Assembly: GCA_964036045.1 (NCBI GenBank)
Contig: OZ038381.1
Span: 1,178,001-1,242,000, forward strand
Length of the DNA stretch: 64,000 bases
Reading direction: 5' to 3'
Source of the DNA: Eutreptiella sp. 'Long Island Sound 2002'
Taxonomy: Eukaryota; Euglenozoa; Euglenophyceae; Eutreptiales; Eutreptiaceae
The position numbers and the translations under genes are program-made. Shown here piece after piece: positions 1 to 64,000 of this stretch. The first letter of the stretch is position 1; each line of letters opens with the position of its first letter. The notes under the pieces are model-generated. The model searched no databases, was not told the origin of the DNA, and was given only the letters and a program-made list of their open reading frames with translations.

Positions 1-2727
1 ACGAAGATCTAGAATTGTACGTGCCAGGAGGGCCCTCGGTGCTTCAGGTGTGGGGGAGAGTTCTTGAACGGGGGGCAAGAAGCGGAGGATTGAGGTTCTG
101 TGGGTCTACACGACCCTGGGCTGCAACGAGGAGGATGGGGGTGTGTGGATACGTCGACTGGATGCCTGAACCCCCCCCCGCCCGCCCGCCCACGCGCCCC
201 AACCGCCCATGTTCCATTTCCCAGTGTACACTCTGCCGATTTACATCCATGGTGTACAGTCCCTGAAAGTATAGTTTCCCAGTGGAGGCAGGGGTAACAG
301 GCAGCAGGCAGCAAGCTCAGGATCCGTTTGGGACTTGTGCTGGCTGCCGTGATCCTGTCCGAGCCGTCCAGGGCCCTCGGAGTTGGTAGGGGGTCTGCAA
401 AGGCGGTATTGCAGAAGCCGATCCAGCCATCTGAAAACTGGCGGTTTGCCGGACACACAATGGGCTTCCACAATGGCCGTAGCCACATCACCAACGTTCC
501 ACAACCAAGATCAGAACAACAACATCACCCAGAGAGATATCATTGGGCTCTGGCCATCTCTTGTCCGATTTCTTCAGCGCAAGGGCATGAAAGGGCCCCA
601 AACCCGATGCCTGCCGAGGGAGCACAGGGATTGTGTATAAAGGCCCGAAGGCTTGTCACACTTCCGATCCATATCCCAACAACATGGTGGCATGACCGCC
701 AGCGTCACCACCGACCTGTACCTGGGCATCGCCAGAAATGAGTAGCTTGAGCCCCTTGATCACCTTCCCAACCCTGGGATCTTTTGGAAACGCTGTCCAG
801 TCCTCCACACGCAACATCCCCTGCGCAAGCACAGAGGTCGGCAGACAGCCCTCCATACCCCAGAAGCAGAAGCACTGCAGCCCCGCGGTGCCAATGTGTT
901 ACATTTTCCGTGATTATATCACGATAGTCTTGCCAGTTTTGCATTTGAGTTTCACTTTTTTTTTTGAGATTAAACATCGCATTTATCGTTTTATCAGCCC
1001 TAAGCACCGAATCTGAGAAAGAGGGCCTGCAATGTGAGATATAGTTCTAAAGATAAACGGTTACCTCCAACAGTTCAATGCCCAATCCCAAGTAAACCCA
1101 GGACCCAGAAACAAACCCAATCCCACCCTCGGAGGGAGGGGTGCCATTTCCCCAAAATCACTGAAAATTGCCTTAAACCCACCCTCCTCCCCTCAACCCA
1201 CCAACTGCACCCCACCCTTGGCCCACCTGTACGCCACAGTGTCGTTTACGCACTGGCAGCGTTGCGTTCCAGGTCTGTCCTGTCCAACCGCCCTTCCAAG
1301 TCAGAACCCCCCCTCCTCGCCTCTGTGGTCGGACCGGAAAGCGTGAAATCCGATACATTTTCCGCCTCTGCAGGAAAACATTGGACACACTGGACCTCGA
1401 CGGCAACTTTGTGCCTGTCCGGACTGCCTGATTAGGGTGTCGGTCCGCCCATCCATGATGCCGATGCGTTTTGAGTCTTTCACTACAAGCGGCAACGTCG
1501 GCCCGGACTCAGGCAAGCAGCATTCGACTTCTTGCCTCGGCCCACGGCCGTGCCACTTATCAGCAGACGGACCCTCGCTGTCGGGGCATTTGTTTGTCTC
1601 TTCTGTTGCCTCATTGAAGCGGCCACCACGTCGATGTTGGTCTCAAATTGTGCAAGCGTAGCCCATCGGGTCATGCGTTTGAGGCAGCGAGGAGCAACGC
1701 ACGTGGGCAAAGCAGACTGCAAGCATCGGTTGGGGGAAGCAAAGCCTGGTACCGCGTAGCTGGACGCCACTGAAGCTTCTCGGTACCCCCCGGCCTCCGC
1801 ACTGTCTGAGGAATTCCGCAGAGCTCTGCTTCACCTTGGGCGCAACTGTAACACACGAAATGCATAGTTTCCGGCCTGTGATGATTCAATCTTGATACTC
1901 TGGTGTGGAAGGATTTGTAGCGATTGCTCCTGCGTTGCCTTGGGTGTGGGCCATTGTTGTGCGACGCCTCATGATAAGGGCGTGGGGGTGGGGGATTTTG
2001 GGGTCGTTGGTTTGCCAGGCTTGCAGGCTGCCAAGTTGACACACATGGATGTGGAATGGAGGAGAGCCTTTTTTTTTCCAGGTGAGGTACACTGTGTTAG
2101 TTGGGGCAGTACATGCTCCACTCTTTTTTTGCACTTCCCAGATTTTCTGGTCTTTGCCATGTGTTCTTTGACTGAGGGGTGCCCTGAGGACTGTGAGCTG
2201 GCTACTGTCCATGGCGCCAATTTGAAGGCATACCAGTCACAACAACACACATTTGCATGTGCCGAGGCGCTTTGCCTTGAGGACAGAAACCCGCAAGTTC
2301 AGCAGTGGTGATGAATTAGCAGGAAATGAAATTGGGGGGGGGGCACCCTAAGGATGCACAATGCCATGCCATCAAGGAAAGCAAAAGGAGGCTTGTTTCA
2401 CAAGCTAGACGACACTTGGCTTCCGCTGCAAGATTCAACTCACGCAGGCTGTGGCATTCGTTGGGCAGTTTTGTATCCTCTGCTATCCAATAGCCGAAGG
2501 GAGTAGCGCCCTTTCTCCTGCCCAGAATCCCTATCACACTTTGCTGGGAGACCCTATGGCATTTCACCATGCAGCTGTCACGTGTCTTCGCAGTTTTGCT
2601 GCATTTGTGTTTCGAAACTCCTGAACCCCATGGTTTGTGCCCACTGCAATCCTACATTTGGGTCCCTGGCACCCTGTGGCCCATCTCTCATGGCAGGAGG
2701 CACTGTTCAATACCATGTCAGATCCTG
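1..2727. repeat. Long direct duplication, copy 1 (cut by window start and gap)
   Basis: Every base I compared matches 8707-11433 at a constant offset of 8706, with no indel. The match runs up to the last base before the N gap. The left limit is unknown because the copy is already inside the repeat at base 1. I recognise no gene in it: the open frames on both strands are short, overlap each other and lack domain motifs. It may be a true segmental duplication, or one locus assembled twice. Confidence 0.95.
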
Positions 2728-2927
2728 NNNNNNNNNNNNNNNNNNNNNNNNNNNNNNNNNNNNNNNNNNNNNNNNNNNNNNNNNNNNNNNNNNNNNNNNN
2801 NNNNNNNNNNNNNNNNNNNNNNNNNNNNNNNNNNNNNNNNNNNNNNNNNNNNNNNNNNNNNNNNNNNNNNNNNNNNNNNNNNNNNNNNNNNNNNNNNNNN
2901 NNNNNNNNNNNNNNNNNNNNNNNNNNN
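2728..2927. other. Assembly gap of 200 N
   Basis: Exactly 200 undetermined bases. The left edge is the end of the long direct duplication and the right edge is inside a 27-bp minisatellite, so the gap probably hides more repeat units. The round length suggests a placeholder rather than a measured size. Confidence 0.99.
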
Positions 2928-3992
2928 TGGCTGTGAGGGCGTGGGAGGAATGTGTGGCTGTGAGGGCGTGGGAGGAATGTGTGGCTGTGAGGGCGTGGGA
3001 GGAATGTGTGGCTGTGAGGGCGTGGGAGGAATGTGTGGCTGTGAGGGCGTGGGAGGAATGTGTGGCTGTGAGGGCGTGGGAGGAATGTGTGGCTGTGAGG
3101 GCGTGGGAGGAATGTGGGGCTGTGAGGGCGTGGGAGGAATGTGTGGCTGTGAGGGCGTGGGAGGAATGTGTGGCTGTGAGGGCGTGGGAGGAATGTGTGG
3201 CTGTGAGGGCGTGGGAGGAATGTGTGGCTGTGAGGGCGTGGGAGGAATGTGTGGCTGTGAGGGCGTGGGAGGAATGTGTGGCTGTGAGGGCGTGGGAGGA
3301 ATGTGTGGCTGTGAGGGCGTGGGAGGAATGTGTGGCTGTGAGGGCGTGGGAGGAATGTGTGGCTGTGAGGGCGTGGGAGGAATGTATGGCTGTGAGGGCG
3401 TGGGAGGAATGTGTGGCTGTGAGGGCGTGGGAGGAATGTGGGGCTGTGAGGGCGTGGGAGGAATGTATGGCTGTGAGGGCGTGGGAGGAATGTATGGCTG
3501 TGAGGGCGTGGGAGGAATGTGTGGCTGCGAGGGCGTGGGAGGAATGTGTGGCTGTGAGGGCGTGGGAGGAATGTGTGGCTGTGAGGGCGTGGGAGGAATG
3601 TGTGGCTGTGAGGGCGTGGGAGGAATGTGTGGCTGTGAGGGCGTGGGAGGAATGTATGGCTGTGAGGGCGTGGGAGGAATGTATGGCTGTGAGGGCGTGG
3701 GAGGAATGTGTGGCTGTGAGGGCGTGGGAGGAATGTATGGCTGTGAGGGCGTGGGAGGAATGTATGGCTGTGAGGGCGTGGGAGGAATGTATGGCTGTGA
3801 GGGCGTGGGAGGAATGTGTGGCTGTGAGGGCGTGGGAGGAATGTGTGGCTGTGAGGGCGTGGGAGGAATGTGTGGCTGTGAGGGCGTGGGAGGAATGTGT
3901 GGCTGTGAGGGCGTGGGAGGAATGTATGGCTGTGAGGGTGTGGGAGGAATGTGTGGCTGTGAAGGCGTGGGAGGAATGTGTGGCTGTGAGGC
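2928..3992. repeat. 27-bp G-rich minisatellite, about 39 copies
   Basis: The unit reads TGTGGCTGTGAGGGCGTGGG followed by AGGAATG. About 39 units are nearly identical. Most variation is at one dinucleotide step, giving TGTGG, TATGG or TGGGG at the unit junction; single substitutions occur near 3528, 3939 and 3961. The unit is a multiple of three and lacks stops in several frames, so long open frames crossing it (reading CGCEGVGGM, AVRAWEECV or SQPHIPPTP) are by-products. The array is cut on the left by the gap. Confidence 0.97.
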
Positions 3993-4090
3993 TCTTGGGG
4001 TCGTATTGGATGTTGGCTTTTTGGAGCGTTCTCTCACACGTTGGAGCCGAATGCACGTTCTGCACCACATCACCCACGCATCCTCTGCAG

Positions 4091-4261
4091 CTCTCAGACA
4101 TGACTGATCAAGTGAATCGAAAGTCCGAGGGGCTGTTGAGGGTTCAAAACGCCTCCGATAAGAATATTTTGAGGAAGACGGAGGCGGAGGCTCAGCTGAA
4201 CACGGACCTCGCTGCTCTAAAGACGGCCGTCTTTCAGCTTCAGAACGCGCTGGTTGAGAAG
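4091..4261 (+). CDS. Coiled-coil protein gene, exon a
   Basis: This 57-codon open segment lies between an acceptor (CTCTGCAG, ending 4090) and a donor (GAGAAG|GTCTTT). Both boundaries are in phase 0. It encodes a charged heptad-rich stretch beginning LSDMTDQVNRKSE and ending QLQNALVEK, typical of a long alpha-helical coiled coil. It joins in frame to similar exons at 6218 and 7915, all on the plus strand. The function is unknown; cytoskeletal or flagellar coiled-coil proteins look like this. Earlier exons would lie in or left of the gap, and more exons may sit in the 2-kb intron that follows. An in-frame ATG at 4100 is present but need not be the start. Confidence 0.6.
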
Positions 4262-6217
4262 GTCTTTGGCGGCTTTTTAGTTTATTTTGTTGATACGTTG
4301 CATGGACTCCCACTGCGCACCCCCACCACACCATTTACCATGGGACAGCCAATTTGAGGTTGGCGTTCCGGCCAAGGGGTGGGGGCAGACCGTTGCTTAA
4401 GGTGGATACCACTGGAGTGGGCGGGGGGGGGGGGGATGGAGCGGGGCAGGGGGAGAGTGTTCGGTGTCCGTGGGTGGGGGCGGGGATGCGCTCGACGGCA
4501 ACGGGGGGCAAAAGGAGGCTTCAGGAGTGTTGCAACAGGCGCTCACCAGTGGTCAGAATAGCGGTTGTCCGGCGGTTTCTCGTCATTTCGTCAGCTCGGG
4601 CCCCCCACAGCCCCTCCCCACCCCCATCACAACAAATCGGTCGCTATCATATCCATCCCTGATCCCAGACCCCGGCTCGGACGGTGTTCGGCCCGGCCCA
4701 CACCAACGTGCGGTTCCGCGGCGAAGAGAGCCCGGTCTGGCGGAGATGAGAGTCCGTTCCGGCACCGCCGAGGGCCCGGTCCCCGTCCGGCTCGAGTGTT
4801 CGGTCCGGCCTAGACCGCCCCACCGCCACGCCACAGACCCCCTCGGCCCCGCGGGGTCTGCGATCCACACGACGGCCGCACGGGCGGGCAGCAGGGGCCC
4901 CTTAGGACCGCCTGGATCGCGTTCCTCTCCATCCGCCCCCCATCCGGACCATTGCTTGGCCACTGCGGTGGGGCGGGAGGGGGAGTTTGGGGCCCTGGCT
5001 GAGTCAGTTGCATCCACCCCCCCAGCCCCAGCCCCAGCCCCAGAGATGCATTGGAAGGGGGGAGGCACCCCCACCCCCCCCTACAGGGCGCCCAGCCTAT
5101 GCCCAGCCACTGTCTCCCTAACGGCAAGTGCCAGACTCAATGCAATTTGTAACCGACAGTAACCGCCCCCAACCGCTTTGGCAACCTCTTCCAACCGCCT
5201 GTCTAACCGCCTCTGGGGCTACCTCTGAGGTCCCTCCCCTTCTACTGCATCCCTGCCCAGCCCCCGATGTGTGACAGTTCGTCGGGTTGCAGTTTCTTTA
5301 CGGGACCCTGGACAGTCACCCGTCCTTCCCTTCGCGTGCTGCGTCGGGTCAATGCTTTCTGACGGCCGCTGCCGCCGGTGTTCCTTGTGGTGCCGTTTCC
5401 GCGGTAGTGGAGCCCAGCAGTTGGCGCACTGGGGGTTGTGTTGGTTGTTGCGGGGGTCGTTTTACGGGTTTTGCTGCCCACTCTGCTTCACGTCCAGGTC
5501 GTCCACCACATGCCTCGCCGCGTTTCCATGTGCGTGAGGCCCAATTGCCCCACCCCTCCGCGTGTTGTCCTGGTCGCCCCCCCCCCCCCCGTCCCACCCA
5601 CAGCAGAACCCTCTTCCTCGGGGGACCATGAAATTCACTACAGGAGTTGGGTATCTGACGCACCTGCCCAGCAGGCTCACACTTGGAAGAGGAGGGGTAC
5701 CCCCTCCCCCGCCCCAATGTGACGGTCGGTCCTGCCAACCACTGCACGCCCCTAACGGCCCCCCAACCGCTTGTTCCGGCCAGATTACAAAACTCTTTTG
5801 TGGTGAAAGGCAATTTTTGGCGCCGAAGCCGCCGGTTTTTTGTTTGAGGGTCCAAAATCTGTTAAATAACGTCATGAAGCCCATCGAATTGATCAGCGGA
5901 ATGTGCTGAATGCGAAGATGTCTGTGATGGGGGCCCAAAATCCTTTTTCAGCGGTCAAAAGTGATGAAGATTGGCCAAAGTTGGCCGGCTGAATTTCGTC
6001 ATCGTCATTTCGTCATCTGGGGGCAACCCCTCTCCCCCGCACTATATCCATCCCTGTCTGGTATATTTTGTGGCCGTGCCTGTGCAAAGGAGACGGGGGA
6101 TAGCCCTCCAGGCTGCTTGCTATTGCTGTTGCTCCTGTGACTCTCCCACTCTCACAAGCCCCTCTCCTGCGGGGGTTGGGGAGTGGGCGTGGCCCGCGCT
6201 CCTTTTTCGTGCCGCAG
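4262..6217 (+). other. Probable intron, GC-rich and low complexity
   Basis: The stretch between coiled-coil exons a and b contains homopolymer G and C runs (for example near 4427 and 5579), repeated AACCGC motifs around 5150-5215, and overlapping long frames caused by high GC. No domain is recognisable in any of them. One or more small exons could be hidden here. Confidence 0.45.
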
Positions 6218-6424
6218 GAGCGGGAACTAGGCGCCACCTCCGAACAGAAGGACAAGGAAATCCACCGGCTTCGCGTGAAGCTGGACCAGGCGTTTGTGCC
6301 CCACCGCAAAGGGGAGGGCAGGGAGGACTCAACCTCCCCACTGGCAGCAGAGGGGGTGGCCGGCCTTATCACTGATGCGACCACGAAGGCCCGCGATGAT
6401 ATGGAGACCCGCATGACCACCCAG
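6218..6424 (+). CDS. Coiled-coil protein gene, exon b
   Basis: These 69 codons are bounded by acceptor CCGCAG (ending 6217) and donor CAG|GTCCGC, both in phase 0. The peptide starts ERELGATSEQKDKEIHRLRV, a clear coiled-coil stretch, and then becomes more polar (RKGEGREDSTSPLAAEG) before a second helix ending METRMTTQ. An alternative donor at AAAG|GTGGTG (6487) would add 21 codons and keeps the same phase. Its phase fits exon a upstream and exon c downstream, which supports one spliced gene. Confidence 0.6.
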
Positions 6425-6487
6425 GTCCGCCCCTGTCCCATGTGGACCTATGTGGGCCACAACGCTGGAAGTTGTCAGACGAGAAAG

Positions 6488-7010
6488 GTGGTGGGATTAG
6501 AGTTGGGCTGTAGGTTGGTTTGCGGGTGGAGTGGGGTTGGGATTCAGGGGGGGTGTGGATGGGGTTGGGGGTTGGATTGAAGGTGGAATTGGGGTCGGAT
6601 TGGAGGTTGGACTGAAGGTTGAAAGGAGGTGCAGGAGGTGGCATTGTAGGTGTGTTTGTGTCTGGTGACGTCGTCGTGATGTCAGGACGGTTCTGCCATA
6701 GGGCAGCACCGTCCTTCTTGTTTCGTACCTTGAGAGCAGTTCTGTGCGCCTGTCCCCACAGAAAGGCGCCAATTGGCGTTGAACATGCTTTGTCTTGTTT
6801 GACTGTCCAACTGACATTCGGGCCCGGCTTTGTGCTGCTCGTCTGTTTGTTCGCAATTGTGTGTTTGGGCGTGGGACTGGAGGTGGATTGGATGTGTGAT
6901 CAGAGGTTGGGTTGGAGATTGAAAGGAGGTGAATTGCGGGTGGGATTGGATGTCCAAAGGAGGTGGGCTTGGGGGTGGGATTGGAGGCGGGTTTAGAGGC
7001 CAAAAGGACC
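6488..7010 (+). repeat. Intronic G-rich degenerate repeat
   Basis: Two blocks (about 6487-6640 and 6865-7005) consist of irregular repeats of GGTTGGATTGAAGGTGG-like units, almost C-free on the plus strand. They flank a more complex stretch at 6650-6860. They lie inside the probable intron between coiled-coil exons b and c. There is no coding signal. Confidence 0.7.
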
Positions 7011-7914
7011 CAATGCGCATGAAAAGATCTGATGTCCAACTAGTTCCTACGTGAAACCCTTCTTCCCGTGATACACCGTCCTGAACTCCTGTACTGCCCC
7101 TTGGGGCCAGGGTTGGCTGCTCCCTTGGGCTTGGGAGCTGGCTTAGGCTTCGGCTTAGGGTTGGGTTCTGGGACCTTCAAATGCCTGGGGACTGCATCGT
7201 CCTCCACGATGTCCCTTGTGCAAAAAAAGCTCGTTATTGAAAACAATTCTGTGGGGGGGGGAAACGTAGCGGGGGAAACGTGCCGCGGAACCAGCGGGTG
7301 GTGCTTGCGCAAGGCAGTTCCTAGACAGGGGGGGGGTAACTTGCCTTCGGAGTCCATGGGCGCCCCAGGTGCCCAACGGTCCACGGGCACCAGAGGCGCC
7401 CACTTTGCTTTCCCCCACACTGGGGACCCCGCGAACGCAGGGGGTATGGTATTCAGGGGGAGGGAGGCAACACTGATCGGGCCCGCTGCACATCATTTGT
7501 GGTGCTGAAGAGTGTTTGTTAAGATCCTGGAGCATTCCAAAGAGCCAAGGCTTTTGGGACTGACGGAAACACGCCACGTGTAGACATACAAAAGGCATCA
7601 AAAATGCGCGCGCGTGCCCACGCCCATACATTCCAAGGCATGCAATCGCCTGGAAAATGCGGCCCACGGCAACCCATACCCCTCAAGAGAAGCACGTTCT
7701 GGAAAAACGGACGGGTTTGGGTTGTGGTTGGGCGGAAAAGGGCAGGGTACAGGAAAATAAATAAACGCTTGGGTCTCTGCAGTATCCAGCTCAGCCTAGT
7801 CAGCTCTACTAGTAGCCGGTTCAGAGGCCAGAAATAGATATGAGCTGACGTTTCATGAGGACTTTTTTGCTCTTCTGCTGGTTCCATAGCGTAATGGTGC
7901 GATGGTTTGCTCAG

Positions 7915-8024
7915 ATCCAAAACCTGAATCATATCATTGAGTCGTTGCAATCGGACCTTCGCAACAAAGAGGACGACAGCTTTCTCAAAATCAAGATGCT
8001 CTCAGACGAGAATGCCCGTCTCAG
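7915..8024 (+). CDS. Coiled-coil protein gene, exon c (possibly last)
   Basis: The exon starts after TTTGCTCAG in phase 0 and encodes IQNLNHIIESLQSDLRNKED, then a further heptad-like stretch ending SDENARLR. A donor CTCAG|GTATTG follows at 8025. If it is not used, the frame ends three codons later at TAA 8032-8034, so this could be the terminal exon. An alternative acceptor CCATAG at 7889, after a better pyrimidine tract, also keeps the frame open but changes the incoming phase. No further coiled-coil exon is visible up to 8706. Confidence 0.55.
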
Positions 8025-8544
8025 GTATTGCTAAAAGGCAGTTGGGTTTGGCATGCCGTGTGCTTCCACTCCGTTCCCAATGTGGCCATTTGTTCACATA
8101 AGGCATGCCACAAACCTGTATTCCCGTGGCTCGGCCCAACTGCCACACCCCAGTAGGCCCCCTTTCAGCACGGCACACCCAAGCCCGGCTACCTTGCACA
8201 GCTAAGGGCAAAGGCTAGGGAGGGGGCTGCGCTGGGCTGGGTTGAGTTGGGTCTGAGCCTAATCTAGATGGTCCTGACCCACAGCCCTTGGCCACCATCC
8301 TTGAGAGGCTTGACTGGATTCCCCAACACGATCGCCTAGTCCTAAGGGCGTGTGTTGCACATGTGGGGGCAGCGTGGGGGGTGTTGTGTGCGCCCAGTGC
8401 TCCAGGCCTGTCAAGGAGGCTGGGGAGCCTTATGCTGCGTTCACCAGGGGATATGTGGGCTGGGATCACAGCCTTCGGCATCCATGTTCAGGGACATAGT
8501 GCCCAGCTGCTCCAGCATAGTTGAGGGCATGGGAGATGGCTGTA

Positions 8545-8665
8545 CGTGCAGGCAAACACGTTGCAAGTCGCAAGTAGGCAGGCAAGTAGCAAGCAGCAAG
8601 TCGCATGCAACGAGCAGGGAGCAGCAAGCAGCAGGCAGCGATGTGCAACAGGCAGCCCAACGCAC
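8545..8665. repeat. GCA-rich degenerate simple repeat
   Basis: Irregular repeats of GCAAGTAG, GCAAGCAG and GGCAGCA run up to just before the second copy of the long duplication at 8707. Similar short GCAGGCAGCA runs occur inside the duplication (about 300 and 9006). Confidence 0.6.
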
Positions 8666-8706
8666 TCAGACTGTGCAGGTGCAGGGGTCAGTCGCGTGCT
8701 CGCAAC

Positions 8707-11433
8707 ACGAAGATCTAGAATTGTACGTGCCAGGAGGGCCCTCGGTGCTTCAGGTGTGGGGGAGAGTTCTTGAACGGGGGGCAAGAAGCGGAGGATTGAG
8801 GTTCTGTGGGTCTACACGACCCTGGGCTGCAACGAGGAGGATGGGGGTGTGTGGATACGTCGACTGGATGCCTGAACCCCCCCCCGCCCGCCCGCCCACG
8901 CGCCCCAACCGCCCATGTTCCATTTCCCAGTGTACACTCTGCCGATTTACATCCATGGTGTACAGTCCCTGAAAGTATAGTTTCCCAGTGGAGGCAGGGG
9001 TAACAGGCAGCAGGCAGCAAGCTCAGGATCCGTTTGGGACTTGTGCTGGCTGCCGTGATCCTGTCCGAGCCGTCCAGGGCCCTCGGAGTTGGTAGGGGGT
9101 CTGCAAAGGCGGTATTGCAGAAGCCGATCCAGCCATCTGAAAACTGGCGGTTTGCCGGACACACAATGGGCTTCCACAATGGCCGTAGCCACATCACCAA
9201 CGTTCCACAACCAAGATCAGAACAACAACATCACCCAGAGAGATATCATTGGGCTCTGGCCATCTCTTGTCCGATTTCTTCAGCGCAAGGGCATGAAAGG
9301 GCCCCAAACCCGATGCCTGCCGAGGGAGCACAGGGATTGTGTATAAAGGCCCGAAGGCTTGTCACACTTCCGATCCATATCCCAACAACATGGTGGCATG
9401 ACCGCCAGCGTCACCACCGACCTGTACCTGGGCATCGCCAGAAATGAGTAGCTTGAGCCCCTTGATCACCTTCCCAACCCTGGGATCTTTTGGAAACGCT
9501 GTCCAGTCCTCCACACGCAACATCCCCTGCGCAAGCACAGAGGTCGGCAGACAGCCCTCCATACCCCAGAAGCAGAAGCACTGCAGCCCCGCGGTGCCAA
9601 TGTGTTACATTTTCCGTGATTATATCACGATAGTCTTGCCAGTTTTGCATTTGAGTTTCACTTTTTTTTTTGAGATTAAACATCGCATTTATCGTTTTAT
9701 CAGCCCTAAGCACCGAATCTGAGAAAGAGGGCCTGCAATGTGAGATATAGTTCTAAAGATAAACGGTTACCTCCAACAGTTCAATGCCCAATCCCAAGTA
9801 AACCCAGGACCCAGAAACAAACCCAATCCCACCCTCGGAGGGAGGGGTGCCATTTCCCCAAAATCACTGAAAATTGCCTTAAACCCACCCTCCTCCCCTC
9901 AACCCACCAACTGCACCCCACCCTTGGCCCACCTGTACGCCACAGTGTCGTTTACGCACTGGCAGCGTTGCGTTCCAGGTCTGTCCTGTCCAACCGCCCT
10001 TCCAAGTCAGAACCCCCCCTCCTCGCCTCTGTGGTCGGACCGGAAAGCGTGAAATCCGATACATTTTCCGCCTCTGCAGGAAAACATTGGACACACTGGA
10101 CCTCGACGGCAACTTTGTGCCTGTCCGGACTGCCTGATTAGGGTGTCGGTCCGCCCATCCATGATGCCGATGCGTTTTGAGTCTTTCACTACAAGCGGCA
10201 ACGTCGGCCCGGACTCAGGCAAGCAGCATTCGACTTCTTGCCTCGGCCCACGGCCGTGCCACTTATCAGCAGACGGACCCTCGCTGTCGGGGCATTTGTT
10301 TGTCTCTTCTGTTGCCTCATTGAAGCGGCCACCACGTCGATGTTGGTCTCAAATTGTGCAAGCGTAGCCCATCGGGTCATGCGTTTGAGGCAGCGAGGAG
10401 CAACGCACGTGGGCAAAGCAGACTGCAAGCATCGGTTGGGGGAAGCAAAGCCTGGTACCGCGTAGCTGGACGCCACTGAAGCTTCTCGGTACCCCCCGGC
10501 CTCCGCACTGTCTGAGGAATTCCGCAGAGCTCTGCTTCACCTTGGGCGCAACTGTAACACACGAAATGCATAGTTTCCGGCCTGTGATGATTCAATCTTG
10601 ATACTCTGGTGTGGAAGGATTTGTAGCGATTGCTCCTGCGTTGCCTTGGGTGTGGGCCATTGTTGTGCGACGCCTCATGATAAGGGCGTGGGGGTGGGGG
10701 ATTTTGGGGTCGTTGGTTTGCCAGGCTTGCAGGCTGCCAAGTTGACACACATGGATGTGGAATGGAGGAGAGCCTTTTTTTTTCCAGGTGAGGTACACTG
10801 TGTTAGTTGGGGCAGTACATGCTCCACTCTTTTTTTGCACTTCCCAGATTTTCTGGTCTTTGCCATGTGTTCTTTGACTGAGGGGTGCCCTGAGGACTGT
10901 GAGCTGGCTACTGTCCATGGCGCCAATTTGAAGGCATACCAGTCACAACAACACACATTTGCATGTGCCGAGGCGCTTTGCCTTGAGGACAGAAACCCGC
11001 AAGTTCAGCAGTGGTGATGAATTAGCAGGAAATGAAATTGGGGGGGGGGCACCCTAAGGATGCACAATGCCATGCCATCAAGGAAAGCAAAAGGAGGCTT
11101 GTTTCACAAGCTAGACGACACTTGGCTTCCGCTGCAAGATTCAACTCACGCAGGCTGTGGCATTCGTTGGGCAGTTTTGTATCCTCTGCTATCCAATAGC
11201 CGAAGGGAGTAGCGCCCTTTCTCCTGCCCAGAATCCCTATCACACTTTGCTGGGAGACCCTATGGCATTTCACCATGCAGCTGTCACGTGTCTTCGCAGT
11301 TTTGCTGCATTTGTGTTTCGAAACTCCTGAACCCCATGGTTTGTGCCCACTGCAATCCTACATTTGGGTCCCTGGCACCCTGTGGCCCATCTCTCATGGC
11401 AGGAGGCACTGTTCAATACCATGTCAGATCCTG
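8707..11433. repeat. Long direct duplication, copy 2
   Basis: This copy repeats 1-2727 base for base as far as checked. It continues without a break into unique sequence at 11434, where copy 1 runs into the gap. The intact junction here makes this the more trustworthy copy. No gene is recognised inside. Confidence 0.95.
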
Positions 11434-11800
11434 TTTCCCCCTCTGTGCTTTCAATCTTCCACAATTGTATGTATGCATGCCACCTGTGTCCACCTGAGGC
11501 GGTGTTTCTTTTTGACGCATTGAATGGCGGTCCGTGCAACTGTCATGCGGTGTGCTGGTCGGATTGGACGCTGCAACACGGTCGCTTTGTTGTCGTTGTC
11601 ATTGTTACCTCGCATGTCTTTTGTGGTGATTGTCAATGATTGCCAGTGCCACCTATTGTCCAATAAACACGATTCCATTTAAGGGTTGGTATTTGGCCCG
11701 CTTTCATGTGGTATCCGGCTCAATTGTGCCGCAGCCATTTTTAATCAACGGTCTGCTCATAGCACTGGCACGGATGATTTCATCTTTTCAGGGGGCGCAC
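11434..11800. other. No gene recognised
   Basis: A Cys-rich open frame crosses 11343-11639 on the plus strand, but it begins inside the duplicated block and shows no spacing that I can assign to a zinc-binding fold. Nothing else is visible. Confidence 0.4.
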
Positions 11801-11805
11801 CGTGC

Positions 11806-12090
11806 GCTGTGCGCGTGCTGGGCGAAAAGTTGGCTGTTTTCCATCACCGGTAGCCATGAGTCCCAGGGTCTTGACATCTGCACCCTACAGCCCCTGCTGG
11901 TACAGCACGGATTTTTTTATCAGTGTGATGCTTGCCATGGCAAAGGTCCTAAATTCTGCACCCCATGCTGTTTTGAATTGATTGTGCATGCTCCTGCAGG
12001 TGCTTGGTTTTCAGGGGTGTTCCCAGGATAAACAGCACAATAATTGGCTCCGTGCGCGCTGTGCCCGTGTTGTTCGCAAACGCCCCCTTA
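11806..12090 (+). repeat. Relic of the GCGC-motif dispersed family (internally deleted)
   Basis: 11806-11855 (GCGAAAAGTTGGCTGTTTTC, then ACCGGTA) matches 18688-18730. 11975-12090 (CAGGATAAAC, ATAATTGG, TGCGCGC, then AACGCCCC) matches 19572-19680. The two blocks are about 1 kb apart in the 18.7-kb copy but 0.2 kb apart here. In between (11863-11946) sits a unit (CAGGGTCTTGACATCTGCACC, then GTGTGATGCTTGCCATG) related to the tandem units at 58395-58600. Confidence 0.6.
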
Positions 12091-13685
12091 GTACCATTGA
12101 TTGTCCAGCCAACTATCCTCATGTGAGCATCTGCTCCTGACCCATCCAATTTATCTATCCATTTTGCGTGTCATCTGAGAAGTGCGGTGGCAGTGATATC
12201 TGTGGGCCGTCAGGTTTTGTTTGGGTACATTTGCGGAAGTTTGGCAGTGGAGTTAGGTCCCCACCGCAAAAAGAATAGGGCATCCCGGTTGAACAGATTA
12301 CCAATTGTACATAGCCTTTGTTGAACGCAGAGCTTGCCAGGCAACGACTGATTTCTGTTTGTTTGCAGACAATATCACAAGGTATAATTGAGCTGTGTCA
12401 CATTGAGCTGTCATTCGAGTCCAGCTTCAGCTGGATTTACTTGTGCTGAACAGGTGGGTCATGTTCAGGACAGCAATTTGTTGTTGCAGAAGGAGAAGCG
12501 CATTGGTCAGCCCGCTTCCCTTCCTTCTGGGTCTCCTCCTTCGTCGTTTGTCCAGGACAAGGGGGACTGTTGTGTTTTGGGAGGCGTCAGAGGATTGGGG
12601 AGCGAGGCAGCAGGGGCATACATGTAGGGTATTCCTTTCTTGCATAGTTTCATTTCCTGGTGTGTTGAATTAATCTGGCTCCTCTGCTGTTCTATATCTG
12701 CCCAAACACGCTCTCTGTGTCGTTGTGTAGGGTTCGAGCGCAACAAACCGTAAGGCAGGGATGTGACGACTGCAACAGGAAAGATTTTGGGATTCCCTGG
12801 ACATTGTGATTTCAGCAAGCAGAAATGATGCAGATTTGTCTTTTTTTTTTCACCCAGAGAATTTGCATTGATTTATTCTATGATTGATTGCTATTTCAAT
12901 ATGGTTCAATTGTTTTGGCCTGTGTGTGTGTGTGTGTGTGTGTGTGTTGCTGATAAATATGTATGGATAAATGTGGGCATATTTCAGTGTTCATAAATTG
13001 CGCTGTGTGGTTTTTGTGTTTTGGTCTTGTTTTTCATTTTTGTTGGTTGCACTGGTTGAGGAATAGTGAATAGGTTATTGGCATTCTTATATTTGCATGT
13101 CCAGTGCTTGCCATGCTCGTAATCTGCATTTTGCTCTGTTCGTGTGGTCGGGGATACAAGGTGATGTGTTGCAGACTTATCTTCTTTTGCTCTTCACTGG
13201 ACTCTAGTTGCGGATGTGGTCAGTAAGCTCCCCAAAAGGGAGCGGATGGGTGGAGGCCTTTTTTGAGAGGGATGATATTAGCATGATGGAAAAGCTGGAT
13301 TGGAGCGCTTTTTTTTTAAGGCATGGTGCGCAGGCCCCCACCTGGCGACACAATTAAACTGCTGCACCACTGCGAGGTTCCTCAAAGGACGGCCGCCTAT
13401 GTACAGGGGCCCTGACCTCAGGCGCCCGAGTGGAGGAGAGGCAAATACCTGGACCTGTGCCGATATAACGGAGCTCTGCGGGGCAGAGGTGCGCACACTT
13501 CCCTGTGGAACCAGTGGCAATGCCCCAGCAGAAGGTTCCTATATAATGGACAGGCTGGTATTCAGCTCGCAGCCAAGGTGAACAAGATAGAGAAAAGAGG
13601 GGGGGGGGGGTGGCTGTGGAAATGTGTGGTGGCTGTGGTGGCTGTGGTGGTTGGTACAAAGGACTGGAGGAGAAGTAAGGGACTA
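12091..13685. other. No gene recognised
   Basis: The sequence is mixed, with a TG microsatellite (12921-12947) and A/T-rich stretches. Open frames are short and lack motifs or convincing splice partners. Confidence 0.4.
12921..12947. repeat. (TG)13 microsatellite
   Basis: 27 bases of uninterrupted TG dinucleotide. Confidence 0.95.
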
Positions 13686-13760
13686 AGGGGGTGCCTTAAG
13701 CGCAGTGCGCGCGCAGTGCAACTATTTGGGCGTCTGGCTGTAGTAGAAACCCATACTTTG
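13686..13760 (+). repeat. GCGC-motif dispersed repeat, type 1 copy
   Basis: The block reads GGGGGTGCCTTAAGCGCAGT, GCGCGCGCAGTGCAACTATT, TGGGCGTCTGGCTGTAGTAG and then CCCATACTTTG. It recurs at 13869-13931 (same strand) and in reverse orientation at 53931-54007. The core is a palindrome of alternating G and C. Confidence 0.75.
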
Positions 13761-13868
13761 TCGTTCTTTGGGCATCATTGTTGTTTGGTAGTAGGTTTTG
13801 GGGGAGTGTTAGCACGCCGGGCGCGCGCTGGGCATCTTTTTTGACCCGTGCCCCACCGGTGACCTTTT

Positions 13869-13931
13869 AGGGGGTGCACTAAGCGCAGTGCAACTATTTG
13901 GACGTCTAGCCGTCCTAGAACCCCATACTAT
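13869..13931 (+). repeat. GCGC-motif dispersed repeat, type 1 copy (shortened core)
   Basis: It has the same flanks as 13686-13760 (GGGGGTGCACTAAGCGCAGT, CAACTATTTGGACGTCTAGC, CCCATACTATG), but the GCGC core has lost one GCGCAGT unit. Confidence 0.7.
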
Positions 13932-14068
13932 GGGCATTATTGTTGTTTGAAAACGGGGATTTTGATGCTTTTTTCACATTCAGGATATGGGAAATTGGGA
14001 TTCTCACCCAGTTTCACCAATTTTCTTCCATTTTTTGCTCGTTTCCACCACATCCACTCCTTACTAGG

Positions 14069-14169
14069 TTGATTTCTCCCACCCATGGGGACCCCAAGAA
14101 AGCAGGGGTAATGTAGCCATATTGATTTCTCCCCACCATGGGGACCCCGAGAAGGCAGGGGTGATGTAG
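14069..14169. repeat. 48-bp unit duplicated in tandem
   Basis: 14069-14116 and 14122-14169 share TTGATTTCTCCC, CATGGGGACCCC and GCAGGGGT.ATGTAG, with about five differences. Confidence 0.75.
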
Positions 14170-14670
14170 TGAATACTGAGTTTGCGCTTCGTTCTTGTGA
14201 CGTGAGGCAGAAACGCCATCCAAGCCGCTTGCGGCTTGGGGACTCATTACCATAGAGAAATCTATGGTAAAGGCAAAGTACCGTTTGTTAAGTACAATAC
14301 AAATGACATTTGGAGTTGTTGAATTCACAGCGATTGTCTATTTATGCAACGTGCTTTGTAGGGAAGGTGCGCAGTCCATCATGGTCTATTTGGGGGCTTT
14401 TCTCCATCAGAGGGGAAATCTTGGGCTGAAGTTGGGAGAGTTAGTAGAAAGGTAGCGCGCCTGGCAAACATTCCCTCTTTGATGCATTGGGGATATGGCA
14501 TTTTTAGATGTTCACCCTGCTTCACCCATTTCTACCTTTTTGCACACATTTTTTACCCATTTCCACCACACCCACTCTTTTTCTCGGTTGATTGATATGG
14601 TGATGCACTTTCAGGATGCCTGCTACACGACATCATATTTCCCTCCTCATTTCTCAGACCCACTTTCTCA

Positions 14671-14994
14671 ATGGATCTCAGTGTTGGGGATAGGGTGTTC
14701 TACACCCGCTCTAATGGCTTGCGACCTCCTGCCACGGTGGTTGGGACGGCTGAAGACAGACTCTTCCACTTGGAATATTACCAAGATGGGTTGAGAGTGG
14801 TGAATTGGCAATGCAAGATGGAGGCCATCTCTTTTGCCATCCCAAGTTCAGACTCGCCACCTCACTGCCCTCCATCTCCACCGCCCAACACACAGTCTAG
14901 TTCCCCTCCAAAAGGCCCCTGGTTTTTCACCGCTACTACAAGAACCGTGAAGGTCCCCCTCAAGGTACCCTCCAATCCAGTTTGGGTCGCGTAA
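14671..14994 (+). CDS. Small SH3/Tudor-like ORF of a dispersed family
   Basis: A 107-residue frame starts at an ATG. Its first ~60 residues (MDLSVGDRVFYTRSNGLRPP, ATVVGTAEDRLFHLEYYQDG, then NWQCKMEAISFAI) look like a small beta-barrel: a G-D-x-V-x-Y start, an A-T-V-V strand and a later Y-x-x-G turn, as in SH3 or Tudor-type folds. The tail is proline-rich. Related frames lie at 18932-19085 and 58664-59017 (minus), so this is a repeated-element domain rather than a unique host gene. A family repeat (14995-15085) follows immediately. It may be a first exon; no transposase was found nearby. The function is unknown. Confidence 0.5.
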   Translation: MDLSVGDRVFYTRSNGLRPPATVVGTAEDRLFHLEYYQDGLRVVNWQCKMEAISFAIPSSDSPPHCPPSPPPNTQSSSPPKGPWFFTATTRTVKVPLKVPSNPVWVA

Positions 14995-15085
14995 TCGCAT
15001 GGTTGTTTCCAAGGGGCGTGCCTCGGGGTTCTTCGGGGGGAACATAGTCTAAAAGTAGCGCGCAGTGCAAGGATTCTCCCTAAGG
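14995..15085 (-). repeat. GCGC-motif dispersed repeat, type 2 copy
   Basis: Read on the minus strand it starts GGGAGAATCCTTGCACTGCG, continues CTACTTTTAGACTATGTTCC and includes GGCACGCCCCTTGGAAAC. Plus-strand copies lie at 44779-44945 and 63729-63880. It directly follows the small SH3/Tudor-like ORF and may be the end of that element. Confidence 0.7.
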
Positions 15086-15691
15086 GGAGAGAATGTGTTG
15101 TGGGGGTTAGAGTAAGGAGGAGGGAGGTGGAAGTGGAGGTTGATGGCGTTCTCTTTTTGACGCTTTCGTGTTTCTGTAAGTGGGGTGTTGTCTGTTGAGG
15201 TCGGCTAAGGTCGGATGCATGGCGTCCAAAAAAGGAATGCAATGGATTGGAGCGCTTATGGCCGGAGGTGAGGCAGAGATGACGAGATTGGGGATCCCAT
15301 TGTTTGGAAATGACACATTCTTTGTTGTTTGTTGCAAGCTTCCATCAACTTAGGCGGCCGAAACAGGTACACTTTTGTACCTGGGTGTCTGCAAATTTTG
15401 ACTAGGTAATTTGCCTGATTTACCTACTTTTTGCCGAGGGAAAATTTAAGCACTGAGCTTTTTGGTCCAATTACCCCCAAAAATGCATGTTTTTGGCCCA
15501 AAAAAGGATATGCTAGATTTGGGAAATTACCTATATTTTTCTGGTAGAGGCCCAAAATCTGGGGTATTTTGAGTAGCATACCATACCTTTTTACTTTCGT
15601 ACCTCACAACATTTTGTCGTGATGTTTCTTTAAGCCTTTTCATGCTCACTGACTGAAGAATGTAGGTAAATGATGCCATTTTCAATTTGTA

Positions 15692-16480
15692 TTGCGAGGC
15701 CTTGCAATCCAAATTGAAAATGTTGGTAAATCCCCCGCACAACCCACATTCTGAATTGGAATGCGAGGCCTCGCATTGCAAACTGGGTAATTGGGCTATT
15801 TTACCCCCCCTTTTCAGAATGCATATTTAGTAGGGTTTGGAACCTCTTTTATAAAAAATAACCGGGGTTTTTCGATTATTTTTTCCAAAATAACCGGTTA
15901 TTCCGATTATTACTTTTCAAAACTACCGGTTCAATGCGATTATTTCCACTGAGCAAGCCAATTAACCGGTTCTTTTCCGATTGTTGGTTTTCAAACCAAC
16001 TGTTTTGTTCATTTTTGAAAGAAAATAACATACAAACCAGTACACATTGCTCCAACAGTTTGCTTTCGCATTGTGTGAGTATCTGTGTTGATATTGTCTC
16101 TTTTTCATTGCAAAAGAAAAACTTCATGGTCTATTACCAAAGAATTAGTGACCATTCTTCACTGGTCCGATTAATTGGTTTTGATGTATTTCAAAATAAT
16201 CGGTTTTGTAACTAACTTGAAAACAACCTCCGATTAATTGCCGATAACCGGTTTTTCCGATTAATTGGTAAAACCGGTTCCGAACCCTGGTATTTAGAAA
16301 TACACCTATTTACATTGATAGTTGCACTGTGTACGCACTGAATAGCAACCACATATTGGTGAAACAGGGTCCTTTTACACATTCAAATTGAGTGTATTGC
16401 GAGGCCTCGCAATCCAAAATGTTGGTAAATAGCTCCATTTGCCCACAAAAATGATTTTTGGATTGCAAGGCCTCCCAATC
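15692..16480. repeat. Four GCGAGGCCTCGC palindromes in TIR element 1
   Basis: The sites are 15692-15707 (imperfect), 15761-15776 (perfect), 16396-16413 (perfect 18-mer ATTGCGAGGCCTCGCAAT) and about 16463-16479 (imperfect). Each is set in related sequence mentioning AATCCAAA and GTTGGTAAAT. Confidence 0.8.
15850..16285. repeat. AACCGGTTATTCCGATTATT-type subrepeats
   Basis: Inside TIR element 1, irregular copies of AACCGG..(A/T)TTCCGATTA occur about every 30-50 bp at each side (15855-15985 and 16190-16280), partly in inverted orientation. Confidence 0.6.
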
Positions 16481-16909
16481 TCTGATGGGGAAGTGTGAAA
16501 CGGCACCCTTTTTGTACAGCCTTGTTGAAAAACTCACCTTTTTGAGACCCATTCCCGCTTCGAAAAATCGTTGACAAAAAAGTGGGTATTTGGTAGAATT
16601 TACCCATCATATTTTTCTGTTCATTTTTCTAACGACCCCGGTACAAAAGTGTACGTGCTTTGGTCGCCGAAGATCAATGTGAAGGTGTTGGTTCATTTCG
16701 CATTGATATTATCCTCCGTCAATGTTTCTGGCCACAATGGACCATAGGGAATGGCATGATAGCGTTGACCAAGTGCGGCATTTGACGACGAAGGCAAAGT
16801 GCATTGTGTATTTAAAAAGTATATTCTACTCGTGGAATTAGCAAAGGGGGCTGGCCAAGATAAGATTTTGGTAAAATAATGCATTTTATGGTTTATCGGA
16901 ACCCTCATT

Positions 16910-18618
16910 CTTAGGCGGCTCAAGTTGCATGGTATAAAACGACAGAAAGTGCACAAAATACACCGCCTGAAAAAACATCAAAAGAACCATTCTTTGGCTT
17001 GCAAAAAATCAAGCCGTTTTTGGAACACCAAAAGAACTCTTATGTAAGGAATTTTGGCCTTCTCTTGGTCCTGATGGGTCCAAAAAATGCTTTTTCTGGG
17101 GCAATGGAGGGTTCCTTGCGCGAGGCCTCGCGCAAGGAGCAGTCCATTGCCCCTCCAAAGTCAGGTAATGATGGTAGAATTGAGGAATCAAGCAGGTGCC
17201 TACACTGGAGTGACATTACAAGCACCCTTGACTTGATCACATTGTACAATATGTTTACGCGGGCGGACATTCAGTGCTCTAAACAAGCCTTGCAAATCTA
17301 ATTGATGACTCAAGAAATGATTTCCAATGTTGTTGCATTCCTAACAAAAGGAGCACATACGTTGGAGGTGTTGCACAGGGTGCAGCCTTCAGCATTGCTC
17401 ATGATGCACACCTGCCACAACTTATGGGGAGTGTCAAGCAAAAAAAACAGTATCACTGGTAACACATGAAGCATGTCCACTCAACAGATGATGCTGAGCT
17501 GGACAGGGACCCCCCTTGTAGCTTTGGCTGAAGAAAAATTGATCCTTCCGTTGTTGACTATAGATCAAAGTAAAATGTGCAAAAAAAATATGAATTTGCC
17601 ATGCGTGGCACTTTTTTGAGTGTTTGTTTGGGCCAAAAAAACTGGTTTTTTGGAGAGTAAAATGCAATGTAGTGCAAACGACACCAAATATCAAGATGAT
17701 GTTCGATACCTGGAGAAGGAAGGTGCCCTGGGGGAAGCAGTATGCCAAGCGCAGGAGCTGACCAAGCCCAAAGGAGTTTTTCCGCCTCCGGGGGGGGCAA
17801 GCTTCTGGTAAATTTCAATGACTCAACGACAACTTAGGTAGTCGTTGCTTCAGTGAAGGTTGTGCACAAGCGCTATCAGATGAGAACCCATCACAATGGT
17901 ACAAAGAATATATTTTCTGGGCCTTTTTTTTGCGCGAGGCCTCGCGCAATGAGGACTGCAATGCAGTCCCAGAACTTGAACGTCACAACCTATACCTCTT
18001 TTTGCAGGCAGTGCAAATCAAAAATCAAGCCGTGGGGTGGGTACTAAGACCAACTCGACCCTGAAGCCGTCTTTCCAAAGGAAAATGAATCGGGTGAGGT
18101 TTTTGGTTTAGTAAGTTATGCGCGAGGCCTCGCGCATGGGGCAGCCCTTGAACCACATGTTGCACATGTTTTGCACTGATATTTCATCCGCCATGCTTCT
18201 GTTTTAATGATCCTTGGTCTTGATTGCGCGAGGCCTCGCGCATAGAATTCGATCAATAAATCATTTTTCCAGGTATGCCATGAACATGCAGAACACAAAA
18301 TGATGTTGCAATCATTGTTTCTGCAGACCATGTTCATCCAAAAAACAAGGGGAACGCAAAATGTATTTCTTGGCCAATTTCCGCTAAAAGCACATCATTT
18401 TCCACCGAATTCATAAGATTTATTTATTCTTTTTATAGTTTTTTTTGTTTTCGGCTGTCTGAAAAAAAGCACGAAATGGCACAAATGGTAAGAAAGATAC
18501 TTTCTTTCGACTAATATTCTGTTTTCAAAAAACAGAGCCTGTGAAAAACTATTTTTTTGCATGGTCCAAATTGGGTGCATTTGGTGTGATTTTGACCATG
18601 CAACTTGAGCCGCCTAAG
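16910..18618. mobile_element. Non-autonomous TIR element 2 (CTTAGGCGGC family)
   Basis: Perfect 24-bp inverted repeats lie at 16910-16933 and 18595-18618, starting CTTAGGCGGCTCAAGTTGCA. TCATT occurs directly outside both ends (16905-16909 and 18619-18623) as a 5-bp target duplication. The 1709-bp interior is A/T-rich and contains four GCGCGAGGCCTCGCGC palindromes. It shares the first ten TIR bases and the palindrome with element 1, which ends 237 bp upstream. No transposase is encoded. Confidence 0.9.
17113..18242. repeat. Four GCGCGAGGCCTCGCGC palindromes in TIR element 2
   Basis: All are perfect: 17113-17138 (26 bp), 17930-17949 (20 bp), 18118-18137 (20 bp) and 18225-18242 (18 bp). The flanks outside the palindromes differ, so the palindrome itself is the conserved unit. 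Confidence 0.9.
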
Positions 18619-18931
18619 TCATTGGGACATCCTAAATCTAACGCTATAGGTCTTAGTCATGAGGTTGGCAATGGCAAGCCCTTAGGGAGCGCAGCGTGAA
18701 GAAAAGTTGGCTATTTTCCACTACCGGTACGTATTTTGGGGGGTGTATGATGGGCATGGGCACGCACACAGCATTGTCATAGTGTGCCGTTGGCATCGTA
18801 CATAATTGTAGCATCGTGTACTTTTGCAAACGGGCACCCTGAGCCGGGTTTGTGGTGATACATTCTCACGGTATCTCCTGCGGGACATCATTTTTTGCCC
18901 TTCATGTCCTCGGACCCTCTATTGCATTCAC

Positions 18932-19085
18932 CATGGACTTCAATGTTGCTGACAAGGTGTTCTACACCCGCTCTAATAGGGTGTTGTTAACAGTGTGCGG
19001 CCCTGCCACAATCGTGGAGCTCTCACCAGAAATATTAATCCATTTGGAGCATTTTCAAGATGCAATCAAGGTGGTAAATCGGTAG
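18932..19085 (+). pseudogene. SH3/Tudor-like ORF, degenerate copy
   Basis: The peptide MDFNVADKVFYTRSNRVLLT, then PATIVELSPEILIHLEHFQD and KVVNR, aligns with the frame at 14671 (VFYTRSN, PAT.V, HLE..QD, .VVN). It ends at a TAG where the other copy reads W, although related codons (QTDSISFAN) follow in frame. The upstream sequences of the two copies also match in outline (ACATCAT, TCATTTCTCAGACCC versus TCATGTCCTCGGACCC). Confidence 0.5.
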
Positions 19086-19302
19086 TGCCAAACGGACTCC
19101 ATTTCCTTTGCCAACCGAAGTGCCAATTTGCCTACTTTTGGTCTTGGAGAGTGGTTTGCGCCATTTGGCTGAGGTCACATCAAGACTTGCATGCCAACAC
19201 ATACATATTTCTCCATTTTTCACAATTTATGATGCGGAGACAAAAACGGTATCAGCCCTATGGCCCATGGGAACACATGCTTTCTTCTAATTGGGCAGAG
19301 GA

Positions 19303-19440
19303 AGAGGCCTCCAAGGTTGATGAACAAGATGATGATACCTCTGTTTGCCAAGTTTGCGGCAAGAGGGACTCCTCCGAATGCTCTACATGTGAATTTCACT
19401 TGTGTTCAAGTTGCATGCTTCAACATACTTGTGAGACTGA
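19303..19440 (+). CDS. Cys-rich, zinc-finger-like exon fragment
   Basis: One frame reads EEEASKVDEQDDDTSVCQVC, then GKRDSSECSTCEFHLCSSCM and LQHTC. That gives C-x2-C, C-x2-C, C-x2-C and H-x-C spacing, as expected for a small zinc-binding domain of B-box, RING or PHD type; I cannot decide which. It starts after an AG and ends at a possible donor GACTGAG|GTACCC (19441). It lies 220 bp after the VFYTRSN frame on the same strand and may be a downstream exon of it. The rest of the reading frame does not look coding. Confidence 0.4.
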
Positions 19441-19785
19441 GGTACCCAAGTTGCCCTTAATATATTTTCATGCGTTCTTTAACACATGGAACCGAAATAT
19501 ATTGGGTTCAATGCATGTTTTTGGACAAATGTGATGATGAGAACACGACACCGTTCAATGGCACAGAGTTTTGGAATTGAGCATGCATGCTTCCGTAGGT
19601 GGTGGGTTTCAAAGGTATTACCGGGATAAACGGTGTAATAATTGGCGTTGTGCGCGCGTTGTGCGAAAACGCCCCTTTCAAATTGGGATCAACTTGAAGG
19701 TTTCTAGTTTTTCAACCGTTCTTCTCATTTGTAGGTTTGTAGGCGGATGTCAGGTACGATGGAGCCGTAGTGCACGGCATCAAGG

Positions 19786-19956
19786 GTGTACTTTGAGGGT
19801 TGTACATATTTCTCATGCAAATTTAACGCATGTTTTGTGGAGCACCGTGGTCAGAGCAGCATGTGGGAGTACCATGGTGTTGCCGTGATTCCACTAGCGG
19901 TAGTGAGGCCAAACTCAAGACCAGTGGATGGAACAAAAAAGAAGTATAAAGCCATT
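19786..19956 (+). pseudogene. ORF interrupted by retrotransposon B, 5' part
   Basis: An open frame ends VVRPNSRPVDGTKKKYKAI exactly at the left target duplication of element B. When B and one CCATT copy are removed it continues in frame at 42505 (RLNLDFDVVNLVILMS, then TGA at 42553-42555). No domain is recognised. The frame continuity has a one-in-three chance of being accidental, so a real disrupted gene is possible but not shown. Confidence 0.3.
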
Positions 19957-20673
19957 AGTAAGAAAAAGTCACTGCCATGTCTTTCTTGGAGGGCTTGATC
20001 CAGGCAAAGCCCCCCTTAAAACCCTTTGTTGATGCTGAGACTAACTTAAGTGTTTTTATCTCTCTTTTGTAGCCTAAAGTACACTTTCTCAAGGTAACTA
20101 GGGTTGTGACCCTAGCCCCCCCCATGAAGTTCACCCCTACCACTCAACTGAGCGGAGGTACCTTCCTTCATGGAGGTCATACCAAAATAAATCAGGCATT
20201 TCATGCTTGTAGGCCTTGGAGGTTAAGCCTAAGTGGTCTCCCACCCCAAGACCCCTATACTCAATTGTTTCTACCACTTATTGTGGTCCTACTTTGTAAC
20301 TGTTTCTGAATTCAGTTGCTTGGCCAAGTCATTTTCTGTGTGGTCCTGACATCTATGCCCCTCAGTCCTAACCAGCACCATTTCACCCAAAAGAGTGCAC
20401 ATGAAGTGCCTATTGCAACCTCTGAGGCTAGAGTCTGACCAATTTTCATATAAAACCTTTTGTATTATCCATTTGAGATTGAATCTATGTGCATATACCT
20501 GCTTTGTCTATCTGCAGCCCTTCTGTGTTACACTGGATTCCAAAACCAATCATTGATTCGATCCATATTCAGTCCTTGCTCTACTTGCTGCTTTGGTTTG
20601 GGGTTTTCAACTACAAAACCAACTTGCAGGAATACATCAAAAGACCTAGGGCATAATTCAAGGACATCTTTCC
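19957..20673 (+). repeat. 5' LTR of element B
   Basis: It begins AGTAAGAAAAAGTCACTGCC and ends ACATCTTTCC; the 3' copy ends ACATCTTTCT. It is otherwise identical to 41783-42499 apart from one base. It starts AG and, in the 3' copy, ends CT, instead of the usual TG...CA. Confidence 0.95.
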
Positions 20674-20684
20674 GGTAGCAGAGA
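20673..20684 (+). promoter_or_regulatory. Primer-binding site of B, initiator tRNA-Met type
   Basis: GGTAGCAGAGAC follows the LTR directly. With the terminal T expected from the 3' LTR it reads TGGTAGCAGAG, the complement of an initiator tRNA-Met 3' end (CTCTGCTACCA). At this site the first base is C, not T. Confidence 0.75.
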
Positions 20685-20754
20685 CAGTCCCTTGTGACCT
20701 TTTGAACCGACCCTGAGAAGAAGTGCAAAACAAAAGCTCAACAACAAGTCCAAC

Positions 20755-21175
20755 ATGTCCACGCCAAGCGTAAGGACCTGGCCTATCCGAACTGTCCAAG
20801 TACAAATGGGCAGTGTGGTCCACCCAATGAGTGAACCACCACACCGAGCACCACATCACCTCAGTGGCGCATCTGGGTCCCAAGGAGATCCAGAACGCAG
20901 AAGGGCGGAAGAGAATAAAGGCCTTACCACCGAGGCCTTAGCAGCACACGGTGGGGACAGCTTCAGTCACCTCCACAGACGTGTGGCTGCTTCAGTATCA
21001 AGATCCAATTGCCCAGCTTCATCCTCAACTGCCATTGAAGGACCTGAGGAGTATGAGAAGCTGAAGATGAAGATGGATGAGTACATCATGCATGAGGAGT
21101 ACTATAAATCCATCCGTGGGGAAGATGGAGAGGAGCCACTGGCTGTACATGGGTCCAGACCACGTACAGATCTAG
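20755..21175 (+). pseudogene. gag: gag of element B, 5' part (split by element A)
   Basis: The frame starts at ATG 20755, 81 bp after the LTR, and encodes about 140 residues (MSTPSVRTWPIRTV at the start, an acidic helix with EEYEKLKMKMDEYIMHEEYY near the end). It breaks off inside codon GGG at 21175, where element A begins; as it stands it would terminate at TAA 21178-21180 inside the A LTR. The frame resumes at 32619. Removing A and one TCTAG gives a gag of 724 codons plus stop. Confidence 0.85.
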
Positions 21176-21992
21176 AGTAAGAAAAAGTGCTTTTCCATTG
21201 CTTTGGGACATACTCTAGTTGTATTAGAGATGCACTGAGCATCCATGCATTTTTATCTTAGTATTGGTCCAGCCAAAAGTGGTGAGAACACATTTTGACC
21301 TATGGAACCAAACAACCAATCAGGATATTGAGTGGACCCCTTAATCCCCTTTCAATCAGAAGTAAAACATCTTTTCCTGAGTTGACTGAGTACTGACATA
21401 CCTAAGGTAGAACCTATGAATTTATCTATGTTTTTCCATGAATACTTATCTGCCCTAGTGGTATGCACCATAGGGGGTTAGGCACCTCTTTTTGAGAGGT
21501 CCTGGGTTCAATTCCCGGTCAGCCTAACTAAGTAGGAAGATCCCAACTAAGTAGGAAGATCCCATGTGACATGGCAGTGACCTCATCGCCACATACCATG
21601 CCACCTCAGCACATATGGGAGCCAAAACAAAGAGTGCACATCTCCTAAGATGGCACTATGGAGAGAGAGTGATCCTGAGGCAGTTTTCTAACTCTTTTCC
21701 CAAAACATTTAAGCTATCTCTGTGAATATGCATTCATTTGTATCCTGAGTTGCAGTTTCTGTGAATACCTAATCATCTTTCACTGTTTACACTGCAGCCC
21801 TTCATGCTTTGATCCTGAATTACCTTCTCCTTGCATACTATTGGCTTGGGCTATCCTGGATTGAGTTGGCTTTACTGTATTTCAACAAACAAAAGCTTTT
21901 CATCATCCAAAACCAGCAGCAGGACACCCTACAGCAACAACAAGCAGCAGGAGAAGCAAAAACACAGTGCTGAAAACACTATAAACTTTTCT
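21176..21992 (+). repeat. 5' LTR of element A
   Basis: It begins AGTAAGAAAAAGTGC and ends AAACTTTTCT. The first 13 bases match the B LTR and the tail is similar, but the rest is largely different apart from short patches such as CTGCAGCCCTTC. It contains a tRNA-like segment at 21451-21526. Confidence 0.95.
21451..21526 (+). other. tRNA-like segment (Pol III A and B boxes) in the 5' LTR of A
   Basis: TGCCCTAGTGG (21451-21461) fits an A box and GGTTCAATTCC (21505-21515) fits a B box, 54 bp apart. The T arm CTGGG-TTCAATT-CCCGG pairs well, and ACCTC-TTTTTGA-GAGGT makes a 5-bp stem with a 7-base loop like an anticodon arm. No acceptor stem closes the structure, so this is a tRNA-derived relic or promoter module rather than a working tRNA gene. 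The same sequence is at 32072-32147. Confidence 0.55.
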
Positions 21993-22004
21993 GGTAGCAA
22001 GAGG
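21992..22004 (+). promoter_or_regulatory. Primer-binding site of A, initiator tRNA-Met type
   Basis: TGGTAGCAAGAGG overlaps the last T of the LTR. It matches TGGTAGCAGAGG, the complement of an initiator tRNA-Met 3' end, with one extra A. Confidence 0.7.
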
Positions 22005-22090
22005 CAGCCTGTCTCTGTGCACCGGCAGCGACCCCGCGCCGTACAACCAGTGCTCCGAGCAGGCAAACATAAGCAGAAGGGTGGATTAAG

Positions 22091-24592
22091 ATGGATCCAG
22101 GAAGAGTGGACGCCGAGGTGAACACAGCGCCAGCGCCAGAGACACCGGCAAGGCCGGCGCCTGACGCTGTACCTTCGGTGGAGCCCTTACATGGGCCAAT
22201 GGATACGGCGGAGGACTCCTTGGATGGCCTCCAGACGGCCTTTGGGGCCCTGTCGGTGAAGGAAATGGTCTCTCAGCCTCAGCCTGTGAAGAGGAAGAGA
22301 GGAAACGAGAGCGAGAAGGATGCTGGAGAAGGAACAGACGAAGGAGAGGAGCAAGGGCAAGACCCGACGGATATCCCTACCTTCGAAGGCGCACCAAGCG
22401 CTTCTGGCCTCCAAGCATCACCCTCTCCCACAACCACCACACACCCAGCCGCCGCTACATCCACTTCCACAACCAACCAGCCTATGGCAGAGGGCACAGG
22501 CTTTACTGGCATGCCTCACTACCCCGCCTATGGCATGGGCCCACCTACCACTGCGCTCCTTGAGGCAACTACTGCCAGTGAGCCGGTGGCTTCCAGCTCT
22601 GCGCCGCGTTGGTATGCGGCTGACCATCCCCATCCACTCCACGCCACGGGAACCTACATGGAAGTTCCTGGGTATGCTCCTGGGTGTACACCTGGGTATG
22701 CACCCCTGAGTGGGTTGAGGAGAGGACCACAGTCTCTGGGAGGCAGGAGTAGAGGATCGGGAAGATCCTCCAACAGGTCCCTGACGCGGTCGGAGATCAA
22801 CGAGGTGCTCCAAGGAGCCACTTCGAAAATCGTGAGCGACCTCACGCAAGAGATCAGGGAGAAACTGCAGCCCCTGATGATCCCGTCCCATGCGTCACCG
22901 ACGACAGTGGGGATGTCGCCCCACCGAATACAGGCTAACCACCTGGCGGCAGGGTTGACGAATACCCTGGGGAGCCTGAGGAGCCGACCGATGCCGACTC
23001 CTGCAGCAGTACCAAGAAGCCCATTCGTCCCGAGGACAGCCCAGCCGCCCTACAGTCACGTGACGAACTCGACGAGGGCCGAGCTGGACCAGCTGGGGCT
23101 GACAGCCCTAAGGGCTATGGTGGACGTGGAGCCTTATGGCTCCAGTGATCTAGGCGGAGACCCCTCCGATGATGGGCCGCCTTCGATGACTTCTTCTTCG
23201 CCATCGGATGACGAAGACCCTGAGGACCCCGAGGACTCCAAGGGTAAGAAGAAGAAGAAGAAGAAGAAGAAGACCCGACGCCCTGAAGGACGCCGAGCTC
23301 AGGAGGCGAAGGCTATTGCCACCTCCAAGATAGTGGTGAACCTGCCTGAATTCACAGGCAAGGACCTCAGCGAGTTCGCTGAGAACTTTGGCCGGTTCCT
23401 ACGACTGACCGGCCAAACCCACGCGAGTGGGCGAGTGAAGTGCGACCTGCTCCTGCAGTGCTGCAAGACGAAGTACCTGGAGAAGCAGGTCAGGCAGATC
23501 GTCACCAACTCCGCCACCTTTGCCGACGTGTTGGTTGCCCTGGAGAGGCAGTACCCAACCTACGAGACCGACCTCTCCATCAGGGCTGAGATCCAGAACC
23601 TGCCCGTCCTGCCCAACAACCCCAAACCCGGCAGGGTCTCCGAGCTGTTGGCGGACCTGGACCACTGGGCTGGACGACTGACGCCCGGTTCCTACAGCAG
23701 CGACGACCTGCTGTTTTGGTTGTGCTCCAAGCTCCCCCGTGAGCTATGGGACGAGTGCCGTCTGACGGCTGAGCGCAAGGCTAGATCCCTCCGCTACGAG
23801 GATCTATGCGTGCTGCTCCTGGAGATGGCGCTGGAGAAGGAGAGCGACCAACACCTGAACCACTACCGTCCTGGTGGTGGAGGTTCTGGAGGCAAAGGGT
23901 ACCAAGGGTCCCGACCTGGGCAGGGGACTACCCCCAAACACGCCCACGCCCGCCTAATGGAGAACGTGAAGGAGCTATTCTGGTGTGATGCCAGAGATGA
24001 ACAGGGCCACCTGCAGCATGCCTCCGACTGCGAGCAGCGAGACTGCTTTGTTGTCCAGGGGAAGCAGCAGGAAAAGATCACCGGCGCCAAGGTGAAGATG
24101 CCGGATCATTACCGCTGCACCATCACGTGTGCATTCTGCGGTAAGCGGAAGCACTATGAGGACGAGTGCTACCATAAGCAACGCCTATCGGCGAAGCTTA
24201 AGGGGGAAGATCCTGGCAAAAGCTCAGGCAAAGGTGGAGGCAAGGCCAAAGGCAACGACTCCGGCAAGGGCAAGTCGAAAGGACGTGGTCAAGGTGGTCA
24301 AGACAAGGGTCAAGGCGGACGAGGAGGAGGCGCTAATCGCCAGAACGACAACAAGAACAAGGACAAGAACGGAGGTAACCCCAACCCTAATCCAGGGGGG
24401 AACTCCGAGCCCTCTGGAGGGCAGTCTGGACCTACCACACGCTCACAGACGCAGGCCCAGCAAGAACAAGGAGCCAAGCGTGAGCATGAAGGTGGTGACG
24501 ACGGCAACGCCAAGAAGAGAAGCCGTTTCATGAGGATGGCCCGCAAATTGCGGAACAAGGGGTTCGAGGTGACCTGTCCCGCGGAGTTCTGA
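22091..24592 (+). CDS. gag: gag polyprotein of element A
   Basis: 833 residues from ATG 22091, 98 bp after the LTR; it would form the virus-like particle. The N-terminal third is Pro/Ser/Thr-rich and looks disordered. A lysine run lies near residue 385. A helical capsid-like region (about 410-600) contains FGRFLRLTGQ, LPELW-type and FWLCSKLPRELWDECR motifs, and aligns with B gag. A CCHC zinc knuckle (C-x2-C-x4-H-x4-C, CAFCGKRKHYEDEC) lies near residues 680-693, preceded by a conserved HASDC segment. A Gly/Lys/Asn-rich tail follows. The TGA stop is followed in frame by pol, with the context TGA-CGG. Confidence 0.93.
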   Translation: MDPGRVDAEVNTAPAPETPARPAPDAVPSVEPLHGPMDTAEDSLDGLQTAFGALSVKEMVSQPQPVKRKRGNESEKDAGEGTDEGEEQGQDPTDIPTFEGAPSASGLQASPSPTTTTHPAAATSTSTTNQPMAEGTGFTGMPHYPAYGMGPPTTALLEATTASEPVASSSAPRWYAADHPHPLHATGTYMEVPGYAPGCTPGYAPLSGLRRGPQSLGGRSRGSGRSSNRSLTRSEINEVLQGATSKIVSDLTQEIREKLQPLMIPSHASPTTVGMSPHRIQANHLAAGLTNTLGSLRSRPMPTPAAVPRSPFVPRTAQPPYSHVTNSTRAELDQLGLTALRAMVDVEPYGSSDLGGDPSDDGPPSMTSSSPSDDEDPEDPEDSKGKKKKKKKKKTRRPEGRRAQEAKAIATSKIVVNLPEFTGKDLSEFAENFGRFLRLTGQTHASGRVKCDLLLQCCKTKYLEKQVRQIVTNSATFADVLVALERQYPTYETDLSIRAEIQNLPVLPNNPKPGRVSELLADLDHWAGRLTPGSYSSDDLLFWLCSKLPRELWDECRLTAERKARSLRYEDLCVLLLEMALEKESDQHLNHYRPGGGGSGGKGYQGSRPGQGTTPKHAHARLMENVKELFWCDARDEQGHLQHASDCEQRDCFVVQGKQQEKITGAKVKMPDHYRCTITCAFCGKRKHYEDECYHKQRLSAKLKGEDPGKSSGKGGGKAKGNDSGKGKSKGRGQGGQDKGQGGRGGGANRQNDNKNKDKNGGNPNPNPGGNSEPSGGQSGPTTRSQTQAQQEQGAKREHEGGDDGNAKKRSRFMRMARKLRNKGFEVTCPAEF

Positions 24593-27500
24593 CGGGGACG
24601 CTCTGGTGGCACCCAAGACCTGGTGTTTTGGGTACGTATCCGACTAGGGGGACGTGAATACCTGGGGGTACTGGATACTGGAGCCACAATATCGATAGTG
24701 GCCAAGAAAATTTTACCTTGTGGGAGCCTGAAGAACACCATGACCACCGCCGCTATACGGATGGGGGATGGACATGTGGTGCACAGCTGCGGGGACTGCG
24801 AAGTGGAGGTACCTATGGGCTCCAAGACTATCGCCCATCGGTTCTATGTGATGGACACTGATGCCTTCGACTTTGTACTGGGTACTGACTTCTTCGTGCA
24901 GCACTCCCAGATACAATCCCTGACGCTGCAAGCGCCCTACCTCCTGTACGTGGACCACGGCAGTGGCAGAGAGTCTGTGCCACTGGAGCAGTCGGAACAT
25001 ACCTCGAGTTACCTGAGACTATCGAAGGAGGAGCCCTCGAACATGATGGCGGCCTCCAAAACTGAGGACTATCAACTATTGGGGGAAGTCCTAGACCAAG
25101 GTCTGAAGGAGTTGGGTTACTCTCGAGAAGACCTAAGTGTGGAACTGTTCGCCAGCGACAAGCAGCATGTACTGGACCTATACTGCAGCAAGGGGAAGAA
25201 CTGCAGCTACAAATTTTACTGGCCCTCTTTCGGGATGGCCTACGGGAACCCCAGATTCAGTGAACTGGGGAAGGTGCTGACCAAGGTGGCCTTGGAACGT
25301 TCCCGTATGGTCCTGTGTTCCCCCGATTGGGGAGCCCATGGGGGCAACGAGTACTGGCGAACCCTCCTTGACAAGCTGACTATCAGCTCTGTGCGGTTAC
25401 CTGATGAGGCCATCTACGTGCCTCTGGGACGCAAGACGCCCATTGGGAAGCCCGGATGGGGGAGTATGCTCAGCGTGGTGGACGGAAGTCTTACCACCAT
25501 CCCCTGGGAAGACCTGGACCCTACTCTGGTCCAGGCTATACAACGAGAAAGCGATGGACTCGCCTTGGGTGACTTGAAGGATCGTCTACGACCTCAAGAT
25601 GCTGTTGAAACTACACCCGGAGGAGATGAGTACGTCGTGACTGACACCAACGCCCCCAACTCTCCCTGTCATGTACCTGTTCCTGATGGAGTCTCTGAGT
25701 GTGGACTATCTGAGCTACCTAGCTCTATCCACTCAGACGACGAAACTGAGCACGACGCCTTCTTCGTGCAGACTGCGGTGGAAGAAGTGGAGAACGCCGA
25801 GTACGTCGCCCCACTAAAACCCCTACTCTCCATGAGGGTGGAAGACCCCGTGGATGAAGAGCTGGACCCTCGATCCAGGCTCAGGGAGTATGTGGATTCC
25901 AAGAGGAAGTTGGTGGCGAAAAAGCTATGCTACGCGAAGCCTACCCGCAGCTCGTGGCCACTGAAGCAAGGACGTATGGGAGACCTATCCCAACTGAAGG
26001 AGGACCTCGAACAGAAGATCACCACCTGGCAAAGGGAGGTAGATCTCAAGCTCATGAAGAGCGTATGGGGTGCCCATGTGAGGACCCCAGATGAGGACGA
26101 CCTCTCGGAGGAATGTGTATGTGAACCCCCTAAAGCGTGCCTATGTTGCCATCGTCCACCGGAGATGGTTGAGCAAGACCTTCTGTATGCCTACCAAGGG
26201 CTGAAGGATGCTACCGCGGGCGAAGAGTCGGTGGAGGACCACCTCCCGACGTCTATTCAAGGGGCAAGCAACTTACACTCCGACGAGGACATGGAGGACA
26301 AGATCAAGGTACTGGACCCGCGGGTACAAAAGCTGATAAGGACCTATCTGGAGGTGTTCGGAGAACTACCCCCTCCAGCCTCATGCGACAAGCTGGTACA
26401 GATGGACCTCAAGCTGAAACCCGAGTTCGTGGGTCACAAGATCCGGAGGAGACCCTATCCAGCTCCTAAAGAGCAGGCCGACGAGATTGAGCGACAGATA
26501 CAAGAATGTATCGACGCTGGCCTAGTCCTGGAGTACAAGGATGGGGACTACCCCCTACACTGCAGCCCCTGTTTCCTGGTGGCTAAACCTGGGTCTACAG
26601 CCAAACGGCTGGTAGTGGACTATGGAGAGCTGAACAAGAAGACGCTGAACCACTCAGGGTCCATTCCCAATATGGAGTCTACCCTGGAGAAGATAGCCTC
26701 CTGTCGCTACAAGACCAAGATGGACAAGCGAAGTGGATTCTGGCAAGTGGACCTGACGCCCAACGCGCAGGAACTACTGGCCTTCATCACCCCTCAGGGG
26801 AGGGTATTCAAGTGGAAGGTCATGCCATTCGGCGTGGCTAACGCCCCCGCTCTGTTCCAAGAGCTGATGAACAAGATCTTGTCCATCCTACGAAGGAGAC
26901 CTAAGGTGCAGGAGCTCATATCCCGTGGGGCCCAGATGGAGGCTCACATCGACGATGTATGCCTCGGGACCAATACCCAGGAGGATCACCTAATCCTCTT
27001 GGGTGAGTTCTTTGCGGTCTGCCAGGAGAACCACACACGACTCAAGCTGGAGAAGTGTGAGTTCATGCAGGAGACCATGCAGTACCTGGGGTTTGACGTT
27101 GGCTATGGGTGGTGGACCCCAGCGGCCTCTAAGGCCAAACCCCTGATGGATGCCAAGGTACGACACGAAGACCCCAAGAAAGGACTTCATGATGTACGCA
27201 GTTTCATTGGGGCGTGCAACTTCTATCGCCGCCACATCAAAAACTTCACCTACACCAGCGCGGTACTGACTGACTTGATCAAGAAGAGTACTACTTGGCG
27301 CTGGGGCCCACAAGAGCAACAAGCGTTTGACGAGCTCAAAGACAAGGTAGCCAACGCTAAGTGCTTGGGCGTGCCTAGGGCACAAGGGGAGATTATCCTG
27401 GTGACCGACGCCAGCAATGTGGGCGGTGGTGGAACGTTGTTCCAATGGCAAGCACTAGAGAAGGAGGAGTTCGACTCGGCCATTTCCCAATGGGGGACGG

Positions 27501-29197
27501 AAGGTCTCAACCGAGATGGAACCCTCAAGCACAGCTACCCTGACGACAAGTGGGTCCTAGTACCTCTGGGCCACTGGAACTGGAAGTGGAACCAGGCCAG
27601 AGGGAACTACTCCACCTATGAGCAGGAACTGCTCGCGGGTATGCTGGTGCTATCCTCACAAGCACGACTGTTGGGGAGTAACCCTGTGGTCTGGCTATGC
27701 GACCAAGAACCGGTCCGCAGTTTCCAGAAGGGCCCCCCACCTGAGAAGGCCAAGCTACGTCGCTGGTGGACCTACCTCAGTCAACTACGGCTGACGGTAC
27801 ACCATATCCAGGGAGTGAAGAACGAGTGTGCCGACTACATCAGCCGCAACAACTTCGACGCCCTGATTGGTGCCCGGTCTGAAGCGCTGGCTAAGGAAGC
27901 GTTCAGCCGTATGGACGTACACCTGGACCTGAACATGACCATGATACGCCCCCTGGATGGACTCCAACAATCGGAGTACCTACAGGAGTTTGGGGATATC
28001 TACCGGCGCCTGGAGAAACGCCTTGAACCCCTCCTGGTCAACCAAGACCAGTGGAAGCGGGACAAGAGCTACCTCTGGCACGAGGACCGCATCGTGGTGC
28101 CTAGTGACCGAGTCCCAGCGCTGCTGAAGTGGACCCATGAGTCCAGTGGTCATGTGGGTGCTGACCGTACCCTGAGGCTGTTGAAGCAGTGGTTCCACAC
28201 TACGTGGACTGACGACCAGCTGCGGAAGACGCTCCTGCCTATCGTGGACAAGTGCCCGTGCAGGTCCTGTAAACCAGGGGATATCAGGGACAGAGGTCTC
28301 TACTCGACCCTGCCCATCCCTCACTGTGCTAACAGTGTTCTATACGTGGACTACACGGAGATGCCGAAGTTCGGGGGCTATGACTTCGCCCTCGTAGTAA
28401 CCTGTGGGTTGACCAGGTTTACCAGGGTGTTCCCATGTACCAAGCACATTACCGGAGAGGAGACTATCAAGATACTCCTGGAGGAGTGGTTTTGTGTCTA
28501 TGGGGCGCCCAAGGAGATCAACTCCGATGAGGACGTACGAGTACGCTCAGATACTGGCTGGTACAAGAGGGTCCTGAGGTCCCTCAATGTCCAGGTGTCT
28601 ACGGGGATTCCCTACTCTCACACGAGCAACCCCCTATGTGAGCGACAGATTCGTGTCCTGAAGGAGAACGTCAGGATATGGTGCAAAACTGAACGCACCA
28701 GAGACTGGGTGAGACTACTCCCCGTCATATCCTTGATGATGAACTCCCAAGAGAGTTCAGCTACTGGCTACTCGCCACATGAGCTATTCATGGGGCGCCC
28801 GGCGTGGTTCCTACATGCCCCCTATCCAGAGGACACCCATTCTTCTGTGGGTGAATGGGTCCAAGAGCAACAAGCGAAGGTGGACAAGGCCAAGGCTATG
28901 CTCCAGAGAGTGAGGGAGCGTCAGTGGAACAAGAAGAACAAGCACCGTGTACCGGCCACCTACCAAGAAGGGGACTGGGTGCTGGTGCACCACAGTCGAC
29001 TACCCGCCTGGCCACGCTCTACCAGCGATGACCCATACTTCGGGCCGTACAAGATCCTATCTGTGGATGGGCACCGTATCACCGTGCGGTGTTCTCCCCG
29101 TCTAGGGGGGACCCTGGTGTGCGCCGCTCAACACCTGAAGCGCTACCATGATCCTGAAGACCTCTGTGGGGAGGAGTGGGAGCTGAACGACGAGTAA
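24593..29197 (+). CDS. pol: pol of element A: protease, DIRS/Dam-like module, RT, RNase H, integrase
   Basis: This frame continues the gag frame after the TGA and has no ATG near its start, so readthrough is likely. The aspartic protease has LDTGATISIVA (D at 24673) and DFVLGTDFF. A module with VELFASDKQHV, YGNPRFS and VLCSPDWG follows (about 25139-25440). The RT spans KLVQMDLKLKPEF through MPFGVANAPALFQELMN to HIDDV (26945-26956) and LGFDVGYGWW. RNase H has TDAS, YEQELLAG and ADYISR. The integrase has an HHCC-type finger (HESSGH, then CPCRSC), then D (28349), SDED and CERQ in DD35E spacing. A GPY-like C-terminus contains FGPYKIL. The frame stops at TAA 29195, ahead of the chromodomain. Confidence 0.95.
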   Translation, partial: RGRSGGTQDLVFWVRIRLGGREYLGVLDTGATISIVAKKILPCGSLKNTMTTAAIRMGDGHVVHSCGDCEVEVPMGSKTIAHRFYVMDTDAFDFVLGTDFFVQHSQIQSLTLQAPYLLYVDHGSGRESVPLEQSEHTSSYLRLSKEEPSNMMAASKTEDYQLLGEVLDQGLKELGYSREDLSVELFASDKQHVLDLYCSKGKNCSYKFYWPSFGMAYGNPRFSELGKVLTKVALERSRMVLCSPDWGAHGGNEYWRTLLDKLTISSVRLPDEAIYVPLGRKTPIGKPGWGSMLSVVDGSLTTIPWEDLDPTLVQAIQRESDGLALGDLKDRLRPQDAVETTPGGDEYVVTDTNAPNSPCHVPVPDGVSECGLSELPSSIHSDDETEHDAFFVQTAVEEVENAEYVAPLKPLLSMRVEDPVDEELDPRSRLREYVDSKRKLVAKKLCYAKPTRSSWPLKQGRMGDLSQLKEDLEQKITTWQREVDLKLMKSVWGAHVRTPDEDDLSEECVCEPPKACLCCHRPPEMVEQDLLYAYQGLKDATAGEESVEDHLPTSIQGASNLHSDEDMEDKIKVLDPRVQKLIRTYLEVFGELPPPASCDKLVQMDLKLKPEFVGHKIRRRPYPAPKEQADEIERQIQECIDAGLVLEYKDGDYPLHCSPCFLVAKPGSTAKRLVVDYGELNKKTLNHSGSIPNMESTLEKIASCRYKTKMDKRSGFWQVDLTPNAQELLAFITPQGRVFKWKVMPFGVANAPALFQELMNKILSILRRRPKVQELISRGAQMEAHIDDVCLGTNTQEDHLILLGEFFAVCQENHTRLKLEKCEFMQETMQYLGFDVGYGWWTPAASKAKPLMDAKVRHEDPKKGLHDVRSFIGACNFYRRHIKNFTYTSAVLTDLIKKSTTWRWGPQEQQAFDELKDKVANAKCLGVPRAQGEIILVTDASNVGGGGTLFQWQALEKEEFDSAISQWGTEGLNRDGTLKHSYPDDKWVLVPLGHWNWKWNQARGNYSTYEQELLAGMLVLSSQARLLGSNPVVWLCDQEPVRSFQKGPPPEKAKLRRWWTYLSQLRLTVHHIQGVKNECADYISRNNFDALIGARSEALAKEAFSRMDVHLDLNMTMIRPLDGLQQSEYLQEFGDIYRRLEKRLEPLLVNQDQWKRDKSYLWHEDRIVVPSDRVPALLKWTHESSGHVGADRTLRLLKQWFHTTWTDDQLRKTLLPIVDKCPCRSCKPGDIRDRGLYSTLPIPHCANSVLYVDYTEMPKFGGYDFALVVTCGLTRFTRVFPCTKHITGEETIKILLEEWFCVYGAPKEINSDEDVRVRSDTGWYKRVLRSLNVQVSTGIPYSHTSNPLCERQIRVLKENVRIWCKTERTRDWVRLLPVISLMMNSQESSATGYSPHELFMGRPAWFLHAPYPEDTHSSVGEWVQEQQAKVDKAKAMLQRVRERQWNKKNKHRVPATYQEGDWVLVHHSRLPAWPRSTSDDPYFGPYKILSVDGHRITVRCSPRLGGTLVCAAQHLKRYHDPEDLCGEEWELNDE

Positions 29198-29521
29198 ATC
29201 GCCGCTCTGGACCTACAAGGGGCTGCCAGCCCTATGGAAGTTGAAGGTGAACTCCCCGACATGAACGCCGAGGAGATGGCTAAGGAGGGCTTCTACCTGG
29301 TGAAGTCTGTCCTACGCCACCGCTATCGTCAGGGTTGGCGCTTCCTCACCCTCTGGGAAGGGTTTGGAGTCGAAGAGGCCACCTGGGAGCCCTTCTCTGC
29401 ATTTGTTCTACCTGAGGGACGCCTAAACTCAGTTCTGGTTGACTACTTGTCCCAGAACAACCTTGGTGAGTTGTTGAGGCTCGCTGAGGCGCTTGCCTCC
29501 AAGACTAAAGCTAGGGACTGA
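29198..29521 (+). CDS. Chromodomain of element A, separated by a stop codon
   Basis: In frame with pol after the TAA at 29195-29197. It encodes a chromodomain-like fold: GFYLVKSVLRHRYRQGWRFL, then TLWEGFGVEEATWEP.SAFV. The hallmark W-x-G/F and A-T-W-E-P-x-x-x-F motifs are present. In element B the same domain is fused to integrase without a stop, and the B residue aligned with the A stop is Glu. In chromoviruses this C-terminal domain targets integration to modified chromatin. An ATG at 29234 would allow separate translation only by reinitiation, so a nonsense mutation is the simpler reading. Confidence 0.85.
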   Translation: MAALDLQGAASPMEVEGELPDMNAEEMAKEGFYLVKSVLRHRYRQGWRFLTLWEGFGVEEATWEPFSAFVLPEGRLNSVLVDYLSQNNLGELLRLAEALASKTKARD

Positions 29522-29550
29522 ACCTTACCCTTACCTGCCAAAGCGTATGT

Positions 29551-30560
29551 GTGAGTGTGCTAGTCCTAAGGTCCTGAGAGCAAGCCGCAGAAGTGGTGTC
29601 CTAATTATACCCAAGTCTGCGCCCTTGCTAAACCTGGAGGGTTGGCTTATTGATGCCACGGGGTACGCCCCGGGTCTCCCCTCCCCTATGCGCCCAATTT
29701 CTGTGCTGGCGCAAAACCTTGGGGGAATACCCAGAGTGTTAATCCAGGTATTGTTTTCCCTACCTACCTGTCTACTAAAGGGAGGGGTGGCCAAAAGCTA
29801 TGAAGGCATGCAAAACGCCTGTTTGCTATGTGGCCAAAAACACTAGCCTAACCCACTGTCACAGCCCACCAACCCAGCTAAAATTGCAGGAAAAGGGTGG
29901 GACAGTGACACGCCCCCTACAGGTCCTACACACCCTACAGTGGCACCATCCTGGTGGGCGAGCGCTGGGCAACTGGCTCTAGCCCCCACGCAGGACTACC
30001 ACTCCTACACGCACACTCTACTTGGCGTTGCGAAGAGGAAGTTCTCGAGGGTCCTAGCGACCCACCTGTGAAGTGACAAGAGAACACAGCGCTGCTAAGC
30101 AACTGTGGTCTCACGGGAGACGCCACAACGCGTTTCCCCTGCAAGGGCTTGGAGGGAAGGAGTGCTCGCGTGTGCAAAGCGCAGATGTCGATGAAGTCGG
30201 ACTCCCTGCTCTGCCACAGGCGGAGCGGAGTTATTTGTTTGTGTGATCTGCGCCCCTGTTTAGCAGGGCATAAAAAAAATTGCTGCTGCACCACTCACCC
30301 TACCTGCCCACCTGTAAAACAAAGGCAAATGAAAGGGCGTTTGCGGCGGAGGAACCAAGGCACACTCCAGGTATTATACCCTTCTCAGTGTGCCCTATAA
30401 TACGCTGTCCGCAAACACGCTGCATGGAGCAGCTACCCTTATCAAGCAAGCAAGCGTTAAGGGACTCCTCAGGTTCTCTTAAAGAACGTACCGAGGAGCC
30501 CCTGGGTAGCCTAAACAAGGTTTACCGTGCGCACTTCGCGTGGCCTACCCTTTAATGCGT
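29551..30560 (+). repeat. 3' non-coding block of A shared with B
   Basis: It matches 39531-40559. The first ~300 bp are about 95% identical by eye, falling to about 88% further on. That is higher than the nucleotide similarity of the coding regions. Open frames on both strands follow from this similarity; none has a recognisable domain. Confidence 0.85.
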
Positions 30561-31788
30561 GTGTGCATGCACGACTATGCACGATCACGTGGGCAAACCT
30601 GCCCATCTCCGCAACAATCTTGACTCCACCAGGGGGTGGCCCCGCCTGGGCGTACCTACCTTACCTACCGCTGGGAAGTGAAGCAAGGAGAGAAAACAAA
30701 AGGGGCGCACGCGAAGAACGTTGCTATGCACTTGTGTGTATGACTAATCACCCTGATCTGACGGCTAATCATCTGCAATCTTTCTAATCAATCCCTCTAC
30801 CGCGTTCTATCGTGGTTATCGTTGTTAACGCTGCTACACGACTCGGTCACGGAGACTCGAGACGAGCAATGTGTATGCGGCATGCAAGACGAGCATACCT
30901 GTAGTTTATACCTGATTCATTGAAGTCTTTTCAATTGATTTTCGAATTCTTGAATTTTTGAAGCTTCTATTAGTGTGGGTGGAATCTGTACGTTTGTTTA
31001 TTAATGTGTGTCTCGTCATTTTTAAGACTACGTGATACATACGTTTATAATTCCATTATTTTTCCATTTTCCGGCGCTTCGCTAGGAGCCGCTCCTGCGC
31101 GCCGCCATTTTGTACGTATGAATTTCTGGACTTAAAAAAAATCCAGAGATGACTATAATTTCTATAAAAATGTGCTGAAGATGCACAATTGGATTCTGCT
31201 CAGGTGTGTCGTTTCAGAAAAATTCTGCGCCGTCATTTGACGGATTTCGGTGTCGTCGCTTCGTTTTTGCGTGGATTCGTCCATAATTCTCCCATTCCTG
31301 CCTCTGCAGATACCCACGCGCAGCCTCGCTGAGTAGGCCGTGTTCGGGCCGAAACGCAGGTGCCTGGAGAGACTGAGCAGAACCAAGACCCCACCAAGGG
31401 GCAAATTAATTTCTTTTCGACTCCCTACGCCCTAAGACAGGTCACAGGTCGCCAGCAGGTTTACGAGAACCCATGCGAGTGTGTATAATGTGTCTTGCGT
31501 TTGGGTTGTGTCGACGCTGCGTCTTGGAGGAAGGGATGCATATGCACATGTTTGGCATGCTCCCAATCTAACCCAACCAAGCCACAGGAGCCCCGGCAGC
31601 GCCAAGAGCGCTGAGTCTTCTGTAGGAAACTGTACAATCAGAGCAGCAAAAGGACGCCAGCCATGGTGAGCGCCCATTTTTCGGTGTGAGGGAGACTGTA
31701 GGTATTTTAAAGTAGATGTGGAAACCAAGGAAAGGCCAAGAAAAATTCCCTTTTTCCTAAAATGCGACAGTGGTGGCCACCACAGCAC
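30561..31788. other. 3' region of A, no gene recognised
   Basis: Non-coding sequence of element A between the shared block and the polypurine tract, A/T-rich at 30900-31200. I see no envelope-like frame or other domain. Confidence 0.5.
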
Positions 31789-31796
31789 AAGGGGGG
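31789..31796 (+). promoter_or_regulatory. Polypurine tract of A
   Basis: AAGGGGGG directly precedes the 3' LTR (AGTAAG...), the expected site for plus-strand priming. Confidence 0.85.
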
Positions 31797-32613
31797 AGTA
31801 AGAAAAAGTGCTTTTCCATTGCTTTGGGACATACTCTAGTTGTATTAGAGATGCACTGAGCATCCATGCATTTTTATCTTAGTATTGGTCCAGCCAAAAG
31901 TGGTGAGAACACATTTTGACCTATGGAACCAAACACCCAATCAGGATATTGAGTGGACCCCTTAATCCCCTTTCAATCAGAAGTAAAACATCTTTTCCTG
32001 AGTTGACTGAGTACTGACATACCTAAGGTAGAACCTATGAATTTATCTATGTTTTTCCATGAATACTTATCTGCCCTAGTGGTATGCACCATAGGGGGTT
32101 AGGCACCTCTTTTTGAGAGGTCCTGGGTTCAATTCCCGGTCAGCCTAACTAAGTAGGAAGATCCCAACTAAGTAGGAAGATCCCATGTGACATGGCAGTG
32201 ACCTCATCGCCACATACCATGCCACCTCAGCACATATGGGAGCCAAAACAAAGAGTGCACATCTCCTAAGATGGCACTATGGAGAGAGAGTGATCCTGAG
32301 GCAGTTTTCTAACTCTTTTCCCAAAACATTTCAGCTATCTCTGTGAATATGCATTCATTTGTATCCTGAGTTGCAGTTTCTGTGAATACCTAATCATCTT
32401 TCACTGTTTACACTGCAGCCCTTCATGCTTTGATCCTGAATTACCTTCTCCTTGCATACTATTGGCTTGGGCTATCCTGGATTGAGTTGGCTTTACTGTA
32501 TTTCAACAAACAAAAGCTTTTCATCATCCAAAACCAGCAGCAGGACACCCTACAGCAACAACAAGCAGCAGGAGAAGCAAAAACACAGTGCTGAAAACAC
32601 TATAAACTTTTCT
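31797..32613 (+). repeat. 3' LTR of element A
   Basis: It matches 21176-21992 with two substitutions and no indel. TCTAG follows at 32614-32618. The tRNA-like boxes recur at 32072-32082 and 32126-32136. Confidence 0.95.
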
Positions 32614-32618
32614 TCTAG

Positions 32619-34372
32619 GGTCCTACGCACACTCAGGTCCTCCGTCCACTGCATCCCTGCCAAGACGACTACGACCTGAGTATCCAACCCCAAGGGCTCC
32701 CGAAGTGGAGCCAACACGAGTCGAAGAACACCATCCAAGGCCAACCTACGGTGCCCTGGATCAAACGGCCGAGCTGCTGGCCAAATTCCTGTCTGGATCA
32801 GAAGATCCAGATGTGACGGCCTTATCAGAGGCCATTAAGGCTAAACTGGGTATTGCAGAACCCTTACCCAAGCCTGAGTTCCTCTCTCTCTCTCCAGGGC
32901 TGAGTACCCTGGCCGAAGATCTCAAGAGATCGAGGGTCTCAAGGCTGTTGCCTAAGGTTACCTGCCCCAGCCCCTTTCACCCCCGTACCAGGACTGTGCC
33001 TATGGCGGATCTACAGGACGTGCCTGTCACAGAGAGTGAGAGAAGAGGGCTGTCAGCCCTGGCCCCTCTTGCCGGCGTGTCGCCTACAGGCCTAACTCCG
33101 GGGGGTGGGAAGACGGGCAGACCAATTGCCCAGGCGAACATCCAGCTGGAACTGCCGGAGTTCGACCCCAAAAATCTGCCTGAATGGGCAGAAGAATTTG
33201 CGGAGTTCCTTTTGTTGACTGGCCAATCCCATGTGGATGTGGCCACCGAATGTTCACTGCTAAAACGCTCTTGCAAAAAGAAATTTTTGCAAAAACAGGT
33301 CAAACAGATTGTGAAAACCTGTTCTACCTGGGCGGAGGTACTCCTGAGGTTAGAGAAAACATTTCCAGTCTATGAGACTGACCTCAGCGTACGCACACAG
33401 ATCGAGGAGCTACCTATGCTCCCGGAGTTTCCATCCGCTGCGCGATTTTCTGAGTATGTGTGCGACTTGGAGTACTTATTTTCGAGGATGAATGTGGGCT
33501 CCTACGGAGCCACTGAGCCCCACCTGTGGCTCATGAGTAAGATCCCCCAGCGTACGTGGGATGATTGCCGCTCCACCTCTGAGAGGAAGAGCAGGACCCA
33601 CTCGTATGATACACTGGTGGATCTCTTGATTGAGCTAGCTCTTGAGAGAGAGAACGACTCCCACATGGAGAAGTTCCTCAAGAAGCATTTGGGACGAGGT
33701 GGTACCCCTACCCCCGAACGTGGCGAAGGGAAGGGGCATAAAAATCCCACTAACACCAACCAGGGAGGCGGTAAAGGGAGGGGCAACCTACGTGCCATGA
33801 ACGAGGTTCCAACTGATGCAGGCACACCCCCCCTGTTTTACTGCCGACCTGTCAATGACAAGGGGGGACCTTGTCATGCCTCTGACTGCGATCTCCGCAG
33901 TGGCTGTATGCTGCAGATGAAACGTCAGCAGCATACTAAAGATGGGAAAACTGTGACCCATCAGGACCACTTCAGGTGTACCATCACCTGTGGTTACTGT
34001 GGCAAACGTCGTCACTATGAGGACGAATGCCACATCAAGAAACGCGAGAGTGACAAACTCAAGCGTCAGGAGGCGGAGCGCCAGAAGACCCCGACGCCCG
34101 CCAGAAATCCCCCGAATGGGGATAAAGGTAAAGGAGGTGGCAAGGGGGGTGGTAAGACTGGACCCCCTAACCCCCAGAGGCGCTCATCAGCGCCCGTTGC
34201 TACACCTACTCCTGCTGCCACACCCGCTCCCGCCGCAGGTGTCCCCCAGAAGCGCCCCCAAGGGGATAACGCTACCCCTGAGGGGAATAATTCTAAGAAG
34301 AGGCGCTTGGCCTGGATGGCCAAGTCCCTCATGGCTGCAGGAGTGGATGTGAAATTCCCTGATGAGGAATAG
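32619..34372 (+). pseudogene. gag: gag of element B, 3' part
   Basis: It continues the frame broken at 21175. It holds a capsid-like region aligned with A gag (LPEFDPKNLPEWAEEFAEFL, then KLLQKQVKQIV-type helices and LMSKIPQRTWDDCR), a HASDC segment, a CCHC knuckle (CGYCGKRRHYEDEC) and a Lys/Gly/Pro-rich tail. It ends in TAG followed in frame by pol, with context TAG-GGG. A GTG at 32705 is only an internal codon. Apart from the A insertion this half has no visible lesion. Confidence 0.9.
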
Positions 34373-37300
34373 GGGGGCGGCTCCGAAGAGGAGGACTTGG
34401 TTTTCTGGATCCTCGTGAAAATCGGGGATCAGGTTTTTCGAGCAGTGCTTGATACCGGTGCAACACTTTCCATAGTGGCCCGGCGCCTGCTTAAAACTTT
34501 CAGGAAGACTAAGACTGTGGCCATAAGAGTAGGGGATGGGCGTACCATCCATTCCTTTTGGGGGGGTCGATGTGACCATATGTCTGGGCGACGAAACCGT
34601 GACCCAACACTGCAGAGTGTTGGACACCGACGCCTTTGACATTGTCATTGGCACTGACTTTCTAAGAAGAAACCCCCAGGTTAAAATGCTGTCCCTACAG
34701 CGTCCTTACTCTTTGCACTGCGACTTTGGCAGTGGGCTATTCTCCGTTCCTTTGGAGCTGTCAGGACGAAAAGAGTCTGGGCTGCGCTACGCAGCCAAGA
34801 CGAACTATCGTACTGAAAACTACCAACTGGCCCGTCATGTTCTCGAAAATGGACTGGCGGCCCTTCAGGTAAACCTGGATGAGATCCAGGTGGAATTGTT
34901 TGCGAGCCAACAACAGCACATCATGCAGTTGTACTGCTCGAAACAAATGAACAATGCTTTCCGTTTCTTCTGGAAAGCAATGGGCCTAGCGTATGCTAAC
35001 CCTCCCTTCTCCCTGCTCGCGAAGGTTCTAACCAAGATCGCTTATGAGGGAGGAAGGGTTGTTATGTGCACCCCTGACTGGGGTTGCTCTGGTGAACATG
35101 CTTACTGGCACCGTATGCTTGACCGAATGACCGTGGGAAGAGTGCAACTCCCCGACGGCCCCATCTATGTGCCTGAGGACTCAGACACAGCTATGCAGGC
35201 CCCTGAGTGGGCCAGTTTCCTGTCCATCATCGATGGATCTCTCAATCCTGTACCCCTGTGTGACCTGGACCAGGTGCTACTAAAAGAGGTCATGGCCGAA
35301 AATCGAGGCCTGACCCTTTATGATCTCAAAAATCGATCTCCTGAGCACCTATCTGCCACACTTACAGGGTGTGAGTCTCCTGATGACTATCTGGAACCTG
35401 CAGCTGTAAAAGAGGATGCTGACGACCAACTGTCTGAGATCGCCAGCACTATTCCCTCTGTTGATCCCAGCTGTGTTGACCTAAAACATAGTGCTTTCCT
35501 AGCCCAGCTGTTGCTAGAGGAGGTAGATCTAGAGTCAACCTCTGAACCCGCTTCCTCTGTTGGGAAACCAGTGCTACACATGCAGCCTGTGCACACAGGT
35601 GAACCCGTGGCCCAGAGTACTGATGCTCTGGCACGGCCTGCTGCTAATAACATGCCCTTGTCTGAGCATGACACGCAAGAACTCCGACGGCTGTTGTACC
35701 TGAAGGCCGAAGGTATTGAGCGCCAAGAGCGGCTGCAATACCTCAGACAGACCTGGAAATACTCCATCTGGTCTGAGGAGGACGATGAGTTCTATACGCT
35801 GCCTGATCCTGAGATACCTCTAGTGTACTCTCTACACTATGGGCAGCAATGTCCCCCTGAGTGGGACGATGGTACTGTACCTGCCGAAACTGCCGATCGG
35901 CATAAAAAGAAAGAACATGGAAAAAGCAACCTCCATGCTGAGGAGGATTTCCTTCAGAAAGTCGAGAGTCTTAACCTTGACCCCCGCCTGAAGACACTGC
36001 TTATAACCTATGAGGAGGTGTTCGGCGCCTTGCCGCCTCCCCTATCTTGCAAAAAACTGGTCCAGATGGACCTGAAATTGAAACCAGAATTTGAAAAGAC
36101 GCGAGTGAGGCGTCGTCCCTATCCCGCTCCACAGGAACAGGTTGAAGAAATCGAGCGCCAGATCCAAGAATGCATTGATGCTGGCCTCGTTGAAGAGTAC
36201 AAAAATGGGGACTATCCCCATCACTGCAGCCCCTGTTTCCTTGTTGCTAAACCAGGGTCGACTGCTCTACGTCTTGTTGTAGACTATGGTGAGGTCAACA
36301 AGAAAACCCAGAACCACTCAGGGAGTATTCCTAACATGGAAAACACCCTGGAGCGTATTGCCAAATGCAGGTATAAGACCAAAATGGACAAACGCTCTGG
36401 TTTCTGGCAGGTTGACCTAACCGCCGCAGCCCAGGAGCTGCTTGCCTTTATAACCCCTAAGGGTCGTGTCTTCAAGTGGAAGGTTATGCCTTTCGGGGTG
36501 GCTAACGCCCCAGCGCTCTTCCAGGAGCTTATGAACAAAATTTTGTACATACTGAGGCGCAGGCCTCTAGTACAAGAGTTGATTTCTCGGGGTGCAGAAA
36601 TGGAGGCTCACATCGACGACGTGAGTTTGGGTACTAATACCAAAGAGGACCATGTCCTTCTCCTCCGTGAATTCTTCACTGTTTGTCAAGAAAACCATCT
36701 CCGAATCAAACTCGAAAAATGTGAGTTCATGAAAGAGGAGATGGAGTATTTGGGTTTCGACGTGGGGTATGGCTGGTGGAAACCAGCCGCGTCCAAGATG
36801 CAGCCCCTACAGGACATGCAGATTCGCGATGACCCTAAGAAGGGTCTACACGATGTGAGGAGTTTTGTGGGCGCCTGTAATTTCTATCGGCGTCACATCC
36901 ACAATTTTACTTACTCCTCTGCACCCCTCACTGACCTAATCAAGAAAACTACTCCCTGGAGGTGGACCTCCAGAGAGGAAGAGTGTTTCCAAGAGTTGAA
37001 GAAGAAGATTGCCTCCTCCAACTGCCTGGGAGTTCCCCGCCCTGAGGGCGAGATAGTCCTGATCACTGATGCCAGTGATGTAGGGGGGGGAGGTACGATC
37101 TATCAATGGCAGGAGCTTAACCCCGCTGAGCTAACCCACTGCCATTATCGTACTACTGGACTGAACCGTGATGGTTCGTTGAAACATGACTATCCTACCA
37201 GTGAGTGGCGACTGGTCCCACTGGGACACTGGAATTGGAAGTGGAACCAAGCGCGTTCCAACTACAGCACCTATGACCAGGAACTCCTGGCCGGTATGTT

Positions 37301-39176
37301 GGTGCTATCTTCACAATCCCGACTCCTGGGGTCTAACCCTATTGTCTGGCTGTGTGACCAGGAGCCTGTGAAGTCTTTTCAGAAGGGCCCACCACCAGAA
37401 AAAGCGAAGCTAAAACGGTGGTGGACTTACCTGAGCCAGTTCAGGCTGACAGTGCATCATATCCCCGGGATTAAGAATGAACTGTCTGACTATATATCGC
37501 GCAACAACTTCGATGCGCTTATTGGTGAGAGCTCTGAGGCGCTCGCCAAAGAGGCTTTCCAGCGTATGGATGTCCAGCTTGACCTGTCCATGCGCACTGC
37601 TGGAATCCTGGAGGGTTGGAGTCTAACCGACTATCAGTCAGAGTATGAAGAAATTCTCCAAACCCTCAACACTGGTCTCAAACCCCGTGTCATTGACGGG
37701 CACCAGTGGTATAAAAACAATCAGTACCTCTTCTACGAGGACCGAATTGTGGTGCCTGAGGCACGACTGGATGGGTGCCTACAGTGGTCCCATCTCAGTT
37801 CTGGTCACACTGGCGCTAATCGCTCAGTGGACTTCTTCCGTGAGTGTTTCTACTCTAGTCTAACCCTGACTGAACTGAGGTCGCGTATGCAGACCATTGT
37901 GGATGCTTGTGGCTGTCATGCCAGCAAGCAGAGCGACAGTAGGGATAGGGGTCTAATATCCAGCTTACCCATACCTTATTGTGCTAACTCTCTTCTCTAC
38001 GTGGATTACATCCACGGCTTACCACGCTTTGGCGGCTATGATAGTTGCCTCGTGGTCACCTGTGGTCTATCTCGCTTCACCCGTGTGTTCCCTTGCAATA
38101 AGAAAATCACAGGTGAGCAGACTGTAAAAATGTTGGTCGAACAATGGTTCGAACCCTATGGAGCACCTAAACAGGTGCACTCTGATGAAGATGTACGCAT
38201 CCGCAGTGACACTGGGTGGTACAAACGAGTGCTAAATGCCCTCAACGTGGAGGTAACCACAGGTGTGCCCTACACTCACACGTCTAACCCTCTCTGTGAG
38301 AGACAGAACCGTGTGGTGGAGCAAAACTTAAGAATCCTGATGAAACAGGAACGCACCAAGGACTGGGTACGCCTAGTGCCCTGGGCAGTTCTGTCCATGA
38401 ACTCACAGCGGAGCTCTTCTACGGGTTTCACCCCCAACGAACTGTTCCATGGAGGACGACCTGCTTGGTTCTTCAAAACCCCCTTTCCTGAGGACTTCAA
38501 GAGTCCTGTGGGAGATTGGCTAGAACACAAGCAGTCTCTGGCTAACCAGGCTGGTACTAACCTGAGGCACATTCGTGACCGTGAACAGAGCCGACGGAAC
38601 CGCCTACGGCGACCTGCCAGCTTCAAAGTTGGTGACCTTGTTTTGGTACACCATTCACGCCTACCCTCCTGGCCACGTAACTGCCTACAGGACCCTTACT
38701 TTGGACCCTATCGTATCATCAGGATAGATGGATCCAGGATCCATGTCAGGTGCAGTCCACTTCTAGGTGGTGAACTGCTATGTGCTCCTAAGCAGTTGAG
38801 GCACTATCACTCCCCTGACGACTTGTCTTGGGATGAGTGGCGCCTCAGCGACAGTGAGATTGAACGTATAGACCTAGAGAACGCTGCCAGTCCAGAGGAG
38901 GCAGACGAACTCGAAGAGATGACTGCCGATGAGATGGCAGTCGATGGTTACTACGTGGTTGCAGGTATTGCTCGCCACGAGTATAAACAGGGCTGGAAAT
39001 TCCTTACCCTGTGGGATGGCTATGGGTTGTCCGAGGCGACCTGGGAACCTATGTCAGCCTTCATACAACCAGATGGGAGTATCAACCCCATCTTCCGCAC
39101 TTACCTCGTTGAGAACAACGAGGGGCAGCTCCTAACCCGTGCTGAGACTATGTCCCAGCGTAAGAAGCGAAACTAA
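34373..39176 (+). pseudogene. pol: pol of element B: protease (frameshifted), DIRS/Dam-like module, RT, RNase H, integrase, chromodomain
   Basis: In frame after the gag TAG it reads GGGSEEEDLVFW and the protease LDTGATLSIVA. At the T4G7 run (34556-34566) one extra base shifts the frame, and the main frame to 39176 resumes at FGGVDVTICLGDE. Then follow DFLRRN, a module with VELFASQQQHIMQLY, YANPPFSLLAKVL and CTPDWG (34893-35180), the RT with HIDDV (36609-36620), RNase H (TDASDVGGGG, YDQELLAG), a DD35E integrase (LYVDYI, SDEDV, CERQ), FGPYRII, and a fused chromodomain (GYYVVAGIARHEYKQGWKFL, then ATWEPMSAF). Most of pol is intact. The shift could be a mutation or a homopolymer sequencing error. 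Confidence 0.93.
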
Positions 39177-39530
39177 TTACCCTGTGTCAGTCTACTGACC
39201 CTGTCTGTGCCCTGCAGACCCACGCCTATGGTTTCCAGCGTGAGCCAGGTGGCCGCTTATCAAGATTGCAGCCACCCAGCGAGTGTTTGCCTTGTTGACC
39301 ATGTGTTGCATGGGTACTGCCCTAATGTAATGACCTTGGTGAGCCAACGAAGAACGGTGGCTTTCTACACCAGGGGGGAATGACAAGCAAGGTGTTATGA
39401 GGCAAGGTGTGTCTTCCCTCCTTGGGGACAAGCGAGCCCACAGTTAGGACCCCTGACTGGTCCAGACCCATGGGGTTCTACCCTTCCTTACAGGGTTTAC
39501 CATACCCCTAAGTGTGCTACGTATGTCTGT
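39177..39530. other. Start of B 3' region, no gene recognised
   Basis: A B-specific stretch between the pol stop and the block shared with A. No coding or structural signal is seen. Confidence 0.5.
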
Positions 39531-40559
39531 GTGAGTGTGCTAGTCCTAAGGTCCTGAGAGCAAGCCGCAGAAGTGGTGTCCTAATTATACCCAAGTCTGC
39601 GCCCTTGCTGAACCTGGAGGGTTGGCTTATTGATGCCACGGGGTACGCCCCGGGTCTCCCCTCCCCTATGCGCCCAATTTCTGTGCTGGCGCAAAACCTT
39701 GGGGGAATACCCAGCGTGCTAATCCAGGTATTGTTTTCCCTACCTATCTGTCTACTACAGGGAGGGGTGGCCAAAAGCTATGAAGGCATGCAAAACGCCG
39801 TTTTGCTATGTGGCCAAAACACTGACCTAACCACTGCCACAGCCCACCAACCCCGCTAAAATTGCAGGAAAAGGGTGGGACAGTGACACACCCCCTACAG
39901 GTCCTACACACCCTACAGTGGCACCATCCTGGTGGGCGAGCACTGGGCAACTGGCTCTAGCCCCCACTCAGGACTACCACTCCTACACGCACACTCTACT
40001 GGGCGTTGCGAAGGTGAAGGTCTCTTGGGTCCTAGCGACCCTCCTGTGAAATGGCAAGAGAACACAGCGCTCCTAAGCAGCTGTGGCCTAACAGGGGACG
40101 CCACAACGCGTTTCCCCTGCTAGGGCTTGGAGGGAAGGGGTGCTCTCGTTGCTTGCACAGCGCAGATGTCGTTGAGGTCGGACTGTCCTCGCCAGTACTG
40201 GCTGAGGCACAGTGATTTGATTTGTGATCAGCGCCCCTGTTTTGCTGGGGCAGAAAAATGGTAGCCGCCGAAGGCAGCTGCTGCGTGCACCAATCACCCT
40301 TAACCTCTCCCACCTGTACAAAAGAGGCAGATGAAGGGGCGTTTGCGACTGTGGAACCAAGCCACACTCCAGGTATTATACCCTTCTCAGTGTGACCTAT
40401 AATACGCTGTTCGCAAACACGCTGCAGATGCAGCTACTCGTGTCAAGCAAGCAAGCTTTAAGAAACTCCTCGGGTTCTCTTAAAGAACGTACCGAGGAGC
40501 CTCTGGGTAACCTAAACAAGGTTTACCGTGCGCAATTCGCGTGGCCTACCCTTTAATGC
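39531..40559 (+). repeat. 3' non-coding block of B shared with A
   Basis: Counterpart of 29551-30560. It starts GTGAGTGTGCTAGTCCTAAG and ends near GTGGCCTACCCTTTAATGC. Confidence 0.85.
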
Positions 40560-41775
40560 ATCATGTGCACGCAGGGAAGGGAGGCTTAACCACAGACTCA
40601 ACCAGGAGGTGAGCTCCTCCTGGGCTAACCTACCTTACTCACCATGCATCGTGTGAATGCCGCATTGAAACGAACACGAAACAAACCTAAGCGTTTTAAG
40701 CAACTCAACTTGAACGCCACGGCCGCACACGAACAAACGCTTACCTGTGAAGAAGGAAACAAGGGTGAATTAAGGATACAGGTGAAGCGATACAGCGTGT
40801 GGATGCCTAGATTAGGCACATGCATCGCGAGCACAGCGCATATTCTAACCCTACGTGCGCGCTGCGCGCTCCATTCGCATCACATACCTTTCATTCCTGC
40901 TTTCACCTGTGCAGAGCACGAGAGATGAACACCCGACCCCCCAACGAGCACAGCGTTGACAACCCTAACGTTTTGACGGAACAACCAACACGAGCACAAT
41001 GCGTAAGTGTGAAGTGACACAGACATACCTGAGAGACGGGTTGTTGAACTGCTCTGTGGTGTGGGCTGGTTTTGAATGCTTTACTCTGAAGTTTATAAAA
41101 ATTTTGATGCAACGGTGCAAAAATTTTCTTTAAAACTTTAAAAACTACGGCTCATACCTTCTTTTCCAAAAGCCGTTTTCGCTTGCGCAACCCTTTTCTT
41201 GGCGTCCGCTTCCTTTGCGCTTGTCTGCGTCTTTAAGTTATGTGTAAAAATGACGATTTCCCGCGTGGTTTCGTCGATTTTCAACGATTTCACTTGCTAA
41301 ATCGCAACCCCTTCCGCAAAACCGCAGGAATCACTCCCTGCTGGTTCCATTTGCTATTTTTTCCAGCTCCTGGGGGTTTGTGTCCTCCATTGGGAGTATT
41401 GCTCCGCCCTGGCCCTTGGTCAGGACGTTTACTAAAACGCTGTTTATACGGCGATAACCGTCCGCATTAGAGCGTTCGACTGTACCCTAGTGGACAGACA
41501 CATGTGCTCTGGACAGGGAGTCCTGGGTTCAATTCCCACTGCCCCCACACTTTTTCCAAAAGTTTTCGCCGCACGCCGGCGACTTTTGAGGAATGCCCCT
41601 TCGAAGGGACATCATTCACGGTACACTACACTGTTTTTCAAGGGTCCCTACAGTGTGATAGGCTTCTATGAAGTGATGACAATGTTTTTGGTAAGTTTAA
41701 TGCATTTTTTAAGGTAAATTTGGGAATATTTCAGCCTTTTTCCTTGGTCCTACTAGCTTCATGAACTAGTACTCC
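40560..41775. other. Rest of B 3' region, no protein gene recognised
   Basis: Non-coding sequence up to the polypurine tract. The only structured item is the tRNA-like segment at 41483-41546. Confidence 0.5.
41483..41546 (+). other. tRNA-like segment in B 3' region
   Basis: TACCCTAGTGG (41483-41493, A-box-like) and GGTTCAATTCC (41526-41536, B-box-like) occur within TCCTGGGTTCAATTCCCACT. The T-arm sequence is nearly that of the A LTR segment, although the surrounding sequence differs. There is no closing acceptor stem. Confidence 0.45.
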
Positions 41776-41782
41776 AGGGGGG
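41776..41782 (+). promoter_or_regulatory. Polypurine tract of B
   Basis: AGGGGGG directly precedes the 3' LTR start AGTAAG. Confidence 0.85.
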
Positions 41783-42499
41783 AGTAAGAAAAAGTCACTG
41801 CCATGTCTTTCTTGGAGGGCTTGATCCAGGCAAAGCCCCCCTTAAAACCCTTTGTTGATGCTGAGACTAACTTAAGTGTTTTTATCTCTCTTTTGTAGCC
41901 TAAAGTACACTTTCTCAAGGTAACTAGGGTTGTGACCCTAGCCCCCCCCATGAAGTTCACCCCTACCACTCAACTGAGCGGAGGTACCTTCCTTCATGGA
42001 GGTCATACCAAAATAAATCAGGCATTTCGTGCTTGTAGGCCTTGGAGGTTAAGCCTAAGTGGTCTCCCACCCCAAGACCCCTATACTCAATTGTTTCTAC
42101 CACTTATTGTGGTCCTACTTTGTAACTGTTTCTGAATTCAGTTGCTTGGCCAAGTCATTTTCTGTGTGGTCCTGACATCTATGCCCCTCAGTCCTAACCA
42201 GCACCATTTCACCCAAAAGAGTGCACATGAAGTGCCTATTGCAACCTCTGAGGCTAGAGTCTGACCAATTTTCATATAAAACCTTTTGTATTATCCATTT
42301 GAGATTGAATCTATGTGCATATACCTGCTTTGTCTATCTGCAGCCCTTCTGTGTTACACTGGATTCCAAAACCAATCATTGATTCGATCCATATTCAGTC
42401 CTTGCTCTACTTGCTGCTTTGGTTTGGGGTTTTCAACTACAAAACCAACTTGCAGGAATACATCAAAAGACCTAGGGCATAATTCAAGGACATCTTTCT
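41783..42499 (+). repeat. 3' LTR of element B
   Basis: It pairs with 19957-20673 and ends ACATCTTTCT. The target duplication CCATT follows at 42500-42504. Confidence 0.95.
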
Positions 42500-42504
42500 C
42501 CATT

Positions 42505-42555
42505 CGGTTGAATTTGGATTTTGATGTGGTGAATTTGGTCATTTTGATGTCTTGA
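42505..42555 (+). pseudogene. ORF interrupted by retrotransposon B, 3' part
   Basis: RLNLDFDVVNLVILMS then TGA. It is in frame with 19786-19956 once element B and one CCATT are removed. No domain is recognised. Confidence 0.3.
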
Positions 42556-43789
42556 TTTCAAGAATAAAAAAGTTAACGTTCAGAAATGATGCAAAATGAT
42601 CAAGATAGGGATTGTTTTCTGGCGATCGTTCGTCGCTTGGCCAAACACATAGACCTGCCCGTGGAAAAAGTCCAATCAAACAGCTGCCGTGCGAATGGCC
42701 ACAAGTTTAATTTGTTGATCCACATTTCTACAATAAATGTAATCATCTGAATCTAGCATTTTTAATCAACTTTGGCGAATGCCAAAATAATTGAGCATAA
42801 CACCATCCCGTCTCGACGGTAGGCACACAAGTGTTCATGGCAAATTGAAGTTCATCGAAATACAACCGCCGTATATTCAACAAGGTAGAGAAGCAAAGCA
42901 GTGCCATTGTCTGATGGATGACGTCGGACATGTTTACCAAAAACGTCCTTGTTGTATTCCTTTGTTGATCTTGCATTGACATTGTTTGCTTGCAATACTA
43001 TGTAGGATACAAGGCACTTTTGTTTGCTTTCATGTTTGTGTAGCTACGCTTATTAAAGAGAGTATGTATCCATGCAAGAAAAAATGCTTGACACATGCTT
43101 GATCACTGCTTCGGGTAGTTAAATTTGCAAGGTGAGCGGAACGAGTATGTTGTAATTTACCATTTATTTCTCAATTTTGAGAGTGAATTGTCCATTCATT
43201 TGACACCATTCTAGGCATGTTCATAGGTCAGCATATGTCTAGTAAAAATGGTTTTTATTGTGCCAATTGTCTTGGGTGTTGAATCATAGTGCACCATGAG
43301 TGACTCTCAGCTTTTTGAATCTTTTTTGATGACGACAAGAAAGTTGGTTCCACAATTAAAAGAATTGCAAAGGAAATCTTGCCGATTGTGTGCATCACAT
43401 ATCATCCTAGTCAATCAACATATGTGGAACGCTCAGAATGTTTTGAGAAATTGCGATCGGAAGTGAACCATGAATCTTCAATCCGACCTAAAATGATCCG
43501 TTAATACTAGAGCCTAATGCCACATGTCGCGGATATGCCTTTTTTTTCAAGAATATGAAGTAAAGTTGCAAGTGGGCAAGGGCAATGATGTAAAGTAAGC
43601 AAGTCTCCATTCTCCATCTTTACCTTTTTGTCTTGTTCCTTTGAAAAGCGAATACGAACAAAAAGTACAATGCGCAGCTTGTTTTTTTTTTATGGATGTT
43701 GTGTTTGGTAGAGGGGTCACAGATTTGTGAAAATGGCCTGTGGTGTCTAACACTGTCTTTAAAAATGGCAACATGGCCAACACATTTGA
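42556..43789. other. A/T-rich stretch, no gene recognised
   Basis: Open frames are short on both strands, without motifs or convincing splice structure. Confidence 0.45.
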
Positions 43790-44047
43790 AAAGGGTCGCT
43801 AGGGGCCGCTAAGGAGGAGGGTGTCCGCATCGCCGATAATGAGGCAGCTGCGCCCGCTAAGGCCACCGAGGAGACGGTAAACCCTCGCAAAAGAGGCTTG
43901 GAGAAGGCTACCATAGGGCATACCGCCAAACAAGAGGCCGCCAAAGAGCAACCTGCCGCTCAGAGGGCTGCCAAAGAGGAAGCAACCCGCAATATTGCTG
44001 AAGAAGAAGCAATTGCCAAAAAGGGCACCGTAGTTCGGCCGAAATAG
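43790..44047 (+). CDS. Ala/Lys/Glu-rich helical fragment
   Basis: An 85-codon open frame without ATG, from just after TGA 43787 to TAG 44045. The peptide is strikingly biased (AKEEGVRIADNEAAAPAKAT, then AAKEQPAAQRAAKEEATRN, then AEEEAIAKK), as in long charged helices of histone-like or TolA-like proteins. GC content rises sharply over this stretch against A/T-rich flanks. The lack of a start suggests an exon (AG acceptors lie near its left end) or a fragment of a dead gene. The function is unknown. Confidence 0.4.
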   Translation, partial: KGSLGAAKEEGVRIADNEAAAPAKATEETVNPRKRGLEKATIGHTAKQEAAKEQPAAQRAAKEEATRNIAEEEAIAKKGTVVRPK

Positions 44048-44778
44048 CGAAAAATTGTCCTCTTCATAACTTGTGTTTGCCGGTATTTTCACATTGCCCA
44101 GCTCAAAACCTCACTTCGATTGCTTGGCATGAAACCTAGAGAAAAGGTTCCTCAAAATCACATAAAATGGACTTCCGGCAAAATTTTGGTTTTGCAGAGT
44201 TCGAGAGATTCAAAACCCATTTACAAATAGCTTCTGATCCAAATGTGGCGCCCATTTTTTGGGTGCAAATTAGGACACGCCTTTGTTCAAATCACTGGCT
44301 AGAGGAATTACATGTGGCTTGAATTGTTTTATCAATTCAAGACGTGCGTAGAAAACCAGCTTGAACCACTTGAATCAGCGTAATTTTGCAGTTCTGCTAA
44401 TGGGTTGATGTTGGTAGAGTTGCACAACAGTTGTTTCGCAAAGGTCATGGTTCTATGTGCAGTATGGACAAACATAGCCGAGACCTAGGTTCTAGGGGCC
44501 TTTGCCTACCTAGCTCCTCTCGCTGCTGCCCTCATGGATCACTTGAACAAGTGGCGAGGCACTACATAAAAGAATGAGAATGGCACACGGGCATAGATTG
44601 ATATTGATGAAGACAATTGACTTGGCGACGGACCTAGGCTAAGTGTTTGCACTGTGTGCGCACTACGTGCATACTACGCACGCAGAGGCTAGGATACTCA
44701 CCCACGAATACTTGTCACCTGTTTACTAGCACGGCGAAGCAGCAAAGCCCACATCAGAACAACAAAACTGCCTTCAAC
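44048..44778. other. No gene recognised
   Basis: A/T-rich and then mixed sequence. A small run of GTGCGCAC-like motifs at 44650-44690 resembles the GCGC family, but no boundary is clear. Confidence 0.4.
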
Positions 44779-44945
44779 TTGGAGGAAATCTTTGCACTGC
44801 GCGCGCACTGCGCGCTACTTTTAGACTATGTTCCCCCCCAAGAGCCCCCAAGCACACCCCTTGGAAACGCCCTTAGAATTAGGTGACCCAAACTGCCCCA
44901 GCTCAAGAAAGTTGCAAACTACCTTCCCTTAACATAACACACACA
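44779..44945 (+). repeat. GCGC-motif dispersed repeat, type 2 copy
   Basis: GGAGGAAATCTTTGCACTGC, then GCGCTACTTTTAGACTATGT and AGCACACCCCTTGGAAACGC, AATTAGGTGACCCAAACTGC. It aligns along its length with 63729-63880 and in part with 14995-15085 (minus). It borders the 3' end of the minus-strand LINE region. Confidence 0.75.
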
Positions 44946-45467
44946 TGTTCTTTACGATGCCCCGCTGCCACATGCGTGGTTTCGGTTGTGAGGAAAGGGC
45001 TCTCTCCTTTCCCTTGCGGTTAGAATTGGATTGGGGTTGAGATTGTGTAGCCACGGGGTGTTGCGAGGATTGAGAGGGTTTTTGCACTGAACGGCGCCTT
45101 TTGTGGCTGGCCAGGCCGGGGAGAAAGGCTCTTGCGCGCCAAGCTTTTTTGGGGAGGGGCGGGAGCCCGAAATCAAGTTCAATCGCGGGCTGAGTACCGC
45201 TGCACGTTGCTGTCCTCGTCTGCTTCATCTCAAAGAGATTTGGCAGCCCCGTTATAGACAACCGCAGGCCGGGGTCTCCGCTTGATACCCGAAGGCGGTG
45301 TGGTTGCGGACTGGGGGTTAGAGCATGACGGCTTGAGCACGGGGGGTGGCTTGGGGGAGGGATTCATTTGCAGAAGTGACTGGTGAGTGCCAGTGTGGTA
45401 GTACTGATTGATCGCGCCGCTAGGGCTGTCGAGGGTCGGCGTGAGAAAATGTGTAAGTGTGGCTTTT
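44946..45467 (-). other. Probable 3' region of the LINE
   Basis: Sequence downstream of the ORF2 stop on the minus strand. It contains short proline- and serine-rich open frames (for example 45261-44929, with KPSQSSQHPVATQSQPQ) that could be decayed protein sequence or chance. I see no clear poly(A) tail or simple-repeat end, so the element's 3' boundary is unresolved. Confidence 0.35.
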
Positions 45468-48400
45468 TCAAAGAGATGACACGTTGGACGAGTGTGAGGA
45501 CGATTGTGAGTTTGTACTCGCGGGGGAGGGGGGGGCTGGTGCGAAGTACCTTGTTATGCGAGGAGAAGGGGCGGAAATGGGGGCGGAGGCGGCGAGGGGG
45601 GGTGCTGGTCTAGGGGGGGGGGGGAGGTTGAACATGTCCCTGATTGTGAGCGGCCGTTTGGGGGGCGGAGGCTCTGGCTGGGGTTGACTTGCGGTACCGC
45701 GTTTCAGTGATAGAGGCCGGACGGGCCTTGGGGGCTGGCGGCCGTGTTTTCGAGTTTTGGTGTGTGCCGCAGGAGATGGGGGGCGGGGGCGTTTTGGGGG
45801 CTTGTGTGCAACTTTGTCCGGGAGGGGGGGGGGAGGGTGGTAGGCGGGGGGGGGGCGTTGTTGGGCGGTGTGCGACGTGCTGTAGGGCGACCAGTGGCGT
45901 CCCCATGAGTTGGGGCCCGTAGGGGGGGTGAGCGGGGCTGGGGGGGGGTGGTCTTTTAGCCATTCCAGCGTGCGGTATAGGGCGCTGAGGAGCAGGGGAA
46001 CACGATCCTTCAGGGCGAGTTTTAAGTCGTGACAGTGTGCTGGTTTTCTTCGGCCGGAGGGGGGGGTTGTGAGTTTGGTGTACAGCGTCATGGGAACAAG
46101 CCCCCGGACGAAATTGCGTCTCTCCCCCACGTGTGTGGTCGCGGACCACCATTGGGACACCACCGTGGTGAAGGGGGGGCGCCAGCATTGAATGTAGGAT
46201 TGGACCAGGTGTTCGCACGTTGGGCAGTGTGAGACGAAAGAGATAACATCCATCGGGTGCGGGTCGGGGCAAGCGTGGCAATGGCGAGGGCGCAAGTCGT
46301 CGTGGAAAGCAAATGGCGCCATGTTGAAATTTCCGGAGGACCATTTGAAAGGGAGGCCTTTGAACCACGAAGTGTGGTTGTAAAAATGGAAGCTGGACGG
46401 TGCGTGGATGTTTTCGTGTTTGTGGCGAGGGAGGAGATGCTTGATTGAGGTTGTAGTCAATTTGTGTATGACTGGGAGGGGGCCCCTGGATATGCACCCT
46501 ATCGGGGGGGGGGGAAGGAGGGAGGGGTCCCAGACCATCACGTGGGCGGCCCACTTTGAGTAAGCATCTGAGATTTCATTCCCCACGAACCCGGCGTGCC
46601 CCTTGATCCACCCCCAACCCTGGATCATCCCTGGGCGTAGGGAGGCCTGAATGGACTGGAGAGAGGATTCCCACGTGCCGGCTGGCGAGCGTGATGGGAG
46701 GCCTGGGGGGGTGTTCGGAGAGAGAACAGTGATAACGTGGAGGTTGTCCCCTAGCACGGCGAAGGAGAGGTGCGGGTGAGATGCAAGGGCCCACCGTAGG
46801 AATATAATAGCGGCCCAGAACTCCGATCCCTCTGATGACTGGTACGGGGACGTTTGGCACAGTACCCATCTGGAGCCATTTGGAAAAAACAGGGTGGCCG
46901 CCGATCCGTAGCCCAAGGCGCCCGCTGAGCCATCCAAGTACACCCATGTCGTGCCGGGGGACGATGCGAGGAGGAGGGCAAGGGCTGCTTCACAACCCCA
47001 TTCTTCGAGGTCGTCGGGGTCAAGGGAGTGAGGTTCATCTGGGAGCCGGTACAGCTCGCCATGCAGTGACGAGTCGAGTAGGACCCCGCCGTATGGCCCG
47101 GGGGGGGGGTTGAGGATGTATTCTTGAGGGTGAAGAAGGGGGGGGGTGAGCAGTTCGTGGCGCCCCGCCAGTTGAGGGAGGACAGAAATGGCTGGGTTTT
47201 GAAAGGTGTATTCTTTCTCGTTGCGGCGGAGACCGGGGTTTTTGATGGTGTGGGTGGTGCCGTCCGAAAACTGGAGTGTGGCCGATTCTGAGTGCACTTC
47301 CGTGACTGTACCTAGGTGGAACCCCAGGTCCTGGGGCGTCCGTTTTAATCTGTTGCCGAACTTGCTGTATTGTGGTGCCGGCTTGGTGGCTAGGAACCGG
47401 ACCTGGACTTTTTCTTTTGGGAGGAAAAGGGAGGGGGGGCAGGAGGCCCAGAGGCCGGTGCTGTGGTATCGGAAGCCTATGGCGTGGCATGCGTCCATGA
47501 TGGTGTCTTGGATTGGGTTGCGTGTGGTGGAGAGCATTGCTTCGGAAAAAGATTCGTTTGTCGAGGTCGGGCCGTCTCCGTTGAGGTACCTTATTGCGGT
47601 GTTTACCAGGGCCATGCAAATTGAAAAAGTGAAGTGGCGGAGTCCTAAGCCTCCCTGGTGGCGAGGGGTGTAGCGGGCCTTAGGGGAGACGAGGCGGGAG
47701 ATCCTGTTGGCTCTGTCCGGGGAGGGGTCATGCGCAACATTTTGCCAGATCATGGCCTGAAGGGCCCCCAACTCGTTCAGGGCCAGGGGGTGTGCCATGA
47801 GGCGGTAGGAAAGAATAGGGATGAGTTGGACGTTCACCAAGAGAATGTATTCCGAAAGGGTGAGCTGGAGGGGTTGGAGGGTTGTGAAAAATGAGCGTAT
47901 TTCCGACTTGGCCAATGCCAGTGTTTGTGCCTCATGGTTGGCGGTGAAGATGTATACCCCTAGGTATTTGTAGCAATTGTGTGGTTGCCCCGTCTTTTGG
48001 TTTGTTGTCGACAGGGGGGTGCCCGAGGGGGAGGTGAAGGTTCTGGGGGGAGCTGTTCCCATAGCGTGGATCTCGGTTTTGCTGAGGTTAAGGTCTAGAC
48101 CCCACTCCCTGGCGACCGTGTCGAAGAAGTTTAAAACTTGCTGTATGCGGTCCCCATTCTCTGATCGATAGAGGAGGTCGTCAACAAAGGCGTGGCCCGA
48201 TTCGTGTGGGGAGGGGGGTGCAGTGACGTGGGACGGCAAGGCGAAGAGGAGCACATTCAGGTAGAGGCAGAAAAGGATTGGTGACATGGGGCATCCTTGC
48301 CGAACGCCTCTGGTTTGCAGGTGTGAGGAGTGGGTTTGACCTGACACCACTGGGAAGTCGCGAGGGGCACGGTACAAGGATTGAATGAGGTTTACAAGGG

Positions 48401-50513
48401 GCGTAGGAAAGTTCAGGCGGGATAGAACTGTGAAGAGGGTGGTGTGGGGGACGGAGTTAAAAGCCTTATTGAAATCAATGTAGAGGCTGTAGCTACCGAC
48501 CGATTCCCGAAACGTGGATAAGAGGTTGAAAATGTGGTCCTGGCATCTGCGGTTCGGAAGCCCGCCGAACTGGGTGGGGTGTATGATGGAATGTTCAATG
48601 GCCGCTGCCAGTAGCTCCCGGTTGGCGTGTGTTGCAATTATTTTGTAAACGCTGTTCAGCAAGGCTATAGGCCTGTAATTTACCGGGTTCATCACGTCCC
48701 CTTTCTTAAAAAGCAAGATGATGTTGGCTTCGAGCCATTTCTCGGGCAACGGCCGGTGGAGGTAGTAGTTGCATACCTTCCAAACGAATTGTTGGATAGG
48801 GGGGGGGGAGACGTGCAAAGTGTAGTTGTTTGTGAAGTCCCGCCCCCCCGCCTTGTTGGGCTTGGACCTCTTAAGCGTGTTGCGTAACGATTCCCAGGTA
48901 ATGTCAGGGAGGAGGCCGTGTTTTGTGGGTTCGGGGCAGGCGGGGGAGTGTGCGAGTAGGCGATCCACTAGAGTGTTCGGCGGTGCGTATTCGAGGCTGC
49001 CCCCCAGGGTGAGGAGTGTAGAAGAGAAAATAGAGCCCACTTCTTTGGGGGTGGAGACGAGCTGTGTGGTGCCCGGGCGCTTCAGCGTTATTTCACCTCG
49101 TTCCACGGGGTTGAGCGCCTCGTTGATGGTGCGTTTGATCCTAGTTTTCCTCACTAGGCACCGATGGATTTTGGTGGTTGCGGCCTTGTTCACTTTGGTT
49201 TCCCACTCCTTGACGAGTTTGTTGAGCGTGTCCATGGAAGCGGGGTAGTTGGGATGGCTGGGGGGGGGCAGGGTTTGCAGGGACTCTTTGATTTTCTTTA
49301 CCAGAGCCGAGGAGGTAGGGCGTGACGGCGTGGTGATACTGTGGTAGCTGGTCGCCACTTCCTCCAGCACGACGTCTGTGAAAAGCTCGATGTCCGCCGA
49401 GGACAAGGACTCAAAGCGGGGGAGGGTAGACTCGCACCACCGCGCCAGGGGGGCAAGGGAGTCGTGGTGCTTGGAGCGTTCCCGCTCCGTCAGTTTTCGG
49501 AAAACTTTCCTCTTAGTTGTGGGAGCTTCGGTAAAAGGGTGAGGGGGGACTTGAGAGGTGTACGTGACTGGGTGGTGGTCTGACGTTTTGTCGTCGGTTT
49601 GGATGGTTGCAGAGGTGGGGGCAAAAAATTCCGAGGCCGCCGGGGAGAGCAAAATATGGTCAAGGCGGCTACTGCTTGCCCTGTACGGGGTGGGGTATCG
49701 GGAGAAGGACCGCTCGGTCGGGTGAAAGTGCCGAAAGGTATCGATGAGGCGCGGCGGGTCGCTCGTGATCTGTCTGCGAAGCCACGGCCATTCGTTGTCC
49801 GTTTGGAGGTTCGATCCGTCTAGTTCAGGGCACATTATGCAATTGGTGTCCCCACCGAGGACGTGGTTAGGATACTGATGCATGAGTGGCCGTAGGATGT
49901 TTTCAATTTTTGAGCGGTGGACGTCCGTGCTTGGGGCGTATACCGAGACCAGCAAGGTGGGCGGGGCCCCCGGGAGAGTGAGAACTGCTGCCGCCAGCAT
50001 CCCTTCTGTATCTAGTCGGGGAAGGGGGGTAACGAAGCGGGAGAGCCGGGGGGAACAGACCAAGACGGAACCATGCTCGCCTCTGGAGTGTTTGTCTTGG
50101 CTGATATTCGAAACGATGGTGGCTTTAGTGCCCGAACCGTAGGCGTATACGTGGGGGAGGATGGGGGCGTGATTGATTTCTTGGAGGAAGAGGATGTCGA
50201 AGTCGTTCTTGAGGTGTCGGAGAATTTGGCTGCTCACTATGGGTTTCTTCTGCAAGTTGTGGGATAGAAAACGCAGTTCTGAAGGGAGGGGTATGGGGGG
50301 GCGGTGAGGCCGTTGGTAACCCTTCCGTAGGCGCGTTTTGGATCTCGGGGGGGGCGGGATAGGGGGGGGCTGGGGGGGCACTGGGGAGCCGGGCTGGCTG
50401 GGCTGGCTAAGGCAAAGAAAGTGCTGAATTTGGTCGGCCGGTATCCCGGCCGAGGTGAGCTCGTCGTCTAGCCCCTTGCCTGTGATGGTGGAAGCCGTGA
50501 CTGGGCCGGTGGT
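45468..50513 (-). CDS. LINE ORF2: AP endonuclease, reverse transcriptase, RNase H
   Basis: About 1681 codons on the minus strand, open from just after TGA 50516-50514; the first 44 codons lack ATG and the first GTG is at 50381. Domains in order: AP-type endonuclease (LSHNLQKKP, DILFLQEIN, GGDTNCI, SRLDHIL, SDHHPV); reverse transcriptase (YRPIALLNSVYKII, YIDFNKAFNSV, RGVRQGCPMSPILF and FVDD at 48188-48177); RNase H (YLDGSAG, SEFWAAI, LGDNLHVI, WIKGHAGFVGNE); a Cys/His finger (CHACPDPHPMD then HCPTC); and a Pro-rich tail ending RITRYFAP, a PIP-box-like motif. All catalytic motifs look intact. The order fits L1/I-type LINEs with RNase H. How ORF2 starts is unclear. Confidence 0.93.
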   Translation of the reverse strand, partial: TTGPVTASTITGKGLDDELTSAGIPADQIQHFLCLSQPSQPGSPVPPQPPPIPPPPRSKTRLRKGYQRPHRPPIPLPSELRFLSHNLQKKPIVSSQILRHLKNDFDILFLQEINHAPILPHVYAYGSGTKATIVSNISQDKHSRGEHGSVLVCSPRLSRFVTPLPRLDTEGMLAAAVLTLPGAPPTLLVSVYAPSTDVHRSKIENILRPLMHQYPNHVLGGDTNCIMCPELDGSNLQTDNEWPWLRRQITSDPPRLIDTFRHFHPTERSFSRYPTPYRASSSRLDHILLSPAASEFFAPTSATIQTDDKTSDHHPVTYTSQVPPHPFTEAPTTKRKVFRKLTERERSKHHDSLAPLARWCESTLPRFESLSSADIELFTDVVLEEVATSYHSITTPSRPTSSALVKKIKESLQTLPPPSHPNYPASMDTLNKLVKEWETKVNKAATTKIHRCLVRKTRIKRTINEALNPVERGEITLKRPGTTQLVSTPKEVGSIFSSTLLTLGGSLEYAPPNTLVDRLLAHSPACPEPTKHGLLPDITWESLRNTLKRSKPNKAGGRDFTNNYTLHVSPPPIQQFVWKVCNYYLHRPLPEKWLEANIILLFKKGDVMNPVNYRPIALLNSVYKIIATHANRELLAAAIEHSIIHPTQFGGLPNRRCQDHIFNLLSTFRESVGSYSLYIDFNKAFNSVPHTTLFTVLSRLNFPTPLVNLIQSLYRAPRDFPVVSGQTHSSHLQTRGVRQGCPMSPILFCLYLNVLLFALPSHVTAPPSPHESGHAFVDDLLYRSENGDRIQQVLNFFDTVAREWGLDLNLSKTEIHAMGTAPPRTFTSPSGTPLSTTNQKTGQPHNCYKYLGVYIFTANHEAQTLALAKSEIRSFFTTLQPLQLTLSEYILLVNVQLIPILSYRLMAHPLALNELGALQAMIWQNVAHDPSPDRANRISRLVSPKARYTPRHQGGLGLRHFTFSICMALVNTAIRYLNGDGPTSTNESFSEAMLSTTRNPIQDTIMDACHAIGFRYHSTGLWASCPPSLFLPKEKVQVRFLATKPAPQYSKFGNRLKRTPQDLGFHLGTVTEVHSESATLQFSDGTTHTIKNPGLRRNEKEYTFQNPAISVLPQLAGRHELLTPPLLHPQEYILNPPPGPYGGVLLDSSLHGELYRLPDEPHSLDPDDLEEWGCEAALALLLASSPGTTWVYLDGSAGALGYGSAATLFFPNGSRWVLCQTSPYQSSEGSEFWAAIIFLRWALASHPHLSFAVLGDNLHVITVLSPNTPPGLPSRSPAGTWESSLQSIQASLRPGMIQGWGWIKGHAGFVGNEISDAYSKWAAHVMVWDPSLLPPPPIGCISRGPLPVIHKLTTTSIKHLLPRHKHENIHAPSSFHFYNHTSWFKGLPFKWSSGNFNMAPFAFHDDLRPRHCHACPDPHPMDVISFVSHCPTCEHLVQSYIQCWRPPFTTVVSQWWSATTHVGERRNFVRGLVPMTLYTKLTTPPSGRRKPAHCHDLKLALKDRVPLLLSALYRTLEWLKDHPPPAPLTPPTGPNSWGRHWSPYSTSHTAQQRPPPAYHPPPPLPDKVAHKPPKRPRPPSPAAHTKTRKHGRQPPRPVRPLSLKRGTASQPQPEPPPPKRPLTIRDMFNLPPPPRPAPPLAASAPISAPSPRITRYFAPAPPSPASTNSQSSSHSSNVSSL

Positions 50514-50598
50514 TCACTGAATCTTGGCCCTTTTGTGTTCAGGTAGAGGGGGCTGGACAGTGCAGGAGGCGGGTACCCGGCCCTCTGGCTTTCGTGGG

Positions 50599-53500
50599 TT
50601 AGCTTGCCTGTGGTATGTGTCGGAGGATTAGAGCGAGGCGAGGGACGGTACGAGGGACGGTTAGCCCAAACACTTCGTCTTCTCTCCGTCGAGGTATACC
50701 GTGGTGCCACTCATGGCGTGCGGCCCCCGTGAGGACCAGGAGAGAGCGGGCAAACAGGCGGATGCGAAAGGAGTCCCCGTTGGAGGGGTTCTTAAAGAAC
50801 ATTGTGGTGTCCGATTGGGAACCAAAAATGGACACTGGGTCGCCTAGCAAGGGGTCGTCCCCGTGGTAGCCGATGCCCTCTCCCGGGAGATACATTGTGC
50901 CCGTGATTTGGTTGGGAGGAGGGTGTGAGAGGCCTAGCCGCTCCAGCGCGGCATTGTAGGTTTGGAGGATGGAGGAAAACTCTTCCGGGATGGGGGACGT
51001 GGCGGCGACTTTGCTCGGGCCGAGGTATGCGTGGCCGAAGTGTTGGACTGAGCGCCCGTGGTACTTCTCCCACGTGTTGTCGTGGAGAATCTTTTTTACC
51101 GTTTCCTCTTGGCTTTCGGAGAATACGTCGCGGACGTAATAAAAACCAGCGGGGAGGCGGGGGTCGATTTGAATATCCGAGGCGGGGGTGGGGGCACCGT
51201 GGTCGGGGGGTAGGAGGGTGGTCGCCTCGCCTCCTAGTGGAGCAAGCAGCGGGACGCTGGTCTCGGACATCTCTTCGATGCGGCTTGGTCCCGGCGTTGG
51301 CGTAGCGGCGCCGGCGTCCTCCGGTGCCGCGTTCCACTCGCTGATGCGCTCAGTCAGCCCCGTAGCGGGCCTTTCACGAAGGGCGGTGACAAGTTGGGAC
51401 ACGAAGGCCGTGGACCCCAAGGCGGCTCCCGCTTGGAGGCGCTGCACTATGGGTTGCTCGTGCTCGGCCACATCCGGGTCTTGAGCGGGGAGGATCTTCT
51501 CGAGGGCGATGAGGTTGCGGTGTAGTGGGGCAAAGGCAGCGTCTCCATATTTGAAATCATGCGCTAGCAGCGCGGATTCCCCCTTTTCGTAGACCACGAG
51601 GTAGGCTTGTTGGTGTTCGTAGGGAGGCCGCGTGGGCTCGAACGACACGTACGGGCCAAGAAACCCCGCTTGGACGCGCAAGTCGAGAGCGTGCGCCGAT
51701 TTTGGGGCCACTAGGAGCACGGCGGTCTTCGGGGCCTTAGATGAGTCGTATGAGGGCGGGGCCGGCGTCGCGTGGGCTCGCTCGGGGGCGCCCGAAGGCG
51801 CGGACCTCGCGTTGCCGTCGGATCGTGACGAGAACCGCACTAATTGCCCATCTATGCCATGAAAGAGGACAATGCCGCATGAGTGGAAGAAGCGGATAGC
51901 TAACGTTTGGACACCGGTCTTCATGACGTCGCACGGCGCGTGAGTGGTGTCAATCGCCACGACCAAGGAATCTTTAGACCGGAACATCGCTCCCAGGGGC
52001 GGTGAGGCGCCCCGTCCACCGGGCAGGTTGGCGATCATCATGGTGAGCATTTCCGGAGCTTGTAGGTCTTTGTTTCTTTCCTTTCGGTCCCTAGCGATCA
52101 CGGCTCGATACACTTCGGTAGTCGGCAAAGCGTGCATGTCCATTGCAAGGAGTTCTCCGGTGAGGAATTGGGCGCACTCTCGGACCTTAAACATGAGCTC
52201 GTCGGCAAAGCGAGATGGGAGTTCCCAATCAAACCGGTAGTAGGCCCAATGCGGGCTCTCGGAAGGGACTATGTGGCCAAACGGGTAGTAGGCATTTTTG
52301 GTGTTCACCGATACGTTTGCTAGCGCGGGGACAAACATTTCGTTCATTAACTTCATGAAAGCACGGGCGTCTCCAATTTTGCGTTGCCTTGGTTTAGTTT
52401 TATCTCTCTCTTCCGGCGGCGAAGGCTCAATGTGATCAAGGAATTCTATGCTCACCTCAAAACGTAGTGTTTTGTGCAACCGGAGATCTCGCACCGTTGG
52501 ATGGGCGTGCTTGGCGGCGAAGCGGAAAGGTTCAAACTTAAAATTGATGTCTTCATATCGGCACCCGTCAAAGGAAGAGGTGTTTAGGAGCAAGGCAACA
52601 TACGGCATCGTTTGATGGCCGCTCGTGCGGAACTCGTAGGAGTCTTTGCCGTCCCTTTTGACCTTGTAGGCGTCCCGGAGTTGCGCCCCGTGCATACATA
52701 TCACGCTAGAAATGTACGGAAGAAGAGGAAAAAGGGCGGAAGTTGAGCCTAGCATGCGAAAGGTGGCGGCAACCACTTGAGCGTCCCACGCCGGAATAAC
52801 GAACCATCCTTTGAGGTCTTTGTTCTCTTCTTTGGCTTTATCTAGCACGGTTCTTAATTGTTTAGCCCACGGGGTGGCGGTGGGTGGAGACTCCTTGGCT
52901 TCGGCTTGGGAATAGTCCAACTCATACGGCTTTAGGTAGAAACGCTTGTGCTTGAACAAAAGCTTTTCGAGCTCGTTGTAGTTGTTGTGCGCAACGGAAG
53001 AGACCCTACCTCGATCTAGAATTTCCGTGGAGTTGCTCCCAACGAAGGCGGATTGAATATCGGTGCCTTCCACATCCAGGTAAAACTCGGAGTAGTCTTG
53101 TAGTCGGCGGTAGACTTCGGGAACGAAAATGCGTTGGCGTGTGTCAAATATTTTGCCTTCAATGGCTTCAAGTTGGCGTGACGGAAAGCGTGTTTGCAAC
53201 GGCGAATTTGAGGCTTGGTGTTTTTGAAAGAGGTGTGACGGAGAATAGTTGAATAGCGTTGAAAGGCCATCATCGGCGGCTTTGGAGCTTCCAAGTAGGG
53301 TGAAATTCATGGTGTTTTCGGGATGAACGAAAAGGTGGCTTGGCGTCAATTGAAAGATTGCGAGCGTGGATTTGAACTCGGGAATTGAGATGATGATTTG
53401 AAAACTGCGGGAAAGGTTCCAGAACTTGAACAGCCCAGGATTTTCTCCAATCACCGAATAGCCTGGACTACTGGTGGATCCATCAACAAAATGCTGAGGG

Positions 53501-53883
53501 TCAATCGAAAAAAAATAGACACTCAGAAAGTGTGAGGATTGAGAGGGTTGAGGGAGATTGGAGCTGGACGAAGCCACATCGGCCCGAGGGGGCGCAGCAA
53601 CACAAAAAGCATCCAGTGTGTGTTGCCGCTTTTCTAGGAACTGCTGCGCATGTTTTGCTTGTTTCTTGGCCTCTCTCTCTCTTTTCTCACGGCGCAAACG
53701 GTCAATCGCAGGCTGCAGTGTTGGCGCTTCACTGCCGCCTTCAGAGAATGGTTGGCCATCAAGCCCGTCCTGGATGATTACACTTTCTTCATCCCTTGGT
53801 AAGTGGTTACCCTTGCCGAACCGCAAGATCTGCTCAATCACCTTTGGCACACCCAAACAAAGGGGGACAAAATCAGAAGTCAA
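50599..53883 (-). CDS. Putative LINE ORF1 with C-terminal AlkB-like dioxygenase
   Basis: About 1094 codons without intron, stop at 50599-50601, 85 bp ahead of the open ORF2 frame. The N-terminus has a charged helix (RREKREREAKKQAKHAQQF) and a PIP-box-like QHTLDAFC. Residues ~120-880 are unrecognised. The last ~190 residues form an AlkB-like 2-oxoglutarate/Fe(II) oxygenase: TGTMYLPGEGIGYHGDD carries the iron-binding HxD (50865-50857), GAARHEWHHGI carries the distal His, and RLALILR has the 2-oxoglutarate-binding Arg. AlkB enzymes remove alkyl groups from nucleic acids. The frame opens after a TGA and its first ~190 codons contain no ATG, so the start is spliced, non-AUG or lost. The link to ORF2 rests on strand, spacing and lack of introns. 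Confidence 0.8.
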   Translation of the reverse strand: MTSDFVPLCLGVPKVIEQILRFGKGNHLPRDEESVIIQDGLDGQPFSEGGSEAPTLQPAIDRLRREKREREAKKQAKHAQQFLEKRQHTLDAFCVAAPPRADVASSSSNLPQPSQSSHFLSVYFFSIDPQHFVDGSTSSPGYSVIGENPGLFKFWNLSRSFQIIISIPEFKSTLAIFQLTPSHLFVHPENTMNFTLLGSSKAADDGLSTLFNYSPSHLFQKHQASNSPLQTRFPSRQLEAIEGKIFDTRQRIFVPEVYRRLQDYSEFYLDVEGTDIQSAFVGSNSTEILDRGRVSSVAHNNYNELEKLLFKHKRFYLKPYELDYSQAEAKESPPTATPWAKQLRTVLDKAKEENKDLKGWFVIPAWDAQVVAATFRMLGSTSALFPLLPYISSVICMHGAQLRDAYKVKRDGKDSYEFRTSGHQTMPYVALLLNTSSFDGCRYEDINFKFEPFRFAAKHAHPTVRDLRLHKTLRFEVSIEFLDHIEPSPPEERDKTKPRQRKIGDARAFMKLMNEMFVPALANVSVNTKNAYYPFGHIVPSESPHWAYYRFDWELPSRFADELMFKVRECAQFLTGELLAMDMHALPTTEVYRAVIARDRKERNKDLQAPEMLTMMIANLPGGRGASPPLGAMFRSKDSLVVAIDTTHAPCDVMKTGVQTLAIRFFHSCGIVLFHGIDGQLVRFSSRSDGNARSAPSGAPERAHATPAPPSYDSSKAPKTAVLLVAPKSAHALDLRVQAGFLGPYVSFEPTRPPYEHQQAYLVVYEKGESALLAHDFKYGDAAFAPLHRNLIALEKILPAQDPDVAEHEQPIVQRLQAGAALGSTAFVSQLVTALRERPATGLTERISEWNAAPEDAGAATPTPGPSRIEEMSETSVPLLAPLGGEATTLLPPDHGAPTPASDIQIDPRLPAGFYYVRDVFSESQEETVKKILHDNTWEKYHGRSVQHFGHAYLGPSKVAATSPIPEEFSSILQTYNAALERLGLSHPPPNQITGTMYLPGEGIGYHGDDPLLGDPVSIFGSQSDTTMFFKNPSNGDSFRIRLFARSLLVLTGAARHEWHHGIPRRREDEVFGLTVPRTVPRLALILRHIPQAS

Positions 53884-53930
53884 AACCTCTGCTAAGGGTC
53901 ACCATGATGCCCCTAGGGGCCCCTAGTATC

Positions 53931-54007
53931 TCAAAGTATGGGTCTCTGATACGGCCGGACGCCCAAATAGTTGCACTGCGCGCGCACTGCACTTAAGGCT
54001 CCCCCTT
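53931..54007 (-). repeat. GCGC-motif dispersed repeat, type 1 copy
   Basis: Its reverse complement matches 13686-13760 (CCTTAAGTGCAGTGCGCGCG, CAACTATTTGGGCGTCCGGC, CCCATACTTTG). It borders the upstream side of the AlkB-bearing ORF. Confidence 0.75.
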
Positions 54008-57000
54008 GGTAATCAAGTGTCGTTATGAACAAGCAAATCAGCCTTATAAAGTACAACTATGCAAAGGCATGCAAGATGCACACATGTTCAAGTTCGAGCA
54101 TTGTGTTAGGTTACTTACGTTCATGCTCACAGGTACACAAAGTTAGCGTTTGCGCACGATAAAGACTTGGGTTTTTGACACCCTTAAGTGGCCCAAAACA
54201 CCCTTGTTAGCCGCTTCCCCAAAGGAAGCGATATGCCCATGTGAAAAAGGTATGAAAGGAAGGCAAAGGGGGGAGATGTAGAGTTCCCAACGAACTTGAG
54301 GTCCTTGGTAACCATGAGTTCGGTCACTTGACGGAAAAGCTTGCGGGGGAGGAAATTAGGGGGAAATGGTTGACAATTCAAATATGCCACATCCTAAATG
54401 CTTGGGAAGCCACAAAAACCCTGGTACGGAACCAAAAACTTGTGAAAAGGGGCCAAAACTAGGGTTCGAGTATTTGCCGACATCCAAAACTTCGCACTGC
54501 GTGCATGGCATTCCCCTAGATGGCATGATGTCTAACATGTGTTCATATGTTTGTTACAAAGTCCAATGACCATGTTCAGAAAAGTGGTATCAAACTATCA
54601 TACATCATATCATGCCCAAAGGTTGTCAGAAAGAAGGGTCACATGAATCCGTTGTGCTTGGTTTGCTTTTCTTTTCATGGTGCAGCTCCACGAAATTTAA
54701 CATCCTCGCGTGAAGGCAATTTGATGCATCATATGATGGCAAACCGGACATGAGCATAGCACACTGCAAGGCAAAGCATTCAGGAAACAATCAATGACCG
54801 TAGAATCCAGAATTCCAGCCTCAGAAAATCATTCAATGTGAATCTCAGTGTGCTCACTCTTGTGTTGGAATGGACAAAACAGGACATTCAGTGCTTCAAA
54901 GTGTGTGATTGTCGTAGTTTATCCATGGTCCAAGTAAAATGAAAGCGGGCAGGATTGTGGTTGTTGCATGAACAAGCCTGGGGAGCACTCTGTGGTCTCG
55001 ATACAAATCCAAAAAATGGGTCTGATCTTGCTTAATGCCCTGGACTTCACAGATGCACATCCACCCCACTAAGAGATTTGGAAAACATCCCACTGCCTGG
55101 GGTGGACCAGGTATGTGATTCCCATCTGTGTCGCCCTGGTCAGGTGTGTAAAGGGCTACCAAGGGTAACAACGTAAGAACTTAACCTGTGCACCTTTAGC
55201 AACAGCCCTGATACAAATCAAACAAGCATATTGTGGCAATGGTATGTCACAATTGGTTTGGGTGAAGGAAGGCAAGGGCTTTAGTTTAAAGAGGGAAATC
55301 CTGCTTCTTAGCAAGATACGTCAAATAACAAACAGAGACAGGATAACAATTGCTGAGCAAAACACCAAGGGCCACATGGACACGAGGCCACTTAGCACTG
55401 AAAAAGAGTGAAGGGCTTAGTCCGTTTGGGAGTCAAATCCTTCCAATTGACTCTATGTTTTGATCCAAACCCTGTCCCTCCTAACATACAGTAATTCAAA
55501 TCATGTACATTCTGTGGTATGCATCCGTCGAGTCTGCTGTTTTTAGAAGGGGCCAGATCAAGACGAGCTGTCGCAGCCTGCTCACTGTATGGTGCTGGCG
55601 TTCAGTCTCGGGGCGCAGTGCGTGTCTGCACCAGCGACTAATACCAGGGCCAATGCCCTCCCCTTAGAAGCCCTCAAAATATTGTCCCTTGGGAGGTCTC
55701 TGGAGTATGCCAAAATTATCCTGGGCGGTTTTGAGTGAGTATAGAGGGTCTGCCTCTTTACAGCTGCTTTGAATAGATGGGGAGAGAGTGGCCAACCTCA
55801 CAGGCAAACTATTCTGCATATGACAACATATGCATATGACAAAAAGGTCGAATACTGCCCGCACCGTTCACAAACATTCACTCAATCCCTCCTGGTTGCA
55901 GACCAGTAAACTACTTCCATGTATCAAGCCACTGATCCTGAGTTGTTTGGGCACCTGGAACCACCATGTGAAGCACTTGAGAGAAACTCAGCAATGTACA
56001 CCAAATGGGCTGCACAGGTTTGGCCACAAACGCAGTGTGTGTCAGCCCTGAGACCAATCATTGGACCGGCCATTACAATATGAGCATCCTTCAACGTGGC
56101 AGAAGACCATGCGCACAGACAGGGCATGCGACAAACAGCAGGGTTAACAGTAACTGGGGTAGATGGACCCTGTAACACCTGCAGAACCCGGCGCTTCTGG
56201 TGTGCAGATCCAGGGTCACTCCAAATTCCAACGGTCTTTATCCTATCCTATCCTCACAGGGAGGCAGATTAAGTTGTTGCCCAGTTGGTGCCCTTACGTT
56301 GTGGCCTGCCCAAGCTGCTGGCTGTGAACCCTGCATGGATGCACCCAGATGGTTTGAACTTCTTGCGGCTCTCAAAGGCGAGGTGCTGATGGGCAAATCC
56401 CAGCCCCATTGCGCAGGGATTGGTGCCTGCATACAAGCCCTACATCACCATGCATCAATGCCCCGCCAACACTGACGGAATGGACAAAGAAATGGGATGG
56501 AAGAAATCATCTTTCCTGAAACATCAGCTCAGAATGCAGAAAAGAAAAGGTACATGGATAACTGACTGCAGGATCCATGCTCACCTTGCACCACATGAGG
56601 AGCACCTGCAATGGCGGGACCAGTGGCTATATACTTCCTGGCATTTTGCCAGGGAACTGGTAAAAGAAACCCTGCTATCAGTCCCAACCAAACGTTCCAT
56701 GGCCACCGGCACCTGGTCGAATTGCGCGACACTTGAACAGCTTGCTGCAACAGAATGCAACAGACATGGGACAAGCACAGACAGAGAAGATGGGACAACT
56801 GCAGAGGCATTTTGGAGCAGAAAATCAACTGCTACTAAATGTACGGTTTGCGATGTGTAACCCTTCATCCTGGGCGATGCTTGCAGGACACCTGAGCATG
56901 CTATTGTTGTTTTTTGGTTCTGGTCTGCTGCTGCCTTGCAGACTTTCAAGAAACACCCGGAAATTGAACTTTGGGTATGATATGGTGGACACTCCAAGCT

Positions 57001-58284
57001 AGTGTGTTGACAAAGGTGCCTCACCCCAAGCATCAGCGTGTGGTGTTTGTGTGGGAAGACAAAGAGGATGGTCAGATGTGAAGAGGCCAATGCATCCGCT
57101 TCAACACATGCCATGTTCCTGCCATGGTACCATGTCTGATTGCTCTTACGGCGAACAAGCGAATGCATGCAGACACCACCTTCTATCTTTTTCTGTTGCA
57201 GTGCCCCCAGGGAGCTGATTTCTGAGCATGGCAGTTAGGCAGGCTTCAGTGGCAAAAGTGGCATCCACAGAAAAAGCACTATGGGATCCATAGTGTTGAG
57301 CACCCACCAGAATGTTGTGGACTGCTGGATTAATCAACTAGAATCCAAAACCTGTACAGCTTGCTGTCCAAAACAGCAACCAGCCGCAATGCTCTAGGGT
57401 GTGCTGATGACTCAGCAGGAGAAATTGTATCATCCTCTGTACAGGTGGGGTTCCCTTTTTTTCCTGCAGTCTTTCGTGTGTCTCGTAAATGCGGATCGTC
57501 AGATGGGATGCAACATGTCTTGCAGGATCGCAATCCTCCATACACAGGGTCTTGCTAAGAAGAGAAACATCTGTCCCAAAGCCTCCTGGTTGTCATGAAC
57601 CCACTGGAAACATTGTTCCAAGATTCTGGTCTCACCACAACATCCAGGGCAAAGAAATCTGTGATCCAATGCATAGCAAACACCCAACCCGCCCGCCTCT
57701 GGTCACCACAGCTGAGCTCGAGAAATGAAACACTGCCAACAAACACACATGGACCCTTACCCATACATACATACATGCATCAAAATGAAACAAGCCCTGT
57801 CAGCCGGCACAAAGGGCAGTGTTCATGCACCTACATGTTTGCAGGTTGATTGATCCTTGCCGAATCCCACCAGTCACCGCGGCCTCTGCCCCATGCAGGG
57901 CATCACGGTTCCCAGTGGCATTGCCCGCCACGCACCATGTGCCACATCTCTCGTGCACCATGCGGTCCTTTCTGCAAATGAGGCCCTCGAATGCTTGGGG
58001 CAGGGCAAATGTGCGCATCAGGCTGGGATACACAACGGCACCTTCAACGGCTGTGAAAGGAGAGACATTCTGCATGTGTTTGCGTTTGATTTCATCCATC
58101 GGCTTGAAAACAGCAGGCTCTCTAGCATAAACAACAACTCAATGTTATCCAAGACCGCCACAGGCGCACATTTCGACACACAGCAGCAATGTTCTTGAGT
58201 TTGCGCTCATTACTTGACGCCGTTCATGCACGCACCAATAAAATCAGGTGTACACACACGTACACAGACATAGGGGGCGTTGTC
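54008..58284. other. Gene-poor stretch, no gene assigned
   Basis: Several minus-strand segments look exon-like in composition (about 58099-57850, 57687-57499, 57337-57146 and 57168-56581). Frames compete in each, and I could not connect them with phase-consistent splice sites or recognise a domain. No mobile element boundary was found. Confidence 0.35.
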
Positions 58285-58336
58285 GCACGGTGCGCGCACG
58301 GTGCGCGCACGGTGCGTGCACGGTGCGCGCACGGTT
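58285..58336. repeat. GCACGGTGCG tandem array
   Basis: Five units of a 10-bp repeat (GCGCACGGTG with one GTGCACGGTG variant) ending GGTTCA. The same array with the same variant and end lies at 59034-59077 in the same orientation, flanking a small SH3/Tudor-like ORF. Confidence 0.85.
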
Positions 58337-58394
58337 CAATGTTTTTGGGATGGTTGCCCAACTTGTACCCCGTTGAATGGCCCCCATAGAAACA

Positions 58395-58600
58395 CACCCA
58401 GGGTCCTGATTTCTGCACCTTGCAGTCCATACTGGCATACCAGGATTCTTCAATTTTTAGTCTGATGCTTGTCACAGGTTCCAGGGTCCTATTTTCTGCA
58501 CCCTGCAGCCCCTATTGGCGTACCGGGAATTTTTTTTTTGAATCTGATGCTTGTCACAGGTTCCAGGCTCCCAATTTCTGCACCTTGCACGCACCTCCGT
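58395..58600 (+). repeat. About 83-bp tandem repeat, 2.5 units
   Basis: The units begin at about 58397, 58480 and 58563. They share CAGG.TCC, ATTTCTGCACC.TGCA, TACC.GGAAT/ATT and CTGATGCTTGTCACAGGTTC. A diverged unit is at 11863-11946 inside a relic of the GCGC-motif family. Confidence 0.8.
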
Positions 58601-58663
58601 TACAAACCATGCACAGGCGACAACACAAGCGACAACACTGGTTGGGTTACGGGAATTTCAATT

Positions 58664-59017
58664 TCATCCGCCACAGCATTCTGGCTCATGATCATCAATT
58701 CTAGGGGCTTTAGTTTCCACTTCAGGTAATTGGGGCTCCAGCAAAGCGTCCATCGGCGCCTCATGGTGCACAGGTTGGGGGGAATCGGGGCTCTCAGCAG
58801 TCACAATTGCAAACTCCAACCGCTCCTCGGGTGCATGCTCGTACAAGACCTCTTCACCACCCAATTCGTACCGAATAGAGACGCGACGCCCACCTCTTGG
58901 AGAAGGGTCAACGACAGTGGCCGACACCCTATCCCCGTTGGAGCGGTGGTAGTACACAGGCAGTCCGGCGACAAGCCAGGGCAGCTCAGATTCAGGCATT
59001 GTGGATCTGGTGGACAT
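58664..59017 (-). CDS. Small SH3/Tudor-like ORF, third copy
   Basis: 117 residues from ATG 59017 (MSTRSTMPESELPWLVAG; a second ATG is at 58999). The core is GLPVYYHRSNGDRVSATVVD then VSIRYELGGEEVLYEHAPEE and RLEFAIV. It has the same strand pattern as the frames at 14671 and 18932: V-x-Y-x-R-S-N-G, A-T-V-V, Y-x-x-G, then an F-A-I strand. The C-terminal half is acidic and proline-containing (EVETKAPRIDDHEPECCGG). It is flanked on both sides by GCACGGTGCG arrays, which suggests a mobile or recently moved unit. The frame has no stop or shift. It may be an exon of a longer product. The function is unknown. Confidence 0.5.
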   Translation of the reverse strand: MSTRSTMPESELPWLVAGLPVYYHRSNGDRVSATVVDPSPRGGRRVSIRYELGGEEVLYEHAPEERLEFAIVTAESPDSPQPVHHEAPMDALLEPQLPEVETKAPRIDDHEPECCGG

Positions 59018-59033
59018 AGAATACGCAAAAGGA

Positions 59034-59077
59034 CGCACGGTGCGCGCACGGTGCGTGCACGGTGCGCGCACGGTTCA
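59034..59077. repeat. GCACGGTGCG tandem array
   Basis: Four units ending GGTTCA, matching 58285-58336 in orientation and in the GTGCACGG variant unit. Confidence 0.85.
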
Positions 59078-62000
59078 GGCAACACCCCCATATAGGAATA
59101 TGGTGCAAGAGCTTGGAGGCAAGTGGTGAATATATATTGTGCAGAGGCAAAACGCCAGCTTGCAGGTGAACAACAGCAACTCACTGTTTTTTACACACCA
59201 CACACTGTGACACAACACACAATACCATGGCACACACCGCGAGATGACCACCTTAGAAAACAACACGGCACAGCACAACAAGGAAGACTATTTACCGTGG
59301 GGCGGAATTCACCAAGATTACCAAAACAACACCGCGACGACTACCACCGCCACAACTAACCACGCGCATGCAAAGGCACAAACACTGATACCATGACAAG
59401 CACACGCAGGTAGCAAGTGAAACAAGAGCTGAACAGGTATTCCTTCATCAAGCCACAATCAACAGTGACATGTTCACATGGCTTGCAGCTGGGCTCGACG
59501 GCATTTACATATGACATGGCCCTTAGGGTCAAAATACACATGTGCACAAACTCATGAACTTAAAGGTAAAATCAATGAACTCTGAAACTGGCCGAGCCCC
59601 AAAAACAACGGTACAGGCTGCCAGAAAGCGTTGGGGGAACTGCCGGCAGATTTTTCCTTTTCAGGTGATGAAGTAATGCATTTACAGATAGGGGAATTTA
59701 CTCAAATTGGTACATAGCCTGTGCCATCATTAACCAGTCTTGATCAGGCACACATGCACATATCCTCAAAAAGCCAAATTTCACGGATGTACTCTTTTTC
59801 TGTCCACTAGGGTCAGAGCAGCACAATTTAGCACCCCTGATGTGCAAATGCAAGATGTTGCTTGTCAGGCAATGCAACATCAAGGGAGCACATACTACGG
59901 GCCAGGCCCCAGCTTGGCAGTCAAAGAGGCTCTCGAGAGATGTTCCTGGAATCGAGTCTGAGAGCTGAACAGTGCTACGGTTGTCTCCAAAAGCGCATAG
60001 TTGCGGACAGAAATGGTGCCTCACTTGCACCGCACCACGCGCTCTGCGCTCTTTGGTAGACGTGTCATTCCCCAATGTACTACAGCCGTTTTTTAGGCAG
60101 GGATGCAGTAGCCTAAGGGGTTAGCATGCAACAACGGTCCACTCCACTCCATGGACCTCATCCCTCTTTTCCGATGCGCCTGTTTGTTGCGGCCGCCGTC
60201 CTCTCTGGGCAATCTTGGGAGAGCTGGGTACATTGTGCGGAATACCAAGGAGGCAAAACATAGTAACGCCGATATTGTCCAATGCACAATGACCTCGCCA
60301 TTGTTATTTCTTCCAAAACACATCAGTTGGCCACCCATTCCTATCCACCACCGTTGGGCAACATTCATTGTTATCTTCATTGTTATCATCGTTCTACGCC
60401 ACTCAGGCTTAAATCGCACCGTGCACACTACACGCGAGGCACCCTCACAGCACAAAGTTAGTTTGCACCACACCTGTCACTGGCCACTGACACATACACA
60501 AAAATGCGAAGGCCCAGCGCAAATGCAGCAGAACACTGAACACCAGAACACTGAACGCTGAATGGGAAGAAATTGGGGGAAAAAAAGAAGTTCTGTGCCA
60601 ACAGGGCAAATTGTTGCTACCTACCTTGCATGTGATGCAAAGTGCTCAAGATCAGAAGAAAACCCACACCCAGGTCTGGGTCTCCCTGGTCCAAGGCAGT
60701 AGATTACTGTCAGCCAATTCATCCCCAGTCACAAGCTAAGTCCACTTTCATGCGCCACGTGGTGCAACACAGTGCATCAAACTGGGTGTCCGCCCCCTGT
60801 TCACAACAGTACATCAGCAGGAAAGACTGAACACAAACGCAGGCCAACGGACACAGAATAAGTGACGCTGCGGGATTAGGTCCAATGAACTTCAGTTCAC
60901 TCAACTACAGGTGTTGTGCTTCGAGCACCCTCAATGCATGTTCAGTGCAGTTGTGAAAGCAAATTCATCAAGATAAGTCAACCAAGAATATGGGTCAGCG
61001 ATTGAGAATCAGAAGAGGCCTAAGATTTCATGGACGCTCCGAGCCATCCATTATGTATTGAACTGAGTAGTGTGCACCCTGAGGACCCAATGCACATCAA
61101 GACAGGATACTTTTTACAGCACATATGCAAAGGAAAAACATCGAAATCATAATGCACTGCCATGAGGTTTCTTTCATGCAGAGATTTTGGTTTCATGGAT
61201 TGGCGGAACTGCAGAGCAATGTATCAAAAAAAAAATAGGTGGCTGCAAACAGCAGTGCGAACAAAGATAATGAGAAAATTGAGGTGTGCATGGGTGCACA
61301 TGCAGGTGCATGATTGACAGGGCTTAGGTGCTTTGCATGTGTGCGGGTGTCTACTGATGAGGCATGTGACGGCTGCAATTCATGCAGTTCCCTTACCAGG
61401 GCAGCAAGGAGGGGGCAACAATTTTGTCCATTCCAAAAATGTTTAATGGCAGGGGGTATGCACTGGAAAAAGACCACAGACAACCTGTGGACTCACATGA
61501 ACGCCATATCACATGTGCCTGCATTCACAGGCTCAGCAGGAAAGGCAGCTGCAAATACTACCGCCCGATAATTGCTCTGCAAAAGGTGTTCTGAAGGGAT
61601 GACATAGAGGGTGCTGTCATCCCACCATGCGCGTCGGAGGAAGTCACGGTTTAGTGCAATGTACACTCTTTTGTTTTGCTTAGCTGGTGTTCTGCCTGCT
61701 GACCATCCTAGATGTAATTGGTCGTCCATTCTGTCTGTCTGTGACAACATGCTCCCTGTCCCTGGCTCCAACAGCTCTGAATTCATTGACATGTGAGCTG
61801 TTGAGACAAAAGGAGACAACGCATTCCAATCTGAAACTTGTATTGATGTACATGCATCCATTATGACCAATTCCCCGCCAAAGGCTGCCCCTATGAAGTG
61901 TCTCATCCCTACACACAATCGGCGTCACCCGATTGTTGTATTCAGTGGCAACTGCCCACTGATTAGCGACATTTAGTATTACCGTGATTTGTGTACACAA

Positions 62001-62675
62001 CCCTCCGACGTCACACCGCACGCATCACGTGCGCGGCACCCTCATACTCATGCATGCACCCTAAAGATGGAATTCTGGGCAGCAAACAACGTGCACATTA
62101 GCCAGTATTTGCACACCCGTGACCTCTACAGTGGGCAATGGTGCTGAACCTGATGCTTCCTCTCTTTGCAGCAGCAGAATTGGGTGGTGCCCCCCCCCCC
62201 CCCCCCCCCGCCCCTCCACCCACCATCTGAGGCCTTTGTTCCAAACCACCCCTCCCAACGCCTGTGGTGCAATCCTGCAAAGTGAGCATAGAGGCTGCTG
62301 TTTTTTTGATGAGCTAACAGAGTGCACTACACTAGAGAACAGTGCAGACTTGTGATCCAAGTGAGTGCGCCACCCCCAAAAACCAACAGCAGCCTGAGCC
62401 GAAATGTAGCAAGAAAATGTGGTGAATCAACAGGATCAAACGGAAATCACCTCCAAAGACTCGCGGTCATGACCATTTCTATACAGCAGATGTGTCTGTG
62501 TGGTGGAGTGCAGCTGCGAAACACAAATATAAGATCAACTAATCAAAGCGATTGCTCTGGAACAATACACATCCAGAAATGAAAAACCTAAGGGGTTCAG
62601 AGACCAACGAGGCTCATTTCTGAAAAATGAGCGCAGATGACCTCCAACCAGGGTTGCTCAAAGGCCAAGTATTTC
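59078..62675. other. Gene-poor stretch, no gene assigned
   Basis: The best open frame is on the minus strand at 61918-61493 (141 codons, beginning MCVGMRHFIGAAFGGELVIM). An upstream frame (62021 to about 61925, ANQWAVATEYNNRVTPIV) could belong to it after a frameshift. No family is recognised. A C20 homopolymer lies at 62190-62209. Confidence 0.35.
62190..62209. repeat. C20 homopolymer
   Basis: Twenty consecutive C. Confidence 0.95.
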
Positions 62676-62684
62676 GCACAAACA

Positions 62685-63118
62685 CCCCGCCCCATTGTAT
62701 AAGCTACGCAAAAGTCCCAAATTCATACGGTCCCTACGCCTACTGTAGCTTGGACAAGGCCGTGGACGTCCGGGCTCAAAAAGCGAAATTTGCATGGTGA
62801 GCTGGTGCAAGAAAGGGGAATATAATGCAGAAATATCCCCAAAATCAGGGCTATGTGGGTCCAAGTGGGCAAACACTCACAACAGATGTGTCCATGACCC
62901 TAGGTGACTGGCAAATTTGTCACCAAACACTTGTCTTATGTGGCCACACTGCATTTGTACTGAATCAAATTAGGTACCCAATTGATACGGTCCCTACACC
63001 CGCTGTAGCTTGGCCATAGAACAGTGGAAAGTTCAGCAATAGGTCCCCACCGACAGACCTATGCCCTCAATCAGCTGTAGCTTGGACAAGGGCGTAGCTT
63101 ATACAAGGGGGGGCGGGG
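62685..63118. mobile_element. 434-bp MITE with 9-bp target duplication
   Basis: The left end CCCCGCCCCATTGTATAAGC continues TACGC. The right end, read on the minus strand, is CCCCGCCCCCCCTTGTATAA then GCTACGC, so the 15-bp core TTGTATAAGCTACGC is a perfect inverted repeat. GCACAAACA flanks both sides (62676-62684 and 63119-63127). There is no coding capacity. Subterminal ACGGTCCCTAC..CTGTAGCTTGG motifs recur at about 62729, 62979 and 63075. The 9-bp duplication fits Mutator-like elements among known superfamilies. Confidence 0.9.
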
Positions 63119-63127
63119 GCACAAACA

Positions 63128-63728
63128 CACTGCTGTCAAAAGCACAGCCACCTTCCCAAGCTTGGTGCAACCATCTGGGCAACCAGCAGTGTGCCATTGT
63201 CCACGCAGCCCTGCATCACTTGTGGCACCTGCCCACTATTGTCCCGGGTTTGGTGTGGTCTTTGAGCAACTTCAGCAGTGTATTTAACTGTGCCCTTGCC
63301 TGGCCATGCTGCAACCATCATTCAATAGGGAGAAGCACAGGTTAGTTTTCGCGAAGCCTGGGGCAGTAAAAATATGCACCTACGGAGTCAGGGTTTGTGA
63401 AATGCCAAAAGATCCGTGAACGGGATCCCTCAGGTCAGAACACTGTGCGTCCAACCGCCCCCAAGGGCAAGGAACAATGAAATGACAGTCTGTATGTAAT
63501 CAAATTGGTGAGAGTTGCAACTAGTGCCTACCCCCCAATGTGCCACAGGTGGTACATTCTCTGAACTTTCACACTTGGCATGGTCTTTCACACTTCGGAG
63601 ACTTTCCCACGTGCATTTCAGCGCCTTACAACACAGAAGAGAGGTCCGAACACTCGTCCTGGATCATTTGGCGTCTTTGTGGGCAAAAGAGAAAAATTTC
63701 CAGGTACTTCACTCTGGACAGGGGGTCT
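63128..63728. other. No gene recognised
   Basis: Three overlapping plus-strand frames (63515-63837) compete with each other and none has a motif. Confidence 0.4.
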
Positions 63729-63880
63729 AGGGGGAATCCTTGCACTGCGCGCTACTTTTAGACAAGGTCCTCCTAAAGAACCCCCAGGCACACCCCTTCC
63801 AAATGCCCCTAAATTTAGGTCACCCAAACTACCCTAGCTAAAGACAAATGCAAGCTACGTTCCCCTCACATAAGACATCA
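63729..63880 (+). repeat. GCGC-motif dispersed repeat, type 2 copy
   Basis: GGGGGAATCCTTGCACTGCG, CGCTACTTTTAGACAAGGTC, then CAGGCACACCCCTTCCAAAT and AATTTAGGTCACCCAAACTA. It aligns with 44779-44945 over about 150 bp. Confidence 0.75.
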
Positions 63881-64000
63881 TGCACAATGCGGAAAGCCAC
63901 ACACATAACGTCTTTTTTGTTCAATTGTCAACTAAGTGTAAAATCAGAATGCTCCAGAGTGGCCTTATTTGAAAGCTCACTCACCCTGCCAGCTAGTGCC

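Follow-up and report, generated by a model that had tools for sequence, protein, structure and literature searches.

Among retrotransposons, AlkB-family enzymes have been described in Ty3/gypsy elements of Phalaenopsis orchids, which carry an AlkB ORF whose product binds RNA and demethylates m6A in vitro (PMC9289625). These are LTR elements of ~25 kb, in which the AlkB occupies an additional ORF of its own and was called ALKBH5-like. The same source places AlkB domains in plant RNA viruses of the Alphaflexiviridae, Betaflexiviridae and Closteroviridae (PMC9289625), where the viral AlkB is thought to keep the RNA intact. In addition, LINEs themselves are described as having gained accessory enzymes. 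The TRAS and Jockey LINEs of insects acquired an RNA-virus-derived helicase in a LINE ORF (ORF1 in Jockey), likewise a foreign RNA-acting enzyme (PMC5563155), and further LINEs possess an esterase domain in ORF1, which its authors tied to lipids and which is no nucleic-acid enzyme (PMC3905857). The AlkB ORF of the orchid elements and the viral helicases of the insect LINEs are the nearest precedents for the element studied here. Among the titles and abstract openings listed by a literature search, in a collection without most subscription papers, bioRxiv and Repbase, none described a LINE with an AlkB domain.

The present element resembles the orchid Ty3/gypsy elements as a retrotransposon with a captured and kept AlkB-family 2OG-Fe(II) dioxygenase, including the cofactor residues, and the plant viruses as an RNA-based selfish element with an AlkB. 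Compared to the orchid case, it is a LINE, its AlkB domain forms the C-terminal end of ORF1, and this domain is closest to ALKBH8, Ofd2 and ALKBH6. Its domain is a dioxygenase, whereas that of TRAS and Jockey is an RNA helicase, and the plant-virus AlkB, a virus protein, matches it at the level of the fold alone.

In the window (the whole 64-kb stretch of DNA analysed), the LINE occupies positions 45079..53533 of the minus strand, a total of 8,455 bp, and shares its ends with copies elsewhere that are 99.3-100% identical. The window copy starts with (A)CACTTTCTGAGTGTC and terminates with GTTCAGTGCAAAA(A), and a 16-nt direct repeat (A-tail overlap included) lies on either side. All parts are encoded on the minus strand. 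A 5' UTR of 223 bp (53311..53533) runs from the element 5' end to the first in-frame ATG at 53310 and is followed by ORF1 (50599..53310; 903 aa plus stop), which comprises an N-terminal and middle part of 693 aa (51232..53310) with no recognisable domain and a 210-aa portion (50602..51231) that holds the AlkB-type 2OG-Fe(II) dioxygenase domain and part of a linker. Between the stop codon of ORF1 and the start of the open ORF2 frame (45468..50513; 1681 codons) lie 85 bp (50514..50598), and a 389-bp 3' UTR (45079..45467) with a short A tail at its end completes the element. An earlier note on this DNA had reported an intron-less frame of ~1094 codons ending in AlkB residues, 85 bp ahead of a same-strand LINE endonuclease/RT/RNase H frame. 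The spacing proved exact, and the frame is indeed open over 1099 codons (50599-53898) with the AlkB domain at its end; however, ORF1 proper is the 903-aa product that starts at the ATG at 53310, and the first ~121 codons of the longer frame are flanking DNA, because the element starts at ~53533. Neither tRNA genes (ARAGORN) nor Rfam matches were found in the 64-kb window.

The ORF2 frame encodes an APE-type endonuclease at codons 84-313 (Exo_endo_phos, PF03372, E=1.1e-8) and a reverse transcriptase at codons 604-854 (RVT_1, PF00078, E=8.1e-32), the combination within one ORF that marks a LINE, in addition to an RNase_H match at codons 1189-1321 that falls under Pfam's gathering score. The frame has no ATG ahead of codon 172. 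Long terminal repeats are absent, as the two ends of the window copy are unlike (CACTTTCTGAG... versus ...TTCAGTGCAAAA) and none of at least 150 nt was listed among the direct repeats within 45079-53533. Related LINE ORF2s share 52% (P0080), 40% (P0081) and 33% (P0082) identity. Altogether, the element is a two-ORF, APE-type non-LTR retrotransposon.

Searches of the window's own genome (2.28 Gb) placed the element in a high-copy dispersed family, both with the ORF1 protein (42 scored matches of 4831 candidates) and with the 5' UTR DNA (40 scored places of 1069 candidates), the unscored candidates in either search not being confirmed copies. All 42 scored ORF1 matches extend to residue 1098 or 1099 of the 1099-codon frame and therefore include the AlkB end. 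Twenty-two of them, the window copy included, were fetched, and 18 of the 22 are uninterrupted from 53533 to 45079 without a large gap, 99.3-100% identical to the window copy. Flanking direct repeats of 16-19 nt (A-tail overlap included), taken as target-site duplications, border 18 of the 19 copies examined, the 3' end of each lying at a short A run that follows ...GTTCAGTGC; the sole copy without them, L013, has its 3' end cut. No internal stop interrupts ORF1 in 20 aligned copies, in a comparison that drops insertions relative to the window copy and thus leaves frameshifts uncounted. Such near-identical, uninterrupted copies with flanking direct repeats indicate that ORF1-AlkB and the RT spread recently as one unit. 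The AlkB ORF thus belongs to the LINE and moves with the RT ORF, as the earlier note had supposed, and is no single-copy host gene, since multiple genome copies share ends and both ORFs. That note had also held that RT copies devoid of the AlkB ORF would speak against the association; these appeared in minor form only, as one insertion (L033) that lost its AlkB part through an internal deletion and recurs on an unplaced contig as L032. As far as seen, AlkB-less copies amount to this one damaged locus, with eight loci cut from the 5' UTR search, which is not ranked by ORF1.

The HMM profile search proposed earlier bore out the identity of the domain. Pfam 2OG-FeII_Oxy_2 (PF13532) matches residues 967-1074 of the 1099-aa frame (E=2.5e-7, 31.6 bits) and scores 32.2 bits with the 903-aa ORF1 as query; the margin over the gathering score of 31.2 bits is narrow for both queries and is backed by phmmer E values down to 4.6e-13. 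Among proteins of solved structure, the last 210 residues match Schizosaccharomyces pombe Ofd2 (E=4.6e-13 over 81 residues), human ALKBH8 (E=5.8e-13 over 163 residues) and ALKBH6 (E=5.4e-10 over 170 residues), and neither ALKBH5 nor Escherichia coli AlkB is among the 15 sequences that this search gave at E≤1. An HxD...H iron triad and two C-terminal arginines are the catalytic residues of the AlkB family. In ORF1 numbering, they correspond to H816 and D818 (HxD in GYHGDD), a distal histidine in EWHHGI (H869/H870, of which H870 is the aligned residue), and R891 and R897 (R-x5-R in RLALILR); H816, D818 and H870 align to ALKBH8, and both arginines to P0073. Structure prediction was of mixed use. 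The model of full ORF1, including its middle region, was uninformative (mean pLDDT 33.5), but that of the AlkB domain, which bears on the double-stranded beta-helix fold of the family, reached moderate confidence (pLDDT 59.3, pTM 0.60; weak around the active site), and its first seven Foldseek matches are chains of ALKBH6, Ofd2 and ALKBH8 (TM by query 0.50-0.57, rmsd 5.0-7.3). These three are the closest solved dioxygenases by sequence and, on this model, by fold, all of them cellular proteins outside mobile elements. At E≤10 and within HMMER's filters, Pfam families match neither the N-terminal and middle 693 aa nor, AlkB apart, any other part of ORF1. Regarding the origin of the domain, eight stretches in viral contigs matched a pattern with none confirmed, 50,697 phage records gave no relative by tblastn at E≤0.01, and no PHROG match appeared at E≤0.1. 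Taken together, homology and the catalytic set identify the ORF1 C-terminus as a predicted complete AlkB-type Fe(II)/2-oxoglutarate dioxygenase.

Diverged relatives in part retain this set. The intact relative P0004 is 94% identical over 824 aa, with 95% identity in the catalytic stretch (801-903) and 88% in the linker (621-710), and keeps the HxD, distal His and R-x5-R; with P0004 as query, all 55 scored matches (of 3093 candidates) span residues 1-824 without a stop. Copies of this P0004 type, 95-100% identical to it, lie at C11:49589310, C11:49385546, C4:175480786, C19:30258039 and C14:56277042. The whole catalytic set is kept in four of eight aligned diverged relatives (P0004, P0015, P0017 and P0018). 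Of the others, P0020 lacks one Arg, both P0022 and P0023 are without a distal His, and in P0005 the frame is lost ahead of the AlkB; these four may be decayed copies, but they are no evidence of constraint.

LINE ORF1 proteins generally bind the RNA of their own element in cis. We propose that the present ORF1 protein would do likewise, and that its AlkB end would oxidatively strip N-methyl groups from the bound RNA. The target may be m6A marks written by the host, which would otherwise deliver the transcript to RNA surveillance or to granules. Alternatively, it may be m1A or m3C lesions, which would block reverse transcription of the 8.5-kb template during target-primed reverse transcription. 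The earlier note had likewise suggested that the LINE repairs its RNA, strips methyl marks from it or counters its modification by the host; of that reading, the joint spread of the two ORFs is supported, and the function is a proposal. Homology to ALKBH8, Ofd2 and ALKBH6 leaves the substrate unfixed; the element's own RNA is the most likely candidate. A benefit of this kind to the element would account for the retention of the domain. On balance, we consider it moderately probable that this recently active two-ORF LINE uses the AlkB end of ORF1 to demethylate its own RNA bound in cis. For LINE-1, retrotransposition was reported to be promoted by the m6A writer METTL3 and suppressed by ALKBH5 (PMC7873242), so that a LINE would not necessarily profit from losing m6A.

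Action on DNA is an unlikely alternative, in which the dioxygenase would demethylate newly inserted copies or target sites at 6mA or another N-methyl base, with reduced silencing as the result. AlkB-family enzymes have both DNA and RNA among their substrates, and Caenorhabditis elegans NMAD-1, a named DNA N6-methyl adenine demethylase, gave a weak sequence match (E 0.06-0.07) in addition to a Foldseek match; nevertheless, the nearest sequence relatives are ALKBH8, Ofd2 and ALKBH6, and LINE ORF1 proteins are RNA-binding parts of the ribonucleoprotein particle. The rank of ALKBH8 among the best solved relatives (5.8e-13) might instead suggest that the domain works in trans on tRNA, in the manner of ALKBH8 at the tRNA wobble position, or on RNAs of the host, favouring translation of the element or weakening host control. 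However, the partner domains of ALKBH8, an RRM and a methyltransferase, have no counterpart in ORF1 by the Pfam search above, and LINE proteins show cis preference, which makes such a role quite improbable. We give just as little credence to a catalytically idle nucleic-acid-binding module: the HxD context is GYHGDD in the window copy versus GYHRDD or GYHKDD in diverged relatives, and the activity is a predicted one, but the middle residue of HxD is no metal ligand, and the HxD, distal His and both Arg persist in the window copy and P0004.

The AlkB might also be a passenger, a captured domain from which the active LINE draws no benefit. A young burst of 99.3-100% identical copies would by itself give the same picture, and in four of the eight diverged relatives the catalytic set is incomplete or the frame is lost. 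Moreover, the three synonymous and four nonsynonymous changes in the AlkB piece among copies are no proof of selection, because the copies were picked by ORF1 protein score and the changes are few. Against this, diverged copies exist in which domain identity falls to 63-72%, and intact ORF1s ~6% apart both keep the AlkB; the domain was thus carried through more than one expansion round, and a mere passenger appears highly improbable. A host AlkB gene lying beside the LINE by chance is ruled out by the 8,455-bp unit, which is repeated in the genome with both ORFs, and by direct repeats that lie outside the AlkB ORF.

Extending the proposed demethylation in cis, we tentatively envisage, though with less than even confidence, a LINE lineage with its own RNA-repair enzyme or epitranscriptome eraser. 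ORF1p would coat the RNA while the AlkB end clears m1A/m3C or m6A from the template, reverse transcription of the long RNA or escape from host m6A control would depend on it, and this lineage would have acquired the domain separately from the orchid gypsy elements and the plant viruses. It is an open question whether methyl marks on RNA or DNA restrain retrotransposons and whether elements mount a counter-defence, and a young LINE with its own dioxygenase offers a system for a direct test. Alongside the Ty3/gypsy elements of orchids and the plant viruses, it would suggest that RNA-based parasites have captured AlkB enzymes repeatedly.

The minus-strand frame at 50599-53898 comprises 1099 open codons, and its C-terminal part matches the Pfam profile 2OG-FeII_Oxy_2 with an E-value of 2.5e-7, at a score of 31.6 bits that is barely over the gathering score of 31.2. 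The AlkB assignment does not depend on Pfam alone, because a sequence search with the last 210 residues also retrieved the solved proteins Ofd2 of S. pombe (E=4.6e-13), ALKBH8 (5.8e-13) and ALKBH6 (5.4e-10), and a PDB fold search with a predicted model of moderate confidence (pLDDT 59.3, pTM 0.60) placed ALKBH6, Ofd2 and ALKBH8 first, with TM-scores of only about 0.5. ALKBH5 was absent from the 15 solved sequences found with the domain at E<=1. In the window copy the catalytic set is complete, with HxD at residues 816/818 of ORF1, the distal His at 870 and the R-x5-R pair at 891/897. These results bear out the earlier note, which had read an AlkB domain with a full residue set at the end of the frame and proposed a search with this profile.

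That note had also taken the whole open frame as the ORF. The frame is indeed open, and its first ~121 codons are flanking DNA instead of element: the ATG at 53310 opens ORF1, which is 903 codons long. Upstream of the LINE, the flanking part of the frame (53534-53898) resembles a piece of another coding sequence or transposon split by the insertion. Outside the AlkB domain, ORF1 has no recognisable relatives; the 12 proteins retrieved out of 7993 scored candidates are all unnamed and 83-99% identical. ORF2 encodes an endonuclease and a reverse transcriptase, in addition to an RNase H match under Pfam's gathering score. The first ATG of the ORF2 frame (stretch 50513-50000) does not occur before codon 172, well within the endonuclease; translation may start at a non-AUG codon, or by reinitiation after ORF1.

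The genome from which the window derives (2,280,300,865 bases, 2205 contigs) was searched with the frame, and 42 matches were scored among 4831 candidates. All 42 reached frame residue 1098 or 1099, and 11 had one or two stops in the matched stretch, which in every match also takes in sequence upstream of the ORF1 ATG. Stretches of ~10 kb were fetched for 22 of them, including the window copy. A unit from ~53533 to 45079 runs without large gap through 18 of the 22, at 99.3-100% identity. Four copies are incomplete: L011 lacks 45296-45819, L018 lacks 47291-48140, L013 stops at 45421, and L028 stops at 46543, a 3' piece of it lying inverted next to its 5' end, which may be a rearrangement or an assembly effect. 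LINEs insert by target-primed reverse transcription; 18 of the 19 copies inspected, all but L013, have flanking direct repeats, 16-19 nt long when their overlap with the A tail is counted. Given this common unit and these repeats, the element is a LINE of 8,455 bp with the AlkB ORF inside, so that the AlkB ORF and the RT ORF belong to one element, as first suggested. In the protein record P0002, an unrelated coding sequence lies upstream in one open frame with the LINE ORF1, apparently the result of insertion into another gene or element.

The earlier note had asked whether the AlkB ORF and the RT ORF always travel together: they do so in the 18 gapless copies, and at one locus the AlkB part is missing. 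A search of the genome with the 5' UTR, which involved no ranking by ORF1, scored 40 matches among 1069 candidates, and eight loci were cut. The 5' UTR and ORF1 are continuous in six, up to 51811, where the cut ends short of the AlkB part; five of these six are also among the ORF1 matches. The other two, L032 and L033, lack ~1.87 kb (50360-52231), a deletion that takes away everything in ORF1 beginning at residue ~360, AlkB domain included, as well as the first part of the ORF2 frame. As far as the cut extends, L033 joins what is left of ORF1, its N-terminal part, in frame to ORF2. The sites lie on contig C21 and the unplaced contig C1168, and L032 departs from L033 again near the 3' cut. Since the 1,500 bp upstream are the same in both, they most likely represent a single insertion present twice in the assembly. 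There is thus one locus with a derivative that has no AlkB.

Elsewhere in the window, two Ty3/gypsy-type elements lie on the plus strand (22073-29197 and 32606-39176), each with an ORF without clear Pfam match followed by an RT/RNase H/integrase ORF. A protease match was found only in the former, and a weak chromodomain match in the latter. Pairs of 300-nt direct repeats surround them (19957/41783, 21175/31796 and 29545/39525). In addition, a direct duplication covers at least 1-2311 and 8707-11017, marked by ORFs that recur unchanged 8706 nt apart and by an exact repeat of 300 nt, and a 27-bp minisatellite of 39 copies occupies 2928-3991, just after a masked stretch.

The burst of copies is young. 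In an alignment of 20 copies, which leaves out insertions against the window copy and hence does not count frameshifts, ORF1 has no internal stop, the single "stop" counted being one stop codon swapped for another at its end, and ORF2 has a stop in two copies. ORF1 has 41 synonymous and 18 nonsynonymous variable sites (neutral expectation 22/55), and the AlkB piece 3 and 4 (4.9/12.7), too few for a conclusion; both counts are biased because the ranking of the copies went by ORF1 protein score. ORF2, which took no part in the ranking, has 77 synonymous and 84 nonsynonymous sites (neutral expectation 40/98), which suggests selection on the lineage.

A search for copies of the domain gave 65 matches out of 428 candidates (64 from 'ena'), the diverged ones going down to about 63-72% identity over part or whole of the domain. 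Eight diverged relatives were aligned in detail. HxD, the distal His and both Arg are retained in four (P0004, P0015, P0017 and P0018), whereas P0020 is without the first Arg, the distal His is gone from P0022 and P0023, and P0005 exits the frame ahead of AlkB. P0004, an open ORF1 of 824 aa, shares 94% identity with the window copy (95% over region 801-903, 88% over the linker 621-710). Of 55 genomic matches to P0004 scored among 3093 candidates, all span residues 1-824 without stop; five are 95-100% identical to it and 50, the window copy included, 94% identical.

An AlkB domain in a retrotransposon is already known from orchids. The closest mobile-element relative with assay data is the AlkB of Phalaenopsis Ty3/gypsy elements, which showed m6A demethylation and RNA binding in vitro (PMC9289625). 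The authors of that study term the protein ALKBH5-like, whereas ALKBH5 is missing from the 15 matches of the LINE domain, so the two look independent by sequence. Foreign enzyme domains in LINE ORF1 also have precedents in a helicase (PMC5563155) and an esterase (PMC3905857). No description of a LINE whose ORF1 ends in AlkB was found in the literature searched, which left Repbase, bioRxiv and most subscription papers outside.

Homology to ALKBH8/ALKBH6/Ofd2-like domains does not fix the substrate. The domain could possibly act on DNA or on tRNA, or be idle. We infer, as the best-supported reading, that ORF1p would bind the RNA of its own element and that its AlkB end would take N-methyl groups off that RNA, either repairing m1A/m3C that block reverse transcription or removing m6A.
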